A stretch of 64,000 bases of DNA from IMG/VR virus record IMGVR_UViG_3300042566_000180, positions 28,803 to 92,802 of that record. One strand, written 5' to 3'. Below, piece after piece: positions 1 to 64,000 of this stretch; positions within the stretch are counted from its first letter, which is position 1, and each line of letters opens with the position of its first letter. Source of the stretch: a virus. The position numbers were made by a program, and so were the translations under genes. Below the pieces are notes generated by a model. It made no database searches. It was given only the letters and a program-made list of their open reading frames with translations, and was not told the origin of the DNA.

Positions 1-1745
1 GTGATATACAGGGTTATTCTATAGGAACGACTATGGAAAACTATGGAGGTAACTACACAAAGCTTACTATTGATTGGCACACTGGTATAAGAATAGGAGC
101 AGCAAGTGGTTATGGTGGTATAAGATTTTATAATAACTCCGTAAAATATTACGGAGGCTCTCAAGTTTTTTCTGTAGCAGAAGGAGATAGTAATGTTAGA
201 GTAAGTAATACTTTATTTGTAAATGGAGATGTTCGTTCTCCAATTTATTATGACTCAAATGACACAGCTTATTACTTAAACCCAGCAGGAGGTTCACGTT
301 TAAGAAATCTTTATGTAGGAGATAGTGGAGACGATTGGTCAGATCCAGGAGGATGGGGTACACAAGTAAGATTTAGTAATGGCCCTCATGTTAGATTTGT
401 TCTACACGCCCGTAGTCCAGGTATTGAAGCAGGTATGTATGTTCACACTCCTGGTTCTGTATTCATAGGAAGTTATACAGGACACGATGTTAGTATGATG
501 TGGGCAGGTAGTAGAAGAATACATATTACTGGTTCTTATGTTTATACTGATGTATATTTAGAAGCAGCTGGCTCTATGCGGGCTCCTATATTTTATGATT
601 CTAATGATACAGGATATTACCTAGACCCTAATAGTAATTCTAATCTTTGGAAGTTTACTGCTGGTACCATGGCTAGAAATGACATGAATCCACTTAGTGT
701 TAACTCTCCATGGTCAACAAGAGCATCACAAGCTGGTCCTTATATAAATGGAACTATGGGGTGGGGTCAAGTAGATTTAAATACAATAGGTTCTTATTGG
801 GGCTCAGGTTTTATTGATACTTGGTCTAGTCCAGGTAATGCACCTGGAGGTTCTAGTCACTATGTTGGTATGCAGGCTATGCACTATAATGACCAAAATG
901 GAAACTTCCATGGTTGGCAGATGGTTTGTGCTCAAGAAGCTTCTAATAGATGGTTTTGGAGAAGCTCTTGGAACGTACCAAATAGACCATGGGTAGAAAT
1001 GATTCACTCTGGTAATATAGGTTCCCAAACAGTTAGTAACTCTGATATGGTTGATGGATATCATGCTTCTAACTTTCTTGGTTATAATGGTAATTCATAT
1101 TATCAAGTAAATACTTGGTTACAAATGAATGGTACTCATGGTATTTACTGGCCTTCATACTATGGACTACATCTTTATGCAAATACTACATCAACATATA
1201 CACCATTAAGAATGGATGGTCAAAAAAATAGTTATGATGGTGTATGGTTAAGTTATAGTGCTGTTAACGGCATGATGTATGATGGTGGAGGTAATGGTGG
1301 TGTATATAGAGAAGCTAATGGACGGTGGTATTGGTACCACCATGTAGGAAATAACTGTACAGGTATTTCAACTTCAAGTACATCATCTTCATACAGAGCT
1401 TATATTGGTGGGGCGTTATATGCTGAAGGAGATATTGTTGCTTATTCTGATGTTAGAAAGAAAACAGATATTGTTACTATAGATAATGCTTTAGAAAAAG
1501 TTATTAACCTACGTGGTGTTTATTATACAAGAATAGATGACGTAGCACGTGGTAGACAAACAGGTGTTATTGCACAAGAAATAAATGAAGTGTTACCTGA
1601 AGTTGTTACTTATGCTGCTGACGTAGATGAGTATGGTGTATCATATGGAAATATAGTAGGTGTGCTTATTGAAGCTATTAAAGAACAACAGTTACAAATT
1701 GAAAAACTACAAAACAAGTTAGATAATGTCTTATCAAGTAGATAG
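1..1745 (+). CDS. Tail fibre protein with C-terminal S74 intramolecular chaperone (5' partial)
   Basis: This is the C-terminal part of a receptor-binding tail fibre or spike. The frame is open to base 1, so the Met at position 33 is internal and the gene starts outside the window. The body contains beta-type repeats of the form FYDSNDTxYYLxP at two places, typical of trimeric phage fibres. The last ~110 residues match the Peptidase_S74 intramolecular chaperone. The block SDVRKK at about 1446-1463 holds the Ser and Lys expected for self-cleavage, and the C-terminus ends in a heptad helix (EQQLQIEKLQNKL). In this family the chaperone assists trimerisation and then cuts itself off. The next gene starts 20 bases before this stop, so the two fibres are probably translationally coupled. 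Receptor specificity cannot be read from the sequence. Confidence 0.85.
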   Translation, partial: DIQGYSIGTTMENYGGNYTKLTIDWHTGIRIGAASGYGGIRFYNNSVKYYGGSQVFSVAEGDSNVRVSNTLFVNGDVRSPIYYDSNDTAYYLNPAGGSRLRNLYVGDSGDDWSDPGGWGTQVRFSNGPHVRFVLHARSPGIEAGMYVHTPGSVFIGSYTGHDVSMMWAGSRRIHITGSYVYTDVYLEAAGSMRAPIFYDSNDTGYYLDPNSNSNLWKFTAGTMARNDMNPLSVNSPWSTRASQAGPYINGTMGWGQVDLNTIGSYWGSGFIDTWSSPGNAPGGSSHYVGMQAMHYNDQNGNFHGWQMVCAQEASNRWFWRSSWNVPNRPWVEMIHSGNIGSQTVSNSDMVDGYHASNFLGYNGNSYYQVNTWLQMNGTHGIYWPSYYGLHLYANTTSTYTPLRMDGQKNSYDGVWLSYSAVNGMMYDGGGNGGVYREANGRWYWYHHVGNNCTGISTSSTSSSYRAYIGGALYAEGDIVAYSDVRKKTDIVTIDNALEKVINLRGVYYTRIDDVARGRQTGVIAQEINEVLPEVVTYAADVDEYGVSYGNIVGVLIEAIKEQQLQIEKLQNKLDNVLSSR

Positions 1746-4700
1746 TTATGGTAATGCTTATTTTCCTGCAGGCGTATCTGTAGCTTCTATACCTGCTACT
1801 ACTGGTACGCAGAATAAAGTTCTTGTGCCCGGAGTTAATGGTAGGATATCATCTGCTACAGTAGCACAGCTTATCACACAGAGTGGTGGCAACCTTGTTA
1901 CTTCTGTATATGGTAGAACAGGTGCAGTTACAGCTCTTAGAGGAGATTATAATACAGATCAAGTTACAGAAGGTCAAGCCTTATATTTTTCTGACGGAAG
2001 AGCTAGAAAAGCTATTAACTTAACTACTTTTAATACATCTGGTCCAGCTACTTATGATAGCACTACAGGTATACTTAATATACCACAGTATGGTTCAGGT
2101 ATAGTGGGTAACTATGTACCTGTAACAAGAACTATTACTATTAATGGTCAGACCGCTGATTTATCTGCCAATAGAACATTTACTATAGATGCAATGGTCT
2201 ATCCATCTGCTGGTATACCTTTATCTAATGGAACAGCATGGGGAACTAGTATAGTTGATAATTCTACTAACTGGAACACTGCGTTTGGATGGGGTAATCA
2301 TACACTTGCCGGATACTTAACATCATTTACTGAAACTGATCCTACAGTTTCATCTCATGTTAAAGCTATCACCACTACAAATATTAGTAATTGGAATACA
2401 GCGTACACTTGGGGCAACCATGCGTTAGCTGGTTATCTAACTTCTTACACAGAAACAGATCCTATATGGACGTCAGAAAAAATAAACTATTATACTAAAA
2501 CACAAGCGGACGGAAGATACTTACAATCTTTTACAGAGACTGATCCTATTTGGACATCTGAGAAAGCTAACTATGCTTTAAAGACATATGTAGATACAAG
2601 TATAGCTAATCTTGTAGACGCAGCTCCAACTACACTTAATACTCTTAATGAGCTTGCAGCTGCATTAGGAGATGATGCTAACTTTAGTACAAGCATTACT
2701 ACGTTAATAGGTACTAAAGAACCAGCTATTATCGCAGGAACAACTGCTCAATATTGGAGAGGTGATAAAACGTGGCAGACATTACCTACTTATGATTTAA
2801 GTCCTTATGTACCATACACTGGTGCAACATCTAACGTTGATTTAGGATTATATGGATTAACATCAAGAGGGTTAACAATATCAAAATATGGTAGTTCAGT
2901 AAATGGTTTAATTTTTGAACAAGCTGCAGGTCTTGGATTAGGTGGTTCAGGATATACTACGATTGGACCAGTAGGAACAGATGGTTTTGGATTTTATTTT
3001 AGTGGTGCTACAAAAGCATTTTACTTTAGTGCTACTGCTATAACAACACAAAGATTTTACTCATTACCTGATGCTTCAGGTACTATAGCATTAACTTCTA
3101 ATATTCCTACATTATCAGGACTTGGTGGTGTACCTACAACTCGTTCATTAACAATTAACGGTGTAAGTTATGATTTATCAGCTGATAGATCGTGGACTAT
3201 ATCTACTGGTATTTCTGGTTCAGGTACAACTAACTATCTTTCTAAATGGACAGGTTCTACATCTGTTGGTAATAGTGTAGCGTTTGATAACGGAAGTGCT
3301 ATAGGTATTAATACAGCTTCTCCGTTTGAATCTTCAGCTTTTAAGTTAGATGTAAATGGTGGACTAATTATTAAAAATACTTCAGGTGTACCTGCACAGT
3401 TAATATTAATAGATTCTAATCCTGCAACAGGTGGTAATAATGGATTTGTTCAACTAGTAGCTGGTGGTAATACTGCTACAGCATTTGGTCAGTGGCAAAC
3501 ATATTATGGTACATCTATTGCTTCTGGTACATTAAGACTTCAGCCAGCAGGTGGTGTTGTACTAGTAGGATCTTCAACAGCTATTACAGGAGCTGGTTTA
3601 TTACAAGTTGCTGGTGATGTAAATATTACAGGAACATTTAGAGTTAATGGTGTAGCAATTAGTTCTGGTACAACATTAAATGGAACAGGGTTTGTAAAAG
3701 TTTCAGGTACAACTGTATCTTATGATAATAATACATATTTAACTTCTTTGCCATCTCATAACCATGATGGAAGATATATTAGACTTGATACTGTAAATGA
3801 ACAAGATGGTATTGTAGCTCACTTTAGACCAACTACATCTGGTGGTTACACCATGATGAAATTTGAGTCCAAGGTTAACCAAACTTCAGATTATGGTTGG
3901 ATATTAATGCAGGATGATTCTGCTAATACAAATGGTGCTCCAACTACTGAGGACATTAGAATGACTATTGGAGTTTTTAATGATTTTCAAGGACCTGGAG
4001 TGCATTCTGATGAACTTTGGTTTCAAGGTGGTGCAAGACTTGTACAAAACGTAGGATCGTGGGATTCAGAATATAATACTATTATTGGTACACCTGCTGC
4101 TAAAACTAACGGTACTACTTATGAATGGAGAATAAACAATAGTTCAGTAATGGCTATTAGTTTTGGTGGTGTTTTATCTGTTGGTGGTAATACAGTATAT
4201 CATGCAGGAAACTTGACTAATTTGAACCAGCTTACAAATGGTCCAGGATATCTTACTAGTATTACATCTACACAAGTAACTAATGCTTTAGGATATATAC
4301 CATACAATAGTACAAATCCAAGCGGTTATATAACTGGATACACAGAAACTGATACACTTTCCTCAGTAACTGGTAGAGGTGCAAGTACAAGTACCGCTAT
4401 AACAATAAATGGTATTGACTCAGCTTTAAAAGTTCAGCATGATGGTACTTCTACAGCATGGAGAGGTAGGATAGGTTCATTTAATGCTAGTGCTGATAAG
4501 TCATCTTTTCTTGGAAACTATACAGGTAGACCTGGTGTATTTGGACACAATAATTCACTATCAGCTTGGGCTGAACTTTATGTTAACACATTAGGGGTAT
4601 ACGGTCAAGGTACTTTATATTTATCTTGGTTTACTTATGTAAAAGCAAATGGAGGAGATACTGACTATGCTATTTGGCATGCGGGCAATCTAACTAATTT

Positions 4701-6321
4701 AAACCAATTAAGTAACGGCCCAGGTTATATTACATCATCAGCAACATCATTAACTTTAACTGGTAATTTGACTGTATCATCTGGAAATGCTACAGGAGGT
4801 GGTATTATATTAGCAGATGATGGAGACATAGTAGATCTTAATGATGCTTATTGTTCAATGAGATTTAGTGCTGGTGTAAGAATATTTTCTGCAAATAGAG
4901 GCGGTACACCAGTAATTACATTATCAAATACTGGAGCTATATCAGGAAGCAGTGTAGCAGCAGGAAATATAACAACAGGTGTTAATGGTAGTCATATTGT
5001 ACAACGTGATGCTAATGGTTATATTTATGCTAATCATATTAATTTTAATACAACTGAAACAGAAAATCCTACTATTAGTAGCTTTATTACTTCTAATGGT
5101 GATGGGTGGTCTAGAAAATCTACATTAGCTCATGTTAAAAACTCTATTCGTGGTATAGCCGATGGTACTTGGAGTATTAATATTGCAGGTTCTGCAACAG
5201 ACTCATCTACTGATTTTTTACATAGTAATAGAGATTTTCCAAATGGTACTCTTGTTCAAACTAGTATAGTATACGGGGAGTATGGTGATCCTTTTGTATT
5301 AGAAATACGTGGTAATTCCTATTTTAATCAAATGTTGATTGATATACAAATTCAAGGGTATATATATGGTGGTACTATTATAGCAACTGCTGGTTTATCT
5401 AACGGTAAACCAATAAGTGTAAGAGCTATAAGAGTTGGTGGAAACTTAGCTTTTTGGTGGCCTACTGGTGGTTATTGGGAAGGTTTTAATATTAAAGTTT
5501 ATACAGCTTATGCAGGTAGAGTAATTAATAAAGTAACAAGTATAACAAATAGTTCTCAACCTACTACAGATAAACAAGTAGATTTTAGTCTTGTTCAATC
5601 TTTACATTCAAGTAATTATAACTCATATTCTCCTACATTAACTGGTGGCAATGCTTCAGGAACGTGGGGTATAAATATTACAGGAAGTGCAGGTAGTGCC
5701 GGTACATTATCTAACAATGCAACTGTTAATGGACTAAACTTTGGTGGTGTTTTAGCATTAACTGGATCAGGAGCTTCTACTAGTAATAGTACTGGGGCTA
5801 GATTATCTGAATCATATGGTGCATTATGGAACTTTAGTAACTCAGCAACTTGGCATCATCAAATAATAAATGGTTCTTCATTAGTTGGATTTCAATCTAG
5901 CGGAGGTGAGTTTGGAAATGGTAATATATTAGCTTCTGGAGATATTACAGCATACTATTCTGATGAAAGATTAAAAACTAAGATAAATACTATTACAGAT
6001 GCTATAGAAAAAATTAAATCATTAGAAGGTTTTGTATACGTAGAAAATGATTTAGCACGTAGTCTTGGATATACTAATCAAAAAGAACAAGCTGGGGTTT
6101 CTGCACAACAGATTCAAGCCGTACTACCTCAAGCAGTTTCGTTAGCTCCATTTGATATGCAGGGTATAGCTGAGACAGGAGAAGTAATATCTAAGACTGG
6201 AGAAAATTATCTTACTGTAAAATATGATCGTATTGTACCTTTGTTAATAGAAGGTATTAAAGAGCAGCAATCTCAGATAGAAGAGTTAAAGAAAGAAATC
6301 AAAGAACTAAAAAATAAATAA
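1726..6321 (+). CDS. Long tail fibre protein with S74 chaperone domain
   Basis: A 1531-residue fibre protein. The shaft is rich in Gly, Ser, Thr and Asn and contains repeated fibre modules: a 25-residue NWNTA..GNH..AGYLTS..ETDP unit twice near residue 200 and an HAGNLTNLNQL unit twice near residues 825 and 985. The C-terminal ~120 residues are a second Peptidase_S74 domain with the SDERLK motif (Ser1412, Lys1417) and a terminal coiled coil. It is probably cleaved after trimer folding. Its start overlaps the previous fibre gene by 20 bases, and the N-terminus (MSYQVDSYGNAYFPAG) begins directly with the shaft-like region, so attachment to the tail may need a partner. Two complete S74 fibres side by side suggest either dual receptor recognition or a branched fibre. 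Confidence 0.85.
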   Translation: MSYQVDSYGNAYFPAGVSVASIPATTGTQNKVLVPGVNGRISSATVAQLITQSGGNLVTSVYGRTGAVTALRGDYNTDQVTEGQALYFSDGRARKAINLTTFNTSGPATYDSTTGILNIPQYGSGIVGNYVPVTRTITINGQTADLSANRTFTIDAMVYPSAGIPLSNGTAWGTSIVDNSTNWNTAFGWGNHTLAGYLTSFTETDPTVSSHVKAITTTNISNWNTAYTWGNHALAGYLTSYTETDPIWTSEKINYYTKTQADGRYLQSFTETDPIWTSEKANYALKTYVDTSIANLVDAAPTTLNTLNELAAALGDDANFSTSITTLIGTKEPAIIAGTTAQYWRGDKTWQTLPTYDLSPYVPYTGATSNVDLGLYGLTSRGLTISKYGSSVNGLIFEQAAGLGLGGSGYTTIGPVGTDGFGFYFSGATKAFYFSATAITTQRFYSLPDASGTIALTSNIPTLSGLGGVPTTRSLTINGVSYDLSADRSWTISTGISGSGTTNYLSKWTGSTSVGNSVAFDNGSAIGINTASPFESSAFKLDVNGGLIIKNTSGVPAQLILIDSNPATGGNNGFVQLVAGGNTATAFGQWQTYYGTSIASGTLRLQPAGGVVLVGSSTAITGAGLLQVAGDVNITGTFRVNGVAISSGTTLNGTGFVKVSGTTVSYDNNTYLTSLPSHNHDGRYIRLDTVNEQDGIVAHFRPTTSGGYTMMKFESKVNQTSDYGWILMQDDSANTNGAPTTEDIRMTIGVFNDFQGPGVHSDELWFQGGARLVQNVGSWDSEYNTIIGTPAAKTNGTTYEWRINNSSVMAISFGGVLSVGGNTVYHAGNLTNLNQLTNGPGYLTSITSTQVTNALGYIPYNSTNPSGYITGYTETDTLSSVTGRGASTSTAITINGIDSALKVQHDGTSTAWRGRIGSFNASADKSSFLGNYTGRPGVFGHNNSLSAWAELYVNTLGVYGQGTLYLSWFTYVKANGGDTDYAIWHAGNLTNLNQLSNGPGYITSSATSLTLTGNLTVSSGNATGGGIILADDGDIVDLNDAYCSMRFSAGVRIFSANRGGTPVITLSNTGAISGSSVAAGNITTGVNGSHIVQRDANGYIYANHINFNTTETENPTISSFITSNGDGWSRKSTLAHVKNSIRGIADGTWSINIAGSATDSSTDFLHSNRDFPNGTLVQTSIVYGEYGDPFVLEIRGNSYFNQMLIDIQIQGYIYGGTIIATAGLSNGKPISVRAIRVGGNLAFWWPTGGYWEGFNIKVYTAYAGRVINKVTSITNSSQPTTDKQVDFSLVQSLHSSNYNSYSPTLTGGNASGTWGINITGSAGSAGTLSNNATVNGLNFGGVLALTGSGASTSNSTGARLSESYGALWNFSNSATWHHQIINGSSLVGFQSSGGEFGNGNILASGDITAYYSDERLKTKINTITDAIEKIKSLEGFVYVENDLARSLGYTNQKEQAGVSAQQIQAVLPQAVSLAPFDMQGIAETGEVISKTGENYLTVKYDRIVPLLIEGIKEQQSQIEELKKEIKELKNK
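2269..2463 (+). repeat. 25-residue fibre-shaft repeat, two units
   Basis: Bases 2269-2343 and 2389-2463 encode two 25-residue units of pattern NWNTAxxWGNHxLAGYLTSxTETDP, each 75 bases long and offset by 120 bases. Part of the unit (SFTETDPIWTSEK) recurs near 2527. The DNA copies have diverged mostly at third positions, so the protein unit appears to be under selection and the duplication is not recent. The repeat lies within the long fibre gene. Confidence 0.8.
4195..4740 (+). repeat. Pair of HAGNLTNLNQL fibre repeats
   Basis: Bases 4195-4260 and 4672-4740 encode near-identical segments (HAGNLTNLNQL followed by a NGPGY motif), 477 bases apart inside the long tail fibre gene. The HAGN motif is common in phage fibre shafts. 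The synonymous differences between copies again suggest an old duplication. Confidence 0.75.
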
Positions 6322-6324
6322 CAT

Positions 6325-6792
6325 ATGCCATTACCATCATCAGGTGCTATAAGCATCAGTCAAATTAGAACAGAACTTGGAACAAGTGATGGAAGTCTTA
6401 GAAACCTTTCAGGATTAGCTGGTAAATCTACACCAGATGCTATGAGTGAGTTCTATGGATATAGTGCATCAGTTACTGTAAACATTGATGTATATCTTCC
6501 AGCTTATGTTGGTTGTTATAATTATTATACTTTTGCAGCAACATCATCACAGGTTGTAAATACAAATGTAAACGTTGGTATAAACTGGTATGGTGATTTA
6601 GGTGGATTTTTTACAGGTAGTGTAACTATACCTTCTGGAACTGCTTGCGGTAGTGCATCAGTATACTCAGGAGGAGGTGTTAACTGTATAGGAGAAGTTA
6701 GACAAAATGAATTTTGGTCTATCTTTCCAACAAGTAGTGGTAGTCAAAACTATTTTCCTAATGTTGCTTATAGTGATATTGTACCTTGTTAA
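6325..6792 (+). CDS. Small tail-tip/fibre accessory protein
   Basis: A 155-residue protein starting three bases after the long fibre stop. The N-terminal segment PSSGAISISQIRTELG followed by SLRNLSGLAG is a recurring start of small virion proteins in phages of several groups, usually found next to tail fibres. The rest is Gly/Ser/Tyr-rich and probably beta-stranded, with four cysteines but no recognisable enzyme motif. Position and composition suggest a fibre-tip or adaptor protein carried by the virion. Function is otherwise unknown. Confidence 0.65.
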   Translation: MPLPSSGAISISQIRTELGTSDGSLRNLSGLAGKSTPDAMSEFYGYSASVTVNIDVYLPAYVGCYNYYTFAATSSQVVNTNVNVGINWYGDLGGFFTGSVTIPSGTACGSASVYSGGGVNCIGEVRQNEFWSIFPTSSGSQNYFPNVAYSDIVPC

Positions 6793-6809
6793 TTAATAAA
6801 TAAAATAAT

Positions 6810-7037
6810 ATGATAATTTACAAACTAAGACCAGATTCGATTCCAGTTAGAATTGATACGGATGCTAAAACAATTACTAATGTTGTAAACAAACCTACTG
6901 AAAAAATTTTAGGGTTTATGACTAATGAAGAGTACTATACAAGATATGTAGCTGGTGCTGAAGAATGGCCTCTTACTACAGAAGAAGTGTTTAATACTGC
7001 TAAGTCAGAAGTGTTAGCAGCATTGTCTGTCATATAG
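6810..7037 (+). CDS. Hypothetical small protein of the tail region
   Basis: A 75-residue protein starting MIIYKLRPDSIP, placed 17 bases after the preceding gene with an A/T-rich start context (aataatATG). It has no signal peptide, membrane segment or motif I recognise. It is the last gene before a promoter-like site, so it probably ends the fibre transcription unit. Its size resembles small tail-fibre assembly proteins, but that is only a positional guess. Confidence 0.6.
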   Translation: MIIYKLRPDSIPVRIDTDAKTITNVVNKPTEKILGFMTNEEYYTRYVAGAEEWPLTTEEVFNTAKSEVLAALSVI

Positions 7038-7079
7038 TCATTCACATTTGTGGATAACTAATTTGGTCTAACAATTGCA

Positions 7080-7101
7080 TATCTTTGTATATTCGTAACA
7101 G
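7080..7101 (+). promoter_or_regulatory. Promoter-like motif P1
   Basis: TATCTTTG at 7080-7087 matches the Bacteroidota -7 element TAnnTTTG. It runs into GTATATTCGTAACA, the motif shared with three other intergenic sites of this window. An upstream TTTG lies at 7062, but its spacing (14 bases) is shorter than the usual ~19, so the match to the host consensus is partial. It precedes the gene at 7126. Confidence 0.5.
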
Positions 7102-7125
7102 ATTAATCTAAAAATTTAAAAACAC

Positions 7126-7638
7126 ATGGAAAAAATTTCTTTGAAACTGTTTGAGTTCTACAATCTAGATGCAGAACTTAACGGTTTAACCAACCAGCAA
7201 ACTGGTGAAAAAATTGCTTCTGGTCTTATCCAGGAAAAACTGTCTTTAGTTACTAAGTACTGGTTAACAGAACTAGGTAAGAAGGTGGCTGCTGAAAAGG
7301 CTGCTGTCGAAGAACTAAAGAATGACCTTATCAAGAAGTACGGTAAGGAAGATGAAAAGGGTGGTATTTCTATCCCTATGGTTATTGAAGAGCTTGACTC
7401 AGAAGGTCAACCTATGAAAGACGTAGATAAGGATGGTAACTGGTTTACTAAGAAAGTTATTAACCCTGACTTTCAATTATTTGAGAAAGAGTTTAACGAC
7501 TTGCTTCAAACAGAGAAAGAGTTGGAGTATAAAGCTTTTACTCTTGAGGACTTTGAAAAAGTGGAAACCTCTGAGAACTACGGAACCTTCTTTAAGCTTA
7601 TTAAGGTTGAAGAAACTAAGGTGGTTCCTTTGAACTAA
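7126..7638 (+). CDS. Conserved phage structural-region protein, unknown function
   Basis: A 170-residue, strongly charged and mostly alpha-helical protein (MEKISLKLFEFYNLDAEL). It appears to form its own short transcription unit, with a promoter-like motif upstream and a rho-independent terminator 28 bases after its stop. Being transcribed alone between virion genes suggests it is needed at a different level from its neighbours. No motif allows a specific function. Its highly helical, soluble character fits a chaperone or assembly factor better than a fibre, but this is inference. Confidence 0.6.
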   Translation: MEKISLKLFEFYNLDAELNGLTNQQTGEKIASGLIQEKLSLVTKYWLTELGKKVAAEKAAVEELKNDLIKKYGKEDEKGGISIPMVIEELDSEGQPMKDVDKDGNWFTKKVINPDFQLFEKEFNDLLQTEKELEYKAFTLEDFEKVETSENYGTFFKLIKVEETKVVPLN

Positions 7639-7660
7639 CTCCTGCCCCTCTTTATATATA

Positions 7661-7694
7661 GAAAAGACCATCCCATCTGGGGTGGTTTTTTTTG
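7661..7694 (+). terminator. Rho-independent terminator
   Basis: ACCATCCC (7667-7674), a four-base ATCT loop and GGGGTGGT (7679-7686) form an eight-pair stem with one G-U pair, followed by a run of eight T. It ends the 7126-7638 unit. Confidence 0.9.
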
Positions 7695-7710
7695 TTATTT
7701 CCACAAAAAT

Positions 7711-7731
7711 AATGTATATTATATTGTAGAC
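7711..7731 (+). promoter_or_regulatory. Promoter-like motif P2
   Basis: AATGTATATTATATTGTAG immediately follows the terminator at 7661-7694 and lies 26 bases before the gene at 7757. The core TGTATATTATAT is identical to that at 33470. Its position between a terminator and a gene supports promoter activity. Confidence 0.55.
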
Positions 7732-7756
7732 TACTTAAAATCTAAACATAAATAAT

Positions 7757-8263
7757 ATGGCACTTAAAATTACTACCCAGATTGGAACCGATAAAGGTAT
7801 TACATCTGAGGCTTATGTAAGAATTGCTGATTATCAGATCTCTAAATATGGGTCTGCTAACTTCAGAATTGAACTTTTCCAAAGTCAAGAGGATGCAACA
7901 CCTCCTACTTCTTACCCAGGAATGGGTGGCGGTGTAGCTCGTAACCAACAAATTGGTGAGAGTTTGTATGTAGCTTTAACTAAACAAGTAGAAGAAACCA
8001 TTACGGTAAAGCGTATGGTTCCTGTACAAGTAGAGTTTGAAGAAGAAGTTGCTGGTCCTTTGGATTCTGACGGTAATCCTACAACTAATACGGTTACTAG
8101 AACTCGTACAGAAATGCAAGAGCAAGATGTAGAAGAAACAATCACTAAGACTGTTCCTGATCTAACTTCTGCTGAAGGTGTAGATGTATTTGAGTTTGGT
8201 TACGGTCATTTAAAAATGAAACTAGAAGGTCTGTTTGGTGCAGCCAACGTGGTTGATTGTTAA
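7757..8263 (+). CDS. Predicted virion structural protein
   Basis: A 168-residue protein, first of the unit that follows promoter-like motif P2 (start context aaataatATG). The middle is rich in beta-branched residues with acidic stretches (VEFEEEVAGP), and it ends in Cys. The ALKITTQIGTDKGITSEAYVRI start suggests a beta-sandwich. I do not recognise a catalytic motif. It directly precedes a Cys-rich fibre-like protein and the Fn3 cluster, so a tail or head-fibre role is likely but unproven. Confidence 0.6.
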   Translation: MALKITTQIGTDKGITSEAYVRIADYQISKYGSANFRIELFQSQEDATPPTSYPGMGGGVARNQQIGESLYVALTKQVEETITVKRMVPVQVEFEEEVAGPLDSDGNPTTNTVTRTRTEMQEQDVEETITKTVPDLTSAEGVDVFEFGYGHLKMKLEGLFGAANVVDC

Positions 8264-8287
8264 TAACTCTTTGATATCCAATACATT

Positions 8288-9523
8288 ATGTTACCTACGA
8301 AATCTAATACTGCTGATCAGGGCTGTTCCCCAGTATCTTCAAACTGTGTCATATGGCAAGGTCCAGACTTGTCATGTATTAACCTCTGCAACGGTGACAC
8401 TATATCGAGTGTAGTATACAAGGTAGCAACGGACCTTTGTACGATTAAGACATCTTTAGATTTAACTAATCTGGACCTAGCATGTCTCGTATCTTTTTGC
8501 TCGTCCGTAAATCCTGCTCCAACTACTAAGACCCTGTCAGCAGTATTGGATTTCATTATTGATAAAGTATGTTGTCTTAATGCAAAAGTAGATGCTTTAC
8601 CTAGTGGTGGTGGTTCTTCTTTTACAGAACCTAATATAGCTTTACCTACTTGTTTACAATATAATGATCCAACAACAGGTCAACCTGTTACTAGTTTGAT
8701 TCATAATCAATACACTTTAAGACTTGGTAATCAGTTTTGTACTTTAAAAGCTACCGTAGATAGTCATGCTACTACTATTGCTTCTCATAATACTAGAATT
8801 ACTGCTTTAGAAAATAGACCTACAACAACTCTTCCTTTAGTAACTCCTAATTGTATTTTAACTCCTGGTACACCTACAGCTATGAATTTAGTTCTTGATG
8901 AACTAGAAGCTCAGTATTGTACATTAAGAGGTGTATTAGGAACAAACACTGCGTTAACAACAGCTATTGCTCAGCAGTGTCAAGGACTTGGAGCATCTAG
9001 TGCTTTAAGTACTACAGGAACTATTAGTAGCCTACCTGGATGGAACGCTGCTTCTACTACAGTTGCTTCTGCAGTTCAAAACCTTTGGGTTGTATTATGT
9101 GATATGCGTCAAACAATTTTTGATCTTAAAACTTCAGTTGGTGCTACAGATTGTTCTGCATTTCTTCTTGGATTTAGTGCAGCAACTAATCAAGACCGTA
9201 CTCAAGTTACTGTATTTTTTAATGGTGGTGGTACTGTAATTCCTTCTGGATTTACTAACTGTACAGCTCAAGGATCTAAAATCACTATTAAAGATGCTTC
9301 AGGTAAAACATATACTGATTTTGTAAATCTTGTAACAGCTGTTACAGATACTGATGGTATTACATACACTGTTTCTGGAGCTGCACTTAATACTTCACAA
9401 GCATATACAATTACTGTAGAAGGATGTCTTACTAAGAACGGTAACAGTTGTTCTAAGACAGCTACATTTACAGTTGCTGTACCTTGTCCAATTATTTCAT
9501 CAGTAACTGCAACACTAACATAG
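8288..9523 (+). CDS. Cys-rich virion fibre/appendage protein with C-terminal Ig-like domains
   Basis: A 411-residue protein whose N-terminal ~100 residues are unusually rich in cysteine (for example CINLCNGDTI and KVCCLNAKVDAL), a pattern seen in appendage proteins of Bacteroidota phages. The middle has repeats of the form QxCTLKATV and QYCTLRGVL, probably trimeric coiled or beta-helix elements. The last ~110 residues look like an Ig-like fold. The frame stops at TAG (9521-9523) directly after IISSVTATLT, which looks like the first strand of an Fn3 domain. The remainder of that domain begins in the next reading frame at 9525, so this product may be extended by a +1 frameshift. Confidence 0.75.
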   Translation: MLPTKSNTADQGCSPVSSNCVIWQGPDLSCINLCNGDTISSVVYKVATDLCTIKTSLDLTNLDLACLVSFCSSVNPAPTTKTLSAVLDFIIDKVCCLNAKVDALPSGGGSSFTEPNIALPTCLQYNDPTTGQPVTSLIHNQYTLRLGNQFCTLKATVDSHATTIASHNTRITALENRPTTTLPLVTPNCILTPGTPTAMNLVLDELEAQYCTLRGVLGTNTALTTAIAQQCQGLGASSALSTTGTISSLPGWNAASTTVASAVQNLWVVLCDMRQTIFDLKTSVGATDCSAFLLGFSAATNQDRTQVTVFFNGGGTVIPSGFTNCTAQGSKITIKDASGKTYTDFVNLVTAVTDTDGITYTVSGAALNTSQAYTITVEGCLTKNGNSCSKTATFTVAVPCPIISSVTATLT

Positions 9524-9530
9524 TATGAAC
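9516..9530 (+). other. Candidate +1 frameshift or stop-restart site within an Fn3 domain
   Basis: ACA TAG T ATG at 9518-9527: the upstream frame ends with IISSVTATLT and TAG, and the downstream frame (+1) begins one base later with ATG and reads MNVTLAWTPG. Skipping one T after ACA joins them as TATLTSMNVTLAWTPG, a normal Fn3 A-to-B strand sequence. Alternatives are termination-reinitiation at TAGTATG or a one-base sequence error. Confidence 0.45.
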
Positions 9531-10079
9531 GTAACATTAGCCTGGACACCTGGCGTAGGGTCTACATCTCAGAGTGTGCAATATAAACTTGCAACAACTA
9601 CTTCATGGACTACTTTTAGTACTGTGTCGGGTACAACTGCTACGGTGAATGTTACTGGACTTAGTGATAATTTAATTTATGATTTTAGAATCACTACTGC
9701 TTGTAATGGTGGAACATCTACAGTAAGTCCTACTGTACAAAAGATTAATATAATTTGTCCAACGGTTACTATAACACCAGCTTCTACAAGTTTGTCTTAT
9801 AGTTTTCCAGAGATTGGTGGATCAGTGACAACTTATTCTGTTAAGTTATTTGACTCAACAGGTAACTCAGAACTAGCTTCACAAACTCCTACAGGAACTA
9901 CAACTCTTACAGGAACTTTTAGTAGTTTAACTGCTAGTACAACTTATAAACTTAGAGTGATTCCTACAGCAGGAACATTTACTAAAACTGATTGTGCGTT
10001 TACAACTGGTGTGACATCTGCTCCTCCTGTATGTAACGCTCCTACAAACGTAACTGCTGAATTAACAGCTCAACCATAA
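9525..10079 (+). CDS. Tandem Fn3-domain virion protein (possible frameshift extension of the upstream gene)
   Basis: This 184-residue frame encodes two Fn3-like domains: residues 1-70 (LAWTPG, later GLSDNLIYDFRI) and about 75-165 (GTFSSLTASTTYKLRV). The first domain lacks its A strand, which appears at the end of the upstream frame. It starts one base after the upstream stop. The C-terminus (CNAPTNVTAELTAQP) looks like the start of another Fn3 domain that is not continued in any frame. Such domains on phage virions are thought to bind cell-surface glycans or stabilise appendages. Either it is made separately by reinitiation or only as a fusion with the 411-residue protein. Confidence 0.7.
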   Translation: MNVTLAWTPGVGSTSQSVQYKLATTTSWTTFSTVSGTTATVNVTGLSDNLIYDFRITTACNGGTSTVSPTVQKINIICPTVTITPASTSLSYSFPEIGGSVTTYSVKLFDSTGNSELASQTPTGTTTLTGTFSSLTASTTYKLRVIPTAGTFTKTDCAFTTGVTSAPPVCNAPTNVTAELTAQP

Positions 10080-10104
10080 TATAAACTTTTAATAATATAA
10101 GACT

Positions 10105-10761
10105 ATGTCATGCGGTTGTAACGATACTCCCCTACCATTAGGTAACTGCAACGATGGTTGTGCAGATTGCCAACCTACTAACGCAATTAATTTGACACCA
10201 TGTGTTGGTGGAGAAGTTTGTGATGAACTTATTGTAGCTGATTGCACCAAGTTTATTGGTTCAAATTTACCTGCATTATCTATTTTAGATGGTGATAGAT
10301 TGACAACTGTATTGACTAAGTTACATAAAGTTGTTAATTCATTATTAGTTACTCCAATTGCTAGAATCAATTATACAGCTACTTCAACTACTACTACACC
10401 AATGGTAGTAAGATATTTAGGTTTAGGTCCAATTTATACATCAGCTGCTGGAGCAACCGGATCTACTACAACTATTGTTGTAGGTTCAACTACAGGTCTT
10501 GTTGCTGGCATGACTGTTGAAGTTACTGCTGGTGTTGGAGCTTTTCCTGCAAACACTACAGTTGTTTCTGTTACTAATGCTACAGCTTTTGTAGTTTCTG
10601 CTGCACCGACTACAGCATTGTCTGGTGGTGCTACAGTTATTACTGCAACAGGAACTGATCATCAAATATTTACAATTACAGTAGTTCAAGGAACACCAAG
10701 AATATTTAGAGCATTTGTCGGCTCACCAGTTAAAGTGAGTGGTACAGGTACAATTCTATAA
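10105..10761 (+). CDS. Cys-rich virion appendage protein
   Basis: A 218-residue protein with a cysteine-dense N-terminus (MSCGCNDTPLPLGNCNDGC) that resembles the Cys-rich start of the 411-residue appendage protein two genes upstream. A Thr/Val/Gly-rich beta region follows, including a TTTIVVGSTTGLVAGMTVEV segment typical of fibre or spike beta-sandwich modules. No catalytic motif is visible. Its cysteines may form intersubunit disulfides or bind metal outside the cell. A fibre or spike subunit is likely from neighbourhood and composition. Confidence 0.65.
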   Translation: MSCGCNDTPLPLGNCNDGCADCQPTNAINLTPCVGGEVCDELIVADCTKFIGSNLPALSILDGDRLTTVLTKLHKVVNSLLVTPIARINYTATSTTTTPMVVRYLGLGPIYTSAAGATGSTTTIVVGSTTGLVAGMTVEVTAGVGAFPANTTVVSVTNATAFVVSAAPTTALSGGATVITATGTDHQIFTITVVQGTPRIFRAFVGSPVKVSGTGTIL

Positions 10762-10772
10762 TAAATAACCAT

Positions 10773-11210
10773 ATGCCAGTAGCACCTTGTAATGTATTAA
10801 AGACTTTAACTATTCAGTATTCTACAGCTAGTATTATGCCTGATAGTGGATATACTGTTCAGTGGAAAATTGTAGGAGATGATGTTTGGTATACAGAACC
10901 TAATAAAAGAGCTAACCCTATTGTAATATCTGGAGTACCAGCTTGTTATCCTTTAGAAGTTAAACTATTAGTTGATTGTGGTTCAGGTTTAGAAGTAGTC
11001 GAAACATTTGGCGTACAAGGAACTGGTGGTTCTGTTTGTTACGAATTTGAACTTCTTGATAATGCTGAATACTCATATACACCATGCGGTGGTTCAACAG
11101 CTGTAACAGTATTTAATTCTACAGGCTTATCAACACCACAAATAGTATGTGCCATTGACGGATCAGTTAGTGGTGGTAGCTACACTCGTAAAAATCAATG
11201 TTTAGGATAA
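10773..11210 (+). CDS. Fn3-like domain virion protein
   Basis: A 145-residue protein starting 11 bases after the previous stop. Residues 5-75 fit a single Fn3-like domain (LTIQYSTAS...SGYTVQWKI...VWYTEP), and the C-terminal half contains spaced cysteines (CYEFELLDN, YTPCGGST). Its first domain resembles the first domain of the 11215 gene and the whole of the 12536 gene, so these appear to be paralogous single-domain modules. Probable role: surface-exposed appendage subunit. Confidence 0.65.
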   Translation: MPVAPCNVLKTLTIQYSTASIMPDSGYTVQWKIVGDDVWYTEPNKRANPIVISGVPACYPLEVKLLVDCGSGLEVVETFGVQGTGGSVCYEFELLDNAEYSYTPCGGSTAVTVFNSTGLSTPQIVCAIDGSVSGGSYTRKNQCLG

Positions 11211-11214
11211 TTAG

Positions 11215-12333
11215 ATGGCTAATCAATTAACTATAAATTTTACTGCAGCTAGTCCAGCACCGTCTGGAGGATATCTAGTTAGATATTGGGAAACTAGTAC
11301 ACCTGGAACAGTATTAACTACAACTGTTACAAGTAGTCCTGCCGTTATAAGTAATTTATCTGGATATGATTATACTGGTACTATTGAGTCAGTTTGTAGC
11401 TTTGGTAACTCTACTAGAGTAAACTTTACAGACGTTGTTTGTAATGTAACATTTAATATTTCTTCTACATCTCCAACTAATCAGCAAGGTACTAATGGTA
11501 CTGCTACAATTAGTAATATTGTAGGCGGTTCTGGTTCATATACATATAGCTGGAATACATCTCCTGTACAAACAACAATAACTGCTACTGGTTTAACTGG
11601 TGGTCAAACATATATTGCTACTGTTACAGATACTATTACGGGTTGTGTAAATACAGAAAACATTGTAATTGGTGAAACAAACTTTACGTTTGATGCTGAT
11701 TACATGGTAGTAACTTATCAGTTTACTAATGGTACAGACTTAGATACACGTACAAGAATAGTATCTATTGATGGTACAACTTATGCTGATCAAAATGGTC
11801 AAGGTAAACATATTGGTTATGGTCAGTACTTAAGAACTCCGCAATCTGCAGGGTATATAAACAGTGGTAATGTTTGTGATATGGTTGTTAAACCATTAGC
11901 AATGTGGGGTGGAGATAATCAACTTCAAGGTTTTGAAACTGTATTAATTGACTTTACACAGCTTGGAGCTGGTCAAAATGAGGTAGTAATTGATTGTCGT
12001 GCGTTATGGTGGGTAACTTTAGGTACTAATCCTGTTAATATAAGTTTTACTCTTTATAAAGGAGGATGTATGATTAAGCAAGGTCCTTCTCCAGGTAGTC
12101 CAGCATTTGGTTATACTAACCCTACAGCTACAGCAACTTTAGTAGGAACATCTGCAAGTAAAGTTATTACAGCTAGAAATAATGGCGGCACGGCTACAGG
12201 ATCTTCTGATTTAGAAAGTCCTAATGTTAATGCGGCTATATCAAGAGGTCAGCGTTTAGCTGTTATTACATATAACAGATCTACAAACGTAGGTAACATA
12301 GATACTAATGATACAACAACACCTGTCGTATAA
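11215..12333 (+). CDS. Virion protein with Fn3-like domain and SprB-type repeat
   Basis: A 372-residue protein. Residues 1-75 form an Fn3-like domain (LTINFTAASPAPSGGYLVRYW). Residues about 80-155 match the SprB-repeat pattern (NGTATISNIVGGSGSYTYSW, then TGLTGGQTYIATVTD and a TGC motif), known from the large gliding adhesin SprB and other secreted proteins of Flavobacteriia. Residues 160-372 form a separate beta-rich domain without a recognised family. The stop overlaps the next start (TAATG). The SprB-type unit suggests that the phage acquired a host adhesin module, which supports a flavobacterial host and a role in cell-surface attachment. Confidence 0.75.
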   Translation: MANQLTINFTAASPAPSGGYLVRYWETSTPGTVLTTTVTSSPAVISNLSGYDYTGTIESVCSFGNSTRVNFTDVVCNVTFNISSTSPTNQQGTNGTATISNIVGGSGSYTYSWNTSPVQTTITATGLTGGQTYIATVTDTITGCVNTENIVIGETNFTFDADYMVVTYQFTNGTDLDTRTRIVSIDGTTYADQNGQGKHIGYGQYLRTPQSAGYINSGNVCDMVVKPLAMWGGDNQLQGFETVLIDFTQLGAGQNEVVIDCRALWWVTLGTNPVNISFTLYKGGCMIKQGPSPGSPAFGYTNPTATATLVGTSASKVITARNNGGTATGSSDLESPNVNAAISRGQRLAVITYNRSTNVGNIDTNDTTTPVV

Positions 12334-12536
12334 TGAAAGAATTAACAGCTATAGTAGAAAATAATTTAGGAATGGATAATGTAATCCATGCTTCATATGA
12401 TCTTAACGGTTCCCACTATACTATTTATAAAGAATATGATGGTATGAAAAACGTGGTAATGAAAGATTATAATACACTTAGTCCATTCTTTAATAATCTT
12501 ATTGAAGCAGATAACTGGATAAATACTAATTCATAA
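12333..12536 (+). CDS. Hypothetical small protein between Ig-like genes
   Basis: A 67-residue acidic protein with overlapping TAATG junctions at both ends, so it is translationally coupled to the Fn3-like genes on each side. Unlike them it is rich in Asn, Asp and Lys and has no Fn3 pattern. No motif, signal or membrane segment is recognisable. Its tight coupling suggests a chaperone or accessory to the adjacent fibre modules, which is inference from position only. Confidence 0.6.
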   Translation: MKELTAIVENNLGMDNVIHASYDLNGSHYTIYKEYDGMKNVVMKDYNTLSPFFNNLIEADNWINTNS

Positions 12537-12763
12537 TGCCAACTTTAAATATAACTTTTCCAGCAGTAGTACCGACTCCTTCGTTGGGGTATAGGGTAAA
12601 GTATTGGCCTACTACTAATCCTTCAGACGTAACTACAACTCTTACACCTACAAATTTATTAATAGTTACAGGATTAACAGAATCATCGTATACTGGTACT
12701 GTAGAAGCAAATTGTGGTGGTGGAACTTATGGATCACCAAGGAGCTTTACTACAGTAGTTTAA
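12536..12763 (+). CDS. Single Fn3-like domain protein
   Basis: A 75-residue protein consisting of one Fn3-like domain (LNITFPAVVPTPSLGYRVKYW, then TGLTESSYTGTVEANC). It aligns by eye over its whole length with residues 1-75 of the 11215 protein, including GYxVxYWxTxxP and YTGTxExxC, so the two are paralogous. The start overlaps the previous stop (TAATG) and a terminator follows 45 bases after the stop, so it closes this operon. It is probably a decoration or fibre module. Confidence 0.65.
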   Translation: MPTLNITFPAVVPTPSLGYRVKYWPTTNPSDVTTTLTPTNLLIVTGLTESSYTGTVEANCGGGTYGSPRSFTTVV

Positions 12764-12807
12764 AATATAAAAAAGTCAGTGGTTTTGTTGGTTTCCATCT
12801 GGCAAAC

Positions 12808-12845
12808 AAGACCCCTGGTGTTTCTACATCGGGGGTTTCTTTTTA
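12808..12845 (+). terminator. Rho-independent terminator
   Basis: AAGACCCC pairs with GGGGTTT (seven pairs including one G-U), with a 16-base loop followed by CTTTTT. It lies between the Fn3 cluster and the phosphoesterase gene. Bases 12846-12930 are A/T-rich leader without a clear promoter match. Confidence 0.75.
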
Positions 12846-12930
12846 ACCAATGTTAGTAAGTTGTGTATAAAAAATAATTAGAGTGATAAATTACGTCTAG
12901 CTTTATACACCATATACCAAAATACAACGT

Positions 12931-14247
12931 ATGACACTAATCAACCAGGTGTATGGCTCCTTCAAATGGAAAAAAACAGATGAGTTCTGTGCCATAAAAT
13001 TAGGGATTTCTTTAGAGAAATACCAAGAAATCAAAAAACAAATTTTACAAACTAAGAGTCTTTTACAAGACGAACTGGACACACAACTAATAAACTTTGC
13101 TGGACAAAGAATGTTAGAACTCATTGATGATGAGGCAATTAAGTCACAGTATATCACCCAACTTGAAGATAGTTTAGTAGAAGCTATCAATCAAAACAAA
13201 GAAAAGGTGGTAGAGTTTAAAGAAAACTTGGATGATGGTACAGCAGAAATAAAAGGTATAGCCTTTGCTGAACCTAAAAGTCCAGAAGAAATTATTAGAA
13301 TACTTAAGATAGACACTGATAAGTGGAAGCTTAGTTCTTATTGGAATAAACAACACAAAGATTACTGGTTGGTTTCTGCTATGGTCACTCAGAAACAACT
13401 GGAGCCGAAAGACTTTTTAGCTGAAACGCTAAAGTCATTTCAACCTGTATATAAACCCGTTGCAGAGGTTTTTATAAATGAAAGTTTTGACCAGCCTACG
13501 GTGGGGATCTTGTCTATACAGGATCTCCATTTTGGTAAAGAGGGTAACCTATCTATAGTAGATGACTTTAAAGAAAGCATTAAGAGTCTTGTACTAAGAT
13601 CTTATCATGCTCATATGGTCGAAAAGATCATATATGTGATTGGAGGGGACCTTCTTAACATGGATACCTTTAGTGGACTAACTACTAAGGGAACACCTGT
13701 AGACTCTGACCTTAGAGCTCAGGATGCCTATGATGAGGCTTTTGACGCAATGTTCTGGTCAATTAACTTTATTAAGCAGTTCTGTAAAGAACTAGAGGTG
13801 GTTTACCTACCTGGTAACCATGACCGTTTATCTTCCTACCATTTAGTACATGCACTATCTAAGTGCTTTACACAAGAAATTTCTATTACGTTTAATGCCA
13901 ACTACGCTGAAAGAAAGGTTATCACATGGGGTGAGAACTTCTTTGCATTTGAACATGGTGACGTAACTAAGAAAAACACACCTCTCGTTTATGCTACTGA
14001 GTTCCCTTTACAATGGGGTATGACTAGCTTTAGAACTTGTTACACTGGACACTTTCATACTAAGAAAGTAGTAGAATTTGTAACAGATAATGAGGTACAT
14101 GGCTTCTCAATTAAACATCTTCCTTCTTTATCTAAGTCAGATTATTGGCATTATCACAACAAGTTTACGGGGTCTAAGCGTCAAGCAGTTATGGAAATCC
14201 ACCACTTGACCAAAGGTAAAATATCAGAGTTTACTCATAATGCTTAA
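12931..14247 (+). CDS. Calcineurin-like metallophosphoesterase with N-terminal helical domain
   Basis: A 438-residue protein. The C-terminal two thirds carry the metal-binding motifs of the calcineurin-like phosphoesterase fold in order: QDLH (Asp198, His200), GGDLLN, GNHDR (295-299), FEHGD and GHFH (373-376). The N-terminal ~180 residues are helical and charged, and the first 40 (KTDEFCAIKLGISLEKYQEI) resemble a small helix-turn-helix. This class includes phosphodiesterases and nucleases, and the substrate cannot be assigned. The gene opens the unit that continues into the ring and muzzle genes, which is an odd place for an enzyme. It could be packaged or act in late DNA processing. Confidence 0.8.
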   Translation: MTLINQVYGSFKWKKTDEFCAIKLGISLEKYQEIKKQILQTKSLLQDELDTQLINFAGQRMLELIDDEAIKSQYITQLEDSLVEAINQNKEKVVEFKENLDDGTAEIKGIAFAEPKSPEEIIRILKIDTDKWKLSSYWNKQHKDYWLVSAMVTQKQLEPKDFLAETLKSFQPVYKPVAEVFINESFDQPTVGILSIQDLHFGKEGNLSIVDDFKESIKSLVLRSYHAHMVEKIIYVIGGDLLNMDTFSGLTTKGTPVDSDLRAQDAYDEAFDAMFWSINFIKQFCKELEVVYLPGNHDRLSSYHLVHALSKCFTQEISITFNANYAERKVITWGENFFAFEHGDVTKKNTPLVYATEFPLQWGMTSFRTCYTGHFHTKKVVEFVTDNEVHGFSIKHLPSLSKSDYWHYHNKFTGSKRQAVMEIHHLTKGKISEFTHNA

Positions 14248-14283
14248 ACCCTGAAAGTTTAAGTAGGAAACCTCGTAGATTTT

Positions 14284-14302
14284 TCGTAAATTATTAATGT
14301 AG
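14284..14302 (+). promoter_or_regulatory. Promoter-like motif P3
   Basis: TCGTAAATTATTAATGTAG, preceded by TAGATTTT at 14276-14283, resembles the P2 and P4 sites (GTAtATTATat.TGTA). It ends only eight bases before the GTG start at 14310, so if it is a promoter the leader is very short. Confidence 0.35.
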
Positions 14303-14309
14303 CGGAATA

Positions 14310-14894
14310 GTGAAAACATATAAAAGACCTGACCTCAATGCTCCTAGGTATAGATCTAAGAAGTTAAACTTTACAAACGTAGAGTTTTACAATAGGTTCA
14401 TACAAGAGCACCCAAAGAACGCTTCTTTAACCATAGACAAGTTTAAAGAAGTAATATCCACATTTAATGGTAAACTTTGGGAAACAGCTATTAATGAACG
14501 TGATGGTGTAGAACTACCAGAACAGTTAGGTAATTTATTTATTGGATCTTGCCCACGAAAGAAAAGACACAATACTAACTACAAGATATCTAACGAACTT
14601 GGTTCTAAGGTACAGTTTCAGAACTGGGAAAGTGATAACTACGTAGCTAAAATTTTGTACACAAACTATGAGACTAAGTATCGTTTTAAAAACAATGAGA
14701 TGTGGTCTTTTACTGGTGTAAGAGATTTTAAAAGAACGGTGGCTAAAACATATCCTGAAAACTGGAAAAGATATATACTACTTGATAACATGATTAAAGT
14801 GAGTAGAATCTTTAGAAAGCAGAAAATTCAGGACTTTATTAAAAATGAAACGGAACAACTGTTAGAACAGTATGATGAGTTTAATCTGGATTAA
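14310..14894 (+). CDS. Conserved late-region protein of unknown function (GTG start)
   Basis: A 194-residue basic protein (MKTYKRPDLNAPRYRSKKLN) beginning with GTG; no ATG lies close upstream in frame. It has helical ends and aromatic-rich middle segments, with a CPRKKRHNTNYKISN stretch that could bind nucleic acid. The next gene follows after two bases. Its position just before the ring-like genes suggests a role in tail or connector assembly. No enzymatic motif is recognised. Confidence 0.65.
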   Translation: MKTYKRPDLNAPRYRSKKLNFTNVEFYNRFIQEHPKNASLTIDKFKEVISTFNGKLWETAINERDGVELPEQLGNLFIGSCPRKKRHNTNYKISNELGSKVQFQNWESDNYVAKILYTNYETKYRFKNNEMWSFTGVRDFKRTVAKTYPENWKRYILLDNMIKVSRIFRKQKIQDFIKNETEQLLEQYDEFNLD

Positions 14895-14896
14895 CC

Positions 14897-15571
14897 ATGG
14901 CTAAAACTACTATAGGAGATGTAATCTCTAGAATGCGTACACAGATAAAAGCAGTTAGACAAGATGCTTTCTTGACTGACAGAGCTATCTATGCTTTTAT
15001 ATTAAAGCATGCTAAGTGGTTGATGAAACGTGAAGATGGTAAGAACCAACTTCTTAGTTATTCTGGTGTTGTTCAAACTATGGATTATGTAGAACTTATT
15101 GAAGTGGATAAAGTGGAGGCATGCTGCACAGGCTTAACTTCTGATTGTAAAATCAAACGTACAAAAGAGAAGATGCCAATTTTTATGCAGGGTTTTTATG
15201 GTCCACTAATTAGAGCTACCACATCTATTGATGGTTCTCAAAGCGTAAGTTCAACCAATCCAGGTACTTACATGGCAATGACTAAATCTAAAAACTTTAA
15301 GTTTAATAAGTCAAAATACTTTTGGTATTTAAATGACTACTTATACTTTCCTAATTTAGAATGGGATGCTGTACGTATAGAGGGAATCTTTGAAGAAGAT
15401 ATTTCTATGTTTACTTGTGCAGATGACAGTTGTGTTCAAAAAACAGATCAACCGTTTAATGTACCAGATTATTTATTTGGTGAGATAGAGAACAACGTAT
15501 TTAAGGATCTTATGGGAATGATGCAAATTCCTTCAGATACTGCTCAAGATAAACAAAGTGGATTACGATGA
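14897..15571 (+). CDS. Tail ring/connector-like protein
   Basis: A 224-residue protein starting MAKTTIGDVISRMRTQIKAV. The helical N-terminus, beta centre with a short CC/C cluster, and C-terminal segment DQPFNVPDYLFGEIENNVF followed by a small helical tail resemble the ring (tail-tubular, adaptor-type) proteins of crAss-like phages. In that group several ring proteins stack between portal and muzzle. The next gene overlaps its stop by four bases (ATGA). The assignment rests on size, order and general resemblance rather than a catalytic motif. Confidence 0.6.
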   Translation: MAKTTIGDVISRMRTQIKAVRQDAFLTDRAIYAFILKHAKWLMKREDGKNQLLSYSGVVQTMDYVELIEVDKVEACCTGLTSDCKIKRTKEKMPIFMQGFYGPLIRATTSIDGSQSVSSTNPGTYMAMTKSKNFKFNKSKYFWYLNDYLYFPNLEWDAVRIEGIFEEDISMFTCADDSCVQKTDQPFNVPDYLFGEIENNVFKDLMGMMQIPSDTAQDKQSGLR

Positions 15572-16461
15572 AAACTGAATTACAATATAGAACTTTTAAC
15601 CAACTTCTTGATGAAGTTTCGGTGGATTTTAGTACGTATAGTAATGAGGGCATGATTGAAGCTGGTCAGCTTATTAAGGTGGCTCAGCGTGTAAGTTATG
15701 ATTTAGGTTTAAGAATTCATGGAACTAAAGAAAAGATAATTGACATAGAAAAGAATAAGGCTAAGTTACCTGATGATTTCTATGTGTTAAACTATGCATA
15801 CTTGTGTGGAGAGGTAACAGCTACTTATCCTGTAATGCATGGTCGTCATACTGAGAATGTTATACTTGATCCTAGACATTGCAAAACTGTAGATGGTAAG
15901 AATGTATGTAATAAATGCGGAGAAGTTGACACTACTTGTCTTTGTGAAAGAACATACAGTGTAGAGTGTAAGACAGGTGAGAAGATATATGTACAGGTTG
16001 TAGAAAAGCGTAAGTATGAAACTAGGACTTACAACAACTTTGAAAAGATAAGTATCTCTACTTCTACAGGAAGAATAGATGCTTTAAACGATAGTGGTAA
16101 AAACGGATATATTAAGAATGGTTTTGTTTATAGTAATGTAGAAGAAGGAAAACTATTTATATCATATCAAGGTGCATTACAAGATGATGATGGTAATTTA
16201 TTGGTATTAGATCATCCTGTAATTAATGAGTATTATGAATATGCTATGAAGCAGCGTATTCTAGAAAACTTATACATGAACGGGGAGGATGTTTCTCAAA
16301 GAATTCAGCTAGTAGAGCAGCGTTTAAGAGCAGCAAGAAATAATGCATTAAGTATTGTTAACACTCCTGACTTTGCAGAAATGTATAAGTTATGGCAAAC
16401 AAATCGTAAAGCTATGTATAGTAAGTATTACGATATGTTTAAATCAACAGAGGGATTGTAA
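15568..16461 (+). CDS. Tail ring/connector-like protein
   Basis: A 297-residue protein overlapping the upstream gene by ATGA. It begins with a helical domain (FNQLLDEVSVDFSTYSNEGM...LIKVAQRVSYDLGL) and has a cysteine cluster in the middle (CNKCGEVDTTCLC), which may bind zinc. The C-terminus is a long helix (NEYYEYAMKQRILENLYMNG) like other phage connector-ring subunits. Together with the 224-residue protein it would form the stacked rings of a short tail. The zinc-type cysteine cluster is an added feature I cannot match to a known ring family. Confidence 0.6.
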   Translation: MKTELQYRTFNQLLDEVSVDFSTYSNEGMIEAGQLIKVAQRVSYDLGLRIHGTKEKIIDIEKNKAKLPDDFYVLNYAYLCGEVTATYPVMHGRHTENVILDPRHCKTVDGKNVCNKCGEVDTTCLCERTYSVECKTGEKIYVQVVEKRKYETRTYNNFEKISISTSTGRIDALNDSGKNGYIKNGFVYSNVEEGKLFISYQGALQDDDGNLLVLDHPVINEYYEYAMKQRILENLYMNGEDVSQRIQLVEQRLRAARNNALSIVNTPDFAEMYKLWQTNRKAMYSKYYDMFKSTEGL

Positions 16462-16464
16462 TGT

Positions 16465-16824
16465 ATGAAGCTAAGCACCACGATAAATTTACCTACTTAT
16501 AGTTGTAAGATAATTATAAGTATAGTTGACAGTGTTGCTGCTGAAGCAGAGAAGATTTACAAGAAGTGCAAAATAAAAGATGATTTTGGTGATGAAGCAG
16601 AAGGAGCTTTGATTATGCATGATATAGATGTTTACTATTTATTACTAGGTGTTAAATATCTAACGCATAACACAATAGCTCACGAGATGTTTCACGCTGT
16701 AGTTAGAGTGACAGAAGATAGAGGAATATCAGATGAAGAAGCTCAAGCATGGTTAGCTGGACATTTAACCGCAGTGGTATATAAATTTTTAGAAAAGAAG
16801 AAGCTGGAAATAAAACATGGCTGA
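16465..16824 (+). CDS. Small HExxH zinc-metallopeptidase-like protein
   Basis: A 119-residue protein with a single clear HEMFH motif near residue 73, followed by a helix containing EDRGISDEEAQAWLAGHLT. The downstream acidic residue could act as third zinc ligand as in gluzincin-type peptidases. This is a minimal metallopeptidase fold seen in phage genomes. The gene lies between ring and muzzle genes and overlaps the muzzle start by eight bases, so it is probably made in step with it. It could process tail or cargo proteins during assembly, but the substrate is unknown. Confidence 0.65.
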   Translation: MKLSTTINLPTYSCKIIISIVDSVAAEAEKIYKKCKIKDDFGDEAEGALIMHDIDVYYLLLGVKYLTHNTIAHEMFHAVVRVTEDRGISDEEAQAWLAGHLTAVVYKFLEKKKLEIKHG

Positions 16825-19800
16825 ACAAGAATCACAAAATCCGGGAGCTACAACTAATACCTTTAATAAGGGTATGGTTAAAGACTATAACGAGACTTTC
16901 GTTGGTGAGGGATTGTATACGCATGCACGTAACGCAGTTAATAACTCACATGATGGACAAGTGGGAGTAATTGGAAACGAACCAGCTAATTTATATTGTG
17001 CTACACTTCCTTATACATTAATTGGTACTGTACATCTTGGGGATGATCAATGGGCTGTATTTACTACAGATGATCTTAACTCTGAGATTGGAATTTTTGA
17101 TGAGTCAGCTTGTTCTTATACTAAGATTATAAATGATCCATGTTTAAACTTTAAACGTACAAACTTAATCACTGGTGTGTCACGTTCAAGATTTGATTGT
17201 GATACATTACTTTATTGGGACGATGGTCTAAACCCTACTAGAGTTCTGAATATTAATGACATACCTTATGTATGTACAGATAGTACAGTAAATACAGCAC
17301 AACAACCTTTTAAGTATAAACTTATTGGAGCTACTTGTCCTGCTAAAACGGCTAGGACAACCATTATATATAAAGACATTAATTATGTTTCTCAGACTAA
17401 ATATTTAGTTGATGGAGAAGTATTTGAGTTTTTATCTTTTGATAAAGCTTCTGATATGCAGGTTACTACGCAATCCTGTGTTGCAGAACCATGTTATACT
17501 CACATAATTAATATTACAATTCCTACAGCTGGTCGTACTGCTTATGAGTTATGTCTTACAGATCAACAAGCTTACGAACAACAGTTTCCAGGAGGAGTTC
17601 TTGATGCATTAACTGTTATATCTAGAAAATTAGATAATAATGGAAATTCTATACCTTGTGGATGTATATCTCAAAGTACAACCACAACTCCATATAGTTT
17701 AAACGATGTTACAGTTATATCTCCAACTAGTAATGGTATTGGATGTACAACTCCTATCTGTTCAGACAGACTTGATTGTGAAAAGATAAGATTAGCAAGT
17801 ATTGTAAAACATCCTTGCGTGTCTTTACAAAAGGGTAAAGGTGCTGGTACGTTAGCCAATGGTTCTTACCAAGTGGCATTAGCGTATACAGTAGATCAAG
17901 TTAAAGTGACTGACTACTTTGGTTTAAGTGAAGTGCAGTCATTGTTTAGTCATCAGAACTTATCTGGTTCTTTAGAAGTGACTATTACAGACATTGATAA
18001 AAACTTTGACGAGTTTGAGTTAATAGTTATATCTAATATTAACCAGCAGACAGTAGCTAAAAGTCTTGGTTACTATTCTACTAGTCAAGGAGTTATTTAT
18101 ATAAGCAGTGTAGGTCCAGAATTAATTACTGTACCTCTTACAATGGTTGTTCTTAGAACAGAACCAATTGAAAAATCAGATGCATTATATTCTGTAACTG
18201 ATTATTTAATACGTGTAGGTACATATACTAAGTTTAGATTTAACTATCAACAACAAGCTAACGCTATTAGATCGAAGTGGGTAGCTGTACAGTATCCATC
18301 TACATATTACGTAAAGGGAGGAAACAATCCTTCTTTTATGAGAGATGAACAATATGCATTTTTTATTAGATGGGTATACAATACAGGTGAGCGTTCTGAT
18401 TCATATCATATTCCAGGTAGACCTGCTGTAGCATCTGATAGAGCTACTGTTGCAGGAGAAGATGTATTTGAAATAGAAGATGGTGTAACACCACAACGTT
18501 GGAAAGTAGAAAACACAGCAACAATAGACAATTTAACAACAAGAACATTAGCGGATGGTGGTAAAGTTATTGCAAGTGGGCAAATGGGTTATTGGGAATC
18601 TACAGAATTATATCCTGATAATAAACCACAAATATGGGGAGCTTTGTGTGGTCAACCTATTAGACATCATAAGTTTCCTGATGCCACTGTAGATCCTATT
18701 ATTAATCACTTTAATACAGATGGTCAAAACATTGTTGTTTTAGGTGTACAGTTTGAAAACATTACACATCCATTAGGTATAGATGGTAAGCCAATTGCTT
18801 CTGTGGTTGGATATGAAATATTAAGAGGAACAAGAGAAGGTCATAAAACTATTGTAGCTACAGGTGTATTTAACAATATGCGTGAGTATACAATTCAAGA
18901 GGGTACAGTAGGTGTTCAAGGATTGTTCCAGAACTATCCGTATAATGACTTATCAGATGACTACTATTTAACTTCTAATGAAGAGATCATTAATGACGGT
19001 TCATTTACTAATCGTAAGAAAGATCCTTTAAGAGATTATAGAAAAGATATATTTTCTTTTCATAGTCCTGATACAACGTTTACTAAACCATTTTTATCTG
19101 TACAGGAAGTAAAACTGTATGGTGAAGTTTATGGTAAATCTCAAGGAGCTTTTGAGCATCCTTGGAGACATCCTAAAAATAAGTTTATTGGTAAAGATAT
19201 AGAATTCATAAATAAAGCTTTACAAATAGTTAGAATTATTAATAGTATATCTAGTGAATTACCTCCAGGTGCTGTAGAATTTACAGGTAATGATAAACTT
19301 CCTGTTAAACTTAATGTTACTCCTGTAAAACCTGAACCAAAGAAAACAGTATTAGGATCGGTTCTTGGAGGTATAACAAATCTAATTGCTCCTGGTGCAG
19401 GATCATTAGTATCAGGTTTAGTTGATAATATAGCTTATGGTATTAATCAATTTAGTTATGCAGCTCAACTAGTTGTAGTAAAATACATACATACTGAAAC
19501 TACTAGTGCTCAGATACAAATTTTAGTTTATGGTTTAATTCCTAGACGTCAGTATGCTTTACAATATAACTCTCATGGATTTTTTAATAAGTTTACTCAG
19601 TCACAAACTGGTAACAGAAGAAGAAAAATTGATGATAGTTTATATGTAGGAGGAAACGTTCAAGGTTTTAATAATGGATTTAGAATCAATAACTTATACA
19701 GAGGAAACTTTGTAGTTATTAAACTTCCATCTGGAAAGACTTTTGCAAACCCTAGGAATGTTGATAATAGTAGAGTGCTTATTAGTGATGCTGGTGTAGA

Positions 19801-21859
19801 ACCTAGAAAAGGATTTCAAAGAAATATATCATGTCACTATGGTGCTATTAAAATTCCTTTACCAGCACAGTATGGTCAGTTAGAGTCTATTAAACAAGTA
19901 CCAGTTTCTACCTGTGTTGGAAAGACTAATGGTGCAACAGGAGTTAAGTTTACTTCTGATATTTTATTTGGAGGTGATGTATACATCAATAAGTTTACTG
20001 AGAAGAACACTATGCCATTCTTTAATGACTGGATGATTGACTTCCCAGATGAAACTGCTTATGACTATAGAAACTATATAAATGTACCTTATCCAAGATA
20101 TTGGATGAATACTGCTGAAGCAGAATATAAACTTTTACAGAGTTCAGCTAAAGAACATCATCACCTAGATAAAAGTGTAAGTAGATTCTTTTATATCCAC
20201 CAAGGATATATTTACTTGTTTAACTCTGGTGTAAGAGAGTTTTTTGTTGAGTCTGAGATTAACTTAGCTTACCGTGATTGGGAAGACGAAACATCTAAGC
20301 GTCACTATGATAGCAGTTCATTTACTGATCTAAGCTTGATGTTTAGAAGTGATATTATTAGAAGCGGTAACTATTACAAGTATGATTACTCTTTAAGTGT
20401 ATCTAAACTATACAGTAATTTTATTTCATGGGGTAACGTACTTCCTAGGAACTATGATCCTGAGACTTACTCTACATGCTATACATATAGACCTAACCGT
20501 GCAATCTATTCTCTTCCTCAACAGGATGAGATTAGCAAAGATAACTGGAGAGTATTCTTAGCTAATAACTATAAAGACTTTAGCTCTAGAATATCTAATA
20601 TTAAGTCTGTTAATAAAAACGGTGCGTTGTTCATGTTAGCTGATCAAAGTCCTATACAGTTTATGGGAGTAGATCAGTTACAGACAGATGCAGGTACTAA
20701 GATTACTATTGGTGATGGCGGATTGTTTAGTCAACCTTTCCAGAACTTAGTAAATGCTGATGACTCATATGAGTATGGATCAAACCAAGGTAGATATTGT
20801 TCTGTAGGTACTACACATGGTGTATTCTGGGTAAGTCAGAACCAGGGTAAAGTATTTCAGTATGCCGGTGGGTTAAATGAAATATCTCGTAATGGAATGA
20901 AATGGTGGTTTGCTAAGTATTTACCTAGTGAGTTACTAAAAGCTTTTCCAGATTATCCATTATATGATAATCCAGTATCTGGTGTTGGCGTACAGATGAT
21001 CTATGACAATACACACGAGATTTTATATATTACTAAGAAAGATTACAAACCAAAGTTTTCTGACTTAGCATATGACTCTAATGGATTTTATAGAACTATA
21101 AACGGAACCAAGACTTATTACACATTTAAGAGTGAAGCATTTGAAGAAGCTTCTTGGACTATAAGTTATGATCCTAAAAGCAAGATGTGGATTTCTTTCC
21201 ATGATTGGATTCCTACATTCTTACTTCCTGGTAGAGCTCATTTCTTAAGTGTGAATTCTAATACGGTGTGGAAGCATAATCAGCGTTGTGATAAGTTTGC
21301 TAACTTCTATAATAAAGATTATCCGTTTGAGGTTGAGTTTATATCGTCTACAGGTCAGACAGTTACAACTGTAAGGAATATAGAATACTTGCTTGAAACT
21401 TATAAATATCATAATGGATGTGCTGATAAATTTCATATCTTAGATGAGAACTTTGATCAAGCTATTATATATAACTCTGAACAAGTATCTGGTTTATTAG
21501 AGATGACTTTAAAGAGTAAGGTTAATCCAGTAGATATGCTATCTTATCCTCAAGTAGGCACATCTTCTATAAAGATTAATTATTCTAAAGAAGAGAATAA
21601 ATATAGATTTAATCAGTTCTGGGATATAACTAAAAATCGTGGAGAGTTTGCTAGTAATAATGTACCTATGTTTAATACAAGAGCTAATGGTTATCAGTTT
21701 CAAATTAACCCAGCTTACGTAAACTATCAGAAACCTGTATTAGAACGTAAGAAGTTTAGACATAATGTAAATAAAGTGTTGCTTAGAAAACTAACTAGCA
21801 ATGATTTAAAAATGATCTTTAAGATATCTAATCAGAAAATACAACAATCTTTTAGGTAA
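16817..21859 (+). CDS. Large tail (muzzle-like) protein
   Basis: A 1680-residue protein starting MAEQESQNPGATTNTFNKGM. In crAss-like phages the gene after the ring proteins encodes a very large tail muzzle or stabilisation protein, and this gene fits in order and size. It is mostly beta-rich, with aromatic- and Asn-rich segments throughout. A Gly/Ala/Leu-rich stretch at about residues 850-885 (GGITNLIAPGAGSLVSGLVD) could insert in or line the tail tube. No enzyme motif is visible. The following cargo gene starts after three bases. The call is by synteny and size. Confidence 0.6.
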   Translation: MAEQESQNPGATTNTFNKGMVKDYNETFVGEGLYTHARNAVNNSHDGQVGVIGNEPANLYCATLPYTLIGTVHLGDDQWAVFTTDDLNSEIGIFDESACSYTKIINDPCLNFKRTNLITGVSRSRFDCDTLLYWDDGLNPTRVLNINDIPYVCTDSTVNTAQQPFKYKLIGATCPAKTARTTIIYKDINYVSQTKYLVDGEVFEFLSFDKASDMQVTTQSCVAEPCYTHIINITIPTAGRTAYELCLTDQQAYEQQFPGGVLDALTVISRKLDNNGNSIPCGCISQSTTTTPYSLNDVTVISPTSNGIGCTTPICSDRLDCEKIRLASIVKHPCVSLQKGKGAGTLANGSYQVALAYTVDQVKVTDYFGLSEVQSLFSHQNLSGSLEVTITDIDKNFDEFELIVISNINQQTVAKSLGYYSTSQGVIYISSVGPELITVPLTMVVLRTEPIEKSDALYSVTDYLIRVGTYTKFRFNYQQQANAIRSKWVAVQYPSTYYVKGGNNPSFMRDEQYAFFIRWVYNTGERSDSYHIPGRPAVASDRATVAGEDVFEIEDGVTPQRWKVENTATIDNLTTRTLADGGKVIASGQMGYWESTELYPDNKPQIWGALCGQPIRHHKFPDATVDPIINHFNTDGQNIVVLGVQFENITHPLGIDGKPIASVVGYEILRGTREGHKTIVATGVFNNMREYTIQEGTVGVQGLFQNYPYNDLSDDYYLTSNEEIINDGSFTNRKKDPLRDYRKDIFSFHSPDTTFTKPFLSVQEVKLYGEVYGKSQGAFEHPWRHPKNKFIGKDIEFINKALQIVRIINSISSELPPGAVEFTGNDKLPVKLNVTPVKPEPKKTVLGSVLGGITNLIAPGAGSLVSGLVDNIAYGINQFSYAAQLVVVKYIHTETTSAQIQILVYGLIPRRQYALQYNSHGFFNKFTQSQTGNRRRKIDDSLYVGGNVQGFNNGFRINNLYRGNFVVIKLPSGKTFANPRNVDNSRVLISDAGVEPRKGFQRNISCHYGAIKIPLPAQYGQLESIKQVPVSTCVGKTNGATGVKFTSDILFGGDVYINKFTEKNTMPFFNDWMIDFPDETAYDYRNYINVPYPRYWMNTAEAEYKLLQSSAKEHHHLDKSVSRFFYIHQGYIYLFNSGVREFFVESEINLAYRDWEDETSKRHYDSSSFTDLSLMFRSDIIRSGNYYKYDYSLSVSKLYSNFISWGNVLPRNYDPETYSTCYTYRPNRAIYSLPQQDEISKDNWRVFLANNYKDFSSRISNIKSVNKNGALFMLADQSPIQFMGVDQLQTDAGTKITIGDGGLFSQPFQNLVNADDSYEYGSNQGRYCSVGTTHGVFWVSQNQGKVFQYAGGLNEISRNGMKWWFAKYLPSELLKAFPDYPLYDNPVSGVGVQMIYDNTHEILYITKKDYKPKFSDLAYDSNGFYRTINGTKTYYTFKSEAFEEASWTISYDPKSKMWISFHDWIPTFLLPGRAHFLSVNSNTVWKHNQRCDKFANFYNKDYPFEVEFISSTGQTVTTVRNIEYLLETYKYHNGCADKFHILDENFDQAIIYNSEQVSGLLEMTLKSKVNPVDMLSYPQVGTSSIKINYSKEENKYRFNQFWDITKNRGEFASNNVPMFNTRANGYQFQINPAYVNYQKPVLERKKFRHNVNKVLLRKLTSNDLKMIFKISNQKIQQSFR

Positions 21860-21862
21860 GAC

Positions 21863-24800
21863 ATGAATAAGTTATTACAACATATTATTAATGCAGGTGA
21901 TGTAGATCACAAGATTCTTCCTGGGCTTCCAAAAATGCAGAGGGCTGGTACAGTAATGTTTAAAGTTCCAGTTAACGAAAGACCTGTCTATGATAACATA
22001 CCTAATCCTGCTGTTGTTAGAGCAAAAATACAAAAGGATGCTATAGCTAAACAAGTTTTAGCTAAACGTGCTGCAGATCAAGCTGCTAGAGATAGACAAG
22101 GATATATTAGACAAGCAGAACCTGCACAATCCATGGCTTCTAAAGCTTGGTCTATTGCTACTAATCCTATGACAGCTTTAGCTTATAAAGTTCAAGGAAG
22201 AGATATACCTGATCATTTAGAGAGAGGAAAAAAGAACTCTTTAGATTTAGCTGCAAATTTGGTTAATCCTTTTTTCTATATGAATGAAGCAAAAGAGTTT
22301 GGTAAAGGTGTTGGCAATATAGCATATAAAGGAGTAACTGATCCATTTAGTTTAAGTGGAATGGATTTTTTAAATACAGCAATGCATGGTTTAGGAGCTA
22401 TTCCTTTTGTAGCAGAAGGTGTTCAAGGAGCTAACTTTGTTTCTAAAGGATTACAAGGAGCTACTAAAGCATATAAGGGTACAGCAGGAATGACTAGTGG
22501 CTTGGGTAGAATAAGAAATGCAGCTAATGCTGGAGCTCTTGAACTTAGTGGTACAAGACCAGGTGATATATATGGTCACTCATATTTTAATATACCTGCG
22601 GATGAAGTGTCTAGAATGATGTCTCAAGAAATGGCTTCACTACCTAAAGGAGCATTTACTTTTGATGGAAATATGAGTAAAAACTCAGCTCCATTATTTT
22701 GGACACAAGCTGCTAGATCTCCAAAAGGATTTACTGTAGTTAATCCTGGTACAACTCAAACATTAAACTGGTCAGGTAATATGGGTAAAAGGGTTAGTAA
22801 CGCCCTACCAAAAAACGTAGAAAGTACAATACCTGGTGCAGCTACTTACGCTGAGAATTTAAAAAATCGTGTTGACTATTTAAAGAAACTAGGTGATCCT
22901 CAATCTTTACAAAAAGCTGCTCAGTTAGAAAGAGATGGTATAAGTTCTCAAATTATAAGTGATTTACCGTATGCAGCTCAGACAGATTATAACGCTAAAA
23001 AGTCTTTTGAAGAGTTTTTAAATAATTATAAACCTACATTAGATAAACCTATTATTGAAGTTAATAGAAAGACAGGTTTAAACTTTCCTATGACTAAAAT
23101 ATTAGATGAAAACATTGGAAATAATGCATGGGCTTCATATTATGAACAACCTAGTATTTACATGGTAAAAGGTAATCCTTTATCTAGAATTCCTAGTGTT
23201 GTTGGTGACTATGCTAAAAGAAGAACTAATGCTTTTTTTGGACGTAATAGAAATTATGAAAATCCACGTATACCTTTTATTCTAACTAATGCTGCATACA
23301 ATGCTGGTATGAATATGGCTGGTCAAAAAGAACAAAGATATGGTGGAGAAAACAATATGTTTAGAGTGTTTGCTCAAGAAGGTTTAGAATATAAAGGACC
23401 AAGTATTGTAGATTATTTAGCTACTAGAGGATATTCTGGTAAGAAAGCATTTAGAAAAGAACTTGCTGATAAGTATGGTATAGAAGGTTATGATTATTCT
23501 GCTGCTAAGAATACAGAGCTTCTTAATAAACTTCGTGAGAATGATGATTTATTAGAACAAAGTTATCAACCAACACAGGCTCCAATATCTGTAGAAAGAA
23601 TAATGGAGATGGAGAACCAAGCTAGAGCTGCAAGACAAGCTGCTGCTCAAAATGCTGCTCCACCACCAGCTCAACGACCTGTTAATCCTGGTAATTATTA
23701 TACGTTTAGTCCTGAATATGGAGATATGAGAATAACTCCTCCAAAGATAAATGTATCTTTACAACCTAAAGTTAAGTATGATAAGTTTTCTTTAAAGCCT
23801 CAAATGGTTATTCCTTTACCTTTTGGATTTGGTAAACGAAATACTACTACTCAAATAACACCTGAAGTTACACCTGAAGTTACTCGTCCTGTAACTGGTG
23901 CTACTCCAAAATCAACACTAACTTTTCCTCAATACAATCCTTTTGTTCCAGCTACTAGAAAACCAATACTGGGTCCGCTTACTTCTGAGGTATACAATAC
24001 TGAAGAAGAAGTAAGTCCTATGAATCAAGAATCAGGATTTGGTGTAAAAAATTTAATGGGTCAAAACAATATGTTTACTAACCCAAATTTTTATTCTTTC
24101 TATAGACCACAACAAAAAAACTTACTTCCATATATACCAGCTAATAAACCAGCTGTAAAAACTGAGAAGGTTACAACTGAAGTAGAAAAACCTTGGTATG
24201 AAGAATTTATTGATAATACATCAAACTTCTTTTCAGATCTTTATGATTCTTATTCAGAAGCTGTAAATAAAAGTGGTCTTGATTTTAGCAACATGAGTTT
24301 TGGACCATCGGGTATGTCTCCACAAGGAGCTAATGAGATAACAAGAGACGTTACTAAAAAAGCAATAGGTTTGTTTTCTCCAGACATGGCTCAAAAGTAT
24401 GAAAACTGGTTAGACCGTCAACAGGCTATTAAGAACATGGCTAACGATCCTAAGAGTAGAATCATAGTTCCTAAGTATGATTTTGCTCCTATGTATGTTA
24501 CAGGAGATACTATTCCTGATGCTGGTGGTCGTCAATACCATATACCAGAAAGTATGGATATTGATGCATTACGTTTTGGTGTACGTAACAGAGGAGACTT
24601 TACCCCTATAGATTCAGAAGCTGCTTCTATTACAGCATTCCATCCTTTTGAAAATGCTAAAACATATTTTGCTAGTGCTAAAGATGATCCAGCTAACGCT
24701 ACATATTTAGCTTATAGTCCAGATGGTAAAATACAAGTTGGTCAACGTAAAGACTTTGAAAATAAAGATGTACAAGTAAGTCGTGTATTTTCTAATAGAG

Positions 24801-27800
24801 TAGTAGATTTTATTAGAGAACCATCAGGAAGTATTAAAAAAGTTGCTGCTGGATCTAAGGTTAGTAAGAACGCTTTTTCACCAGCTGTTACAGTACTTGA
24901 TGACCAAGGTAAACAAGTACAAGGAAAGCTTAATTTAGTGCTACCTAAAGGAGATAAAGCTGATGAAGCTTTTGGTGTAGCAACAGGTGGACGTTTTATT
25001 TTTAAGACTCCTGATGGACAGACTCGTTTAGTAAGTGGATCTTTAAAAAATATTGAAGAAGAGTTTAAACGTATTAAAGGAAAGAATCCATATGTAACTG
25101 TAGTTAGTTTAGATAATGGTTCTTATTCTCGTGGACTTCGTACAAAAGATCAAAAATTTACTGCTGCTGATTTAAGAGCATATGATAATTTAAATACAGG
25201 TGGTGGTAACTTTGCTTATTTACTACCTGGTCAACAAACTAGTAGACCATTGGCTAAGTTTGCAGAGTTTGAACAAGAAGCTACTAAGAAACTTCAATCA
25301 TTATATCCTGGTAAAAAGGTTAGTGTTGGCTATCAAAACACTGGTCTTTATGATAAGACTGGTGGACGTGATATACAATCACAACTTGAGATTCAGAAAA
25401 AAGGTAACTCTCAAACTCCAGTATCTCTTCATAATTTTGATGCAGCAAAAGATTACGTTCTATATGTAGATGGTAAACCTATTGATGCTAATGTAAATAA
25501 AAAGTTATATAAAGATGTTCTTTGGAGTGCTGCTGATAAAACAGGAATGTATCATCTTGAAGACTGGGACGTTGCACATATTGGCTTAGCTAAAGAAGGA
25601 CAAAAGACTGCGTTTGATGAACTTAAAGCTAAGTATCCTGAGATCTTTACAAATCCTAACTTTGTTAAAAGTTTAGAATATATTAATAAGAATAAATCTA
25701 ATCCTACTTATGCAGAGTATTATGAGTTGTTAAATAACATTCAACCGTTTACTGGACAACCTCGTATTACTGAATTTGAAAAACAAAAGGGTAGTGCTAA
25801 GAAGCAACGAGGTGGTCAAACTGATTCTACTTTAGAAAATATATTTGAAATAATTGATCCAACAGGACTAAGTTCTTGGGATGATGTTTACAAATCATAC
25901 AAAGAAACTGGAATGTCTCCTCAAACAGAACTTGAAATATTTGGTGCACTTCCTTTGTTAGGAAAGGTAGGTAAATTTGGTAAGATGATGAGTAATGCAT
26001 CTAAAGTTGGTTTGAAAGCCCGTCATAAAATTGGATTAGATGCAGTTAGTAAAGTTATACAGGGAGTACCCTATGCAGGTCGTGGTACAGATGCTATACA
26101 AGCTATTCAACAAGCTCCTAATGTTCCATTTTTTCCTTCAGCTCCCCCAGCTGAAGTAGGTCAATTTGGAGTGTATGCAGGAATGCAAAATTATAAAAAA
26201 CAAGGTGGACCTATATTAGATCCTCGTGGTCAATGGGCTCACCCTGGTAAAGTTACTCGTATACCTGGATCAGATATTACAATGCAAGGTGTACCATATC
26301 CTGTATTAGGAATAGGTAACAACGGTAAGAAACAAGTAATGTATCCTGGTAAGGATTATAACTTTGGTGGTGCATCTTATGTAGATGAATATCCAATGAT
26401 GCAAAAAGGTGGGTGGTCAGGTGGTGGTCTATCTAGATCTGACTTGGCAACTATGGCAGCTCTTAATAAAAACGTTAATAAGAAAAAGTATGCTCATAAT
26501 CATGACACTAGAATAACAGTTGAAGATGGTTCTTTAAAAGAAGGTTACAAAGATATGCGTAATTTTATGCAGTATTGGTTAACTGAAAGAGCTAAGGATC
26601 CTAAGTTTACTGAATGGGCTAATAGCAGATTATCTGTTTTAGATAATTTATCAGGAAAATATAAAACATACACTAATAAAGATATAGAGACAAATGAAAA
26701 TCTATATAATACTCAGGCTTTTTATACCCCTAAAGATTCTTCATTAAACTTTAATACTGATTATCCAACAAGTTTTAGTGCCCCTACTCAAATTCATGAA
26801 CTTACTCATAAAATGGATTATGAGGATAATACTTTTTATGATCAACCTAGATGGTTTTGGGATGCTAATTTATACAGTACTCCTAGTAGTTTTATTTCTA
26901 AACAAGTAATTCCTAAAAACAAAAATTTTAAAACTGATAGATATGTTAGTACCAGAAATGAATATGATTATCTTTCTACTCCAACTGAAATAAATGCTCG
27001 TCTTAATGAGTTTAGATATCAGTATAATCTAGATCCAAAAAAGAAGTATACAGCAGAGGATATGAAAAAGATCATTAATGATCATAATAACTATAAGGGA
27101 AGTTTTAAAAATTTTCGTGATGAACTTTTTAAGAGCAAAGAAAATAGTCTGAATAGTTTAGATGATATTTTAAAGATAATTGGAAACGATCCTCAAAAGC
27201 TTGCAGATCTTCATAATAATGTAGTAAAGAATAAAACATCTTATGCTTCTGATGCTATACCTCAAGTTAAGAATGGTGGACTTTTAAGCAAGAATGTTTC
27301 TTGTTCTAATTGTGGATGGTCATGGAAAGCTGCTGATGGTGGTTATGATCCAATGACTTGTCATAAGTGTGGTGGTACTGTTAAGATGAAAAGTGGTGGA
27401 CAACATGGTGGTTTAGATAGATGGTTTGCAGAGAAGTGGGTAGATGTAAAGACTGGTAAAGCGTGCGGTAGACAAGAAGGAGAAAAGAGAGCCGGCTATC
27501 CAGCATGTCGTCCTTCTAAAAGAGTAAACTCTCAGACACCTAAGACATCATCTGAAATGAGTTCTGCAGAAAAAGATAAATTTAAAAGGACTAAAACAAG
27601 TAGTGAACGTATTCCATACAATCATAAAAAAATGCAGTTTGCTGGTCAAGTTTCTTCAGCTGATAGTGTAAGAAACATTGCTGGAAATATATTAAAGTAT
27701 GAGGAACTTAGAGGTGGTCCTGGCGGTTCTCCTTTACCATATTATAGTGATCCTAGTTACATGAAAATGTTAATGGAAAAGGTTTATCCAGAAGTAAAAA

Positions 27801-28216
27801 AGATAATGCCAGGTGCAAGTGCTATGGAAGCTGGTGAAGCTATGGATTTTATATTTAATGCTGGTTGGGATAAAACTAATAATAAAATAACTAAAGATCC
27901 TAGAGCATATGCTTTACAAGAATATTACAGACAATATGATCCATCTAAATTAGATGCTGATGGCAAATGGTCTGGTAGAAAAAATCCAGCTTATTCTTTT
28001 GATAAAGAGTATGCTAATACTATTGGTAAACTTCCTGAAAATAAGAGAAGAGTTTTAATGAATAAAGGTAGAGATTGGTATTATAGAAATATAAATAACC
28101 CAGCACCGGGTGTACCTAATAGTGATTATTATGATACATGGTATGGACGTATATGGAACACTAATCAGTATGCTCCTTTTAATCCTAATAATCCTAAATT
28201 TAAATACAAAAAATAA
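21863..28216 (+). CDS. Giant multidomain virion cargo protein with metallopeptidase, zinc-ribbon and lysozyme-like regions
   Basis: A 2117-residue protein following the muzzle gene. The N-terminal ~250 residues are helical with hydrophobic segments. Residues 1451-1515 carry a conserved block LDPRGQWAHPGK...TMQGVPYP...YVDEYPM common in large Bacteroidota phage virion proteins. Residues 1520-1740 contain HELTH (His1645, Glu1646, His1649), a zinc-peptidase motif. A zinc ribbon follows (Cys1814, 1817, 1833, 1836), then a basic block WFAEKWVDVKTG...RAGYPACRPSKR resembling DUF5872. The last ~190 residues (ILKYEELRGGPGGSP...AMDFIFNAGWD) look like a lysozyme-type glycosidase. Gly-Gly motifs sit at the boundaries. 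It is probably packaged and injected to breach the cell wall. Confidence 0.75.
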   Translation: MNKLLQHIINAGDVDHKILPGLPKMQRAGTVMFKVPVNERPVYDNIPNPAVVRAKIQKDAIAKQVLAKRAADQAARDRQGYIRQAEPAQSMASKAWSIATNPMTALAYKVQGRDIPDHLERGKKNSLDLAANLVNPFFYMNEAKEFGKGVGNIAYKGVTDPFSLSGMDFLNTAMHGLGAIPFVAEGVQGANFVSKGLQGATKAYKGTAGMTSGLGRIRNAANAGALELSGTRPGDIYGHSYFNIPADEVSRMMSQEMASLPKGAFTFDGNMSKNSAPLFWTQAARSPKGFTVVNPGTTQTLNWSGNMGKRVSNALPKNVESTIPGAATYAENLKNRVDYLKKLGDPQSLQKAAQLERDGISSQIISDLPYAAQTDYNAKKSFEEFLNNYKPTLDKPIIEVNRKTGLNFPMTKILDENIGNNAWASYYEQPSIYMVKGNPLSRIPSVVGDYAKRRTNAFFGRNRNYENPRIPFILTNAAYNAGMNMAGQKEQRYGGENNMFRVFAQEGLEYKGPSIVDYLATRGYSGKKAFRKELADKYGIEGYDYSAAKNTELLNKLRENDDLLEQSYQPTQAPISVERIMEMENQARAARQAAAQNAAPPPAQRPVNPGNYYTFSPEYGDMRITPPKINVSLQPKVKYDKFSLKPQMVIPLPFGFGKRNTTTQITPEVTPEVTRPVTGATPKSTLTFPQYNPFVPATRKPILGPLTSEVYNTEEEVSPMNQESGFGVKNLMGQNNMFTNPNFYSFYRPQQKNLLPYIPANKPAVKTEKVTTEVEKPWYEEFIDNTSNFFSDLYDSYSEAVNKSGLDFSNMSFGPSGMSPQGANEITRDVTKKAIGLFSPDMAQKYENWLDRQQAIKNMANDPKSRIIVPKYDFAPMYVTGDTIPDAGGRQYHIPESMDIDALRFGVRNRGDFTPIDSEAASITAFHPFENAKTYFASAKDDPANATYLAYSPDGKIQVGQRKDFENKDVQVSRVFSNRVVDFIREPSGSIKKVAAGSKVSKNAFSPAVTVLDDQGKQVQGKLNLVLPKGDKADEAFGVATGGRFIFKTPDGQTRLVSGSLKNIEEEFKRIKGKNPYVTVVSLDNGSYSRGLRTKDQKFTAADLRAYDNLNTGGGNFAYLLPGQQTSRPLAKFAEFEQEATKKLQSLYPGKKVSVGYQNTGLYDKTGGRDIQSQLEIQKKGNSQTPVSLHNFDAAKDYVLYVDGKPIDANVNKKLYKDVLWSAADKTGMYHLEDWDVAHIGLAKEGQKTAFDELKAKYPEIFTNPNFVKSLEYINKNKSNPTYAEYYELLNNIQPFTGQPRITEFEKQKGSAKKQRGGQTDSTLENIFEIIDPTGLSSWDDVYKSYKETGMSPQTELEIFGALPLLGKVGKFGKMMSNASKVGLKARHKIGLDAVSKVIQGVPYAGRGTDAIQAIQQAPNVPFFPSAPPAEVGQFGVYAGMQNYKKQGGPILDPRGQWAHPGKVTRIPGSDITMQGVPYPVLGIGNNGKKQVMYPGKDYNFGGASYVDEYPMMQKGGWSGGGLSRSDLATMAALNKNVNKKKYAHNHDTRITVEDGSLKEGYKDMRNFMQYWLTERAKDPKFTEWANSRLSVLDNLSGKYKTYTNKDIETNENLYNTQAFYTPKDSSLNFNTDYPTSFSAPTQIHELTHKMDYEDNTFYDQPRWFWDANLYSTPSSFISKQVIPKNKNFKTDRYVSTRNEYDYLSTPTEINARLNEFRYQYNLDPKKKYTAEDMKKIINDHNNYKGSFKNFRDELFKSKENSLNSLDDILKIIGNDPQKLADLHNNVVKNKTSYASDAIPQVKNGGLLSKNVSCSNCGWSWKAADGGYDPMTCHKCGGTVKMKSGGQHGGLDRWFAEKWVDVKTGKACGRQEGEKRAGYPACRPSKRVNSQTPKTSSEMSSAEKDKFKRTKTSSERIPYNHKKMQFAGQVSSADSVRNIAGNILKYEELRGGPGGSPLPYYSDPSYMKMLMEKVYPEVKKIMPGASAMEAGEAMDFIFNAGWDKTNNKITKDPRAYALQEYYRQYDPSKLDADGKWSGRKNPAYSFDKEYANTIGKLPENKRRVLMNKGRDWYYRNINNPAPGVPNSDYYDTWYGRIWNTNQYAPFNPNNPKFKYKK

Positions 28217-28225
28217 TTATATATT

Positions 28226-29617
28226 ATGGCAAACAAACCTAATAATCCTGCCTTGTGGTCTAGAGCTAAGTCTATGGCTAAACAAAAATTTGATGTCTAC
28301 CCTAGTGCTTATGCTAACGGATGGGCTGCTAAGTGGTATAAATCTAAAGGCGGCACTTGGCGTAAAGCTGAATACGGTATGGAAGTAATGGGAGGTGGTG
28401 GAGAAAAAATGCCACCTGAAATAGCTCGTGCACGTTTTGCAGCAGCTGGTAATCTAGATCAAATGGATAATTACGGTTATGCCTATGGTGGATATGCTCC
28501 AGAAATGATGTATGGTGGAAACCAATATATGCAGCAGGGTGGACAACAAGATCAGATTATGATGGTTATTCAGCAGTTTGCTCAAATGAACCAAGTAGAA
28601 CCTGAAAAGATTTTACAGCAATTACAGCAGATGTCTCCAGAAGATCAGCAAAGAGCTTTTGAACAAATGGTTCAAGCTGTACAACAACAAGGAGCTGGTT
28701 CACAACAACCTGGTATGCAACAACCAGACATGCAGCAAGCTGCTATGAGATATGGTGGTTATATGACAGGAGTGTTTGCTGAAGGTGGTGAACCAAACGG
28801 TGGTATGGCACTAGGTCAAATGTCTGCTGTTGCTGATAAGATGAATAAACTACGTCAGTTTGTTTCTCCAGAACAAAACTTAGATCCATGGATTGCTTCT
28901 AAGCTTGCTGTGATTGATGATAGTGTAAATAGTATTTCAGATTATATGATGTATAATCCTGAAGCTCAAGGTGAAGAAATGGAAGATGAAGAGTATGAGC
29001 AAGAAGATGAAAAAGAAATGATGGCAAGAGGTGGATACACTGTAACTAGAAGTAATGATCGTAAGGGTAAGACACATAAAGTGACAGGACCTGGTGGAGT
29101 TGTTAAATATTTTGGTGATTCTAAGTTAGGTCAGCATCCTAAAGATCCAGAAAGAAAGAAAGCTTTCTATGCTCGTCATAAAAAGAACTTAGCTAATAAT
29201 CCTTTCTTTAGAGCATTTGCTAGAGCTACATGGAAAGAAGGTGGTACTACATTTAGTGGTAATGCTTTTTATGAGAAAGGTGGTACTAACAATGCAGGTT
29301 TTAGAGCTCTACCTGAATTTGTACAACAACAGATATTATCTAATATGGCATACGGTGGTATACAATTAGATCCTGCTAAAGCTGGCACATTTAAAGCACA
29401 GGCTACTCGTATGGGTATGGGAGTACAAGAAGCTGCATCAGCAATACTTAACGCACCAGAAGGAAGATATAGTCCTGCTATGAGGAAAAAAGCTAACTTT
29501 GCTAGGAACTTTGCTAAGCAAATGGGTGGTCCAGTAGAAGGTGATATATTAGATGTCACTCCAGAAGAACTACAAATGTTAAAACAAGGTGGTTATAACT
29601 TTGAAATTATTGACTAA
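28226..29617 (+). CDS. Virion cargo protein with Gln-rich core and DUF5754-like domain
   Basis: A 463-residue protein. Residues 1-45 (NPALWSRAKSMAKQKFDVYP and ANGWAAKWYK) form a small basic module seen in many phage proteins and possibly DNA-binding. Residues 95-175 are rich in Gln and Met (QQLQQMSPEDQQRAFEQMV) and probably form a helical bundle or disordered linker. Residues 268-338 (KGKTHKVTGPGG...FGDSKLGQHPKD...ARHKKNL) resemble DUF5754, a basic domain of unknown function. More than ten Gly-Gly motifs, many preceded by Tyr or Lys, separate these blocks. It overlaps the next gene by one base (TAATG). Role: packaged internal protein, inferred from context. Confidence 0.6.
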   Translation: MANKPNNPALWSRAKSMAKQKFDVYPSAYANGWAAKWYKSKGGTWRKAEYGMEVMGGGGEKMPPEIARARFAAAGNLDQMDNYGYAYGGYAPEMMYGGNQYMQQGGQQDQIMMVIQQFAQMNQVEPEKILQQLQQMSPEDQQRAFEQMVQAVQQQGAGSQQPGMQQPDMQQAAMRYGGYMTGVFAEGGEPNGGMALGQMSAVADKMNKLRQFVSPEQNLDPWIASKLAVIDDSVNSISDYMMYNPEAQGEEMEDEEYEQEDEKEMMARGGYTVTRSNDRKGKTHKVTGPGGVVKYFGDSKLGQHPKDPERKKAFYARHKKNLANNPFFRAFARATWKEGGTTFSGNAFYEKGGTNNAGFRALPEFVQQQILSNMAYGGIQLDPAKAGTFKAQATRMGMGVQEAASAILNAPEGRYSPAMRKKANFARNFAKQMGGPVEGDILDVTPEELQMLKQGGYNFEIID

Positions 29618-31377
29618 TGAAAATACGTATTACAGGAAAAGGTTTACCTAAAGCTCAACTTGCTGGACAACAGAAAAGTAATGTCCCTACTACTTTAAGT
29701 TATAATGGTGAATTAATATCTCCTAATGATCCTAGATATGCTCAACTTATGAGTCAGTCTTCATTATTTTTAAATTCTGGTAGACAAAAACTCGGTTTGC
29801 AAAATGGTAATAAGATAGATGCTCTTAAAGCCGCTGGTCCTAAGTTTCCTAGTTTAACTTTTAAACCGTTTGGTCAAGCACCTGTACAACCTAGTGGTAG
29901 TTCTTCTATAGTTACTCCTACTGTACAACCTACTAATACTACTGCTGCTCCAGCTGCAAATACAACATCTACAACTCCTAAAAGATTTTGGCATTCTGAA
30001 TGGGATGATGAGGAGTTTGATACAGATCCTGCTTCACCGTTTTATCAAGCACCACAAGCTGCAGCAGCTAATACTCAATCTAATACATCCACAAATCCAG
30101 TTAGTTGGTACAGTAAAAATATAGGTCAACCAGTAGAAAAAGCTTTTCAAGATATTAATAGATTAACATCATGGGGAAACTTTGGTACTGAACTTGTAAA
30201 TAGTTATAAAAGAAAACAAGAATTTGATAAAAGGTTAAGACGCCAAACATCTACAGATTCTTTGTTTCCTGAAGTACCTAGTGAGATGTCAGGTAACCGT
30301 GGAGACTATGTAGTTAGTGGTAGCAGATTTGGAGAGTTTAGACCTGATGAGTATGTTGTAAATAAAGGCATGTATACTGGTCAATTCTTACCAAGAATGG
30401 CACAGTATGGTGGAGGCATTATACCTGATGAGTTAATGTTACCGGTTGACCAAATTCCTTTTTCTATGCCTTTACAGAGTCCAATGGCTACAGGTGAAGC
30501 TTACGCTACTTCTGAAAATGCTTCTCCAGCTCCAGTTAAATCTAGTGGTGCTAATCCGGTTGCAGAACAAACATGGAAAGAAGTTTCTTCTCAGTTTCAA
30601 GGAGTTCAAAATTGGGGGATATGGGGTGATGCAAACCATAAGAAATCAGTAAGTGATCATAATACTGGAGATGCTTTAGATATTGGTATAACAGGTTTAG
30701 ATCAAGGAAACGAAATAGCTCAAAAGCTTATTAAAGAAGCTCAAGATAAAAATATTAAATATATTATTTGGAATAAACAGATTTGGAATCCATCTGTTTC
30801 TAATTCATGGAGACCATATAATGGCAAAAGTCCACATACAGATCATGTTCATGTAAGTTTTAATAGAGCATCTGGTGGTAATGTGGATGGTGAAATTGCT
30901 TTAAGTCATAATAATCCTTTGAATATACATCATGGTGATTTTACTTCTAAGTATGGTGGTGTACAAGGTGCTAAAGATAGTGGTGGTTTTGTAAGTAAAT
31001 TTCCAGATTTTCAAACAGGTATTAGAGCAGCTCAAGATCTTTTATTTGGTCCGGCTTATTCTAACCTTACAATATCTCAAGCTAGAAACAAATGGGTTAG
31101 TGGTAGTCCAGATAAAACTAATGCGTCTACCCCAGATATTGTAAAAGCTATGGGGACAGATAAAGTGTTAGCAGATCTTACTCCTGAAGAACGTGATAAG
31201 TTAATAAAACAATTTGCTAGATGGGAAGGTAAGCAAGCATACAATAAATTAAGTGGTATGAAGTTGTATGCTGATGGCGGTACAATATCACAATATGAAT
31301 CTGGAGGTATATATGAACTAACAGAGGATGAAATAAAAAGTATATTAGCTTCAGGTGGTGAAGTAGAATTTCTATAA
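29617..31377 (+). CDS. Bifunctional wall hydrolase: M15-type peptidase plus lysozyme-like domain
   Basis: A 586-residue protein. Residues 305-420 have the zinc-site pattern of M15/VanY-type D,D-peptidases: SDHNTGDALDIG (His348, Asp355) and HTDHVHV (His410, His412). This would cut peptide stems of peptidoglycan. Residues 424-547 (SHNNPLNIHH...KYGGVQGAKDSGG...FARWEGKQAY) look like a lysozyme or transglycosylase-like module that would cut the glycan. The N-terminal 300 residues are Pro/Thr/Gln-rich linker with a block RPDEYVVNKGMYTGQFLPRM shared with other virion proteins. Gly-Gly motifs flank the domains and end the protein. It overlaps the preceding gene and is probably carried in the virion for penetration. 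Confidence 0.75.
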   Translation: MKIRITGKGLPKAQLAGQQKSNVPTTLSYNGELISPNDPRYAQLMSQSSLFLNSGRQKLGLQNGNKIDALKAAGPKFPSLTFKPFGQAPVQPSGSSSIVTPTVQPTNTTAAPAANTTSTTPKRFWHSEWDDEEFDTDPASPFYQAPQAAAANTQSNTSTNPVSWYSKNIGQPVEKAFQDINRLTSWGNFGTELVNSYKRKQEFDKRLRRQTSTDSLFPEVPSEMSGNRGDYVVSGSRFGEFRPDEYVVNKGMYTGQFLPRMAQYGGGIIPDELMLPVDQIPFSMPLQSPMATGEAYATSENASPAPVKSSGANPVAEQTWKEVSSQFQGVQNWGIWGDANHKKSVSDHNTGDALDIGITGLDQGNEIAQKLIKEAQDKNIKYIIWNKQIWNPSVSNSWRPYNGKSPHTDHVHVSFNRASGGNVDGEIALSHNNPLNIHHGDFTSKYGGVQGAKDSGGFVSKFPDFQTGIRAAQDLLFGPAYSNLTISQARNKWVSGSPDKTNASTPDIVKAMGTDKVLADLTPEERDKLIKQFARWEGKQAYNKLSGMKLYADGGTISQYESGGIYELTEDEIKSILASGGEVEFL

Positions 31378-31398
31378 ATTTGTAATATCTATAAGAAT

Positions 31399-33432
31399 AT
31401 GAAAAAGTATAAAGTAAGAATTAAAAGTGCTCCAGAATCTATGGCGTATGGTGGTCAAAAAAACTATGGTCTAGATCTTGGGCAACGAGATGTATACACT
31501 GATATGAACCAAAATCCATATGAGTCAGTATCTAACACTCTTCAACCTGTTGATAGAGCTGAAGCTAATATTGAAGCTGAGCTTGGTGAAACAGCATATG
31601 GAGACTTTAATAATGATGGTCGTAAAGAACATATGAAGATTGGTGGTGAAAGACATACTAATGGTGGTACACCTTTAAATGTTCCTGAAGGTACTTTTAT
31701 TTATTCTGATACAAAGAAGTTACGAATAGGTGGACCTGTACTTGCAAAGTTTGGTAAGTCAGAAAACACTAAACAGAAATTTACCCCAGCAGCTTTAGCT
31801 AAGCAGTATGATGTTAACAAGTACAGAGCTATACTTGATGATCCTTATGCTGATAAGATGGCTAAACGTACAGCTGAAAGAATGATTGATAACTATGAAA
31901 AAAAACTTGGTGGACTTGCATTAGTACAAGAGTCTATGAAAGGATTTCCTCAAGGTATTCCTGATGTAGCTATGTCTGTATTACCAGAAGGTATGGGACA
32001 ACAACTTGCTGAGATGGGAGGTTTTTATGGTGGTGATGAAGGTTATTATCAAGGTGGTGGAACTACTCCTAAAAAAGTTAAGAAGGAAGAAATAAGTAAA
32101 TATGAGAAAGAAGGATATAAGCGTGTAGGTAATACTAATGTATGGAGAAAAGCAACATCTGGTAAAGATACTAAAGATATTATTATAACTCCTGGTAAAC
32201 CAGGTACTATATCTGGGGGTACACCAGGAACATTAACTCCAGGATATAATATTCCAACTGGTGGCAGTAGTAGAGGTGGTAGTGGACCATGTGCTAATCT
32301 TAAGTACACAGTCGCTGATATGAATGCTAGACCTAATTGTTATAGTACTTTTTTAAATAAACAAGGTTTTAAAGATGCTTCAGATGGGGAAAAGCAAAAA
32401 GGATTAGATGAGCTTTTACGTGGTAGAATGCCAAAGTATACACCTGGTACTAAACCTACAACTACACCTACAACACCTGAGACTAAAACTTGTCCTGAAG
32501 GTTATACACCAGATCCTAATGATCCTACTAAGTGTATAAAAGCATGGGAAAAGATGGATGAGATTACCTATGAAGAAGATCCTACTACTATAACTACAAC
32601 CGGTGGCGGTGGTGGAGGCGGTGGTAGAAGACCGTTCTTTGGTATGCAGTTTATGGTTCCTCCTAAACGTTACACTCCTTATGCAGCACCTCTTAATGCT
32701 ATGATACCAGAACCTACGTTCTACGATCCTAATAGAGAGTTAGCTGAAGGTGCATCTAATCGTAACATGATGGCGGCTTATATGTCTCAAATGGATCCTC
32801 AGCAGTTTTCTGCTAGAGCTAGTGCATTAAATGCACAAGGAGCTGAGCAAGCAGCTAACACTATGGGTAGATATCAAAACATGAATGTTGGGGTAGCTAA
32901 TCAGTTTAGTCCTTTACAAACTGATATTATGAATAGAGTGATGGCTTATAGAGCAGATGCTGGAGACAAGTTAGCATTTAATGCTCAGCAAGAAGATAAA
33001 GCTTATCGTAATACTATGAGAATGGATCTTAAAGCTAGAGAAATGTATAATATGAATGAGCGTGATAGATACAGTAAGCTTAACATGCTTAATGAAACTA
33101 ATCCGTATTATTCTATAGAAGAAGGACCACAAGGTGAAACTCTTAAATGGAAAGATAAGAATAACTGGATGAGTATGATTACTGGACAAAGTGCTGCACC
33201 ATCTGAACAAAGTTTAGCAGCTATGAGAAGATTTGCTCTTGAATTAAAAAATGAAGGACATGATGCTGCTACTATTAATGGGTTTTTAAGATCTCAATTT
33301 CCTAATGCTTTTCAATCTAATAGGGGTGCAGGTAATGCTGCAGCTATTAATGCTCAATATGCTGCTTTAAATAGAGCACCTATGGCTCAAAGTGCATACC
33401 CATTTGGTTATGATGATGGATATGGTTATTAA
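31399..33432 (+). CDS. Virion cargo protein with Gly-Gly module, unknown function
   Basis: A 677-residue protein. The N-terminal ~115 residues (GGERHTNGGTPLNVPEGTFI followed by YSDTKKLRIGG) form a conserved block of large structural proteins in crAss-like and other Bacteroidota phages. The middle is a Pro/Thr/Gly linker (TTPTTPETK, eight Gly in a row near residue 405) with a short Cys module (CPEGYTPDPNDPTKC). The C-terminal ~240 residues are helical with Met/Asn/Gln-rich sequence (YMSQMDPQQFSARASALNAQ). It resembles packaged internal proteins more than enzymes. A repeat and promoter-like motif follow it, so a new transcript may start downstream. Confidence 0.6.
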   Translation: MKKYKVRIKSAPESMAYGGQKNYGLDLGQRDVYTDMNQNPYESVSNTLQPVDRAEANIEAELGETAYGDFNNDGRKEHMKIGGERHTNGGTPLNVPEGTFIYSDTKKLRIGGPVLAKFGKSENTKQKFTPAALAKQYDVNKYRAILDDPYADKMAKRTAERMIDNYEKKLGGLALVQESMKGFPQGIPDVAMSVLPEGMGQQLAEMGGFYGGDEGYYQGGGTTPKKVKKEEISKYEKEGYKRVGNTNVWRKATSGKDTKDIIITPGKPGTISGGTPGTLTPGYNIPTGGSSRGGSGPCANLKYTVADMNARPNCYSTFLNKQGFKDASDGEKQKGLDELLRGRMPKYTPGTKPTTTPTTPETKTCPEGYTPDPNDPTKCIKAWEKMDEITYEEDPTTITTTGGGGGGGGRRPFFGMQFMVPPKRYTPYAAPLNAMIPEPTFYDPNRELAEGASNRNMMAAYMSQMDPQQFSARASALNAQGAEQAANTMGRYQNMNVGVANQFSPLQTDIMNRVMAYRADAGDKLAFNAQQEDKAYRNTMRMDLKAREMYNMNERDRYSKLNMLNETNPYYSIEEGPQGETLKWKDKNNWMSMITGQSAAPSEQSLAAMRRFALELKNEGHDAATINGFLRSQFPNAFQSNRGAGNAAAINAQYAALNRAPMAQSAYPFGYDDGYGY

Positions 33433-33462
33433 ACTTTAAAGGTTTAGTTTTAAACTTTAAAG
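33430..33462 (+). repeat. Two 12-base direct repeats TAAACTTTAAAG
   Basis: TAAACTTTAAAG occurs at 33430-33441 and at 33451-33462. The copies start 21 bases apart, about two helical turns, which would put bound proteins on the same face of the DNA. They lie just upstream of promoter-like motif P4 in the only gap between the large cargo genes. Confidence 0.7.
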
Positions 33463-33465
33463 ATT

Positions 33466-33487
33466 TTATTGTATATTATATATGTAA
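33466..33487 (+). promoter_or_regulatory. Promoter-like motif P4
   Basis: TTATTGTATATTATATATGTA precedes the ATG at 33491. It shares the core TGTATATTATAT exactly with P2 at 7713, and in both cases a TGTA triplet-like element follows. The position suggests that the 1060-residue protein, the giant polymerase and the nuclease protein can be transcribed separately from the upstream cargo genes. Confidence 0.5.
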
Positions 33488-33490
33488 ACT

Positions 33491-36400
33491 ATGGCACAAT
33501 ACCTTCCTTATATACCAGAGACAATTCCTGAACCGGCTTTATATAAACCGGACTTTAACTTCTATGATAGAATGCTTCAAAGGAAGCAATCTATGTTTGA
33601 ACAAGGAGCTAGTAGAGTTAGATCTGCGTATACCTCAGTGCTTAACGCACCTCTTTCTAATAAGAATCTTATTCCTTTAAGAGATCAGTATATTAAAGAT
33701 GCACAAGAAAAGTTGACAAAACTTTCTTCATCTGATCTTTCTCTTATGGAAAATGTAAATGCTGCAGAACAAATCTTTTCTCCTTTTTGGCAGAACAAGT
33801 TTATGGTTCAAGACATTGCTATGACTAAGTCTTATCAGAATGAGATGCAGAAATATATGTCATGGAAAGATTCAGCTAAACCAGAAGAGCGTGAGAAGTA
33901 TAACAACATTGGTATGATGTATCTTCAAAACGGTTTAAGCAAACTTCAGAATGCTGAGTTAACACCTGAAGCGTTTGGTGCTATAGAAATGCGTAAAGCT
34001 GAACCGTTTACTAATATTGAAGCTTGGTTACAAAAACAAGCTAAAGATCAAGGTATGGATGTTAAGTATGATGATCCTAATGGACCATATTTAATTGAGA
34101 CTGTTAATGGACAGCGTTCTCAAAAGAAATATGCTACTTGGGCATCTGCTATGATTGGTAATAACTTTCAAGGTCAGTTTGAAATAACTGGTACTGTTGA
34201 GAATGAAGAGCGTGCTAAAATATTAAAACGTAATAATCCAAACCTTACAGAACCTGATATACAAAAACTAATTGCTAAAGATATTATATCAGAATTAAAT
34301 CAAGGATATACTAAAAGAAATCAAGAGATTGATGTAGAAGTAGCTAGAATTGATAGTTTGTTATCTTCAATAGGTCAGACAGGTGGTCCGAATAATCAAG
34401 CAATGTTTAATAAACTTGTTGAAGAACGTTCTGAATTAATGGGTAGAAAAGCTTCAATTGGTGAAGAGTATAAATATTTTGATAAAGAAAAAGGTAAAGT
34501 GGAAGAAGCTGTATTAGCTGCTCCAAAACAATATTTTAGTGTATTAGCTAAACAACGTCTTGTTAACAACTGGGCTACAGGTAGAGCTAGTATTGATCAA
34601 AAACTTATTAAAGAAAACGCTGCTTTTACAGCTGCACAAAGTCTTGAACTTAGAAGAGCTGAACATAACTTGGCAGTAAGTAATGCTGCATTTGATCAAT
34701 GGTATAAGACTGAAGACTTAAAGATAAAAGCTGCTAAAGGTGCTACAGGAACTGGCACAGGAACTGGTACTGGAACAGGTACAGGAACTAATGCTGATGG
34801 TACACCTGTACCTGGAGTAGATGAAAGTGGTTCATTAATTTATTCTGGTTTATCAGGTATAGATATTACTAAGACTGCTGAAACAGCTTTTGATATTTAT
34901 TCTAAAAATCAAAAGCAAGCTTTTCTTGATGCTCATAATTTGATCTTTGATCAAAAAGGTATTTTAGGTTTTGCATCAAAACTTGGATTAGATCCTGCAG
35001 AAATAGCACATGTAGCTACAGCTTTACAAACTGAGGTGGCTACTGATTATGCTCACAAGTTTACTAAAGAACAAGCAGCTGCTAGTAAAAAATTAGAAAC
35101 AGCCTTACTTAATAGTCAAGGTGTTAAAACTGCAGGTATAACTACTATAACTGGACCTGGTACATTAAGAAATGCTCTTATTGCATATGCTGGAGATTAT
35201 TTATCTGAACGTAGTAAGATAGCTGCTGATGGTTCTGATATAGCTTTAACTAATACTGAGTTTGAAGCTTTAATGAGATATTCTACAGCAGTAACTAAAT
35301 TAGATAGTTATAACGCTAACGAAGTTCAAAGAAAAAAACTTGTACAAGATAAACTTCAAAATGATCCAAAATATAAAGGATTATTAGTTGACGTAGGTAA
35401 TGGAGAAAAAGATTTAGTTACAGCTAGTAATTTAGCACCTAAGTTTAAAAGTTCATATGACTTTGAAGATGATGATGGTAATAAAGTTAAGTTAACAAGT
35501 GATGATTTAGCTAAAGCTTATGTTACAGGTAATATAACTGACTACGATCCTACATTTTTTCAAAATTTATCGTCTAGTGCAGCAGCACTTGGTGGAGGTG
35601 GAAATACTACAACATATGCTGGATATACTGTAAAAAAAGATGGTAAAGAATATCATTTGTATGGAAGATATAATTCAGGTATTGGTTATAGTAATAATTC
35701 AATTCCAGCAGGTTTGGAAGATTTAGGAAAAACTATTGGATCTTTAAACACCACATATAAGTCTTCTCAAGATCTTGTAAAGAATCTTAAAGCTGCTCAC
35801 GAGTCTGTTGTACCAGATCTTTTAATGTATAAGAACTTAACTGGTCAACAAGGTACTCTTTTTGCTTTAAACACAAAAGGTAATAAGACAATGGGTAATG
35901 GTGATAATGCAGCTTTGATAATTTATCAAGCTGTACAACCAGGAAATGTTCAGGATGTTTATGATAAAGATGGTAAACCTTTAGATCCTAGTATGATAAA
36001 AGGTATTCAAACTTTATTATCTAGTGAAAAGAACATTGAAGAATACGGTACTGGTCAGTATATACCTCAAGGCATTAATGGTAAAAAAACAATTAGATAT
36101 ATATTTAGTAAACCAATTTCAACTGAATCTAAAGATCAAGTTGCTGGAGTTGATTTAAGTAGTATAAGTTCAGGTACTGAAGTTAATTTTGTAGTTAAAG
36201 ATAATACTTCTGGTACTTATCTTGATCAGCTTCCAAATAATACTGGTTTCCAGGTTTATGATGCTATTACTAGAGGTAAGCAGATTAAATCTGACCCTAT
36301 ATTAGATGCTGCTGGATTTAGTTATACTATTACACCAAATGTCATGTCAGATAATGGTTCTGCTGTTCCACAATACGTTACTGTAGATTTAAAGTATAAA

Positions 36401-36673
36401 GTTGCAACTAATGTAAAAGATCCACAAACTGGACAATTAGTTAAAAAAGTGGAAGATAAATCGTATTTTCACACTATAAATTTACAAGGTGATAGTGCTA
36501 AATCTCCAGATGAAATTGTTTCATATCTTCAAAGTTTGTATCTTCAGAATATGAATAACAATAGAAATGTTCATTTAGAGTATCAAAAGTTTAACACAAC
36601 ACAAGCAAACGTTAATGTTTGGGACCCTAAAGCAGCATTAAAAGCAGTAGGTTTAGGTCATTTAATTAAGTAA
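33491..36673 (+). CDS. Large virion-associated protein preceding the RNA polymerase
   Basis: A 1060-residue protein starting MAQYLPYIPETIPEPALYKP. Residues 20-140 are helical and charged (RMLQRKQSMFEQGASRVRSAY), a start shared by packaged proteins next to the RNA polymerase in related phages. A Gly-Thr dipeptide run near residues 418-433 links the helical N-terminal part to a mixed alpha/beta C-terminal part. No catalytic motif is recognisable. It starts soon after promoter-like motif P4 and is followed after 21 bases by the giant polymerase gene, so both are probably co-packaged. It may act as scaffold or channel for ejection, which is inference from context. Confidence 0.6.
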   Translation: MAQYLPYIPETIPEPALYKPDFNFYDRMLQRKQSMFEQGASRVRSAYTSVLNAPLSNKNLIPLRDQYIKDAQEKLTKLSSSDLSLMENVNAAEQIFSPFWQNKFMVQDIAMTKSYQNEMQKYMSWKDSAKPEEREKYNNIGMMYLQNGLSKLQNAELTPEAFGAIEMRKAEPFTNIEAWLQKQAKDQGMDVKYDDPNGPYLIETVNGQRSQKKYATWASAMIGNNFQGQFEITGTVENEERAKILKRNNPNLTEPDIQKLIAKDIISELNQGYTKRNQEIDVEVARIDSLLSSIGQTGGPNNQAMFNKLVEERSELMGRKASIGEEYKYFDKEKGKVEEAVLAAPKQYFSVLAKQRLVNNWATGRASIDQKLIKENAAFTAAQSLELRRAEHNLAVSNAAFDQWYKTEDLKIKAAKGATGTGTGTGTGTGTGTNADGTPVPGVDESGSLIYSGLSGIDITKTAETAFDIYSKNQKQAFLDAHNLIFDQKGILGFASKLGLDPAEIAHVATALQTEVATDYAHKFTKEQAAASKKLETALLNSQGVKTAGITTITGPGTLRNALIAYAGDYLSERSKIAADGSDIALTNTEFEALMRYSTAVTKLDSYNANEVQRKKLVQDKLQNDPKYKGLLVDVGNGEKDLVTASNLAPKFKSSYDFEDDDGNKVKLTSDDLAKAYVTGNITDYDPTFFQNLSSSAAALGGGGNTTTYAGYTVKKDGKEYHLYGRYNSGIGYSNNSIPAGLEDLGKTIGSLNTTYKSSQDLVKNLKAAHESVVPDLLMYKNLTGQQGTLFALNTKGNKTMGNGDNAALIIYQAVQPGNVQDVYDKDGKPLDPSMIKGIQTLLSSEKNIEEYGTGQYIPQGINGKKTIRYIFSKPISTESKDQVAGVDLSSISSGTEVNFVVKDNTSGTYLDQLPNNTGFQVYDAITRGKQIKSDPILDAAGFSYTITPNVMSDNGSAVPQYVTVDLKYKVATNVKDPQTGQLVKKVEDKSYFHTINLQGDSAKSPDEIVSYLQSLYLQNMNNNRNVHLEYQKFNTTQANVNVWDPKAALKAVGLGHLIK
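34742..34789 (+). repeat. Gly-Thr dipeptide-coding repeat
   Basis: Alternating Thr and Gly codons (ACA/ACT and GGA/GGT/GGC) run through this segment of the 1060-residue gene. Codons vary, so the protein repeat has outlasted simple slippage. It is a flexible inter-domain linker and a possible site of length variation. Confidence 0.8.
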
Positions 36674-36694
36674 TCAATACATAAAGATAGATTC

Positions 36695-39600
36695 ATGGCA
36701 CTAGAAACTGGTGTAATACCTCAAGAATTACAAGGAGTTTATTCTCAAGATCCATTTCTTCCTTTACCAGAAACCAATACTAGTATGTTAGATTTACTAG
36801 CTCGTCCTAGTATTTCAGCACCTATATCTTCTGGTGTAGATATTGTACAAAGTGGTCTTGATGCTTTTAGTAGTTCACGAGCTACTATGAATAGATTAGC
36901 TGCTCCAAAGTTTTTTGATTATAATGCAGCTCAAGTAGATAGATATAAGAGTTCGGATAACTTTAATATATTAGGTTTTGATCCATCTGGTCAAACTAAT
37001 AATGAATATAAGTATGGAGCTCGTCAAACTTGGGGAGATATTTGGTCTAATGGTCTAAACGGTATGTTTAGATTAGCAGGTAATACTTATATTGAAGGAT
37101 GGAAAGGTTGGGCTAACTTAACAGATGCTATAGCAAGTAGTAGTTGGGATGAGGCTAAACAAGATTTATTAGGTACTCCAGAACAACTTTTAGAACAAGA
37201 TAAGATTACTAAAGACATTATGAATAGATATGCTATCTATTCAACACCTGAATCTGAAGAAGGTATATTCAACCGTAAGTTTTTTGGTGATATGTTACAG
37301 CAATCTGGTTTTGCTGTAGGAGCTATTGGTCAATTCTTAACAGAAGAGCTTATTACATTTGGTTTATCCACTGAGTTTTCAATAGCTAAGTTAGGTTTAA
37401 AAGCACCTTCTATTTTTGGTAAAGTTATTAGTAAAGCAGACATTGCTGCAGATTTAACTAGACTTGGTAGTCCAGTATGGAAATCTCGTTCAGTTGCCGA
37501 AGGTTTAGTACAAGGTGCTAGACAACTTGTACCTTTAGGTGATACTGCTTACACATTAAGTAAGTACGGTAAAGCTGGGGCAGGTATTGGACAAATGGCA
37601 GCTATTGGTGTAGGTGGTTTAAGACGTGCTTTATCTGAAGTTAATATGGCTACTACAGAAGCTCGTATGGAAGCTGCTGGTACATATGGAGAATTATATA
37701 ATAAGTTATATGATGAAGAACTTCAGAAAACAGGACAAGCTCCTAGTTTTGCTCAAGAAGAAAGAATGAAAGCTTCTGCACAAGCTGCAGCTCAAGATAA
37801 CTTTATGGTTAATACAGGTATCTTGATGTTAAGTAACCGCTTACAATTTGATAACTTATTTTCTAAGTTTGGAACTAGCCGTGGATTATTTGGTACTACC
37901 GGTGAATTTGCAGATGATGTATTAAAAGTAACTGGTAAACGTGTAGGTAAAGAAGCTGCAGAAGAAACTACTAAACTATATACAAAAGGTAAGTTAGGAA
38001 CATTAGGTTTAATTGGTCAGGTAGCTAGAGATTTTGGTGGTCGTACAGCTGCATGGCAAGCAACAAAGTCTTTAGGTAAGAATGTATTTAAATGGGAAGC
38101 AAGCGAAGGTCTTCAGGAATTGTTCCAAGAAGGTTCTAATATAGCTTTACAAGATTACTATTATGATTTGTACCACGGGTATAAGGGTACAACTATGGAT
38201 AAATCAATAGACAAAGCTATTGATGAGCAAGCTAACATTCAAGGTTTAAAGACCTTTTTAATGGGAGCTTTGACTGGAAGATTGTTATCTCCTATCAACT
38301 ATACAGTTGGTAAAACTAAAGAGTTTGCATCTACCACATCAGAGCAAAGAGCTACACGTTATAAAAATATTAATGAAGCTGTAAGAGAGGTTAATGCTTT
38401 CTATGAAAACCCTAATAAGTTTTTACCAGAGCATATAGCTAATATTAAAGTACAAAATAAGATTGCTAAGAACATGGAGGAAGCTGTTGCTAACAGAGAC
38501 CAATATGTTTTTAACAACAATAAGAACTCAGGTTTTGCTAAAATGATTTCTTCTGCTATCAAAACAGATATGGCAGGAGCAGTTCTTGACACATTACGTG
38601 GGTATGGTGAGACATTTAATGACGAAGAGTTTAAACAAGCTTTTGGCTTAGACAAAACTGCAGACAACATTAAATCAACCAAAGACTTTTTTAATAATAT
38701 TGCAAATGATGTAGAGACATTCCATAAGAATTGGAAAGCTCTTAAAGATAAATATGGTGACTCTGTACTAATTGATATGTACAAAGAGGGTACACCAGAG
38801 CGTAAGACTGCTTTAATGGCTAAGCGTGCGTTAGATGATGCTATTGAAATAATGGCTACTAATGATTACAAAGCTCATAAAGCAGCTCAGCGTGCTGTTC
38901 AGTTACAAACTGAAATGGCAGCTACACCACAAATTGGTGCTTCTGTGGGTACAGCGTTCCGTAATCTAGGTGTTATTCAAAACACACAGAAAGAAATTGA
39001 TATTCTTAAAGCTGAGATTGAAGCACTAGCTGCTAATCCTAAAAAGGATACTGCAACTAGAGAGCTTCTTAAATCTAAGAAAGAACAATTAAAATCTTTA
39101 GAAGAGTGGTTACAACACCATCAGGATCTTAAGAGTATGGAGCCTGGTCAGAAACGTAAGTTTAACAAGGCAGCTAAAAGTTTTGAGAAGTATGTTAATG
39201 CTAAGAACAAAGAGGCAGGTATTGATACTACTATAAAAGCGGATGACATTCAAGAAATCTATAAGAATCTTACTGAATATATTGATCTTAATAATGATGT
39301 TAAAGAGTATGTAGATGCTTATAACATTATGGCTAACCCTATTCAGTTTGTAAGGGTGCACCAAAGATTGATGGAATCTATTGACACTACTGGTAAAAAA
39401 CTTTTAGAAGAGCATTTAGAGGAAATTAAAAATGAGTTTGAAGGTAAGCCTCCGGTAGAAAGAAAAGATCCATTAGCTCCAACTGAACAGACTGAAGATG
39501 TACCAGATGGTCTTCCTGAAGGTGCTAAAGTAATAAATAAGAAAAACGGTATTTATCTTATAGAAGAAGAATACGAAGGTTCTAAGTTCTATTATATTTT

Positions 39601-42600
39601 AAATAGAAGAGGGGCTCCTGTAACAGAGCTAACGTTAGATGCTAAGAAGTTCCCATTATGGGAAGCTGCTAAAGCATATGAATCTTTAGAAGAAGTTACA
39701 ACTTATTTTGAAGCATTGGCAGAGCTTAATAAAGACGAGTATGCTGAGTATCAATTTGATGGTCAAACATTAAAGTTTGGTGATATTCTTGTAGATGCTA
39801 AAGGAAGAAAGTATAGAGTAATTACAAAGACTAAGCCTAAACTAATACAAGGTAAACCTAAGATTACTATTCAGCCTATGCAGGGTTCTGCAGCTACTCT
39901 TACTATTGAAAGTCTTGCTGGTTATAAACTAGAAAGTGCTTTTGAAGCTGCGTTACAACCAGAAAATCCTGACGCATTTAGACTAAAAAGAACTAATGAG
40001 CTTAATAGAATTTATGCTAAAAGAAATGAGGATGAAACTCAAGAGCAAGCTAATGCTAGATTAAGACAACTTATTTATACTACGTCTAAAGATGCTTTTC
40101 AGTCTGGTGTTACTATTAAGATTACTAAGAATCAAACTCTTGGTAATACAACTTTAGTTGGTAGTGAAGGTACAGATCAAAATAGACATCTACAGCAGAA
40201 CCCAGAACCATACAAGATTGAAATTGTATATGGTGGTGAGACTATTGGTTTTGTTACATACTATAATAGATACACATATTTAGATAATGCTGGTAAACCT
40301 ATTGCTTTAAGTAATATTACTAAAGACCAGTTTATACAAATTTTTGATCCTCAAAAGAAAGATGTTAATGAGGAGTTTAGAAAGTTTAAAGAAAGCTATG
40401 CTTCTGGTATGAAGTTATATAGTGCAATGACTAACCAGTTGTTAGGAGGTGCTACCGAAGTTACTTTAAACAATGAGGAGGTTAATGGCTTATTTAATGT
40501 TGTACCATCGGCTGGTGAATATGATTTTGCAGAAGAAGGTGATACAAGAGTTACTTTAGATGATTTAGATTACAGTACAATAGGTGGTTCTACTTATATC
40601 TATGATCGTAGAACTAAGTATTTAGGAAACGGAATGTATGAAGATGTTCCCAATGCTCCTATTACAGAGTCTCTTAATACTGAAGAACTAGAAAAAAGAA
40701 TTGAAGCTGCTAGATTTGAAGGCGGTGAAGATAAGCTTAGAAACTATGGTCGTTATGTAGCTGTAGTAGAATTACCTAACGGTAGTATTAAGTTTATAGA
40801 ATTACAACCAAGTGTTTATTCTACAGAAAGCTTTAATGATTTAGTACAAAGAATCAATGCTAAGTCTAAAGAAATTAAAGAAAACAATCTAGAAGAAAAG
40901 ACTGATCCAAAAACAGATAAAACTTATTTTGCTGCGGTTGATACTTCAGCAGCGGATGATATTAATAATGAGATTAATCAAACTATCTATGTAGCTGTAC
41001 CTGGTAGAAGAGGTTATAGAGTGAACATTGCTCTTAGTCCAACAGGTAATGTTAGAGTAGAGTTTGCAACATTTACAAAAGGTAGTAAGAATCCTCAGAG
41101 ATCTATTATAGTATTACAAGAGTCTGAATCTGATGGTAAAAAACCTTTAAACATAAAGGACAGCACTGACTTTATAGAAAGAATTAATCGTGCTATTGTA
41201 GATCATGATGCTAAATTTCCATATAAGATTGGTAATGTAAGATTAACTAAAAACAGTTTTAAAAATACTTTTTCTGAAAATGCTTCAGTTGATGAAGCTC
41301 GTCAGATGATTTCTGGTGTTAATCCAAGTATTGTAAAGAATGAAGGTATTTTTATATACCCTAAGAAACAACAAATTTCTCCATCTAGCAATGTTGTTAT
41401 TTCAGAAATGAGACCAGTACCTCAACAAGAGGAACCTACTGATGAAGAACTAGCTGGTATTAATCTACCTTCTGATATAGATACTGCACAAGCTGAAATG
41501 ATTGCTAAGCGTATAGCAGAGCAGGAAGAAAAAAAACGTAAAGAAGAGGAAGAACGTAAAGCTAAGCAACAGACTAAGAGTATTCAAGATCAGCTACAAG
41601 ATCTTAAAGATGAGAGATATGCTATAATTAGAGAAATTGGTGATGCTTTAAAAAAATCTGGAAAAACAAGACGTGAAGTAATGAGGCATAATTATGATGC
41701 TGAACCACGTGTAGCTGCAATTAATCAAGAAATTGCTAAGATTAATAATAGTGCTGCTCTTAAAGTTTCAGATAGACTTACTGGTCAAGACGTTGTACAT
41801 ATTAATGCATTTAAAAAATGGGCACAACAAAATCTTCCAGAGTTTATTTCTGTAGAAGAGTTAAATAATATTGCTCGTCAAATGAAAGTGGAGGGTGTTA
41901 CCGTTGGTATGTTCTACACTCATATGAATGAGTTAAATAATAAACTAGAAGGTAAGATTGCTGTAGGTAAAGATACACCGTTTAAATACCATGAAGCGTT
42001 TCATGCTGTATTCCGTATGTTACTTACTGATCAACAGATTGATAAGTACTTAAATATAGCTAAACAAGAACTTCGTCAACAAGGTAAGAGTATTGCTAAG
42101 CTTAAACAAGAGTTGCTAGCTACTAAACCTGAGTTTTACTCTAAGCTTACAGAAGAGCAATTAGAAGAGCGTGTATATGAAGAATACTTAGCTGATAAGT
42201 TTGATGCATGGAAGTCTGACGTTAAGACACCAACATCTGCAGAAAATAAAAGTTTTTTTAGAAGATTATTAGATTTCGTTAAGAACTTCTTTAAGCGTCT
42301 TAAAGCTTCTCCTTTAGATGATTTATTTCAGTCTATTGAGAAAGGTAATTATAGAAATGCTTCTTTAGCAAAGAATAGATTTACTACTGGTCCTAATATT
42401 GCTATTACACAAACAGCTTTAAAAGCTATTCAAATTGGAACTACTGTAATAGATAATGAAGATGGTGAAAGAGAATCTATTCCTATTTACTTAAGTCAAC
42501 AAGAAGGTGATATATTAGCTTCTACTATTGCTGCAGTATATCATAGACGTATGTCTGAAGCAGGTTTAACAATGCATAGTGAAGATGTTTTAGATACTGT

Positions 42601-45600
42601 TTTTGAAGATTATGCTAACTTATATGATAAAAATAATAATCCTTATTATGATTCAGATGAGTTTATTGATAGGTACGGAGACGATCCAGTAGCTTTACGC
42701 AAAGCTATAGAAAAATTAGATCAATTATTTGCTGTATTTTCAAATAAAGATTTTTTTAATGTTCTTAAAGTTGCTGTTATTGAACATACCCGTATCATGG
42801 GTTATCAGGAAGAGGTTGAATCTAATGACTTTGATGATAAAGTAGATGAGTATGGAGATAGAGTGACTACTGATAATTGGAAAGAAACTTATAGCATTGG
42901 TGGTTACGGTTCTTTATCTAAAGAACTACGTCAATATATATCTACTATTGTAGAAGAAACTACAGATGAATTTGGTAATACTAGATTTATATCTGAGGAT
43001 GGTTCTCCTACTGAAGAAGTACTAATTGAAGCTGTAAACGCAAACGTTCTTTATAATGGTATTCTTAAAGCGGTAGCTGGTTCTACAGATCAGTTTCAGA
43101 TGCTTGAGCGTTTAAGAATATTTGCTGAGAATAATCCAGAAGCTAGAAAGTTCTGGACTAAGTTTTCTAATGATGTCGATCTTCAATATGACGAAGATGG
43201 TAACTTCATAGATATTGGTAATAAGAATCAAGCTAATTTATTCCAAGCTGTTATAAAAGGTTTTAACCAATTCTCAGTAGATTACTACTTTATTAATAAA
43301 GATATTAGTAAAAAGGAAACTAGAGTTAGTGAAGCTAATCGTAAAGGTGCTGCTAGAAACCAGTTTTCTATTTGGTATAATGCATACCTAAGACTTTTTG
43401 TTGATCAGTATGAAAATGTATCAAAAGATTCTGAAAGTCTTTCTAGATTTATTAAATCTAAAACAGCTGCATTAGACAAGCTTGCTACCCTTTTAAAGAA
43501 AGGTAACACTTATAAGGAAAGTGTACTAGCTACTGAAATTGATAATATAGTATTATCTCTAAAAGATGAACTAGGTATATCATTATCTCCATTGTTTGTT
43601 AAGTATAGTTATTTATCTACTGTTGATACTAAAAAGTTAACAGCTAATGACTTAAGAATACTTAGAGCTTTTGAAGGTGTAGAGGTGATGACTGAGTCAG
43701 ATGCTAGAGAGATTGCATCTTCTATTAGAAGTGGTAAGAATCCTTTTGGTACAAATATTGACCCAGACAAACTTGCAGAATCTGAAGAGCAAGTGGCTAC
43801 ACTTACTGCTGCAGAAGAACCAAAGGTTATATCTGAGGAAGAATTTGAAGAACAAAGTGAAGATGTAGAGGATGATGTAGATGCTGCTATTGGTCGTTTG
43901 ACTAAGATAGCTGCTGGTAATGCTGTGTTTGATGAGCAAGTATCTTCTACTTCTTATAAGAATGCAGAAGGTGAATTAGTGTTTTCACATCAGTTACCAA
44001 CATACAACTTAGTAAGAGCTGCACAATTGCAGAGTGAAGAGTTCCGTCAAGAACTTAAAAAAGATAAGTTCTTAACTACTAACTACTTATTGAACAATCC
44101 GTTCTTTAACTATATTGCTGACGGTCTTAAGATTGCACGTATAGATGGTATTAAATCATCTAGCCTTACTAAAAATGAAGATGGTTCTTTAGTAGAAGAT
44201 AAGAGACTTAACGTAAACCAGAATGAAGGTATTACTTATGGCTCAATGTCTGACCGTGAATTCTTAATTAGTTTGTTTGATCTATATGCTAATAATAAAA
44301 AGCATGTTATTCCTGGTCAGGAAGGACAACCTACTAAGCAGTTTATGACTTCTTCAGTATTATTAGGAGTATTGGAAGCTTCTAACACAGGTGATATGTT
44401 AAACTTACCTGTAATCAGAGCTGTAGAATATAAGAGTGGTAAGATAGTTCTTACTAAAGAAGCTAAGGATATGTTGCTCAATGAAGTTAAACGTGAGTTT
44501 GACAGAATAGCTAGAGTGACCACTGAAATTAATAGTGGTAATTATTTAAATGGTATTATAGAAGGATACCATAATGGTGAAGAAAGAGGTCTTAAGTTTA
44601 TTAAGACTGGTAATATGCTTGGTAGTTTATTATCTACTTTAGAAGATGCTGCTAAAAACTTTGAAGATATATCACAATACAATGACCAAATTCTAAATGA
44701 AATTGAAAAGTATTGGTTAGCGGATGGCGGTAAACTTGATGAAATGATTACCGTTTTAAAAGAACAAAACGTAATTGGAGCAACCAAAGAAGATAAACTA
44801 GAGAATAGACTTCTTACTAATTATATTTTTAGAGGTTTTAAATCTGATAATAAAACTGATAAGGATAGAAATAAGATGCTTAATATGGTTGTAGATGCAC
44901 CTGAACATAATATAGCTCAGGTACTTATCAACAACTTTATTAATACATTATCAGCTAGACAATTGTTTATTGGAGATGCTGCTGAGAACTATAAAAACGA
45001 TGGTGGTATTGATGAGGTTAAGCGTAATAAAGGTTTGAATGGTTCTGGAGCATCTATTTCTAGTATTGTTACAGCATCTAACTTAGGCATTAATCATGCT
45101 AATACAAAGTCACATGTAGTTACAATTAATGATCCTCAATATAGAGGTAAGTATGCTGGTAAGAATAAAGAACAAGCAGATGCTCAAATGTGGATGTCTG
45201 TAAAATCTTTCCGCTATACATTGTTTGGACTTGGTAAACTTAATCAAGCTCAAGCTGACTTACTAGATAAAATTGAAAGAGGAGAAAGTGTATCTACAAA
45301 AGATATCTTTGGAGAGATATATAAAGATAAAAATGGAATATCTCGTACAAGAGGAGGTTCTGTTAGCTATAATGCTCAGACTAACTCTATTAAGCTTGTG
45401 TATAACGATGGTAAGAAGTATGTTAAGACTTCAGGTATTCTATTAAGTAAACAACTTACTTCTGTTGAAGAAGGTAATACTTGGGTAGCTAGACCAGGAT
45501 ATGAAGAGCTTCATACAATAAGAGAAAAGCTTGAGGCATATGAGTCAGCAAATGAAACTATTACATTTGCTATACCTAAGTCTGCTTCTAAAGGATATAA

Positions 45601-48600
45601 GACTAATATTGCTGCTGACCCTAATTCTATTTCAGATGAGAACTTTGTAGAACATGATAATAACTTCTGGAGACTTCAGTTAGAAAACCCTTCTAATAAG
45701 TTATTAATTACTGATCCTACTCAAGCTAAGCAGTTGATTATTGCAGAACAGTCAAGAGATCTTATAGTTAATTTCCAGGGTGAAGAGATGACTCTTGGTC
45801 AAGTAATTGATAACTATTTATCTGATACTGAACAACGTGTTAAGAATAACTACTTTGCGGCTCGTGATGAGATGTTTGATATTGAAGGTGCATTTAAAGA
45901 ACTTAAGAAGTCACTTAAACAATCTCAGATTACTCCTAAGCTTGGTAAGTTTTTAAATAAACAAGTTGAAACTCTTAAAGCTACAGGAGCTGACTCACAA
46001 CTTATTGAGTTCTTTACTCCTATTAAGAATGAGCAGACTGGTGAATATGTACCTAAGTATGATCTTAACCATCCTATCACTTTAGATAAGTTTACTCAGT
46101 TATTCTTAGCTTACTTTTCTAAAGGTGTTATGAGTGAAAAAACTCCAGGACACTCTTTAGCGTTAGCTTCTAACTACGGTATGAAGGTTGCTAAACGTGT
46201 AACAAGATTAGATGAGAACGGGCAACCTTTAAGCTGGGAAGTTATTACTAGACGCCAGTATGAAAAAGACAAAGCTTTATTAGCTCAAATTAAAGATGCT
46301 AAACGTTATAATAATAATCTAGATCGTGAGTTTGATGGTCTTAAAGTGGGTGATATCTACATAGATGATCTAAGACATAACGTTCCAGAGTTTGATGAAC
46401 AAGGTAATATTACTGGTTACTTTACAGAGTATATGATGCCTCCTCACTTTAGAGAAGACATGAACTTATATAATGAAGATGGATCTATTTCAGAAGCAGC
46501 TTTAAAATCTTTTGCAGTACGTATTCCTTCACAAGATAAGCACTCATTTGTAACCAGTAAGTTGGTTGATTTCTTACCTGCTTTCTACGGATCTACAGCA
46601 GTGTTTCCTCACGAGCTTATTGAAATATCTGGAGCTGACTTTGATATTGATAAGGTGTACATGCAAATTATGGACTTCTATCGTAAAGATGGAGAACGTA
46701 TACCTTATGGTACAGCTAAGACTAAAGACGGTAAGTTTACTGAGTATGTAATGTACTTGCAGTCAAGCAATAAGACTTTTAAAACAAAGCTTGCTCAACT
46801 TAGAGCTGAAGCTGTGAATGAAGAAACTTATAGTGATGAAGAGGGCGGTGTTTATCAAAGCTTTGAAGATCTAGCTAAAGACTTATTTAGTAGATCTCTA
46901 GACTCAATGATGATTGAGAGTGCTTTAAAAGAATTAGGATTACCTAGTAATGCAGATGAATATGCTAAAGCTGTAGAACAATATGGTGAACTTAACAATG
47001 GTGTACTTAACAACCGTATTCTTGAAGCTAAGATTAAGCTTCAAAACAATGATGGAGTTACTAAGTCTACAGAAGGAAAAGTTGCTTCTGCATTCCAAGT
47101 AGCTGAGGTACAACCACTTATAGATATTGTTAATAGCTTTATTGAAAGATTCCCAATACTAAGAGATGTGTTAGTAGAAACTGGATCTGATGTTGACTCT
47201 ATGATCGGTCAATACAAAGCTTTCAAAAATAATAAAGAAGGTGCTCGTAATATTGGACCAGCTGTAAACTCAATGCTAGTTTATGCCATTATGAATAGTT
47301 ATGGTAAACTAACTAGAGTTAGAGAAACAAACGGTAAAGGAGAAGAATTGTATGTATTAACTATAGATGGTCATAAGTTTAATAGTTATGAGTATAACAA
47401 AGCTTTCCAAAAACGTACAGAAATTGGTGATGGTGGTGCAGTAAGTGAGGTTGAAGGATACACAGGTGAGCGTATATTCTATCACATTTCTGCTATAGTA
47501 TCAGCTATGACGGATAACGCCAAAGAACGTTTGGCTGCACGTCTTGGATTGAATATTAATGCTGTAGGTGTAGTATCTAATATGGTTGCACTTGGTGTAC
47601 CTTTAGAAACAGCACTTATGTTTAACTTACAACCTTCTGTTCGTGAGTTTTATAAGCGTATCGCTGTAGCTTCTAAGAAGATTAAAACACCTCAAGAACA
47701 AGATTTAGTAAAAGCTAAGGTTGGTGAGGAACTTTTAGAAGAACTTTCTAATGAATTAGTAAAAGATTCTACTTTACCTGAAATTACAACAGAACTTTTG
47801 GAAAACAATATTAAGTCTGCTGGTTCTAACCCAGAAGCTAATGTTGCAATATTTAGTTCATTCTTAAATTTCTATAATCAAACATCTTACTATTCTGCTG
47901 TAGCTCAAGTACTTAAGTTATCTAAAGGTTTAGGTACAAGTAATGAAGCTATTGATGCTATTGAAGAGAAAGAAGAGATGCTTGGTTTAAATATGGATGA
48001 CTCTACATTCTCTGAAAGTAAATTACCATTTGATTTACGTCAAGTGCTTACAGGTAAAGATGCTTCTAAACCTCATCATAATATTACGGCTAACTATTTA
48101 AGAATTAAGAATCAGATTCAAGATCTTCAGAAAAGTATCTTTATGGAAAAGACATATATCTTCCAGAGATTTAAAGAAACTATTCTTAAAAATTTAAGAG
48201 TTAATTCTAAAGAAGCAGAAACCTTTAACGTTACACTAAAGCGTGATATCATTTCTTATTTAGGTATTAAAGCTTACATGCAGTATCTAAAAGTAAACGG
48301 TAAAGGTGCAAAGCTAGCCGGTTTAGATAATTCAATGATCTATGATGCAGAAGCAGTAGCTAGAGGAGATCAGTTTATGGATATTATTGATACTGTAAAA
48401 TCTATCAGACAACAACTTCCTAAAAACTACTTTGCTAATAAATTCTTAAACATTGTTCCTGTAAAACTATATGATGTTAACTCAGGTCAAGAATACTTTA
48501 ATGCTAAATCAAGAGGTGGTATTAACACTGTAGAGTCTAATACATGGGCTAAGCTTGGGCAGCACGAACAAAATCGTATTGAAGATAGCTTCTTAGAGAT

Positions 48601-50332
48601 ATATAGTAATCCAAAAACTAGATCTTTAGCTTACAATTTATTTAACTATCTTATAGTTAAAGATGGTGCTCAGTTTAAGAGTGGTAGTTTTATTAAGTTT
48701 ATTCCACCTGCAATGTTTAAAGAGTTGTTAGATTCTACAGGGGCAGCTCATCAACTTCTTAAGGAAGACTCTTTAGTTGGTAACACTGAAAAGTACAAAG
48801 AAATATTTGGTTCTACAGCTCCAGAAATGTTTAATGAGTTTACTTCTTTGTACACTACTAACATTAATAATACATTCAATATAACAAGAGTATTTGCTGG
48901 TAAGAAAGTAAATGCACAGGCTGAAAAAAATAAACCTAAAGGATATGTACCTGAAGTTATAATGCAGTCTGAAGATGAAACTATACTAGCTATTGACTTG
49001 TTTGGTGGAGTTCGTAAACCTGAACTCATGTTGTTGATTGATGAGTTTGGTAATGAATTTTATACTGAAGTACTTGAAAAAGGTAAGTTTGAGCAAAAGG
49101 ATTTAGATAAGTTAAACTATAATAAAGAAGTTTTAAAAGCTAATGGTTTTAAACTTACTAATCGTCCTGATGAACAAGGTAACAATAGATACTATATTGA
49201 ACTACCTTATACAGTTAAGATACTTACAGGTGAAAAAGGTGTAAATGAAAAAGCTACATATTATAAACTTAGAAGTGTAGCTAAGAAGGTAAGCACTGCT
49301 ACAGCTTTTTCAAGAACTACAAAGATTCTTAAAAGAGAAGATCTTCAGAAAAATCCAGGTACACTATATGTATTTGGTGATAATGATACAAGAAAAGGTT
49401 TAGGTGGGCAAGCTAAAGAGATGAGAGGTGAGCCTAATGCTATGGGTATTTCTACTAAGAAAGCTCCTAACATGGATGATTCTGCTTTCAAATCTGATGC
49501 TGATTTTGAAGAAAATGCACGTATAATTACTCAAGACATAGATGCTATTATAGCAGTATGGAACACTGGTAAGTATAACAAGTTAACTGTGCCTCCAATT
49601 GGTGTAGGTTTAGCTAAGCTTGCTGAAAAAGCTCCAAGAACTTGGGAATACTTAAACGCTGAGCTTAAGAGATTAGAAGAAGTAGTAACTCAATCTACTC
49701 CTATAGAAGGTGTTGGGTCATTTATTAAAAATGTAGGTGATACTATAGCACTAAGCAACACAGCTGTATATGAGAAATTTGAGCCTACTGGTTCTAGAAA
49801 ACAATGGAAGGTTGGTGGACTTACAGGTGAGATGCCTACTAACTTGGTACTTAGAAATAGAAAAGCTTCTAATAATAATAAGTTTAATCTTTCTGAAGCA
49901 GCTTTAGCTAAAGCAGAAATTGAACTAGATAATATTATCGGAAACTTTGATCCTTTAAGATTTAGTACTGAAGCTAGAGATCTGCAAGAAGATTGGGGAA
50001 TTACCTTCCAGATAGTAGGTAATAAACTTACCTTCTATAAAAAAGAAAACGGTAAAGATGTTAAGTATGACACTGAGATTACTGAACCAGCTGAGCTATT
50101 GCGTGTTCTAAAAGAGACTCGTCAAGAGCAGCCTGTTTCACCAAAAGCTATGAAAAATACTTTTAAAGCTACTGATGAATCTGAGGGAGAAATGCCTAAC
50201 TTTACCAATCCTGTACCAACTGACATAGACCCAGAAGAAGCTAAGAAGAACTTACAGAAGCTTCTAGCTGCTAAAAGAAGTGAACTACAGGAACGTAAAA
50301 AAGAAGATGACGCTGGTTGTAAAGGAGAATAA
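36695..50332 (+). CDS. Giant crAss-like virion RNA polymerase polyprotein
   Basis: A single uninterrupted 4545-residue frame. Near residue 3315 the motif SGADFDIDK supplies three aspartates (3315, 3317, 3319) like the DxDxD metal site of the double-psi beta-barrel RNA polymerases. The virion RNA polymerase gp66 of crAss-like phage phi14:2 (about 2,180 residues) has such a site. Upstream there is a Lys/Glu-rich coiled coil (about 1600-1690) followed by HEAFH (His1766, Glu1767, His1770), a zinc-peptidase motif. Residues about 4210-4320 (LYVFGDNDTRKGLGG, later PPIGVGLAKL) resemble a macro-type nucleotide-binding module. The N-terminal ~1,000 residues are helical, as in packaged proteins. It would be injected and transcribe early genes. 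It is about twice gp66 length, and processing into smaller chains is possible. Confidence 0.8.
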   Translation: MALETGVIPQELQGVYSQDPFLPLPETNTSMLDLLARPSISAPISSGVDIVQSGLDAFSSSRATMNRLAAPKFFDYNAAQVDRYKSSDNFNILGFDPSGQTNNEYKYGARQTWGDIWSNGLNGMFRLAGNTYIEGWKGWANLTDAIASSSWDEAKQDLLGTPEQLLEQDKITKDIMNRYAIYSTPESEEGIFNRKFFGDMLQQSGFAVGAIGQFLTEELITFGLSTEFSIAKLGLKAPSIFGKVISKADIAADLTRLGSPVWKSRSVAEGLVQGARQLVPLGDTAYTLSKYGKAGAGIGQMAAIGVGGLRRALSEVNMATTEARMEAAGTYGELYNKLYDEELQKTGQAPSFAQEERMKASAQAAAQDNFMVNTGILMLSNRLQFDNLFSKFGTSRGLFGTTGEFADDVLKVTGKRVGKEAAEETTKLYTKGKLGTLGLIGQVARDFGGRTAAWQATKSLGKNVFKWEASEGLQELFQEGSNIALQDYYYDLYHGYKGTTMDKSIDKAIDEQANIQGLKTFLMGALTGRLLSPINYTVGKTKEFASTTSEQRATRYKNINEAVREVNAFYENPNKFLPEHIANIKVQNKIAKNMEEAVANRDQYVFNNNKNSGFAKMISSAIKTDMAGAVLDTLRGYGETFNDEEFKQAFGLDKTADNIKSTKDFFNNIANDVETFHKNWKALKDKYGDSVLIDMYKEGTPERKTALMAKRALDDAIEIMATNDYKAHKAAQRAVQLQTEMAATPQIGASVGTAFRNLGVIQNTQKEIDILKAEIEALAANPKKDTATRELLKSKKEQLKSLEEWLQHHQDLKSMEPGQKRKFNKAAKSFEKYVNAKNKEAGIDTTIKADDIQEIYKNLTEYIDLNNDVKEYVDAYNIMANPIQFVRVHQRLMESIDTTGKKLLEEHLEEIKNEFEGKPPVERKDPLAPTEQTEDVPDGLPEGAKVINKKNGIYLIEEEYEGSKFYYILNRRGAPVTELTLDAKKFPLWEAAKAYESLEEVTTYFEALAELNKDEYAEYQFDGQTLKFGDILVDAKGRKYRVITKTKPKLIQGKPKITIQPMQGSAATLTIESLAGYKLESAFEAALQPENPDAFRLKRTNELNRIYAKRNEDETQEQANARLRQLIYTTSKDAFQSGVTIKITKNQTLGNTTLVGSEGTDQNRHLQQNPEPYKIEIVYGGETIGFVTYYNRYTYLDNAGKPIALSNITKDQFIQIFDPQKKDVNEEFRKFKESYASGMKLYSAMTNQLLGGATEVTLNNEEVNGLFNVVPSAGEYDFAEEGDTRVTLDDLDYSTIGGSTYIYDRRTKYLGNGMYEDVPNAPITESLNTEELEKRIEAARFEGGEDKLRNYGRYVAVVELPNGSIKFIELQPSVYSTESFNDLVQRINAKSKEIKENNLEEKTDPKTDKTYFAAVDTSAADDINNEINQTIYVAVPGRRGYRVNIALSPTGNVRVEFATFTKGSKNPQRSIIVLQESESDGKKPLNIKDSTDFIERINRAIVDHDAKFPYKIGNVRLTKNSFKNTFSENASVDEARQMISGVNPSIVKNEGIFIYPKKQQISPSSNVVISEMRPVPQQEEPTDEELAGINLPSDIDTAQAEMIAKRIAEQEEKKRKEEEERKAKQQTKSIQDQLQDLKDERYAIIREIGDALKKSGKTRREVMRHNYDAEPRVAAINQEIAKINNSAALKVSDRLTGQDVVHINAFKKWAQQNLPEFISVEELNNIARQMKVEGVTVGMFYTHMNELNNKLEGKIAVGKDTPFKYHEAFHAVFRMLLTDQQIDKYLNIAKQELRQQGKSIAKLKQELLATKPEFYSKLTEEQLEERVYEEYLADKFDAWKSDVKTPTSAENKSFFRRLLDFVKNFFKRLKASPLDDLFQSIEKGNYRNASLAKNRFTTGPNIAITQTALKAIQIGTTVIDNEDGERESIPIYLSQQEGDILASTIAAVYHRRMSEAGLTMHSEDVLDTVFEDYANLYDKNNNPYYDSDEFIDRYGDDPVALRKAIEKLDQLFAVFSNKDFFNVLKVAVIEHTRIMGYQEEVESNDFDDKVDEYGDRVTTDNWKETYSIGGYGSLSKELRQYISTIVEETTDEFGNTRFISEDGSPTEEVLIEAVNANVLYNGILKAVAGSTDQFQMLERLRIFAENNPEARKFWTKFSNDVDLQYDEDGNFIDIGNKNQANLFQAVIKGFNQFSVDYYFINKDISKKETRVSEANRKGAARNQFSIWYNAYLRLFVDQYENVSKDSESLSRFIKSKTAALDKLATLLKKGNTYKESVLATEIDNIVLSLKDELGISLSPLFVKYSYLSTVDTKKLTANDLRILRAFEGVEVMTESDAREIASSIRSGKNPFGTNIDPDKLAESEEQVATLTAAEEPKVISEEEFEEQSEDVEDDVDAAIGRLTKIAAGNAVFDEQVSSTSYKNAEGELVFSHQLPTYNLVRAAQLQSEEFRQELKKDKFLTTNYLLNNPFFNYIADGLKIARIDGIKSSSLTKNEDGSLVEDKRLNVNQNEGITYGSMSDREFLISLFDLYANNKKHVIPGQEGQPTKQFMTSSVLLGVLEASNTGDMLNLPVIRAVEYKSGKIVLTKEAKDMLLNEVKREFDRIARVTTEINSGNYLNGIIEGYHNGEERGLKFIKTGNMLGSLLSTLEDAAKNFEDISQYNDQILNEIEKYWLADGGKLDEMITVLKEQNVIGATKEDKLENRLLTNYIFRGFKSDNKTDKDRNKMLNMVVDAPEHNIAQVLINNFINTLSARQLFIGDAAENYKNDGGIDEVKRNKGLNGSGASISSIVTASNLGINHANTKSHVVTINDPQYRGKYAGKNKEQADAQMWMSVKSFRYTLFGLGKLNQAQADLLDKIERGESVSTKDIFGEIYKDKNGISRTRGGSVSYNAQTNSIKLVYNDGKKYVKTSGILLSKQLTSVEEGNTWVARPGYEELHTIREKLEAYESANETITFAIPKSASKGYKTNIAADPNSISDENFVEHDNNFWRLQLENPSNKLLITDPTQAKQLIIAEQSRDLIVNFQGEEMTLGQVIDNYLSDTEQRVKNNYFAARDEMFDIEGAFKELKKSLKQSQITPKLGKFLNKQVETLKATGADSQLIEFFTPIKNEQTGEYVPKYDLNHPITLDKFTQLFLAYFSKGVMSEKTPGHSLALASNYGMKVAKRVTRLDENGQPLSWEVITRRQYEKDKALLAQIKDAKRYNNNLDREFDGLKVGDIYIDDLRHNVPEFDEQGNITGYFTEYMMPPHFREDMNLYNEDGSISEAALKSFAVRIPSQDKHSFVTSKLVDFLPAFYGSTAVFPHELIEISGADFDIDKVYMQIMDFYRKDGERIPYGTAKTKDGKFTEYVMYLQSSNKTFKTKLAQLRAEAVNEETYSDEEGGVYQSFEDLAKDLFSRSLDSMMIESALKELGLPSNADEYAKAVEQYGELNNGVLNNRILEAKIKLQNNDGVTKSTEGKVASAFQVAEVQPLIDIVNSFIERFPILRDVLVETGSDVDSMIGQYKAFKNNKEGARNIGPAVNSMLVYAIMNSYGKLTRVRETNGKGEELYVLTIDGHKFNSYEYNKAFQKRTEIGDGGAVSEVEGYTGERIFYHISAIVSAMTDNAKERLAARLGLNINAVGVVSNMVALGVPLETALMFNLQPSVREFYKRIAVASKKIKTPQEQDLVKAKVGEELLEELSNELVKDSTLPEITTELLENNIKSAGSNPEANVAIFSSFLNFYNQTSYYSAVAQVLKLSKGLGTSNEAIDAIEEKEEMLGLNMDDSTFSESKLPFDLRQVLTGKDASKPHHNITANYLRIKNQIQDLQKSIFMEKTYIFQRFKETILKNLRVNSKEAETFNVTLKRDIISYLGIKAYMQYLKVNGKGAKLAGLDNSMIYDAEAVARGDQFMDIIDTVKSIRQQLPKNYFANKFLNIVPVKLYDVNSGQEYFNAKSRGGINTVESNTWAKLGQHEQNRIEDSFLEIYSNPKTRSLAYNLFNYLIVKDGAQFKSGSFIKFIPPAMFKELLDSTGAAHQLLKEDSLVGNTEKYKEIFGSTAPEMFNEFTSLYTTNINNTFNITRVFAGKKVNAQAEKNKPKGYVPEVIMQSEDETILAIDLFGGVRKPELMLLIDEFGNEFYTEVLEKGKFEQKDLDKLNYNKEVLKANGFKLTNRPDEQGNNRYYIELPYTVKILTGEKGVNEKATYYKLRSVAKKVSTATAFSRTTKILKREDLQKNPGTLYVFGDNDTRKGLGGQAKEMRGEPNAMGISTKKAPNMDDSAFKSDADFEENARIITQDIDAIIAVWNTGKYNKLTVPPIGVGLAKLAEKAPRTWEYLNAELKRLEEVVTQSTPIEGVGSFIKNVGDTIALSNTAVYEKFEPTGSRKQWKVGGLTGEMPTNLVLRNRKASNNNKFNLSEAALAKAEIELDNIIGNFDPLRFSTEARDLQEDWGITFQIVGNKLTFYKKENGKDVKYDTEITEPAELLRVLKETRQEQPVSPKAMKNTFKATDESEGEMPNFTNPVPTDIDPEEAKKNLQKLLAAKRSELQERKKEDDAGCKGE

Positions 50333-50357
50333 TTATTAATTTATATACACATAACAC

Positions 50358-53300
50358 ATGGCTTGTAAAATATTTAGAAATGATGAAGGTAAAGTTGTAG
50401 CAGTTAAAGCTCCTAACGGTGAGGAGTCTAGACTATACAATGATATTATATCATTACCAGAAGTAGCTAAAGATCAAGAGTTAGCTGTAGATATGTATCT
50501 ACTTGCATACACCCCGTCTTTTAAATCCTACTTTGGAGACTTTGAAGCTGGGGAAGCTAAAGGTTTAGTAGATAGTAATAACGAGCCGTTTATAAGTTCA
50601 GTTAGAAAGTTTTTAGGATCTGAACCAGTAGTAGAAACTCCTACAGCTGTAATACCTCAAGTGCCTGTAGATATTGAAACAGCTACCAAGATGCTTGATA
50701 GACTTAAAGAAAGATTTGGTGTTGATTATCAAGTAGTTAATGAACCTAATTCTGAATGGAAAGCTAAGTTTCAAAACGGTAAGGTGTATATTAACTCTGC
50801 TAAAGAGATAACTAAAGATACTCCGTTTCATGAGTATCTACATCCATTCATCAGTGTACTAAAGACAGATAATAAGTCTTTATATGATAAGCTAATGAAA
50901 GAGCTTCAGTCTATAGAGGAAGGATTATCTGAGATTGAGAATGTTAAAGCTACAGAAGGATATAGTAATCTATCTGAAGAAGATCAAATGGATGAAGCTT
51001 TGATTAGCTATCTTGGTAAACTAGCTGCAGGTAATATGACCGATGCTGGTAATATAGAAGATAGTCAAGTTAGTAGAGTGAGACTTTCTATGATGACCCA
51101 GTTTAAAAACTGGTTACGTAGAATGTTTAATAAAGTGTTTAGTATTAAGATATCTGATTTAGAACTAAACTATAACTTACAAGACATTGCTGATATGATT
51201 AGCTTGTCTGAAAGTAAGATAGATCTTACTGGTATGCCGGTATCAGTTAAACCATTGTATCAGTTAGATGAACGTACTAGAACTTTTAAGAATCGTATTA
51301 GACAATTAGGAAACGATCTTCAGAAGCGTATAGTAGATGATATCTATTTTGAACCTAAAGCTGGTCAAGAAGACCCAGGACGTGTAATTCTAGAAGAAAA
51401 AAATCACGTGTATGTACATACAAGTACAGGTCAAACATATAAGTCTGTAACTACAGCTATCAAAGGTAAGCTTGATGATCCAGAAGGGATGTTTGAACTT
51501 AACCGTTTGTTTGGATCTCAATTTGATCAGACTCTTCAAGACATTATTGAAGGTAAAACTTTTGATCAGGCTAAACAGAGTATGAGTGGTATTATATCAG
51601 AAGATATCTCAAGAAGAGCTTATGATGCTTTACAGGGATATTTTATTGGTGTAATGTCAGATGGCTCTATTATACTACCACAAGTAGTTTTGTCTGATGC
51701 ACAAAGTGGTATAGCAGGATCTCTAGATATATTTATTGTTAAACCTAACGGTGATATATTTATTACAGATCTAAAGGTTTCTAAGAACAGTTATAAGAGT
51801 GATAACTATCGTAACAAAAAGTTTCCAGTAGGGGAAGAGTCAGTACTGGAAGGACCTCTAACTACACAGCAACAGCATGGTATACAAGTTGCTACTTACA
51901 AAAGACTTGCTGAAGTTAACGGATTTCCTGTTAAGGGAATTCAAACTCTTCATATTAAGTTGTCTATAGAAGGTTTGGGTAAAGAACAAAAAGTTACAGA
52001 CTTTGAGTGGGAAGGTATACAAACTCACCAACCAAGTGCTAACGTATCTTTTGTAGATCAGATTGTTAAGACTAAAGGTGGTAGAAGTAAAGTTAAAGGA
52101 TACAAGAAAGCTTTAGGTTTAAATAACCCTGCTAATGATGAAGACTTTTTAACAGCTGAGGAAGAAATGCCTGAAGAGGATATTCCTGGAGATATGTTAG
52201 ATAAGCTTCAAGCAACTATTAAAACCTTTGTAGATAAGCTACGCCAACGTGAGATATATTTAAAAGATCTAGCTAAGTCTAGAAGATTTGAATCTTTTTC
52301 AGAAGAGAGTCGTGAGCAGAGCGTTGATAAAGTTTCTGAGTTATTATCTTCTATTGAGATGAAAGATGCTGGTAGACCAGATATTTCATTTGGTAGATTA
52401 CTTAACTATACTAAGTCTACGTTATCAAGTATGTATAAGTATATTACTGATCCATCTAAGGTTGGTAATCCAGGATATATAGACGTAATATTAGAAGCTG
52501 AAAAATTCGTTGAATCTTATAGAGGACTTGCATCTGTTCCTGAATTAGGATTAGGATCACAAGAGCAGTTAAAGCTTATGCGTGAGGTACAAAGTTTACT
52601 TAACGCTGTAAAAGATGAAATCAATCCAGCTTTAGAAGCATATGTTAAGGATTTGATTTCTAAAAAATCTAATGCTTCTCTAACAGAAGAAGAACTTACC
52701 AAGATCCTTAAAGAAGGTTTTGATATTAGTTTAGATCAATATGCTTTAGGTGATCTTCAGAATAGTAAAGAAAGACTCTTAGCTATAGCAGCTAATCTAT
52801 ATACGGAAGCTAATCAAAAAGCTATGAACCGTACAGATGAATTTATAATCAAGATTAAATCTATAGGTAATAAATTAGCTGCAGCTTTTGGAGGTAAGAT
52901 TGACTTTTCATTCATGCTTAACTACGACAAAGACGGCAACTTTAGTGGTAGATATTTACAAGCTATAGGTCAAAAGTATTATGATCTTAAAAAAGAAATT
53001 TACGGTCTTTTAAGAGATGATAAGGGAGAAAAGATGGAATACATTCTTATTGAAAATCTTGAAGATGCTAAAGGTGAGGATGTATTATATAATATTGAAC
53101 TTCAAAGACGTAAAGATAAAGTAAGAAAGTTTAGAGAAGCTGAACAACTAGATGCTAATAATAATATTACTAGTGGAGAGTATCATAGATATTCTAGTGA
53201 GTTTATAAATGAGCGTGCTATGTATGAGATGCCTCATGGTCCTTCTGCTAAACGTGGAATACTATCATGGGTTAAAAAATCTACAGTTACAGATGAAGCT

Positions 53301-55514
53301 TATAGAAAGTTTAGAGATAAGTATTATGATCGTATTGAATACATGGGAACTATATTTGAAAAAGATGGTTCTTATAGAGGTCGTACAGAATTAAAAACAG
53401 GCTACTTTGTTAAGAGTAAATACGTTGAGACTAGAGAAACTACATTATCTGGTGTAGATATGCGGGATGAACGTTATGTAAAGCTTATGAATCCTACTAC
53501 GGATTTAGAGCGTGCTCAGAAGGACTTCTATGAAGTCTTTAATAAAGAGATGAAAGCTACATTAGAAAAGCTTCCTATTGACGTTCAGCAAAAAATGTTA
53601 GGTAAGGTAGCTAGAGTTAAAGATAATTATATTAACACTGCTAAAAGAAACGGGTCATCAATTTTTACAGCTATAACTAAGTCTCTAAGAAGTTGGTTTG
53701 ATATATCTGGTAAAGTGCATTCTACACAAAGATTAACAGATGACGATGGTGTACCTGTAGATAACTTACCTATTCTTTATACTAATGATCCTCGTAATGA
53801 AGCTCGTATAAACGCAATAAACGAAAAAATATCAGATCTTAAGAATGCTTATGTACTAGAAAAAAGTATTAGCAATGAGGTGTACGAGCAAGAGCTTAAA
53901 AAATTACAGCTTTCTTTAGCTATAGAAAACTCTAAGATTAATTTTAATGATATTAATACTGACCTTGTAGAAAACTTGATTGCTTTTAGAATGATGGCAG
54001 AAAAGTTTGAGCAGATGTCTGATATTGAAACTTCTTTGTTAGCTATATCTAAGATTGTAGAAAAGAAAAAATACTATGTTTCTAATAGCATTGGTGAAAA
54101 GTTTTTGAAAAAAGGCAGTGATGCTGATGCTGTATATCAAAAAGAAGGAGAGTCATTAGCTAATAAGCGTCTTAAGAAATGGTTTAAAATGGTCTACTAC
54201 AACAATGATCAGTATGACTATAGTACATTTGCTCAAGTTGCAGCTAAGCTTCAAAACATTACATCATTAAAAGGTATAGGTTTTAACGTATTCGGTGCTG
54301 TAAATAACTATGTAATGGGTAGAATAAACAATGCTATAGAAGCTTATGGCGGTGTTTATTTTGATCGTCCTGCATATTTTAGAGCTACTGGTGAGTATAA
54401 TAAAGACTATATGCCTGGTCTAATGAAAGGTATGGGTTCTAAAGATGGTCTTTATAATTTAAATAAACCTAACTCTAAGTATGAGGCAGTAGTTAAATAC
54501 TTTAGAATGATTCGTAAGTATCAAGAAACTTCTGGAAAAGTTGATGCTTTACAATTAGCTTACGTGTTTCAAGAAGCTGGTGAATTTAACGTACAGTCCA
54601 AGACAGGTATTGCTGTTACAATGAGTAGTAAATTTGAGCTTACTAATAAAAATACTGGTGAAAAGATGAGCATCTATGATGCTTTTAACTTTGATGAAAA
54701 TACTAACGAACTTACTCTTAAGCCAGGTTTTGATATAGATGAAGCTTTTCGTACCAGAGTTACTAATTACATCTATGAAGTTAACAAACAAATACATGGT
54801 AACTATGCGTGGGAAGATCGTATGGTAATTCAGTCTCACTGGTTAGGTGAGTTAGGAGCTCAGTTTCACAAGTGGGTTTATCCTTTGTTTAGAGCTAGAT
54901 TTGCTAAGAGATATGATAATGAAAACTTAGGTGTGATAGAAGGACGTTACAGAACATTCTGGAATGTAATGAAACACGTTTATCAAACTGAACAAGGTTT
55001 CTTAGCTAAGACAGGCGGTATGTTAGGTGCACTTGTACCAGGGTCTAAGACGTATAAGAATATGTCTGAGTTAGAAGTAAGAAATATGCATAAGAATATT
55101 GCTGAACTTGGCTTCTTTATGGCTTCTGCTGTAGCTGCTTACTTATTTAATATGTTAGCTTCTGGATTGGATGATGATGATGAACAAATGAAACGTCTTC
55201 TTAATTTCTTAACTTATCAGCAGACTCGTCAACAGAATGAAATATTAACTTTTATTCCTGGATTAGGTACTTTAGAACAGTATCAACTTGCTAAAAATCC
55301 ATTTGCTGCTTTAACTACTCTACGAGACTATGGTCAAATAATAGCAACAGCTGCTGCTATGCCGTTTCCTCCATATGATGATAACTACTTTGAGCGTGGG
55401 GTAAACAAAGGTGAGTTGAAACTATTTAAAGAAATGACTGACGTTATACCAGCATTGAATATTTTAAATAGATGGGAATCATTTGAAACAGTTAAAAACT
55501 TCTATATCAGATAG
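50358..55514 (+). CDS. Large virion protein with HExxH motif and PD-(D/E)XK nuclease domain
   Basis: A 1718-residue protein following the polymerase gene by 25 bases. An HEYLH motif lies at residues 158-162, within a segment (TPFHEYLHPFISVL) like small zinc peptidases. Residues 350-545 match a RecB/Cas4-type PD-(D/E)XK nuclease: SLDIF (Asp457), a beta hairpin to TDLK (Asp471, Lys473), then QHGIQVATY (506-514), the family's trailing Gln...Tyr helix. The middle is long and helical. The C-terminal part has a hydrophobic segment (FMASAVAAYLFNMLASGL, about 1590-1608) before an acidic DDDDEQ patch, which might enter the membrane. It is likely packaged with the polymerase. The nuclease could trim phage ends or attack host DNA on entry. 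Confidence 0.7.
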   Translation: MACKIFRNDEGKVVAVKAPNGEESRLYNDIISLPEVAKDQELAVDMYLLAYTPSFKSYFGDFEAGEAKGLVDSNNEPFISSVRKFLGSEPVVETPTAVIPQVPVDIETATKMLDRLKERFGVDYQVVNEPNSEWKAKFQNGKVYINSAKEITKDTPFHEYLHPFISVLKTDNKSLYDKLMKELQSIEEGLSEIENVKATEGYSNLSEEDQMDEALISYLGKLAAGNMTDAGNIEDSQVSRVRLSMMTQFKNWLRRMFNKVFSIKISDLELNYNLQDIADMISLSESKIDLTGMPVSVKPLYQLDERTRTFKNRIRQLGNDLQKRIVDDIYFEPKAGQEDPGRVILEEKNHVYVHTSTGQTYKSVTTAIKGKLDDPEGMFELNRLFGSQFDQTLQDIIEGKTFDQAKQSMSGIISEDISRRAYDALQGYFIGVMSDGSIILPQVVLSDAQSGIAGSLDIFIVKPNGDIFITDLKVSKNSYKSDNYRNKKFPVGEESVLEGPLTTQQQHGIQVATYKRLAEVNGFPVKGIQTLHIKLSIEGLGKEQKVTDFEWEGIQTHQPSANVSFVDQIVKTKGGRSKVKGYKKALGLNNPANDEDFLTAEEEMPEEDIPGDMLDKLQATIKTFVDKLRQREIYLKDLAKSRRFESFSEESREQSVDKVSELLSSIEMKDAGRPDISFGRLLNYTKSTLSSMYKYITDPSKVGNPGYIDVILEAEKFVESYRGLASVPELGLGSQEQLKLMREVQSLLNAVKDEINPALEAYVKDLISKKSNASLTEEELTKILKEGFDISLDQYALGDLQNSKERLLAIAANLYTEANQKAMNRTDEFIIKIKSIGNKLAAAFGGKIDFSFMLNYDKDGNFSGRYLQAIGQKYYDLKKEIYGLLRDDKGEKMEYILIENLEDAKGEDVLYNIELQRRKDKVRKFREAEQLDANNNITSGEYHRYSSEFINERAMYEMPHGPSAKRGILSWVKKSTVTDEAYRKFRDKYYDRIEYMGTIFEKDGSYRGRTELKTGYFVKSKYVETRETTLSGVDMRDERYVKLMNPTTDLERAQKDFYEVFNKEMKATLEKLPIDVQQKMLGKVARVKDNYINTAKRNGSSIFTAITKSLRSWFDISGKVHSTQRLTDDDGVPVDNLPILYTNDPRNEARINAINEKISDLKNAYVLEKSISNEVYEQELKKLQLSLAIENSKINFNDINTDLVENLIAFRMMAEKFEQMSDIETSLLAISKIVEKKKYYVSNSIGEKFLKKGSDADAVYQKEGESLANKRLKKWFKMVYYNNDQYDYSTFAQVAAKLQNITSLKGIGFNVFGAVNNYVMGRINNAIEAYGGVYFDRPAYFRATGEYNKDYMPGLMKGMGSKDGLYNLNKPNSKYEAVVKYFRMIRKYQETSGKVDALQLAYVFQEAGEFNVQSKTGIAVTMSSKFELTNKNTGEKMSIYDAFNFDENTNELTLKPGFDIDEAFRTRVTNYIYEVNKQIHGNYAWEDRMVIQSHWLGELGAQFHKWVYPLFRARFAKRYDNENLGVIEGRYRTFWNVMKHVYQTEQGFLAKTGGMLGALVPGSKTYKNMSELEVRNMHKNIAELGFFMASAVAAYLFNMLASGLDDDDEQMKRLLNFLTYQQTRQQNEILTFIPGLGTLEQYQLAKNPFAALTTLRDYGQIIATAAAMPFPPYDDNYFERGVNKGELKLFKEMTDVIPALNILNRWESFETVKNFYIR

Positions 55515-55517
55515 AAA

Positions 55518-55558
55518 TAAAAAAGGAGAGGTTATTAGCCTCTCCTTTTGTTTTATTG
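55518..55558. terminator. Bidirectional terminator between convergent operons
   Basis: AAAAGGAGAGG (55521-55531) and CCTCTCCTTTT (55539-55549) form an 11-pair perfect stem with a seven-base loop. T-rich sequence follows on the plus strand (TTTTGTTTTATT), and the A run before the stem gives a T run on the minus strand. It separates the late plus-strand block from the minus-strand block, and serves both. Confidence 0.93.
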
Positions 55559-55720
55559 TTGTCTAAGGGTGATTTCTATATGAAAGAAAAAGAAACCTAT
55601 TACTAACTCTTTGTAATAGCTGTCTCCTGACTCTTCATGTATAATTCCTTGTAAGAACTCTAGTCCAAGACATATTCTTGATGGACTAAAGAAATGAAAT
55701 TCAACTCCGTACTTCTTCAT
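55553..55720 (-). CDS. Short hypothetical protein, last gene of the minus-strand operon
   Basis: A 55-residue frame starting MKKYGVEFHFFSPSRICLGL and ending TLRQQ. It follows the stop of the receiver-domain gene by three bases, and its stop lies against the bidirectional terminator, exactly as expected for the last gene of the operon. It has a Phe-rich stretch (GFFFFHIEI) near the end but no clear membrane segment, and no family is recognised. Tight spacing and full use of the gap argue that it is real. Confidence 0.65.
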   Translation of the reverse strand: MKKYGVEFHFFSPSRICLGLEFLQGIIHEESGDSYYKELVIGFFFFHIEITLRQQ

Positions 55721-55723
55721 ATA

Positions 55724-56164
55724 TTATTTGGTTTTTGTTTCTACTGTGAATGGGTGTTTACCGATGTAGCAATCTTCTGGTAAGCCCAAGTGTTTTTTAA
55801 ATCCGTTGATCAAACTATGTATGTTGCTAGCTCCTACAGGATTATGACTATGTACAGAACAACCACATATAGGAATGTTATTGCTTTGACAATAATCTAC
55901 TAACCATTTAGCACAGTCTAGACCAGTCTTCTCAGTGTACTCTGCATAATTAGGATGCTGGTACCCCTGTGATAATTTTTGTTTGAAGAAGTCTTCTATA
56001 TGTTCTTCTGCTAGATCATGATCAAATGATACAAAATCAGGCATACCGTTTTTACTAATCCAGTCTACAAACTCGTTATAGTTTCTCACTACATACCAAG
56101 GCTCGTAATTAGGAAGAGTATCAGTAGGTGTACGCTGATCATCTAGGTATAATGCTTTTTTCAT
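55724..56164 (-). CDS. Cyclic-phosphate-processing receiver-domain (cPPR) protein
   Basis: A 146-residue protein matching the predicted cyclic-phosphate-processing receiver-like domain. It has LYLDDQRTP at the N-terminus, SFDHDL in the middle, TGLDCAKWLVDYC, and a C-terminal HSHNPVGASNI block. These acidic and histidine residues fit a receiver fold converted into an enzyme. The family is predicted, from comparative genomics, to act on cyclic phosphate ends of RNA or nucleotides; the activity here is unproven. The start overlaps the stop of a 46-residue gene by ATGA. Possible roles are RNA-end repair or removal of a host signalling nucleotide. Confidence 0.75.
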   Translation of the reverse strand: MKKALYLDDQRTPTDTLPNYEPWYVVRNYNEFVDWISKNGMPDFVSFDHDLAEEHIEDFFKQKLSQGYQHPNYAEYTEKTGLDCAKWLVDYCQSNNIPICGCSVHSHNPVGASNIHSLINGFKKHLGLPEDCYIGKHPFTVETKTK

Positions 56165-56301
56165 AACCAGTCTATATTGAGTGCTGATTCTTTAGATTGT
56201 CTCATTATTAATCTAATGCCTTTACATCTAAGTCTTCTAACAGCTCTTTTAACAATTCTTTTTACATAGAGATCTTCTACATCTAAATGTGTTTTAATCA
56301 T
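56161..56301 (-). CDS. Short basic hypothetical protein
   Basis: A 46-residue frame (MIKTHLDVEDLYVKRIVKRA) filling the gap between the MazG-like and receiver-domain genes. It begins three bases after the MazG-like stop, and its TGA overlaps the next ATG (ATGA). The centre is rich in Arg and Lys (RIVKRAVRRLRCKGIRLIM), which suggests nucleic-acid or protein contact. No family is recognised. The exact fit between neighbours makes it a likely coding gene although it is short. Confidence 0.7.
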   Translation of the reverse strand: MIKTHLDVEDLYVKRIVKRAVRRLRCKGIRLIMRQSKESALNIDWL

Positions 56302-56304
56302 ATA

Positions 56305-56607
56305 CTAGTCTTTAATAAATACACCGTTAACAGTTTTACCTGTACGGCTTTTAATCTCATTCCAAGCTGCTTCTAGACAGTCTGCAGGTTCCATACCTAC
56401 TTGCTTAGCTAGAATGATTAGAGTGACAAATGCGTCACCTATACCATCTTTAAGCTCTTCTTGCTTGTTCTTAGCTAGTGCACCGGCTGTTTCACCAACT
56501 TCTTCCATCACTTTAAGCATTTGCTTAGGTGCGTTCTCAGGCTTCAAGATGTTTTTATCTGCTGCCCATCCTACTACGTTATTAATAAGTGTATCGAAAT
56601 TTTCCAT
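56305..56607 (-). CDS. MazG-like nucleotide pyrophosphohydrolase
   Basis: A 100-residue protein with the MazG-type all-alpha NTP pyrophosphohydrolase pattern. It has KVMEEVGETAGAL (the EExxE helix) and, after a short loop, ELKDGIGDAFVTL (the ExxD helix), which together hold the magnesium ions. The family hydrolyses NTPs or dNTPs to monophosphates and PPi. In phages it is linked to nucleotide-pool cleaning or lowering alarmone levels. The gene lies just downstream of the ribonucleotide reductase genes with a 31-base gap, consistent with joint control of dNTP pools. Confidence 0.85.
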   Translation of the reverse strand: MENFDTLINNVVGWAADKNILKPENAPKQMLKVMEEVGETAGALAKNKQEELKDGIGDAFVTLIILAKQVGMEPADCLEAAWNEIKSRTGKTVNGVFIKD

Positions 56608-56638
56608 GATTGTTTTTTAATTATATAAAGTTACTAAA

Positions 56639-58264
56639 TTATCCCTCACAGCTAGCACATTCTAGGATGTTTCTTGTAAATGATTGAGCACTACTTATAC
56701 TGAACTGATAGTATAGTGTCTTTACACCTTGCTCGTGAGCAAATAGATACAACTGGTTGATGTCTTTAGCTGGAATACTAGGGTGAATCATTAGGTTCAA
56801 AGATTGAGACTGATCAATAAACTTCTGTCTTGCAGCAGCTTGAATGATAATCTCTTTAGGACTAATCTCTATAAAGGATTTAAATACTGCTTTAGTAGGG
56901 AAGTCTAAGTGTTGTACCGAACCGTCTTTCTTTAGAATGCTTTCCCAAGTCTCTGGTGTGTTAAGACCATGCTTCTCAAGCTCTTCTTCTAAGAAAGGGT
57001 TCTTATAGACGGTCTTACTTTTAGCTAAGTCTTTAATAAAGTAGTTAGACTTAATAGGCTCAATACCCATACTAACTTGTCCATGGATAAATGAACTAGA
57101 CTTAGTAGGTGCTATAGCAACTAAGGTTGTGTTAGCGTAACCTGGTCTAATGGATGTTATTCCTTTAGCATCATGAAGCATCTTAGATGTATTGTCAGAT
57201 CTTTCTTTAATAGTTTTAAAGATTTCTACGTTTAACATCTTAGCGTGCATAGATTCAAATTCAACAAGCTTAGATTGCAAATAAGAGTGGTATCCTAATA
57301 CACCAAGACCAATAGCTCTGTGGTTTTTAGCAAATCTGTGGGCCCTAGACATACCGGGAAGTGTAGCAGCTTTAGTAATGAACTCATCAATTACTGCATT
57401 AAGAAACAGAGTGTATGTTTCAATAGCATCTGTCTGTTTAATTTCGTCCCAGTGTAATAGATTTATAGATCCAAGACAACATACAAAAGAGTTGTAACTA
57501 TCTGTAGGTAACTGGATCTCAGAGCATAAATTACTTGCTGTAATCTCCATATCTAACTCTTTATAAGGAGAGTTATTATTAGAGTTATCTTTAAACATGA
57601 TGTAAGGAAAGCCGAACTCATTACGTCTCTGAATAATCTTTGCCCAGATCTTACGTTTTTCAGGGTCCCCTGCTTTCATCTCTTCTAACCAAGCGTCACC
57701 AACTGTCACACCATATTGAAGATTTTGGATAAGGTTACCTTCTGTACCAATATCTAAGAATTCCATGATGTCTGGATGCTCTACTGGTAAGTATGCAGCA
57801 CATGCTCCACGTCTTGCTTCAGACTGTTTACAAACATCTACCACTGTATCGTATATACGTGCATAGTGTACAGGTCCATCTGCAGTACCTCCTGTAGAAA
57901 TTACTGTTCCCCGGGCCCGGATGTTTCCCAGGTATACACTAGTACCTCCACCGTACTTAGACATCATACCAATCTCACGACCTGCGTTAAGAATGCTGTC
58001 TAGATTGTCGTCTACGTTAGATCCATAACAGCTAATAGGTAAACCTTTCTGCTTACCAAAGTTAATCCACACTGGAGTAGATAAGCTGTAGAACCCACGG
58101 CTCATATAGTCTTCAAACTTTTGTGCAAAACCATTAATACTAAGATGCTTCTCAGCAGTTCTAGCTATGTCTTTAATTCTTTGTTCAGGTGATTCTGTAA
58201 TGTAACCTCTTGAGAGGAACTTGCGGCTTTCATCATTAAGCCAATAGTAGTTAGAATAGGTCAT
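56639..58264 (-). CDS. nrdA: Class I ribonucleotide reductase, large (alpha) subunit
   Basis: Reduces ribonucleoside diphosphates to deoxy forms together with the small subunit encoded upstream. I place the start at 58264 (MTYSNYYWLNDESRK), overlapping the nrdB stop by 14 bases, although an in-frame ATG at 58300 is possible. The protein is about 541 residues. The catalytic pattern is present: an active-site Cys in ISCYGS, NLCSE with Asn-Cys-Glu, a second Cys in FVCCLGSINL, the tandem Tyr pair in TLYYQFS for radical transfer, and a terminal CASC pair for reduction. It is shorter than typical NrdA and the N-terminal ATP-cone is absent, so dATP shut-off is probably lost. Confidence 0.92.
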   Translation of the reverse strand: MTYSNYYWLNDESRKFLSRGYITESPEQRIKDIARTAEKHLSINGFAQKFEDYMSRGFYSLSTPVWINFGKQKGLPISCYGSNVDDNLDSILNAGREIGMMSKYGGGTSVYLGNIRARGTVISTGGTADGPVHYARIYDTVVDVCKQSEARRGACAAYLPVEHPDIMEFLDIGTEGNLIQNLQYGVTVGDAWLEEMKAGDPEKRKIWAKIIQRRNEFGFPYIMFKDNSNNNSPYKELDMEITASNLCSEIQLPTDSYNSFVCCLGSINLLHWDEIKQTDAIETYTLFLNAVIDEFITKAATLPGMSRAHRFAKNHRAIGLGVLGYHSYLQSKLVEFESMHAKMLNVEIFKTIKERSDNTSKMLHDAKGITSIRPGYANTTLVAIAPTKSSSFIHGQVSMGIEPIKSNYFIKDLAKSKTVYKNPFLEEELEKHGLNTPETWESILKKDGSVQHLDFPTKAVFKSFIEISPKEIIIQAAARQKFIDQSQSLNLMIHPSIPAKDINQLYLFAHEQGVKTLYYQFSISSAQSFTRNILECASCEG

Positions 58265-59249
58265 CTTCTGTGATTGCTTTAGATTTTTTATTGTAATCAA
58301 TTTGTTTCTTGTAAAAGAAGTCCCCTTCTTTAGTAGCTGTAATCTCTACGTCAAACCAATGAGTCTGTTCTAGTAAGGTATTCTCTACATAGAACAATGG
58401 TTTCATACCAATCTTTGCAAGAGAGTTATTAAACCTGTTCATAATAAACTGTCTAATGTTTTCTTTAGGAAGAAAGTCAAGCTCACCTTTTTCAAAGATC
58501 CAGTCTAAGATGTCACACTCTGCAATGTAAGCTTTGTTACAAGCAGAATAAATTAGTTCTTCAAACTCTTCGTCAAACCATTCTGGGTTTTCTGATCTGA
58601 CTATATTAATCAGCTCAGCTCCAAAGTTACCGTGGATATCCTCTTCTTTAGAAGTAGCTTCTACCACGTTAGAGATACCTTTGAATAAGTTCTTCTCTTT
58701 GTTGAAAGACATCATGATCAAGAACTGGCTGAATAAGCTTACGTGCTCAATGAACAGAGAGAAAAGAAGAACACTTTTGGTGTACATCTTATTGTCTTTA
58801 CTACGAGATCCGTCAAGATACTTCTTTAGGTATTTGATTCTACCCTCAATAGCTGGTATTTCAATTACTGTTCTAAACTCTTCTTCTAATCCTAAGATTC
58901 TAAGTAGTCTAGCATAAGCATCTTTGTGTCTCACCTCAGACTCTGCAAATGTCATACCTACATCACCTATTTCAGTGATTGGCATTCTTTTATACAAGTC
59001 AGCCCAAAAGGTTTTAACATTAACTTCTATCTGAGCAATGGCTAGCATTGTTCTTTTGATCACTTCTCTTTCTTCATCAGTCACTTTAACTCTAAAGTCG
59101 TCAATGTCTGTAGTAAAGTTGTACTCAGTATCAATCCAATATGAGTGGCGGATAGCATCTTTATACGCTAACAGCTGTGGATACTCATAGGGTAGGATGT
59201 TTACTCTAGGTTCAAAAATGTTTCTTTTGGTGCTTGCTTCTCCGTTCAT
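58251..59249 (-). CDS. nrdB: Class I ribonucleotide reductase, small (beta) subunit
   Basis: A 332-residue ferritin-like protein that generates the tyrosyl radical for the large subunit. The motif ESEVRHKDAY supplies the Glu and His iron ligands and the radical Tyr with the spacing of NrdB (E-x2-H-x3-Y). EEDIHGNFGAE supplies the later Glu and His ligands. The C-terminal tail ends AITEDDLF, the usual acidic tail that docks to NrdA. Its ATG overlaps the stop of the preceding gene (ATGA), and its end overlaps nrdA, so translation is coupled. No thioredoxin or glutaredoxin gene is in the window, so host reductant is presumably used. Confidence 0.92.
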   Translation of the reverse strand: MNGEASTKRNIFEPRVNILPYEYPQLLAYKDAIRHSYWIDTEYNFTTDIDDFRVKVTDEEREVIKRTMLAIAQIEVNVKTFWADLYKRMPITEIGDVGMTFAESEVRHKDAYARLLRILGLEEEFRTVIEIPAIEGRIKYLKKYLDGSRSKDNKMYTKSVLLFSLFIEHVSLFSQFLIMMSFNKEKNLFKGISNVVEATSKEEDIHGNFGAELINIVRSENPEWFDEEFEELIYSACNKAYIAECDILDWIFEKGELDFLPKENIRQFIMNRFNNSLAKIGMKPLFYVENTLLEQTHWFDVEITATKEGDFFYKKQIDYNKKSKAITEDDLF

Positions 59250-59512
59250 TTTTCTTTCTTTATTTTTTCTAATTTATAATCACTATTTTCTGTAGTAAAC
59301 ATTATTGTACCGTCCTCTAATTTTTTATAAGACTGCACTAGTGTAGTTTGCCAGTGGTCACCCATACTTCTATAGATAACTAAGCCTCTGCCTTTTGCTA
59401 TAGTTTTATATAATGAGTTACCAGTGAGCTTATATTTAATCCAAACTACTTCTGTACCTTCTTTAACAAGACCATCGTTAAGTCTTGTAAGTCTGTATAT
59501 AAAATCTTTCAT
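59246..59512 (-). CDS. Hypothetical small protein upstream of nrdB
   Basis: An 88-residue protein (MKDFIYRLTRLNDGLVKEGT) with a predicted small beta-barrel pattern of alternating hydrophobic residues and a Lys-rich tail (DYKLEKIKKEK). It overlaps nrdB by ATGA and follows the short membrane-protein gene by three bases. No recognised family or catalytic residue is visible. It is part of the tightly packed minus-strand operon, and coupling to nrdB suggests expression with dNTP synthesis, though a role there is not shown. Confidence 0.6.
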   Translation of the reverse strand: MKDFIYRLTRLNDGLVKEGTEVVWIKYKLTGNSLYKTIAKGRGLVIYRSMGDHWQTTLVQSYKKLEDGTIMFTTENSDYKLEKIKKEK

Positions 59513-59515
59513 ATA

Positions 59516-59620
59516 TTATTGTATAAAGAATTTTATAATATTATACCAAAGTGTAAAGCTGGTAGCTGCTATAATTATCCATACAAAGATAAAATCCCAG
59601 TTCCATTTATTCCGTTTCAT
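59516..59620 (-). CDS. Very short single-pass membrane protein
   Basis: A 34-residue frame beginning MKRNKWNWDF, followed by a hydrophobic helix of about 20 residues (IFVWIIIAATSFTLWYNII) and KFFIQ. The basic start and one helix predict an inner-membrane protein with its N-terminus in the cytoplasm. It overlaps the upstream gene by 14 bases and its stop lies three bases before the next ATG. Being next to another small membrane protein suggests a shared role, perhaps in lysis timing or superinfection control, which is speculative. Confidence 0.6.
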   Translation of the reverse strand: MKRNKWNWDFIFVWIIIAATSFTLWYNIIKFFIQ

Positions 59621-59867
59621 GGTTCATGTAATTTATTAATTGTAAAGCAGCGTTAGGATTTTTAGTCAGTAAATAATCTACTGATAATTCATATCTATCA
59701 AGCTGTACATGCTTCATAAAATTTTCACTATATAAACTATCTCTTTCGGCTGTAGTAACTGCTAGTTCTTTTTTTAAAGAGCTAACTTGTTGTCTTAAAT
59801 CAAAGAGTGTATAAAATAGTATTCCTACAGTACCTATACTAAGTACTGCACCTATGTATTTTTTCAT
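59607..59867 (-). CDS. Small membrane-anchored coiled-coil protein
   Basis: An 86-residue protein. Residues 1-22 (KKYIGAVLSIGTVGILFYTL) form an N-terminal membrane anchor with a basic start and no obvious cleavage site. Residues 25-55 (DLRQQVSSLKKELAVTTAER) form a short coiled coil, then a soluble helical tail. This layout is the same as that of inner-membrane spanins, which help fuse membranes in lysis of Gram-negative hosts, but no outer spanin with a lipobox was found beside it. It begins one base after the stop of the next upstream gene. Confidence 0.6.
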   Translation of the reverse strand: MKKYIGAVLSIGTVGILFYTLFDLRQQVSSLKKELAVTTAERDSLYSENFMKHVQLDRYELSVDYLLTKNPNAALQLINYMNHETE

Positions 59868-59868
59868 G

Positions 59869-60123
59869 TTAAACTGTTTTTAATCCACAATAAAGATCTA
59901 AAAAAGCCATTTCTCTTTCAGCTAGCTTTTTACTCCATCGTTTCTTTTTACGAATATAAGATATACCCCATTCTTTCCACTCATCTCTTTGAGCTTCTGT
60001 CATAGTGTATTGCTGAAACCAGTTATCTTTTCTACCAACAACGTCATCATAGCGGAGCTTATGCCCTGCTATGATGAACATTTGGTCAATAAGAGTTCTA
60101 ACAAGATCATCACTTCGTTTCAT
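59869..60123 (-). CDS. Conserved phage hypothetical protein
   Basis: An 84-residue protein with the pattern FIIAGHKLRYDDVVGRKDNW and then a Trp-rich stretch (YTMTEAQRDEWKEWG) and a basic helix (RKKKRWSKKLAEREM). I have seen this arrangement as a small conserved protein of unknown function in phages of Bacteroidota. It overlaps the zinc-ribbon gene upstream by 14 bases at a CATGAAACG junction. A role in binding nucleic acid or a host protein is possible given charge, but not shown. Confidence 0.6.
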   Translation of the reverse strand: MKRSDDLVRTLIDQMFIIAGHKLRYDDVVGRKDNWFQQYTMTEAQRDEWKEWGISYIRKKKRWSKKLAEREMAFLDLYCGLKTV

Positions 60124-60337
60124 GATAGATCTCCCTCACTCTAGCACCAAGCTCACTGTTGTTTGGTGTATTAATAATTGTAGTTTCTGGTACAAGAATA
60201 TGATTACGATTAGTACCAGATGTAAAGCATCTACTGCATAGTTGACCTACACCTTCTATATATGCGTTCCTCATATCAACATGAGTAGACACATCGTATG
60301 CGGTTTCTACACCGCAGGATACACATAAATCTTTCAT
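60110..60337 (-). CDS. Small zinc-ribbon protein
   Basis: A 75-residue protein with two CxxC pairs: CVSC near the start (residues 5-8) and CSRC near residue 37. Their spacing fits a rubredoxin-like or treble-clef zinc ribbon. The C-terminal half (NHILVPETTIINTPNNSELG) looks flexible with a final basic helix. The fold suggests interaction with nucleic acid or a host protein, for example RNA polymerase, but no specific partner can be assigned. It ends HETK, overlapping the next start. Confidence 0.65.
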   Translation of the reverse strand: MKDLCVSCGVETAYDVSTHVDMRNAYIEGVGQLCSRCFTSGTNRNHILVPETTIINTPNNSELGARVREIYHETK

Positions 60338-60355
60338 AATTAATTAATTTATTAG

Positions 60356-60472
60356 TTAATCCATCCATTTACCATGGGTTCTAAGGTGCCAAAATCTATG
60401 CTTTAACACCTCAATAATAAGTTGCCATAAGGTATCAGCTTCATAGCTGCCTTCTTTTACAATAAGTTTCAT
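60356..60472 (-). CDS. Very short hypothetical protein
   Basis: A 38-residue frame (MKLIVKEGSYEADTLWQLII, then EVLKHRFWHLRTHGKWMD) placed in the only longer gap of the minus-strand operon, 18 bases downstream of the phosphoesterase stop and 18 bases upstream of the zinc-ribbon start. It has a His/Trp-rich helical end (FWHLRTHGKW). The codon pattern resembles its neighbours. No family recognised. It is less certain than the other short frames because it does not overlap either neighbour. Confidence 0.5.
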   Translation of the reverse strand: MKLIVKEGSYEADTLWQLIIEVLKHRFWHLRTHGKWMD

Positions 60473-60490
60473 AGTTACTTATTAAAGTTA

Positions 60491-61180
60491 TTAAATTTCT
60501 AGGATATTACCAAAAGAAGTTAAACCTCGGTCAAACCTACCATCGTCTACACAAGCTGCATTAGAAAAGACAGTTTGTGTCGTAGCAAAGGTAGAGGTTC
60601 CCTGGTTTAAAACGCCATCCATATTGTGAATATGACCAAAACAAACTAACTTTAGTGTGTCTTTAAGAGCCCAACATCTCTTTGTAAGTGATAGGTCACC
60701 ACACATTTCAAGCTGTCCATGCCTGTCAAACGAAAGATCTCGTACTCCTTTTGGAGGTCCATGGATAATAAGAACATCTGTATTATCCGGTATAGCTTCC
60801 CATACAGCATGGGTTTTAGCTCTAGCTTTCATAAAAGACCAGTCACCAAAGGTTGGTGTAATTGGACTACCGTAAAACTTAATACCGTCTATAGTAGTAG
60901 CTTGGTTTTCTAGATAGATAACACCAGCTGCAGCAAAATCACCAGGAGTAACCATGCGTCTTTCTATAGAGCTATCATGGTTACCAGCTACATAAATTTT
61001 ATGCTTTACTGGTACATTCTTATACCACTCTAGAAAGTCAAGTACTTCAGCATGATTTCTATAAGCATCTCTATAATTAGAGCAGTCACCGCTATGGACC
61101 ACCACGTCTATACCTTCAAAATTACTATCTGGGTACATGTAGTGGAATCCATGGGTGTCACTAAGATGTAGTATCTTCAT
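60491..61180 (-). CDS. Metallophosphoesterase (calcineurin-like)
   Basis: A 229-residue enzyme of the calcineurin-like fold. The two-metal site motifs occur in order: SDTHG (Asp8, His10), SGDCSN, GNHDSS, IHGPP and GHIHN. The short form, ending in a beta-rich cap, resembles phosphodiesterases of the YfcE or metallophosphoesterase-domain-containing type that act on phosphodiesters and cyclic nucleotides. The substrate is not evident. It overlaps the previous gene by 20 bases. It is distinct from the late 438-residue phosphoesterase, which has an extra N-terminal domain. With the cPPR gene in the same operon it could take part in removing signalling nucleotides, which is inference. Confidence 0.85.
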   Translation of the reverse strand: MKILHLSDTHGFHYMYPDSNFEGIDVVVHSGDCSNYRDAYRNHAEVLDFLEWYKNVPVKHKIYVAGNHDSSIERRMVTPGDFAAAGVIYLENQATTIDGIKFYGSPITPTFGDWSFMKARAKTHAVWEAIPDNTDVLIIHGPPKGVRDLSFDRHGQLEMCGDLSLTKRCWALKDTLKLVCFGHIHNMDGVLNQGTSTFATTQTVFSNAACVDDGRFDRGLTSFGNILEI

Positions 61181-61388
61181 CTTTTAAATAGTTTTGTTCA
61201 TTTATATAATTGGTAGCATCATTAATATGATTGCATATTCCATCAGCATGACCTGCATTGTAGTCTTCAACACGTTGTAACATTTCTCTATGTAAAAGAT
61301 TAGTTACCAAGTTGTTAAATACTTCAGTTGTATCATATCTTGACCGTACATAATCTGCTAGTCTTTCTACAGGAGTCTGTCTTTTCAT
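61161..61388 (-). CDS. Hypothetical small helical protein
   Basis: A 75-residue protein (MKRQTPVERLADYVRSRYDT). The frame is open further upstream to 61454, but I choose the Met at 61388, one base after the stop of the radical SAM gene, because the longer form would lie over the end of that gene. It is helical and acidic towards the C-terminus (NQNYLKDEDTTS in part). No family is recognised. It overlaps the phosphoesterase start by 20 bases. Confidence 0.6.
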   Translation of the reverse strand: MKRQTPVERLADYVRSRYDTTEVFNNLVTNLLHREMLQRVEDYNAGHADGICNHINDATNYINEQNYLKDEDTTS

Positions 61389-61389
61389 A

Positions 61390-62244
61390 TTAAAATATAT
61401 ATCTAATGTTAGCGGGATCAAAGAACTCTGCATATAGAGCTGTAAACTGACCAATCATTTGTTTTTTAAGCTGCCACTGATATCTAATATTATCTGCAGC
61501 ATACTGAGAATCTTTGGATTCTTGTATGTCAGGACGCCATATTAGATCTCTTACTATATCAGAGTTACGCTCGTGCTGATGTACATTATGCGTAAGGAAT
61601 ATACACTCACACTTAACATCTACATTAGCAGCTTTCAATTGTTGAAATAGTTTACGGTACTCATATAACCAGCCATCTGTATAAACAATTGGACTAAAGT
61701 TAATGTGTACTTCCATGTATTGCTGTAACCTCGGTATACTCCAAATACGTTCTTCTATGGTATCTGTATTTGGTTCTAGTACATCAGAGTATATTTGAGG
61801 CATCAGGCTTACCCTGATACGGTGTTTATCCGGATGAATTATAAAATCTTTATTAGGATGAAACATCGTAGGATACTTAGTAGCAAATGTACTTTTAGTT
61901 CTTTTGTGAAAATCAAACCATCCAAATACATGTTCCCAGTTATAGTGTTTACTCATTAAAGCAACGTCTGTACTGCATCCAATGTCAATAGTGTAATACT
62001 TCTCGTCACATTGATTGGGTACTTTAGGCCATGGTTTACTTATTACCCAGTCCCAAACAGAGTGTAGAATATCATCTCTGTTTTCATTTATATATACTTT
62101 GTCATGGTTGTATCTACCTACATAACAGTATGAGCTCATACAACCACCTAAACACCCATAGATGAAGTTCGGACTAACTGCGTCTGAACTTCTTCCATTG
62201 TCTCGGGTGATTAAAGTTTTAGTTTTTTGATGAATGATCTTCAT
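61390..62244 (-). CDS. Radical SAM protein resembling spore photoproduct lyase
   Basis: A 284-residue protein. The N-terminus holds YGCLGGCMSSYCYVGRYN, an iron-sulfur cluster motif with cysteines spaced C-x3-C-x4-C, followed by a CYVGR tail as in SPL-type radical SAM enzymes (usual spacing C-x3-C-x2-C). Later segments (TIDIGCSTDVALM, RVSLMPQIYSD, VHINFSPIVYTDGWLYEY) follow the TIM-barrel strand pattern seen in that family. This would place it in DNA or nucleotide modification or repair, with SAM as cofactor. The altered spacing may change cluster geometry. Its start overlaps the dNMP kinase stop by one base. Confidence 0.7.
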   Translation of the reverse strand: MKIIHQKTKTLITRDNGRSSDAVSPNFIYGCLGGCMSSYCYVGRYNHDKVYINENRDDILHSVWDWVISKPWPKVPNQCDEKYYTIDIGCSTDVALMSKHYNWEHVFGWFDFHKRTKSTFATKYPTMFHPNKDFIIHPDKHRIRVSLMPQIYSDVLEPNTDTIEERIWSIPRLQQYMEVHINFSPIVYTDGWLYEYRKLFQQLKAANVDVKCECIFLTHNVHQHERNSDIVRDLIWRPDIQESKDSQYAADNIRYQWQLKKQMIGQFTALYAEFFDPANIRYIF

Positions 62245-62843
62245 TATTTAATATTATGTCTGTAAAGTAATAAGCCAACTTTGTGTACAATATCTGATAC
62301 ATCACCATCGTTATTAATTACAGCATCAAAGTTCCAGTCATCAAGACTAGTTTCAGATGGATGTGGATTAATAGGTTGTACACCTGGTCTGTTTATACGG
62401 ACAACAATACCACCGGCTTTTTTAATAGCTTCTGCTTCATTAGGAAAACGTGTATCTGTAATAATCCAATTAGATTCAACTGTATAATCAACCATAGTAG
62501 CATTTACCCAAGTATTTTCATGCAAGCTATCTCTGATAGCTTCTGTACCTAGTTTTTGTAGAAAGTCTCTAACAGTTATTAAACTATTAAACTGCATGTC
62601 AGCAAATGCTGGTACACTATTTAAAGGAATATCTTTAACTGTACCCCATTCAGGACCTAATAATGTTTTTTTAAACTCTTGATCCTCAAAGTTTTCTACA
62701 GGAATACCTGTAAGTATAGAAGCAATGGTTTTTAGTTTACCAGCCCACTTCTTAATATGCCATTTGTTTAGGCTAATCTCTTGTATAATAGTACCCACTA
62801 GATCTTTTCCAGATCCAGAGTATCCTGAAATTCCTATAATCAT
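62244..62843 (-). CDS. Deoxynucleoside monophosphate kinase
   Basis: A 199-residue P-loop kinase. The Walker A motif GYSGSGKD is at residues 6-13. TDTRFPNEAEAIKKAGG and HPSETSLD are typical of the T4 gp1-type dNMP kinase family, in which the latter part helps bind substrate. It converts dNMPs to dNDPs with ATP and would feed, with ribonucleotide reductase, into dNTP production. It is placed directly upstream of the radical SAM gene, with TAATG overlap. The base specificity is not evident. Confidence 0.85.
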   Translation of the reverse strand: MIIGISGYSGSGKDLVGTIIQEISLNKWHIKKWAGKLKTIASILTGIPVENFEDQEFKKTLLGPEWGTVKDIPLNSVPAFADMQFNSLITVRDFLQKLGTEAIRDSLHENTWVNATMVDYTVESNWIITDTRFPNEAEAIKKAGGIVVRINRPGVQPINPHPSETSLDDWNFDAVINNDGDVSDIVHKVGLLLYRHNIK

Positions 62844-62855
62844 TTTGTGTTAAGT

Positions 62856-63191
62856 TTAATCGTTAAAGTAAAAGTCAGGATGTTTTTCCTCTTCTAAAGC
62901 TTTAACTAAGTTATTGTGTCCTTCTAAAGCTTCGTCATAAGTATGGTATCTACGTTGATACTGATCATGTGGACCTTTAAATATCATAGACTCAAATAAT
63001 ACTGGTGGATAAACTTTATCTTTTTGCCCAAAGTTAAGACCATGATCAAAGTGTAAAAACACTGTAGATATTCTTTGGTCACCTATTACATTAAGTGCAA
63101 TACGTGGATCTGTAAATACTTCTTCTTTTGGATATTCTCCATCAGGTAACATTGTAAATGTTTTATCTTCGTTTAATATATAGTAGTTCAT
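62856..63191 (-). CDS. Conserved phage hypothetical protein
   Basis: A 111-residue acidic protein (MNYYILNEDKTFTMLPDGEY). The block VFLHFDHGLNFGQKDKVYPP followed by VLFESMIF and a RRYHTYDEALEGHNN stretch is a pattern I know from small proteins in many phages, function unknown. The HFDHG segment could hold a metal, though no complete active site is visible. It is separated from the DUF932-type gene upstream by a terminator, so it may need its own promoter or readthrough. Confidence 0.65.
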   Translation of the reverse strand: MNYYILNEDKTFTMLPDGEYPKEEVFTDPRIALNVIGDQRISTVFLHFDHGLNFGQKDKVYPPVLFESMIFKGPHDQYQRRYHTYDEALEGHNNLVKALEEEKHPDFYFND

Positions 63192-63199
63192 ATATTTAA

Positions 63200-63245
63200 A
63201 TTTAAAAACAAGTAGGATGCATTTCTACATCCTACTTGTTCTAGT
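63200..63245 (-). terminator. Terminator after the DUF932-type gene
   Basis: AACAAGTAGGATG (63207-63219) and CATCCTACTTGTT (63228-63240) form a perfect 13-pair stem with an eight-base loop. On the minus strand TTTTTAAATTT follows the stem. It lies right after the stop at 63246 and before the start of the gene at 63191. Confidence 0.85.
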
Positions 63246-64000
63246 TTATAAAAAGGTTACACCAAATATTGGTCTTTCTACCTCTTCAAAGTAAGATAAC
63301 GTTTCTTGTTCTTCTACTACATCTTCTTCTATAGCAGGTACTGCTGTTTGTGAAGACAAATTAGTTAAGAAAAATGTATGCACCTTTTGATGATCACTAA
63401 GATATCTCATAGGATGAGAATCTTTTAGTGCGTATGTAATATGATTATATAAACTCCATGCTGAGTCAGCAGATGCATTATATAAATAACTAGGAGTATC
63501 TAGTTCACGCTTAACTATACCAACTTGTGACAAGGTTAATATTTCTTGATCTGCATATAGCTGACCAATAATAGATGCTTGTTCTTTTTTGGTTAGTATG
63601 ATCTGTTTAAATGTTTCTTTATCAGCAACTAAGTTATCATAGTGTTCCTTAGCTTTAGATATCTGATATTGAATAGTTTGTGTAGCATCTGATAATGCAG
63701 TGCCTGTATGTTTTCTGGCGTAGTTACCGATGTCTCCAGATACCATACCGTTCATACATACAAATACTTGTGCACCTACTGCACATTTAAATCTCATCAT
63801 TTTGTTATATGAGTTTGACCATGCAAACATTAGACCCATATCTTGGTCATTACCGTAATTTAAATGGTAGATACCTTGTGCTACTTCTCCATTTAGATTA
63901 GTCTTGTATAGCTCGTTAGAAATTGTAAATCCTGCAGCAGCTAATTCTTTTTTAGTCTCATCAATTACATAACTGTGAGGTATAACAGCATAGCTTTTAC
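63246..64000 (-). CDS. DUF932 (phage/plasmid-like) protein, 5' partial
   Basis: The visible ~250 residues are the C-terminal part of a DUF932-type protein. The frame is open to the window edge, reading through HSYVIDETKKELAAAGF and HLNYGNDQDMGLMFAWSNSY, so the Met at 63839 is internal. The pattern MMRFKCAVGAQVFVCMNGMV is a recognisable part of this family, which is common in phages and plasmids. Function is not established; a link to DNA metabolism or conflict is often proposed. A strong terminator follows the stop, so the transcript is largely separate from the downstream operon. Confidence 0.75.
   Translation of the reverse strand, partial: KSYAVIPHSYVIDETKKELAAAGFTISNELYKTNLNGEVAQGIYHLNYGNDQDMGLMFAWSNSYNKMMRFKCAVGAQVFVCMNGMVSGDIGNYARKHTGTALSDATQTIQYQISKAKEHYDNLVADKETFKQIILTKKEQASIIGQLYADQEILTLSQVGIVKRELDTPSYLYNASADSAWSLYNHITYALKDSHPMRYLSDHQKVHTFFLTNLSSQTAVPAIEEDVVEEQETLSYFEEVERPIFGVTFL

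Follow-up and report, generated by a model that had tools for sequence, protein, structure and literature searches.

Conserved Gly-Gly motifs mark module boundaries in the probable virion cargo proteins of a Crassvirales-type phage

Results

Gene layout

The window analysed here comprises 64,000 nucleotides of an uncultured phage (IMG/VR record IMGVR_UViG_3300042566_000180, positions 28,803 to 92,802). The source phage is of the Crassvirales type: crassvirus major capsid, portal and ring proteins are present (PF23898, 7e-31; PF25702, 2e-21; PF24228, 2e-12), and 136 phage records, most of them crass-like, contain a match to the portal. Ring 2 and ring 1 (14897-16461) are followed by a 1680-aa ORF, by four proteins with Gly-Gly (GG) motifs, and by ORFs of 1060, 4545 and 1718 aa. 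The order muzzle, cargo, giant RNAP-slot gene also occurs in Lbo-JY46 and crAss001, and the giant ORFs here are RNAP-type by slot. The four GG proteins occupy the cargo slot, between the muzzle and the giant RNA-polymerase-slot genes. The original prediction, made from the nucleotide sequence, had located these ORFs correctly (2117, 463, 586 and 677 aa, as listed below) and had regarded them as cargo; synteny and the homology of one cassette to part of the ΦcrAss001 cargo protein gp45 make it very probable that they are virion cargo. Its label of polymerase found no confirmation. Searches of p2117, p1680, p4545 and p1718 against the PDB with phmmer gave no match. The features are as follows.

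16817..21859, + strand: p1680, muzzle-slot protein; control without GG enrichment, 0/94 breakpoints at GG
21863..28216, + strand: p2117, cargo-slot protein adjoining the muzzle gene, a string of cassettes
21863..21949, + strand: p2117 N-terminal tag MNKLLQHIINAGDVDHKILPGLPKMQRAG; orthologues end in KMQKGG
26207..26413, + strand: cassette K6 (IPxSxITMxGVPYPV..YPMMQKGG); GG joints at aa 1448 and 1516
26435..27274, + strand: GG-bounded block with HELTH at aa 1645-1649, zincin-like by sequence motif only; no Pfam match
27281..27400, + strand: cassette K7, Zn-ribbon-like; GG on both sides in 13/13 proteins
27413..27637, + strand: cassette K5, second half of DUF5872 (PF19197); a separate gene in other phages
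28226..29617, + strand: p463, cassette string K4-K9-K1-K2-C-tag with 15 GG runs
28226..28354, + strand: cassette K4, first half of DUF5872; KSKGG at its end
29036..29245, + strand: cassette K1 (KGKTHKVTGP..KYFGD..FYARHKKN), basic; GG-flanked in 38/38 proteins
29360..29530, + strand: cassette K2 (IQLDPAKAGTF..KKANFARN), flanked by MAYGG and KQMGG; homology to crAss001 gp45 aa 376-428
29531..29614, + strand: p463 C-terminal tag DVTPEELQMLKQGGYNFEIID
29617..31377, + strand: p586, with an M15/extensin-like block (aa ~308-417), a lysozyme-like block and a C-tag
31297..31374, + strand: p586 C-terminal tag YESGGIYELTEDEIKSILASGGEVEFL, of the same type as in p463
31399..33432, + strand: p677, tentatively a C1-like cargo protein
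31399..31455, + strand: p677 N-terminal tag MKKYKVRIKSAPESMAYGG; neither GG nor the M at -3 varies in 23 orthologues

GG counts and the joint motif

GG runs were counted per ORF and tested against composition shuffles (2,000 shuffles, p=5e-4 being the floor). The excess of GG originally proposed for all four cargo proteins was clear by count in p463 (15 runs vs 5.3 expected, p=5e-4) and p677 (12 vs 7.0, p=0.02), both of which exceed what their glycine content gives, and only weak in p2117 (17 vs 12.2, p=0.08) and p586 (7 vs 4.3, p=0.10). The polymerase and the nuclease protein had been described as much poorer in these motifs, and a contrast with the other large ORFs is indeed seen, none of which shows an excess over composition: the 438-aa nuclease (1 vs 0.9), the 4545-aa ORF (16 vs 17.1), the 1718-aa ORF (4 vs 6.3), the 1060-aa ORF (2 vs 5.5) and the muzzle-slot 1680-aa ORF (8 vs 7.3).

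The recurrence of GG is real, but the residue directly before it, on which the proposed motif (Y/K/M/Q)GG was built, carries a weaker signal than positions -3 and -2. The motif is [M/Y/F/W/H]-[A/Q]-x-G-G, with the strongest conserved neighbour at -3, followed by A/Q at -2. The bulky residue occupies -3 at 532 of 998 GGs, vs 152 expected, and no such bias is seen at +3. Since the -3 codons differ among joints (ATG, TAT, TTT, TGG) while the residue class stays, the motif is maintained at the protein level. In homologous phages the joints are conserved, their GGs being nearly invariant among orthologues. Some GGs mark no boundary, for example GG447 in the gp45 portal domain and the GG or GY within the C-terminal tag.

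Module boundaries

The GG-rich set (121 proteins) had 2,219 homology breakpoints, of which 882 lay <=5 residues from a GG, vs 344 expected (z 26), and GG ranked first among 324 dipeptides; 184 control proteins were without excess (36/482 vs 30 expected). The claim that GG lies mainly at domain boundaries stands for p2117 (117/198 breakpoints <=5 aa from GG, 16 expected) and p463 (158/229, 82 expected), both far above chance, whereas no enrichment was found for p586 or p677 each taken alone. GG motifs mark module boundaries, and what looked like cutting sites are therefore read as places where related phages exchange cargo modules. Across 40 architectures, four small cassettes invariably had a GG on either side (38/38 and 38/38, 28/28 and 28/28, 27/27 and 26/26, 13/13 and 13/13), and the GG joints are the places at which cassettes disappear, duplicate, change order and move between proteins and phages. 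K4 and K5, which match the two halves of DUF5872, belong to families of small basic proteins (57-86 aa) that cyano-, roseo- and other phages encode as genes of their own; in this phage each is built into a different cargo protein, with GG joints. Three phages carry K5 and K4 within one chain, and this phage carries them in two separate genes. Searches with p677 and with K1, K3 and K6 found no match in the phage record collection. In a weak AF2 model of p463 (mean pLDDT 48.5), 15/16 GGs fall in coil, and 7/13 joint GGs begin <=3 residues from a helix end (3.0 expected, p=0.013).

Relation to the C1 cargo of gut crassviruses

The ΦcrAss001 protein gp45 (C1) is experimentally verified cargo, located inside virions (PMC10172136). 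The K2 HMM matched cr108 at 3.5e-29 and crAss001 gp45 376-428 at 1e-5, and it is for this one cassette of p463 that homology to gp45 is established. C1 proteins share with the proteins described here the slot after the muzzle, GG enrichment (9/10 gut C1 proteins at p<0.05) and GG-bounded pieces swapped among gut crassviruses; residues 264-329/343 alone, for instance, are common to crAss002, cr3 and cr8. The C1 joints of gut crassviruses carry a related F-A-x-GG (-3 F 5x, -3 H 7x, -2 A 2.9x), canonical examples in ΦcrAss001 being FAEGG263 and FAYGG562. However, the bulky -3 residue is M/Y here and F/H in gut C1, and the content is divided here among four ORFs, which hold far more small cassettes. 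The match of p677 to the gp45 portal domain is weak (E 7e-4 in a single comparison, probability 26%), and its structural comparison with gp45 or any PDB chain gave no convincing match. By cryo-EM, gp45 residues 425-552 were modelled through GG427, 434 and 447 (PMC10172136), and the two docked segments (214-245 and 425-552) fall between GG joints. GG427 has N at -3 and may thus be an atypical joint. We found no description of GG joints in the open-access literature, subscription papers and preprints lying outside the search.

Discussion

We lean, at slightly better than even confidence, toward the view that the GG motifs are conserved, uncut joints in a beads-on-a-string crassvirus virion cargo, placed between independently folding, exchangeable cassettes. 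The motif would close the last helix of a cassette, with a bulky residue at -3 and Gly-Gly as helix stop and hinge. Because the motif would end that helix, each cassette may fold alone, unfold to thread the narrow tail and be swapped without disturbing its neighbours. We infer that the cargo chain normally remains covalent.

The alternative that deserves most attention, though we hold it to be unlikely, is that the cargo proteins are polyproteins cleaved at [M/Y/F]xxGG by an unrecognised protease, of phage or host origin, while the head fills or afterwards, so that the N-terminal tags are shed and the cassettes freed. A conserved GG motif with upstream specificity is indeed present at boundaries. 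Gly-Gly sites in structural polyproteins are cut by adenain, with the consensus (M/I/L)xGG, and by the ASFV protease (GG-x). The resemblance to adenain includes the bulky upstream residue, which lies here one position farther from GG. In T4 internal proteins with a capsid-targeting sequence and in phiKZ ejection proteins, the prohead protease cuts at motifs ending in Glu (LxE, AxE, SxE). SPN3US ejection proteins are reported to be likewise cut by the prohead protease and delivered into the host (PMC7411985). The T4 and phiKZ cargo also enters the host. Short N-terminal tags common to different cargo proteins, stopping exactly at a fixed motif, are the shared feature, but the motifs in those phages end in Glu and their prohead protease is known, whereas none was found here. 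Cleavage would also fit the free-standing K4 and K5 proteins, the K5-K4 chains of three phages, and the gp45 pieces seen to either side of the portal tunnel (PMC10172136). However, several observations speak against phage-protease maturation, as originally suggested: adenain (C5), Ulp1 (C48), C39, S78, S77 and ClpP had no match in 13-15 sibling records (the C48, C5 and S77 searches being without a positive control over the cut-off), no protease is among the 20 conserved genes of a sibling genome, and the ΦcrAss001 boundary GG 427-428 lies inside the stretch modelled in virions (425-552; PMC10172136). The strings cleav, protease and proteoly occur nowhere in the ΦcrAss001 atlas, and three p463 motifs (aa 88, 97, 105) are only 8-9 aa apart. 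Many genes are unannotated, and an unknown protease fold is compatible with the negative search. The fuller proposal, in which polyproteins cut at [M/F/Y]-x-x-Gly-Gly let one gene deliver many small DNA-binding and cell-wall proteins to the host and shed their packaging tags, is a shade less probable again; if true, it would be a Gly-Gly processing system of a kind not known from tailed phages.

The same crowding of three motifs in p463 would suit a motif that binds a virion component (the ring, the portal or the lumen of the muzzle), or acts as a mutual sticker, repeated along the chain. We consider this improbable. The motif is strict, and the tail-bound gp45 helix 214-245 begins 3 residues after AYGG209, but the text of the ΦcrAss001 paper names no contact of the motif with another virion protein (PMC10172136), and binding by itself does not explain why homology breaks exactly at GG. 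A plain hinge has no obvious need of a fixed -3 residue and strict GG; partner recognition would need both. It is very improbable that the GG codons act only as DNA recombination hot spots, where short common sequence steers the exchange of modules and GG has no role in the protein: GGT-GGN codons recur and exchange does occur at joints, but the shared DNA is only about 6 bp and joints are conserved even where exchange is not visible. GG as a DNA recombination site was rejected, as the -3 codons vary under a constant residue class. Chance or glycine richness, to which the non-significant counts of p2117 and p586 alone might point, is refuted by the cassette-flank counts, and the breakpoint excess and -3 bias also speak against it, leaving it next to no probability.

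Crassviruses outnumber all other viruses of the human gut, and the cargo that they package and eject amounts to several MDa. A constant joint motif offers a rule by which giant proteins that lack other annotation can be parsed into modules; it also predicts which pieces travel as units, and makes the question of cut versus uncut chains testable on existing ΦcrAss001 mass spectra.

The motifs near termini noted in the original prediction were also borne out, since short N-terminal tags common to cargo proteins end in the motif. The terminal pieces MKxYKVRIKxxPxxMAYGG, MNKLLQHI..KMQKGG and, at the C-terminus, xLTxEExxxhxxGGxhEFL are plausible docking or packaging tags, and recurrent as they are at both ends they provide candidate virion-loading signals. 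The C-terminal tag was rejected as a double-glycine (C39) leader, C39 not having been found; given its wrong GG spacing, its C-terminal position and the GG/GY alternation, it resembles a helix cap.

The Gly-Gly motif and where it falls

We compared the number of GG runs per protein with composition shuffles in four neighbouring cargo-slot proteins of this uncultured crAss-like phage (window 21863-33432, + strand). There are 15 runs in p463 (5.3 expected), 12 in p677 (7.0), 17 in p2117 (12.2) and 7 in p586 (4.3), and no excess in the 438-aa nuclease, the muzzle-slot ORF or the giant ORFs. By count alone, the claimed excess is firm in p463 and p677 but not in p2117 and p586. The true signature of the motif is position -3, where M/Y/F/W/H occurs in 19 of 47 GG sites of the four proteins (7.5 expected). 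Among 74 non-redundant cassette-bearing proteins, collected by cassette models and not by GG content, the same residues occupy -3 in 532 of 998 (152 expected), with A/Q at -2 (369 vs. 144 expected) and V/I/M at +2 (267 vs. 139); +3 is unbiased. P-values from this set overstate the evidence, since related proteins are not independent. Joint GGs are near-invariant in 23-27 orthologues, and the -3 residue is often fixed; MAYGG18 of p677 and GG187, GG339 and GG434 of p463 are kept in about 100%.

Many relatives match p463 only in part, and the matching parts stop at GG. Internal BLAST breakpoints lay within 5 residues of GG in 117/198 cases for p2117 (16 expected by circular shift) and 158/229 for p463 (82 expected), compared with 0/94 in the muzzle control. 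The figure was 882 of 2,219 distinct breakpoints (344 expected, z 26) in 121 non-redundant proteins chosen for GG content, and 36 vs. 30 expected in 184 others; over 324 dipeptides, GG ranked first. Because a GG common to both sequences can draw BLAST ends towards it by a few residues, the flanks were retested with cassette models built without them:

K1 (KGKTHKV): GG upstream 38/38, downstream 38/38
K2 (ANFARN): GG upstream 28/28, downstream 28/28
K3 (YSKRGLWDN): GG 27/27 and 26/26 on the two sides
K7 (Zn-ribbon): GG 13/13 and 13/13 on the two sides
C-terminal tag: GG upstream 20/20

GG flanks are not a trivial outcome, since the endolysin-type module K8 lacks them (5/21 and 0/21) and K9 carries GG chiefly on a single side (21/23 vs. 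6/23).

Cassettes and terminal tags

The cassettes are arranged in 40 different orders, and some p463 orthologues start at MYYQQGG, an exact loss of all upstream sequence. The two halves of DUF5872 (K4 and K5) form one chain in three phages; here K5 lies near the p2117 end and K4 at the p463 start. In Phage C72C1 and Roseobacter phage CRP-207 each half is a small gene of its own, the two lying side by side (L096:419-825, L097:402-816), which suggests that two independent modules have been merged in the Pfam family. One is an 86-aa gene between the scaffold and capsid genes of Prochlorococcus phage P-SCSP2 (71% identity). Several cassettes are small and basic (Lys/Arg vs. Asp/Glu: K1, 17 vs. 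5; K2, 9 vs. 3; K4, 8 vs. 1). Among the larger blocks bounded by GG are some that resemble cell-wall enzymes: M15/extensin-like in p586 and, by our own reading, lysozyme-like at the p2117 end. Cassettes may act in DNA binding or envelope breaching. The GG-bounded HELTH block of p2117 (window 26435-27274, aa 1645-1649) has a zincin-like metallopeptidase signature and no Pfam match.

p463 (window 29531-29614) and p586 (31297-31374) have a common C-terminal tag of beta-helix-beta pattern, a candidate loading signal that recurs on many cargo proteins of relatives. Several cargo proteins close with GG and a basic tail (crAss001 gp45, AKGGKVRTKKKKGLTYG; phi17:2 gp41, KLKWGGKKR), and the portal protein (L026:7598-10336) ends in YDVRGGKK.

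Likeness to the gut crassvirus cargo protein

Mass spectrometry and cryo-EM place ΦcrAss001 gp45, the studied example of crassvirus cargo protein C1, in the virion (PMC10172136). This protein has 20 GG runs (about 11.6 expected), and 9 of 10 C1 or C1-slot proteins of cultured and reference crassviruses, phi17:2 gp41 included, are GG-enriched (p<0.05). At -3 these proteins favour F (5x) or H (7x), and at -2 A (2.9x). Most second-cargo homologues lack the enrichment. gp45 376-428 is a homologue of K2 of p463 (HMM 1e-5; profile comparison 97%) and is likewise GG-bounded; the cassette is doubled in DAC17 and follows the portal domain in cr108 (HMM 3.5e-29). gp45 264-329/343, between FAEGG263 and KAFGG332, is shared on its own with crAss002, cr3 and cr8. 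Both gp45 segments seen by cryo-EM, 214-245 at the tail and 425-552 at the portal, lie between joints. p677 could be this phage's counterpart of the portal-binding C1, though the match is weak.

Are the joints cut?

The original prediction read the motifs as possible protease maturation sites or packaging tags. Cutting would suit a specificity lying upstream of GG, short tags that terminate at the motif, free-standing equivalents of cassettes, and cassette content indifferent to gene fusion or fission. However, gp45 425-552 was modelled as a single stretch spanning GG427, 434 and 447, and the ΦcrAss001 atlas text makes no mention of cleavage (PMC10172136); six protease families (C5, C48, C39, S78, S77, ClpP) were undetected in 13-15 siblings, and none of 20 conserved genes checked is a protease. 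GG427 has N at -3, so the modelled stretch does not speak to canonical joints. A plain structural cause is also available: a hydrophobic-x-x-Gly helix stop at the cassette end would give the motif without cutting. In the low-confidence AF2 model of p463, 15/16 GGs are in coil and 7/13 joint GGs begin no more than 3 residues from a helix end, where 3.0 would be expected (p=0.013). The modelled gp45 stretch, the protease negatives and the helix-stop reason lead us to favour uncut joints, a reading we hold with roughly even confidence; cutting seems rather unlikely.

We found no description of the joint motif in the open-access papers searched. Mosaic ejection proteins are already known in general, judging from the title of PMC8954989.

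Phage identity and gene order

TerL-, portal- and capsid-type genes lie outside the window in the same 92.8-kb record, of which the window covers bases 28803-92802. The major capsid protein matches Crass_capsid (7e-31). Family matches within the window include:

14897-15571, crassvirus ring protein 2
15568-16461, crassvirus ring protein 1

A 1680-aa ORF in the muzzle slot is followed by the four GG proteins and giant ORFs of 1060, 4545 and 1718 aa (the RNA-polymerase slot), an order that parallels ΦcrAss001 gp44 to gp50. Sequence searches gave no confirmation of polymerase identity for the giant ORFs; the 4545-aa ORF (window 36695-50332) has only DUF7831 near its C-terminus and lacks a DxDGD motif.

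Most of the 136 phage records matched by the portal are crass-like; the best match is Leptolyngbya phage Lbo-JY46 (32% identity), whose recorded host is a cyanobacterium. This host record deserves checking, as other reports of crassviruses are from Bacteroidota. Lbo-JY46 (PP438436) has a crass-type virion gene order and also carries the C-terminal cargo tag.

Follow-up and report, generated by a model that had tools for sequence, protein, structure and literature searches.

How does cargo of several megadaltons leave a phage particle through a channel narrower than its folded proteins, and in what order? In crAss001 the cargo has to be unfolded at least in part (PMC10172136). The question is raised by the locus described here, in which a giant reading frame of 4545 aa (36695..50332) is followed by a second one of 1718 aa (50358..55514), both on the forward strand, as are the other features of the window whose positions are given below with two dots (start..end). 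It lies in a 64-kb stretch (64,000 nucleotides, hereafter the window) of a 92,802-base IMG/VR viral contig. Matches to the tail ring protein CrAss_Ring_1 (ring protein 1, 15568..16461; PF24228, E=2.4e-12) and, 5' of the window on the same contig, to the Crass_capsid major capsid protein (E=7e-31) place the phage among the crAss-like phages. The gene of the giant comes after those of the ring, of a large virion structural protein of 1680 aa that is probably the muzzle (16817..21859; phrog_37948, E=4e-70), and of two presumed cargo proteins, one C1-like by position only (677 aa, 31399..33432) and one a Cys-free, C2-like ejection or cargo protein (1060 aa, 33491..36673) by the gene order shared with cr4_1 and cr130_1; the muzzle and cargo assignments are partly positional. 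The 1718-aa chain stands at the position of phi14:2 gp65 and crAss001 gp49, its N-terminus is similar to that of the latter, and the order of the block matches cr4_1, cr125_1 and cr130_1. Two further frames lie in this region. Between the gene of the large structural protein and those of the presumed cargo proteins, a 2117-aa ORF (21863-28216) has IHELTH at residue 1645 as well as DUF5872, a segment like an L-Ala-D-Glu peptidase and a cluster of six Cys. A Cys-free ORF of 586 aa (29617-31377) has a weak peptidase/endolysin-like segment (phrog_32486, phrog_16241) and may encode a cell-wall enzyme that belongs to the entry apparatus.

An initial annotation, made from the letters of the window, had described the giant as one uninterrupted frame with HEAFH at residues 1766-1770 and DFDID at 3315-3319, and this proved correct. 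The frame is intact at full length in the relatives L003 (4545 aa) and L005 (4512 aa, about 81% identical) and still open where the contig ends in L004 and L006, which rules out an artefact. Compared with L005, dN/dS was 0.18 for the whole giant, 0.09 for the zincin, 0.13 for the RNA polymerase (RNAP) core and 0.11 for a C-terminal domain, DUF7831; these low values indicate that all three modules are maintained.

Searched against PDB as a single sequence, the whole 4545-aa chain gave no match, and family profiles were required. We made an RNAP profile from ten family members, leaving out phi14:2 gp66, and found that its best PDB match was gp66 itself (6VR4, residues 817-1686, E=6.9e-110), while the second-best, bacterial RNAP beta', reached E=0.02. 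Since the profile was made without gp66, this test of family identity is not circular. The aligned core covers residues 2669-3735 of the giant (44699..47899) and includes the DFDID catalytic motif (46637..46651); K2767, D2773, K2776, R2777, K2911, K2966, R3276, P3278 and DFDxD are invariant in 12 aligned family members. Judged by this profile match, the 4545-aa ORF is a Crassvirales virion RNA polymerase of the gp66 family, as the initial annotation had proposed. Presence in the virion and RNAP activity are known for its homologues in phi14:2 and crAss001, and the giant would, like phi14:2 gp66, be packaged in the virion, leave it ahead of the genome and transcribe early genes. Its chain would be laid out as an N-terminal cargo region, a zincin, a gp66-type single-chain RNAP core and an accessory DUF7831. 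The N-terminal 2299 aa gave no match in a phage BLAST search, being too diverged to be placed by BLAST.

The zincin-like domain occupies residues 1706-1900 (41810..42394), with the HEAFH codons at 41990..42004 and a probable third ligand in EEYLAD (1829-1834). YHEAFH and the downstream EExxA (EExxAD) are invariant in 50 relatives. The best PDB matches of the family profile were mostly PPEP/Zmp1 at a marginal E=0.03, the one to Zmp1, a Pro-Pro endopeptidase of C. difficile, aligning on both ligand motifs; a structure model was of low confidence (pLDDT 70) and had no PDB match. The zinc-peptidase-type motif pointed out at first reading is thus upheld, and the module is a likely peptidase. It is not new to the group, as p-crAssphage gp45 is already annotated as 'RNAP associated protein fused to zincin protease'. 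A second HExxH (FHEYLH, residue 158) is present in the 1718-aa chain, and such a motif in the third-part chain is common to phi14:2 gp65, cr4_1, cr125_1 and cr130_1. N4 vRNAP also bears HExxH, in its CTD (PMC12633501).

Is so long a fusion exceptional? The initial annotation had taken it to be so, rightly noting that phi14:2 gp66 (2180 aa) is about half as long. However, the same zincin-RNAP chain is published for Suoliviridae (cr109_1, 4328 aa; cr4_1, 4491; cr125_1, 4502; cr130_1, 5801), where HEAFH or HEAWH is separated from DFDxD by 1431-1587 residues with TAG read as sense; the spacing in the window giant is 1549. Further, we retrieved by RNAP or zincin queries 76 deduplicated IMG/VR giants with a complete 3' end, and in 73 of them zincin and RNAP share one ORF. 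The longest single ORFs among IMG/VR giants reach 5897 aa, and a review puts the upper reach at ~6000 aa (PMC10136315). Elsewhere the block is divided differently: Intestiviridae and Crevaviridae split it after the zincin and fuse the RNAP to the third part (4070-4417 aa), and Steigviridae encode it as three proteins. The 4545-aa ORF therefore adds one more member to an established family and carries DUF7831 as an accessory. Neither its size nor the zincin nor the fusion of domains is unusual in the group; what surprises is a pattern of terminal cysteines.

That first reading had missed that the giant contains one Cys, residue 4542, three residues from its C-terminus (DAGC-KGE; codon at 50318..50320), and that the sole Cys of the following 1718-aa chain is residue 3 (MACKIF; 50364..50366). 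The 1680-aa structural protein of the same phage has 22. In the aligned C-terminal tails of 62 giants a Cys is invariant at the very end. Across Crassvirales, a split in the RNAP chain is flanked by a Cys at the end of the upstream part and by M-x(1-3)-C at the start of the downstream part, and the outer ends and fused junctions have, as a rule, no terminal Cys. In phi14:2, gp67 has one Cys (1797 of 1797), gp66 two (3 and 2179 of 2180) and gp65 one (3). In crAss001, gp47 has one (2339 of 2341), gp50 three (5, 1334 and 2404 of 2412) and gp49 one (5). The rule is likewise followed by p-crAssphage (gp45 ending SFSCM, gp44 starting MSCGN), DAC15 (KECLE / MSKTC...NKIC / MSKC), FpV4 (KNCN / MACTV), cr109_1 (FICNL / MYKC) and the three chains of environmental locus L240 (...VRC / MACTY...DDC / MKCSV...), and by crAss002 if gp33 starts at MSCTPSN, residue 33. 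Many members share a C-P-N-x-N-like motif at the N-terminus after the Cys. From the arrangement in isolates it follows that the order of the chains in the block is zincin part, RNAP part, third part. The first chains of crAss001 (gp47) and DAC15 (DAC15_61) are encoded on the strand opposite to the other two, which shows that the rule acts on proteins and excludes translational coupling, frameshifting or coupling at the DNA level as its source. Strict Cys depletion is not universal, since cr130_1, cr125_1, cr4_1, cr109_1 and p-crAssphage have several internal Cys; the terminal pair alone is kept.

We found no description of this pattern in the literature searched, which did not extend to Drobysheva 2021 and Yutin 2018. 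Terminal cysteines are also useful for correcting gene starts and for working out the order of the chains in metagenomes. The annotated starts of crAss002 gp33 (L272 11088) and cr110_1 gp40 (L016 11029) are apparently too early, and an internal MSC start, at residues 33 and 15, respectively, fits the family. The Flavobacterium phage FpV4 (L270 4081-16944), whose record carries no Crassvirales listing, encodes an RNAP-like giant of 4287 aa whose one Cys is residue 4286; the following chain starts MAC. Two thioredoxin-like genes stand beside the RNAP block of p-crAssphage (L269 24978-25256 and 25976-26245) and would become relevant if the chains were linked by disulfides.

We counted junctions in environmental relatives, whose sequences are related and not independent. 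Eighty deduplicated giants were followed by an ORF; 79 of them had a Cys within nine residues of the C-terminus, and in 78 the following ORF had one in its first eight residues; 67 had no further Cys, and Cys made up ~0.01% of residues elsewhere. As controls, the outer ends had Cys in 5/68 first-chain N-termini and 4/32 next-chain C-termini, and of the latter four two are followed by a further chain, starting MKC in L240 and MSC in L033. In a larger set, which also took in Steigviridae- and Intestiviridae-type loci, 139 of 149 junctions between the RNAP and the next chain had Cys on both sides, the ten deviating ones being mostly cases where the RNAP is the last chain or mobile-element-like ORFs lie between. 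Control pairs of unrelated neighbours had both in 3/111, and these three are apparently pairs from the RNAP block that the HMM missed. At the junction with the preceding ORF, both Cys were present in 50 cases, neither in 98 and only one in 5, and here the pair depends on where the chain is split: with the zincin fused to the RNAP the upstream junction lacked it in 90/92, and with the zincin on a separate ORF both Cys were there in 48/61. The eight 'neither' cases counted with a separate zincin are mostly long ORFs (about 2900-5000 aa), whose zincin the search probably just failed to recognise.

Chance, or inheritance without function in a Cys-poor proteome, could be invoked, as family members share descent and contain few Cys. 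However, the pattern tracks the position of the split at three different junctions in different families, persists between sequences just ~20% identical, and involves both sides together (139+50 junctions with both against 8 one-sided), while other virion proteins of the same phage, such as the structural protein mentioned above, are rich in Cys. We consider this explanation extremely improbable. Given the shared ancestry of the sequences, the Fisher value for these counts cannot be read as a probability, and the weight rests on the three junctions, the ~20% identity and the occurrence on both strands.

The simplest reading is a heterotypic pairing of C-terminal with N-terminal Cys, since same-end dimers would leave the Cys-free outer ends unexplained. 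We infer that the two cysteines touch, that they are covalently linked and that the link serves ejection. We take the giant to be the first of the two chains that make up a Crassvirales virion RNA polymerase; its Cys4542 and Cys3 of the 1718-aa chain would join the two head to tail, most simply by a disulfide formed in the mature virion. The linked polypeptides would be drawn through the narrow tail as one thread, serially and in fixed order, and reduction in the host cytoplasm would uncouple them and free the subunits. We lean somewhat towards this model. The bacterial cytoplasm, where virions are assembled, is reducing, and a disulfide would therefore have to form late. It would suit the particle, since the virion is extracellular and its tail already has disulfides, as seen in crAss001 (PMC10172136); no disulfide between cargo proteins has been reported for any crAss phage, but these proteins were mostly unresolved. 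The Cys depletion has a parallel in N4 vRNAP, which was reported to be Cys-free; its authors link this to ejection, proposing that a chain with cysteines would pass less easily through tail or periplasm (PMC3715699, PMC3915230); as a single chain, it needs no coupler.

The main rival to the disulfide is a shared metal site, that is, a non-covalent dock (e.g. metal with His/Asp) that would hold the RNAP subunits together in the cell without a disulfide and without taking part in ejection. The presence of one Cys on either side of every junction is compatible with such sharing, gp66 belongs to a Zn/Mg-type RNAP family, and the C-P-N-x-N-like motif follows the N-terminal Cys. However, a typical zinc site needs four ligands and we noticed no conserved second ligand pair near either end, the cysteines lie 0-9 residues from disordered-looking ends, and a metal site does not require the depletion of Cys elsewhere in the chains. 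We regard it as fairly unlikely.

Generalised from the disulfide-linked pair, the proposal would be that Crassvirales rejoin their ejected RNAP polypeptides via one terminal Cys pair per gene break, forming a redox-labile train of nearly Cys-free chains that comes apart in the cytoplasm; as each cut gains a coupler, the division of the chain into genes could drift freely. To this broader claim we give an even chance. If true, a coupler at each gene break would explain the ordered, processive ejection of separate polypeptides, and also the free fusion and fission of the giant genes and the avoidance of Cys within the chains. The proposal is directly testable in the cultured phages phi14:2, crAss001, DAC15 and FpV4.

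The same rule bears on the suggestion, made in the initial annotation, that the zincin cleaves the giant, before its ejection or in the course of it, into separate virion chains. Its HEAFH with the conserved downstream EExxAD and the strong purifying selection on it agree with such an activity, and the same parts are separate genes in other members. However, the ends of separate genes bear cysteines and the fused junction does not, so that self-cleavage of a fused giant would leave ends without couplers; the rule thus argues against cleavage before ejection, and fused chains seem meant to stay joined. Moreover, the chains of crAss001 are already separate, yet the zincin is kept (HEAFH at 2157 of gp47), the 1718-aa chain has its own HExxH, and no cleavage site was identified in the giant. 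Self-processing before ejection is unsupported by these data, and we judge zincin cleavage of the giant improbable.

Known systems share these features in part. Steigviridae phi14:2 has, in gp66 (6VR4), gp65 and gp67, a homologous RNAP core with DFDID, the same zincin/RNAP/third-chain order and the same terminal cysteines, but its first and third parts are separate from the 2180-aa gp66 and it lacks DUF7831. The giant also resembles cr130_1 gp79 (Suoliviridae, Oafivirinae), with HEAFH at 2642, DFDID at 4229, DUF7831 near the C-terminus, a terminal Cys at 5797 and a next chain starting MNAFC; cr130_1 gp79 differs in its length (5801 aa), in TAG as a sense codon, in an extra NADAR domain and in its 26 cysteines. 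In p-crAssphage (Carjivirus) the zincin-bearing gp45 and its junction with gp44, with Cys on both sides, are shared, whereas the split comes after the zincin and the RNAP is fused to the third part. N4-type vRNAPs (Schitoviridae) are, according to the literature, giant (~3500 aa), ejected, Cys-free and equipped with HExxH in the CTD, but have an unrelated T7-type polymerase fold, a single chain and no terminal coupler. The virion RNAP of P23-45 is also giant, related to cellular RNAPs and carried in the tail (PMC10770324), but fused to the tape measure. Polyvalent proteins of phages and conjugative elements are large, virion-delivered chains of several domains, zincin and ADP-ribose-related ones among them; unlike them, the window giant is built on an RNAP.

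A C-terminal 'macro-like' domain had also been described in the giant. There is indeed a conserved domain at residues 4209-4322 (49319..49660), but it is DUF7831 (Pfam PF25176, E=1.4e-35, 122 bits against a Pfam cut-off of 27). Ten DUF7831 members were compared with the Macro model of Pfam and none matched it at a threshold as lax as E<=10, and a PDB sequence-profile search gave no macro match. An AF2 model from 50 homologues (pLDDT 89.4) found nothing in PDB by fold at E<=0.001, and its 50 best hits included no macro domain. In a viral structure library it retrieved DUF7831 of giant viruses, of Caulobacter and Rhizobium phages and of the crAss phages cr130_1, cr131_1 and cr272_1, followed only by weak, non-significant fold neighbours, dual-specificity phosphatases. 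These searches give no grounds for calling it a macro domain, and the label should be dropped.

DUF7831 is carried by just 11 of the 76 giants, which marks it as accessory; besides it, the C-tails of 62 RNAPs gave only single weak matches to known domains. It is mobile, occurring as a stand-alone gene, within other large proteins or on the RNAP, mostly C-terminally and, in L106 and L232, N-terminally of the core, and this double placement suggests repeated, independent capture. A NADAR domain directly precedes it in cr130_1 (L007 13777-31182; E=3.9e-7, below the Pfam cut-off), and another lies at the N-terminus of the cr126_1 RNAP (residues 62-189, E=1.7e-13; L273 7266-14474). In three of six annotated neighbourhoods (L022, L026 and L028), the stand-alone gene is near RtcB RNA ligase, RNA 2'-phosphotransferase or nicotinamide phosphoribosyltransferase. 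From this context an ADP-ribose-related role is plausible. A more specific reading, in which the polymerase brings DUF7831 along as a macro-like counter-defence module that processes ADP-ribose, would draw on the NADAR domains, these neighbours and the repeated capture; it has against it the failed macro searches, the phosphatase-like fold neighbours and the rarity of the domain among giants, and we hold it possible, though on balance doubtful. DUF7831 also occurs in large phage proteins without an RNAP motif, of 4818 aa (L035 4862-19315), 4037 aa (L045 6320-18430) and ~1035-1080 aa (L040 2621-5725 and similar).
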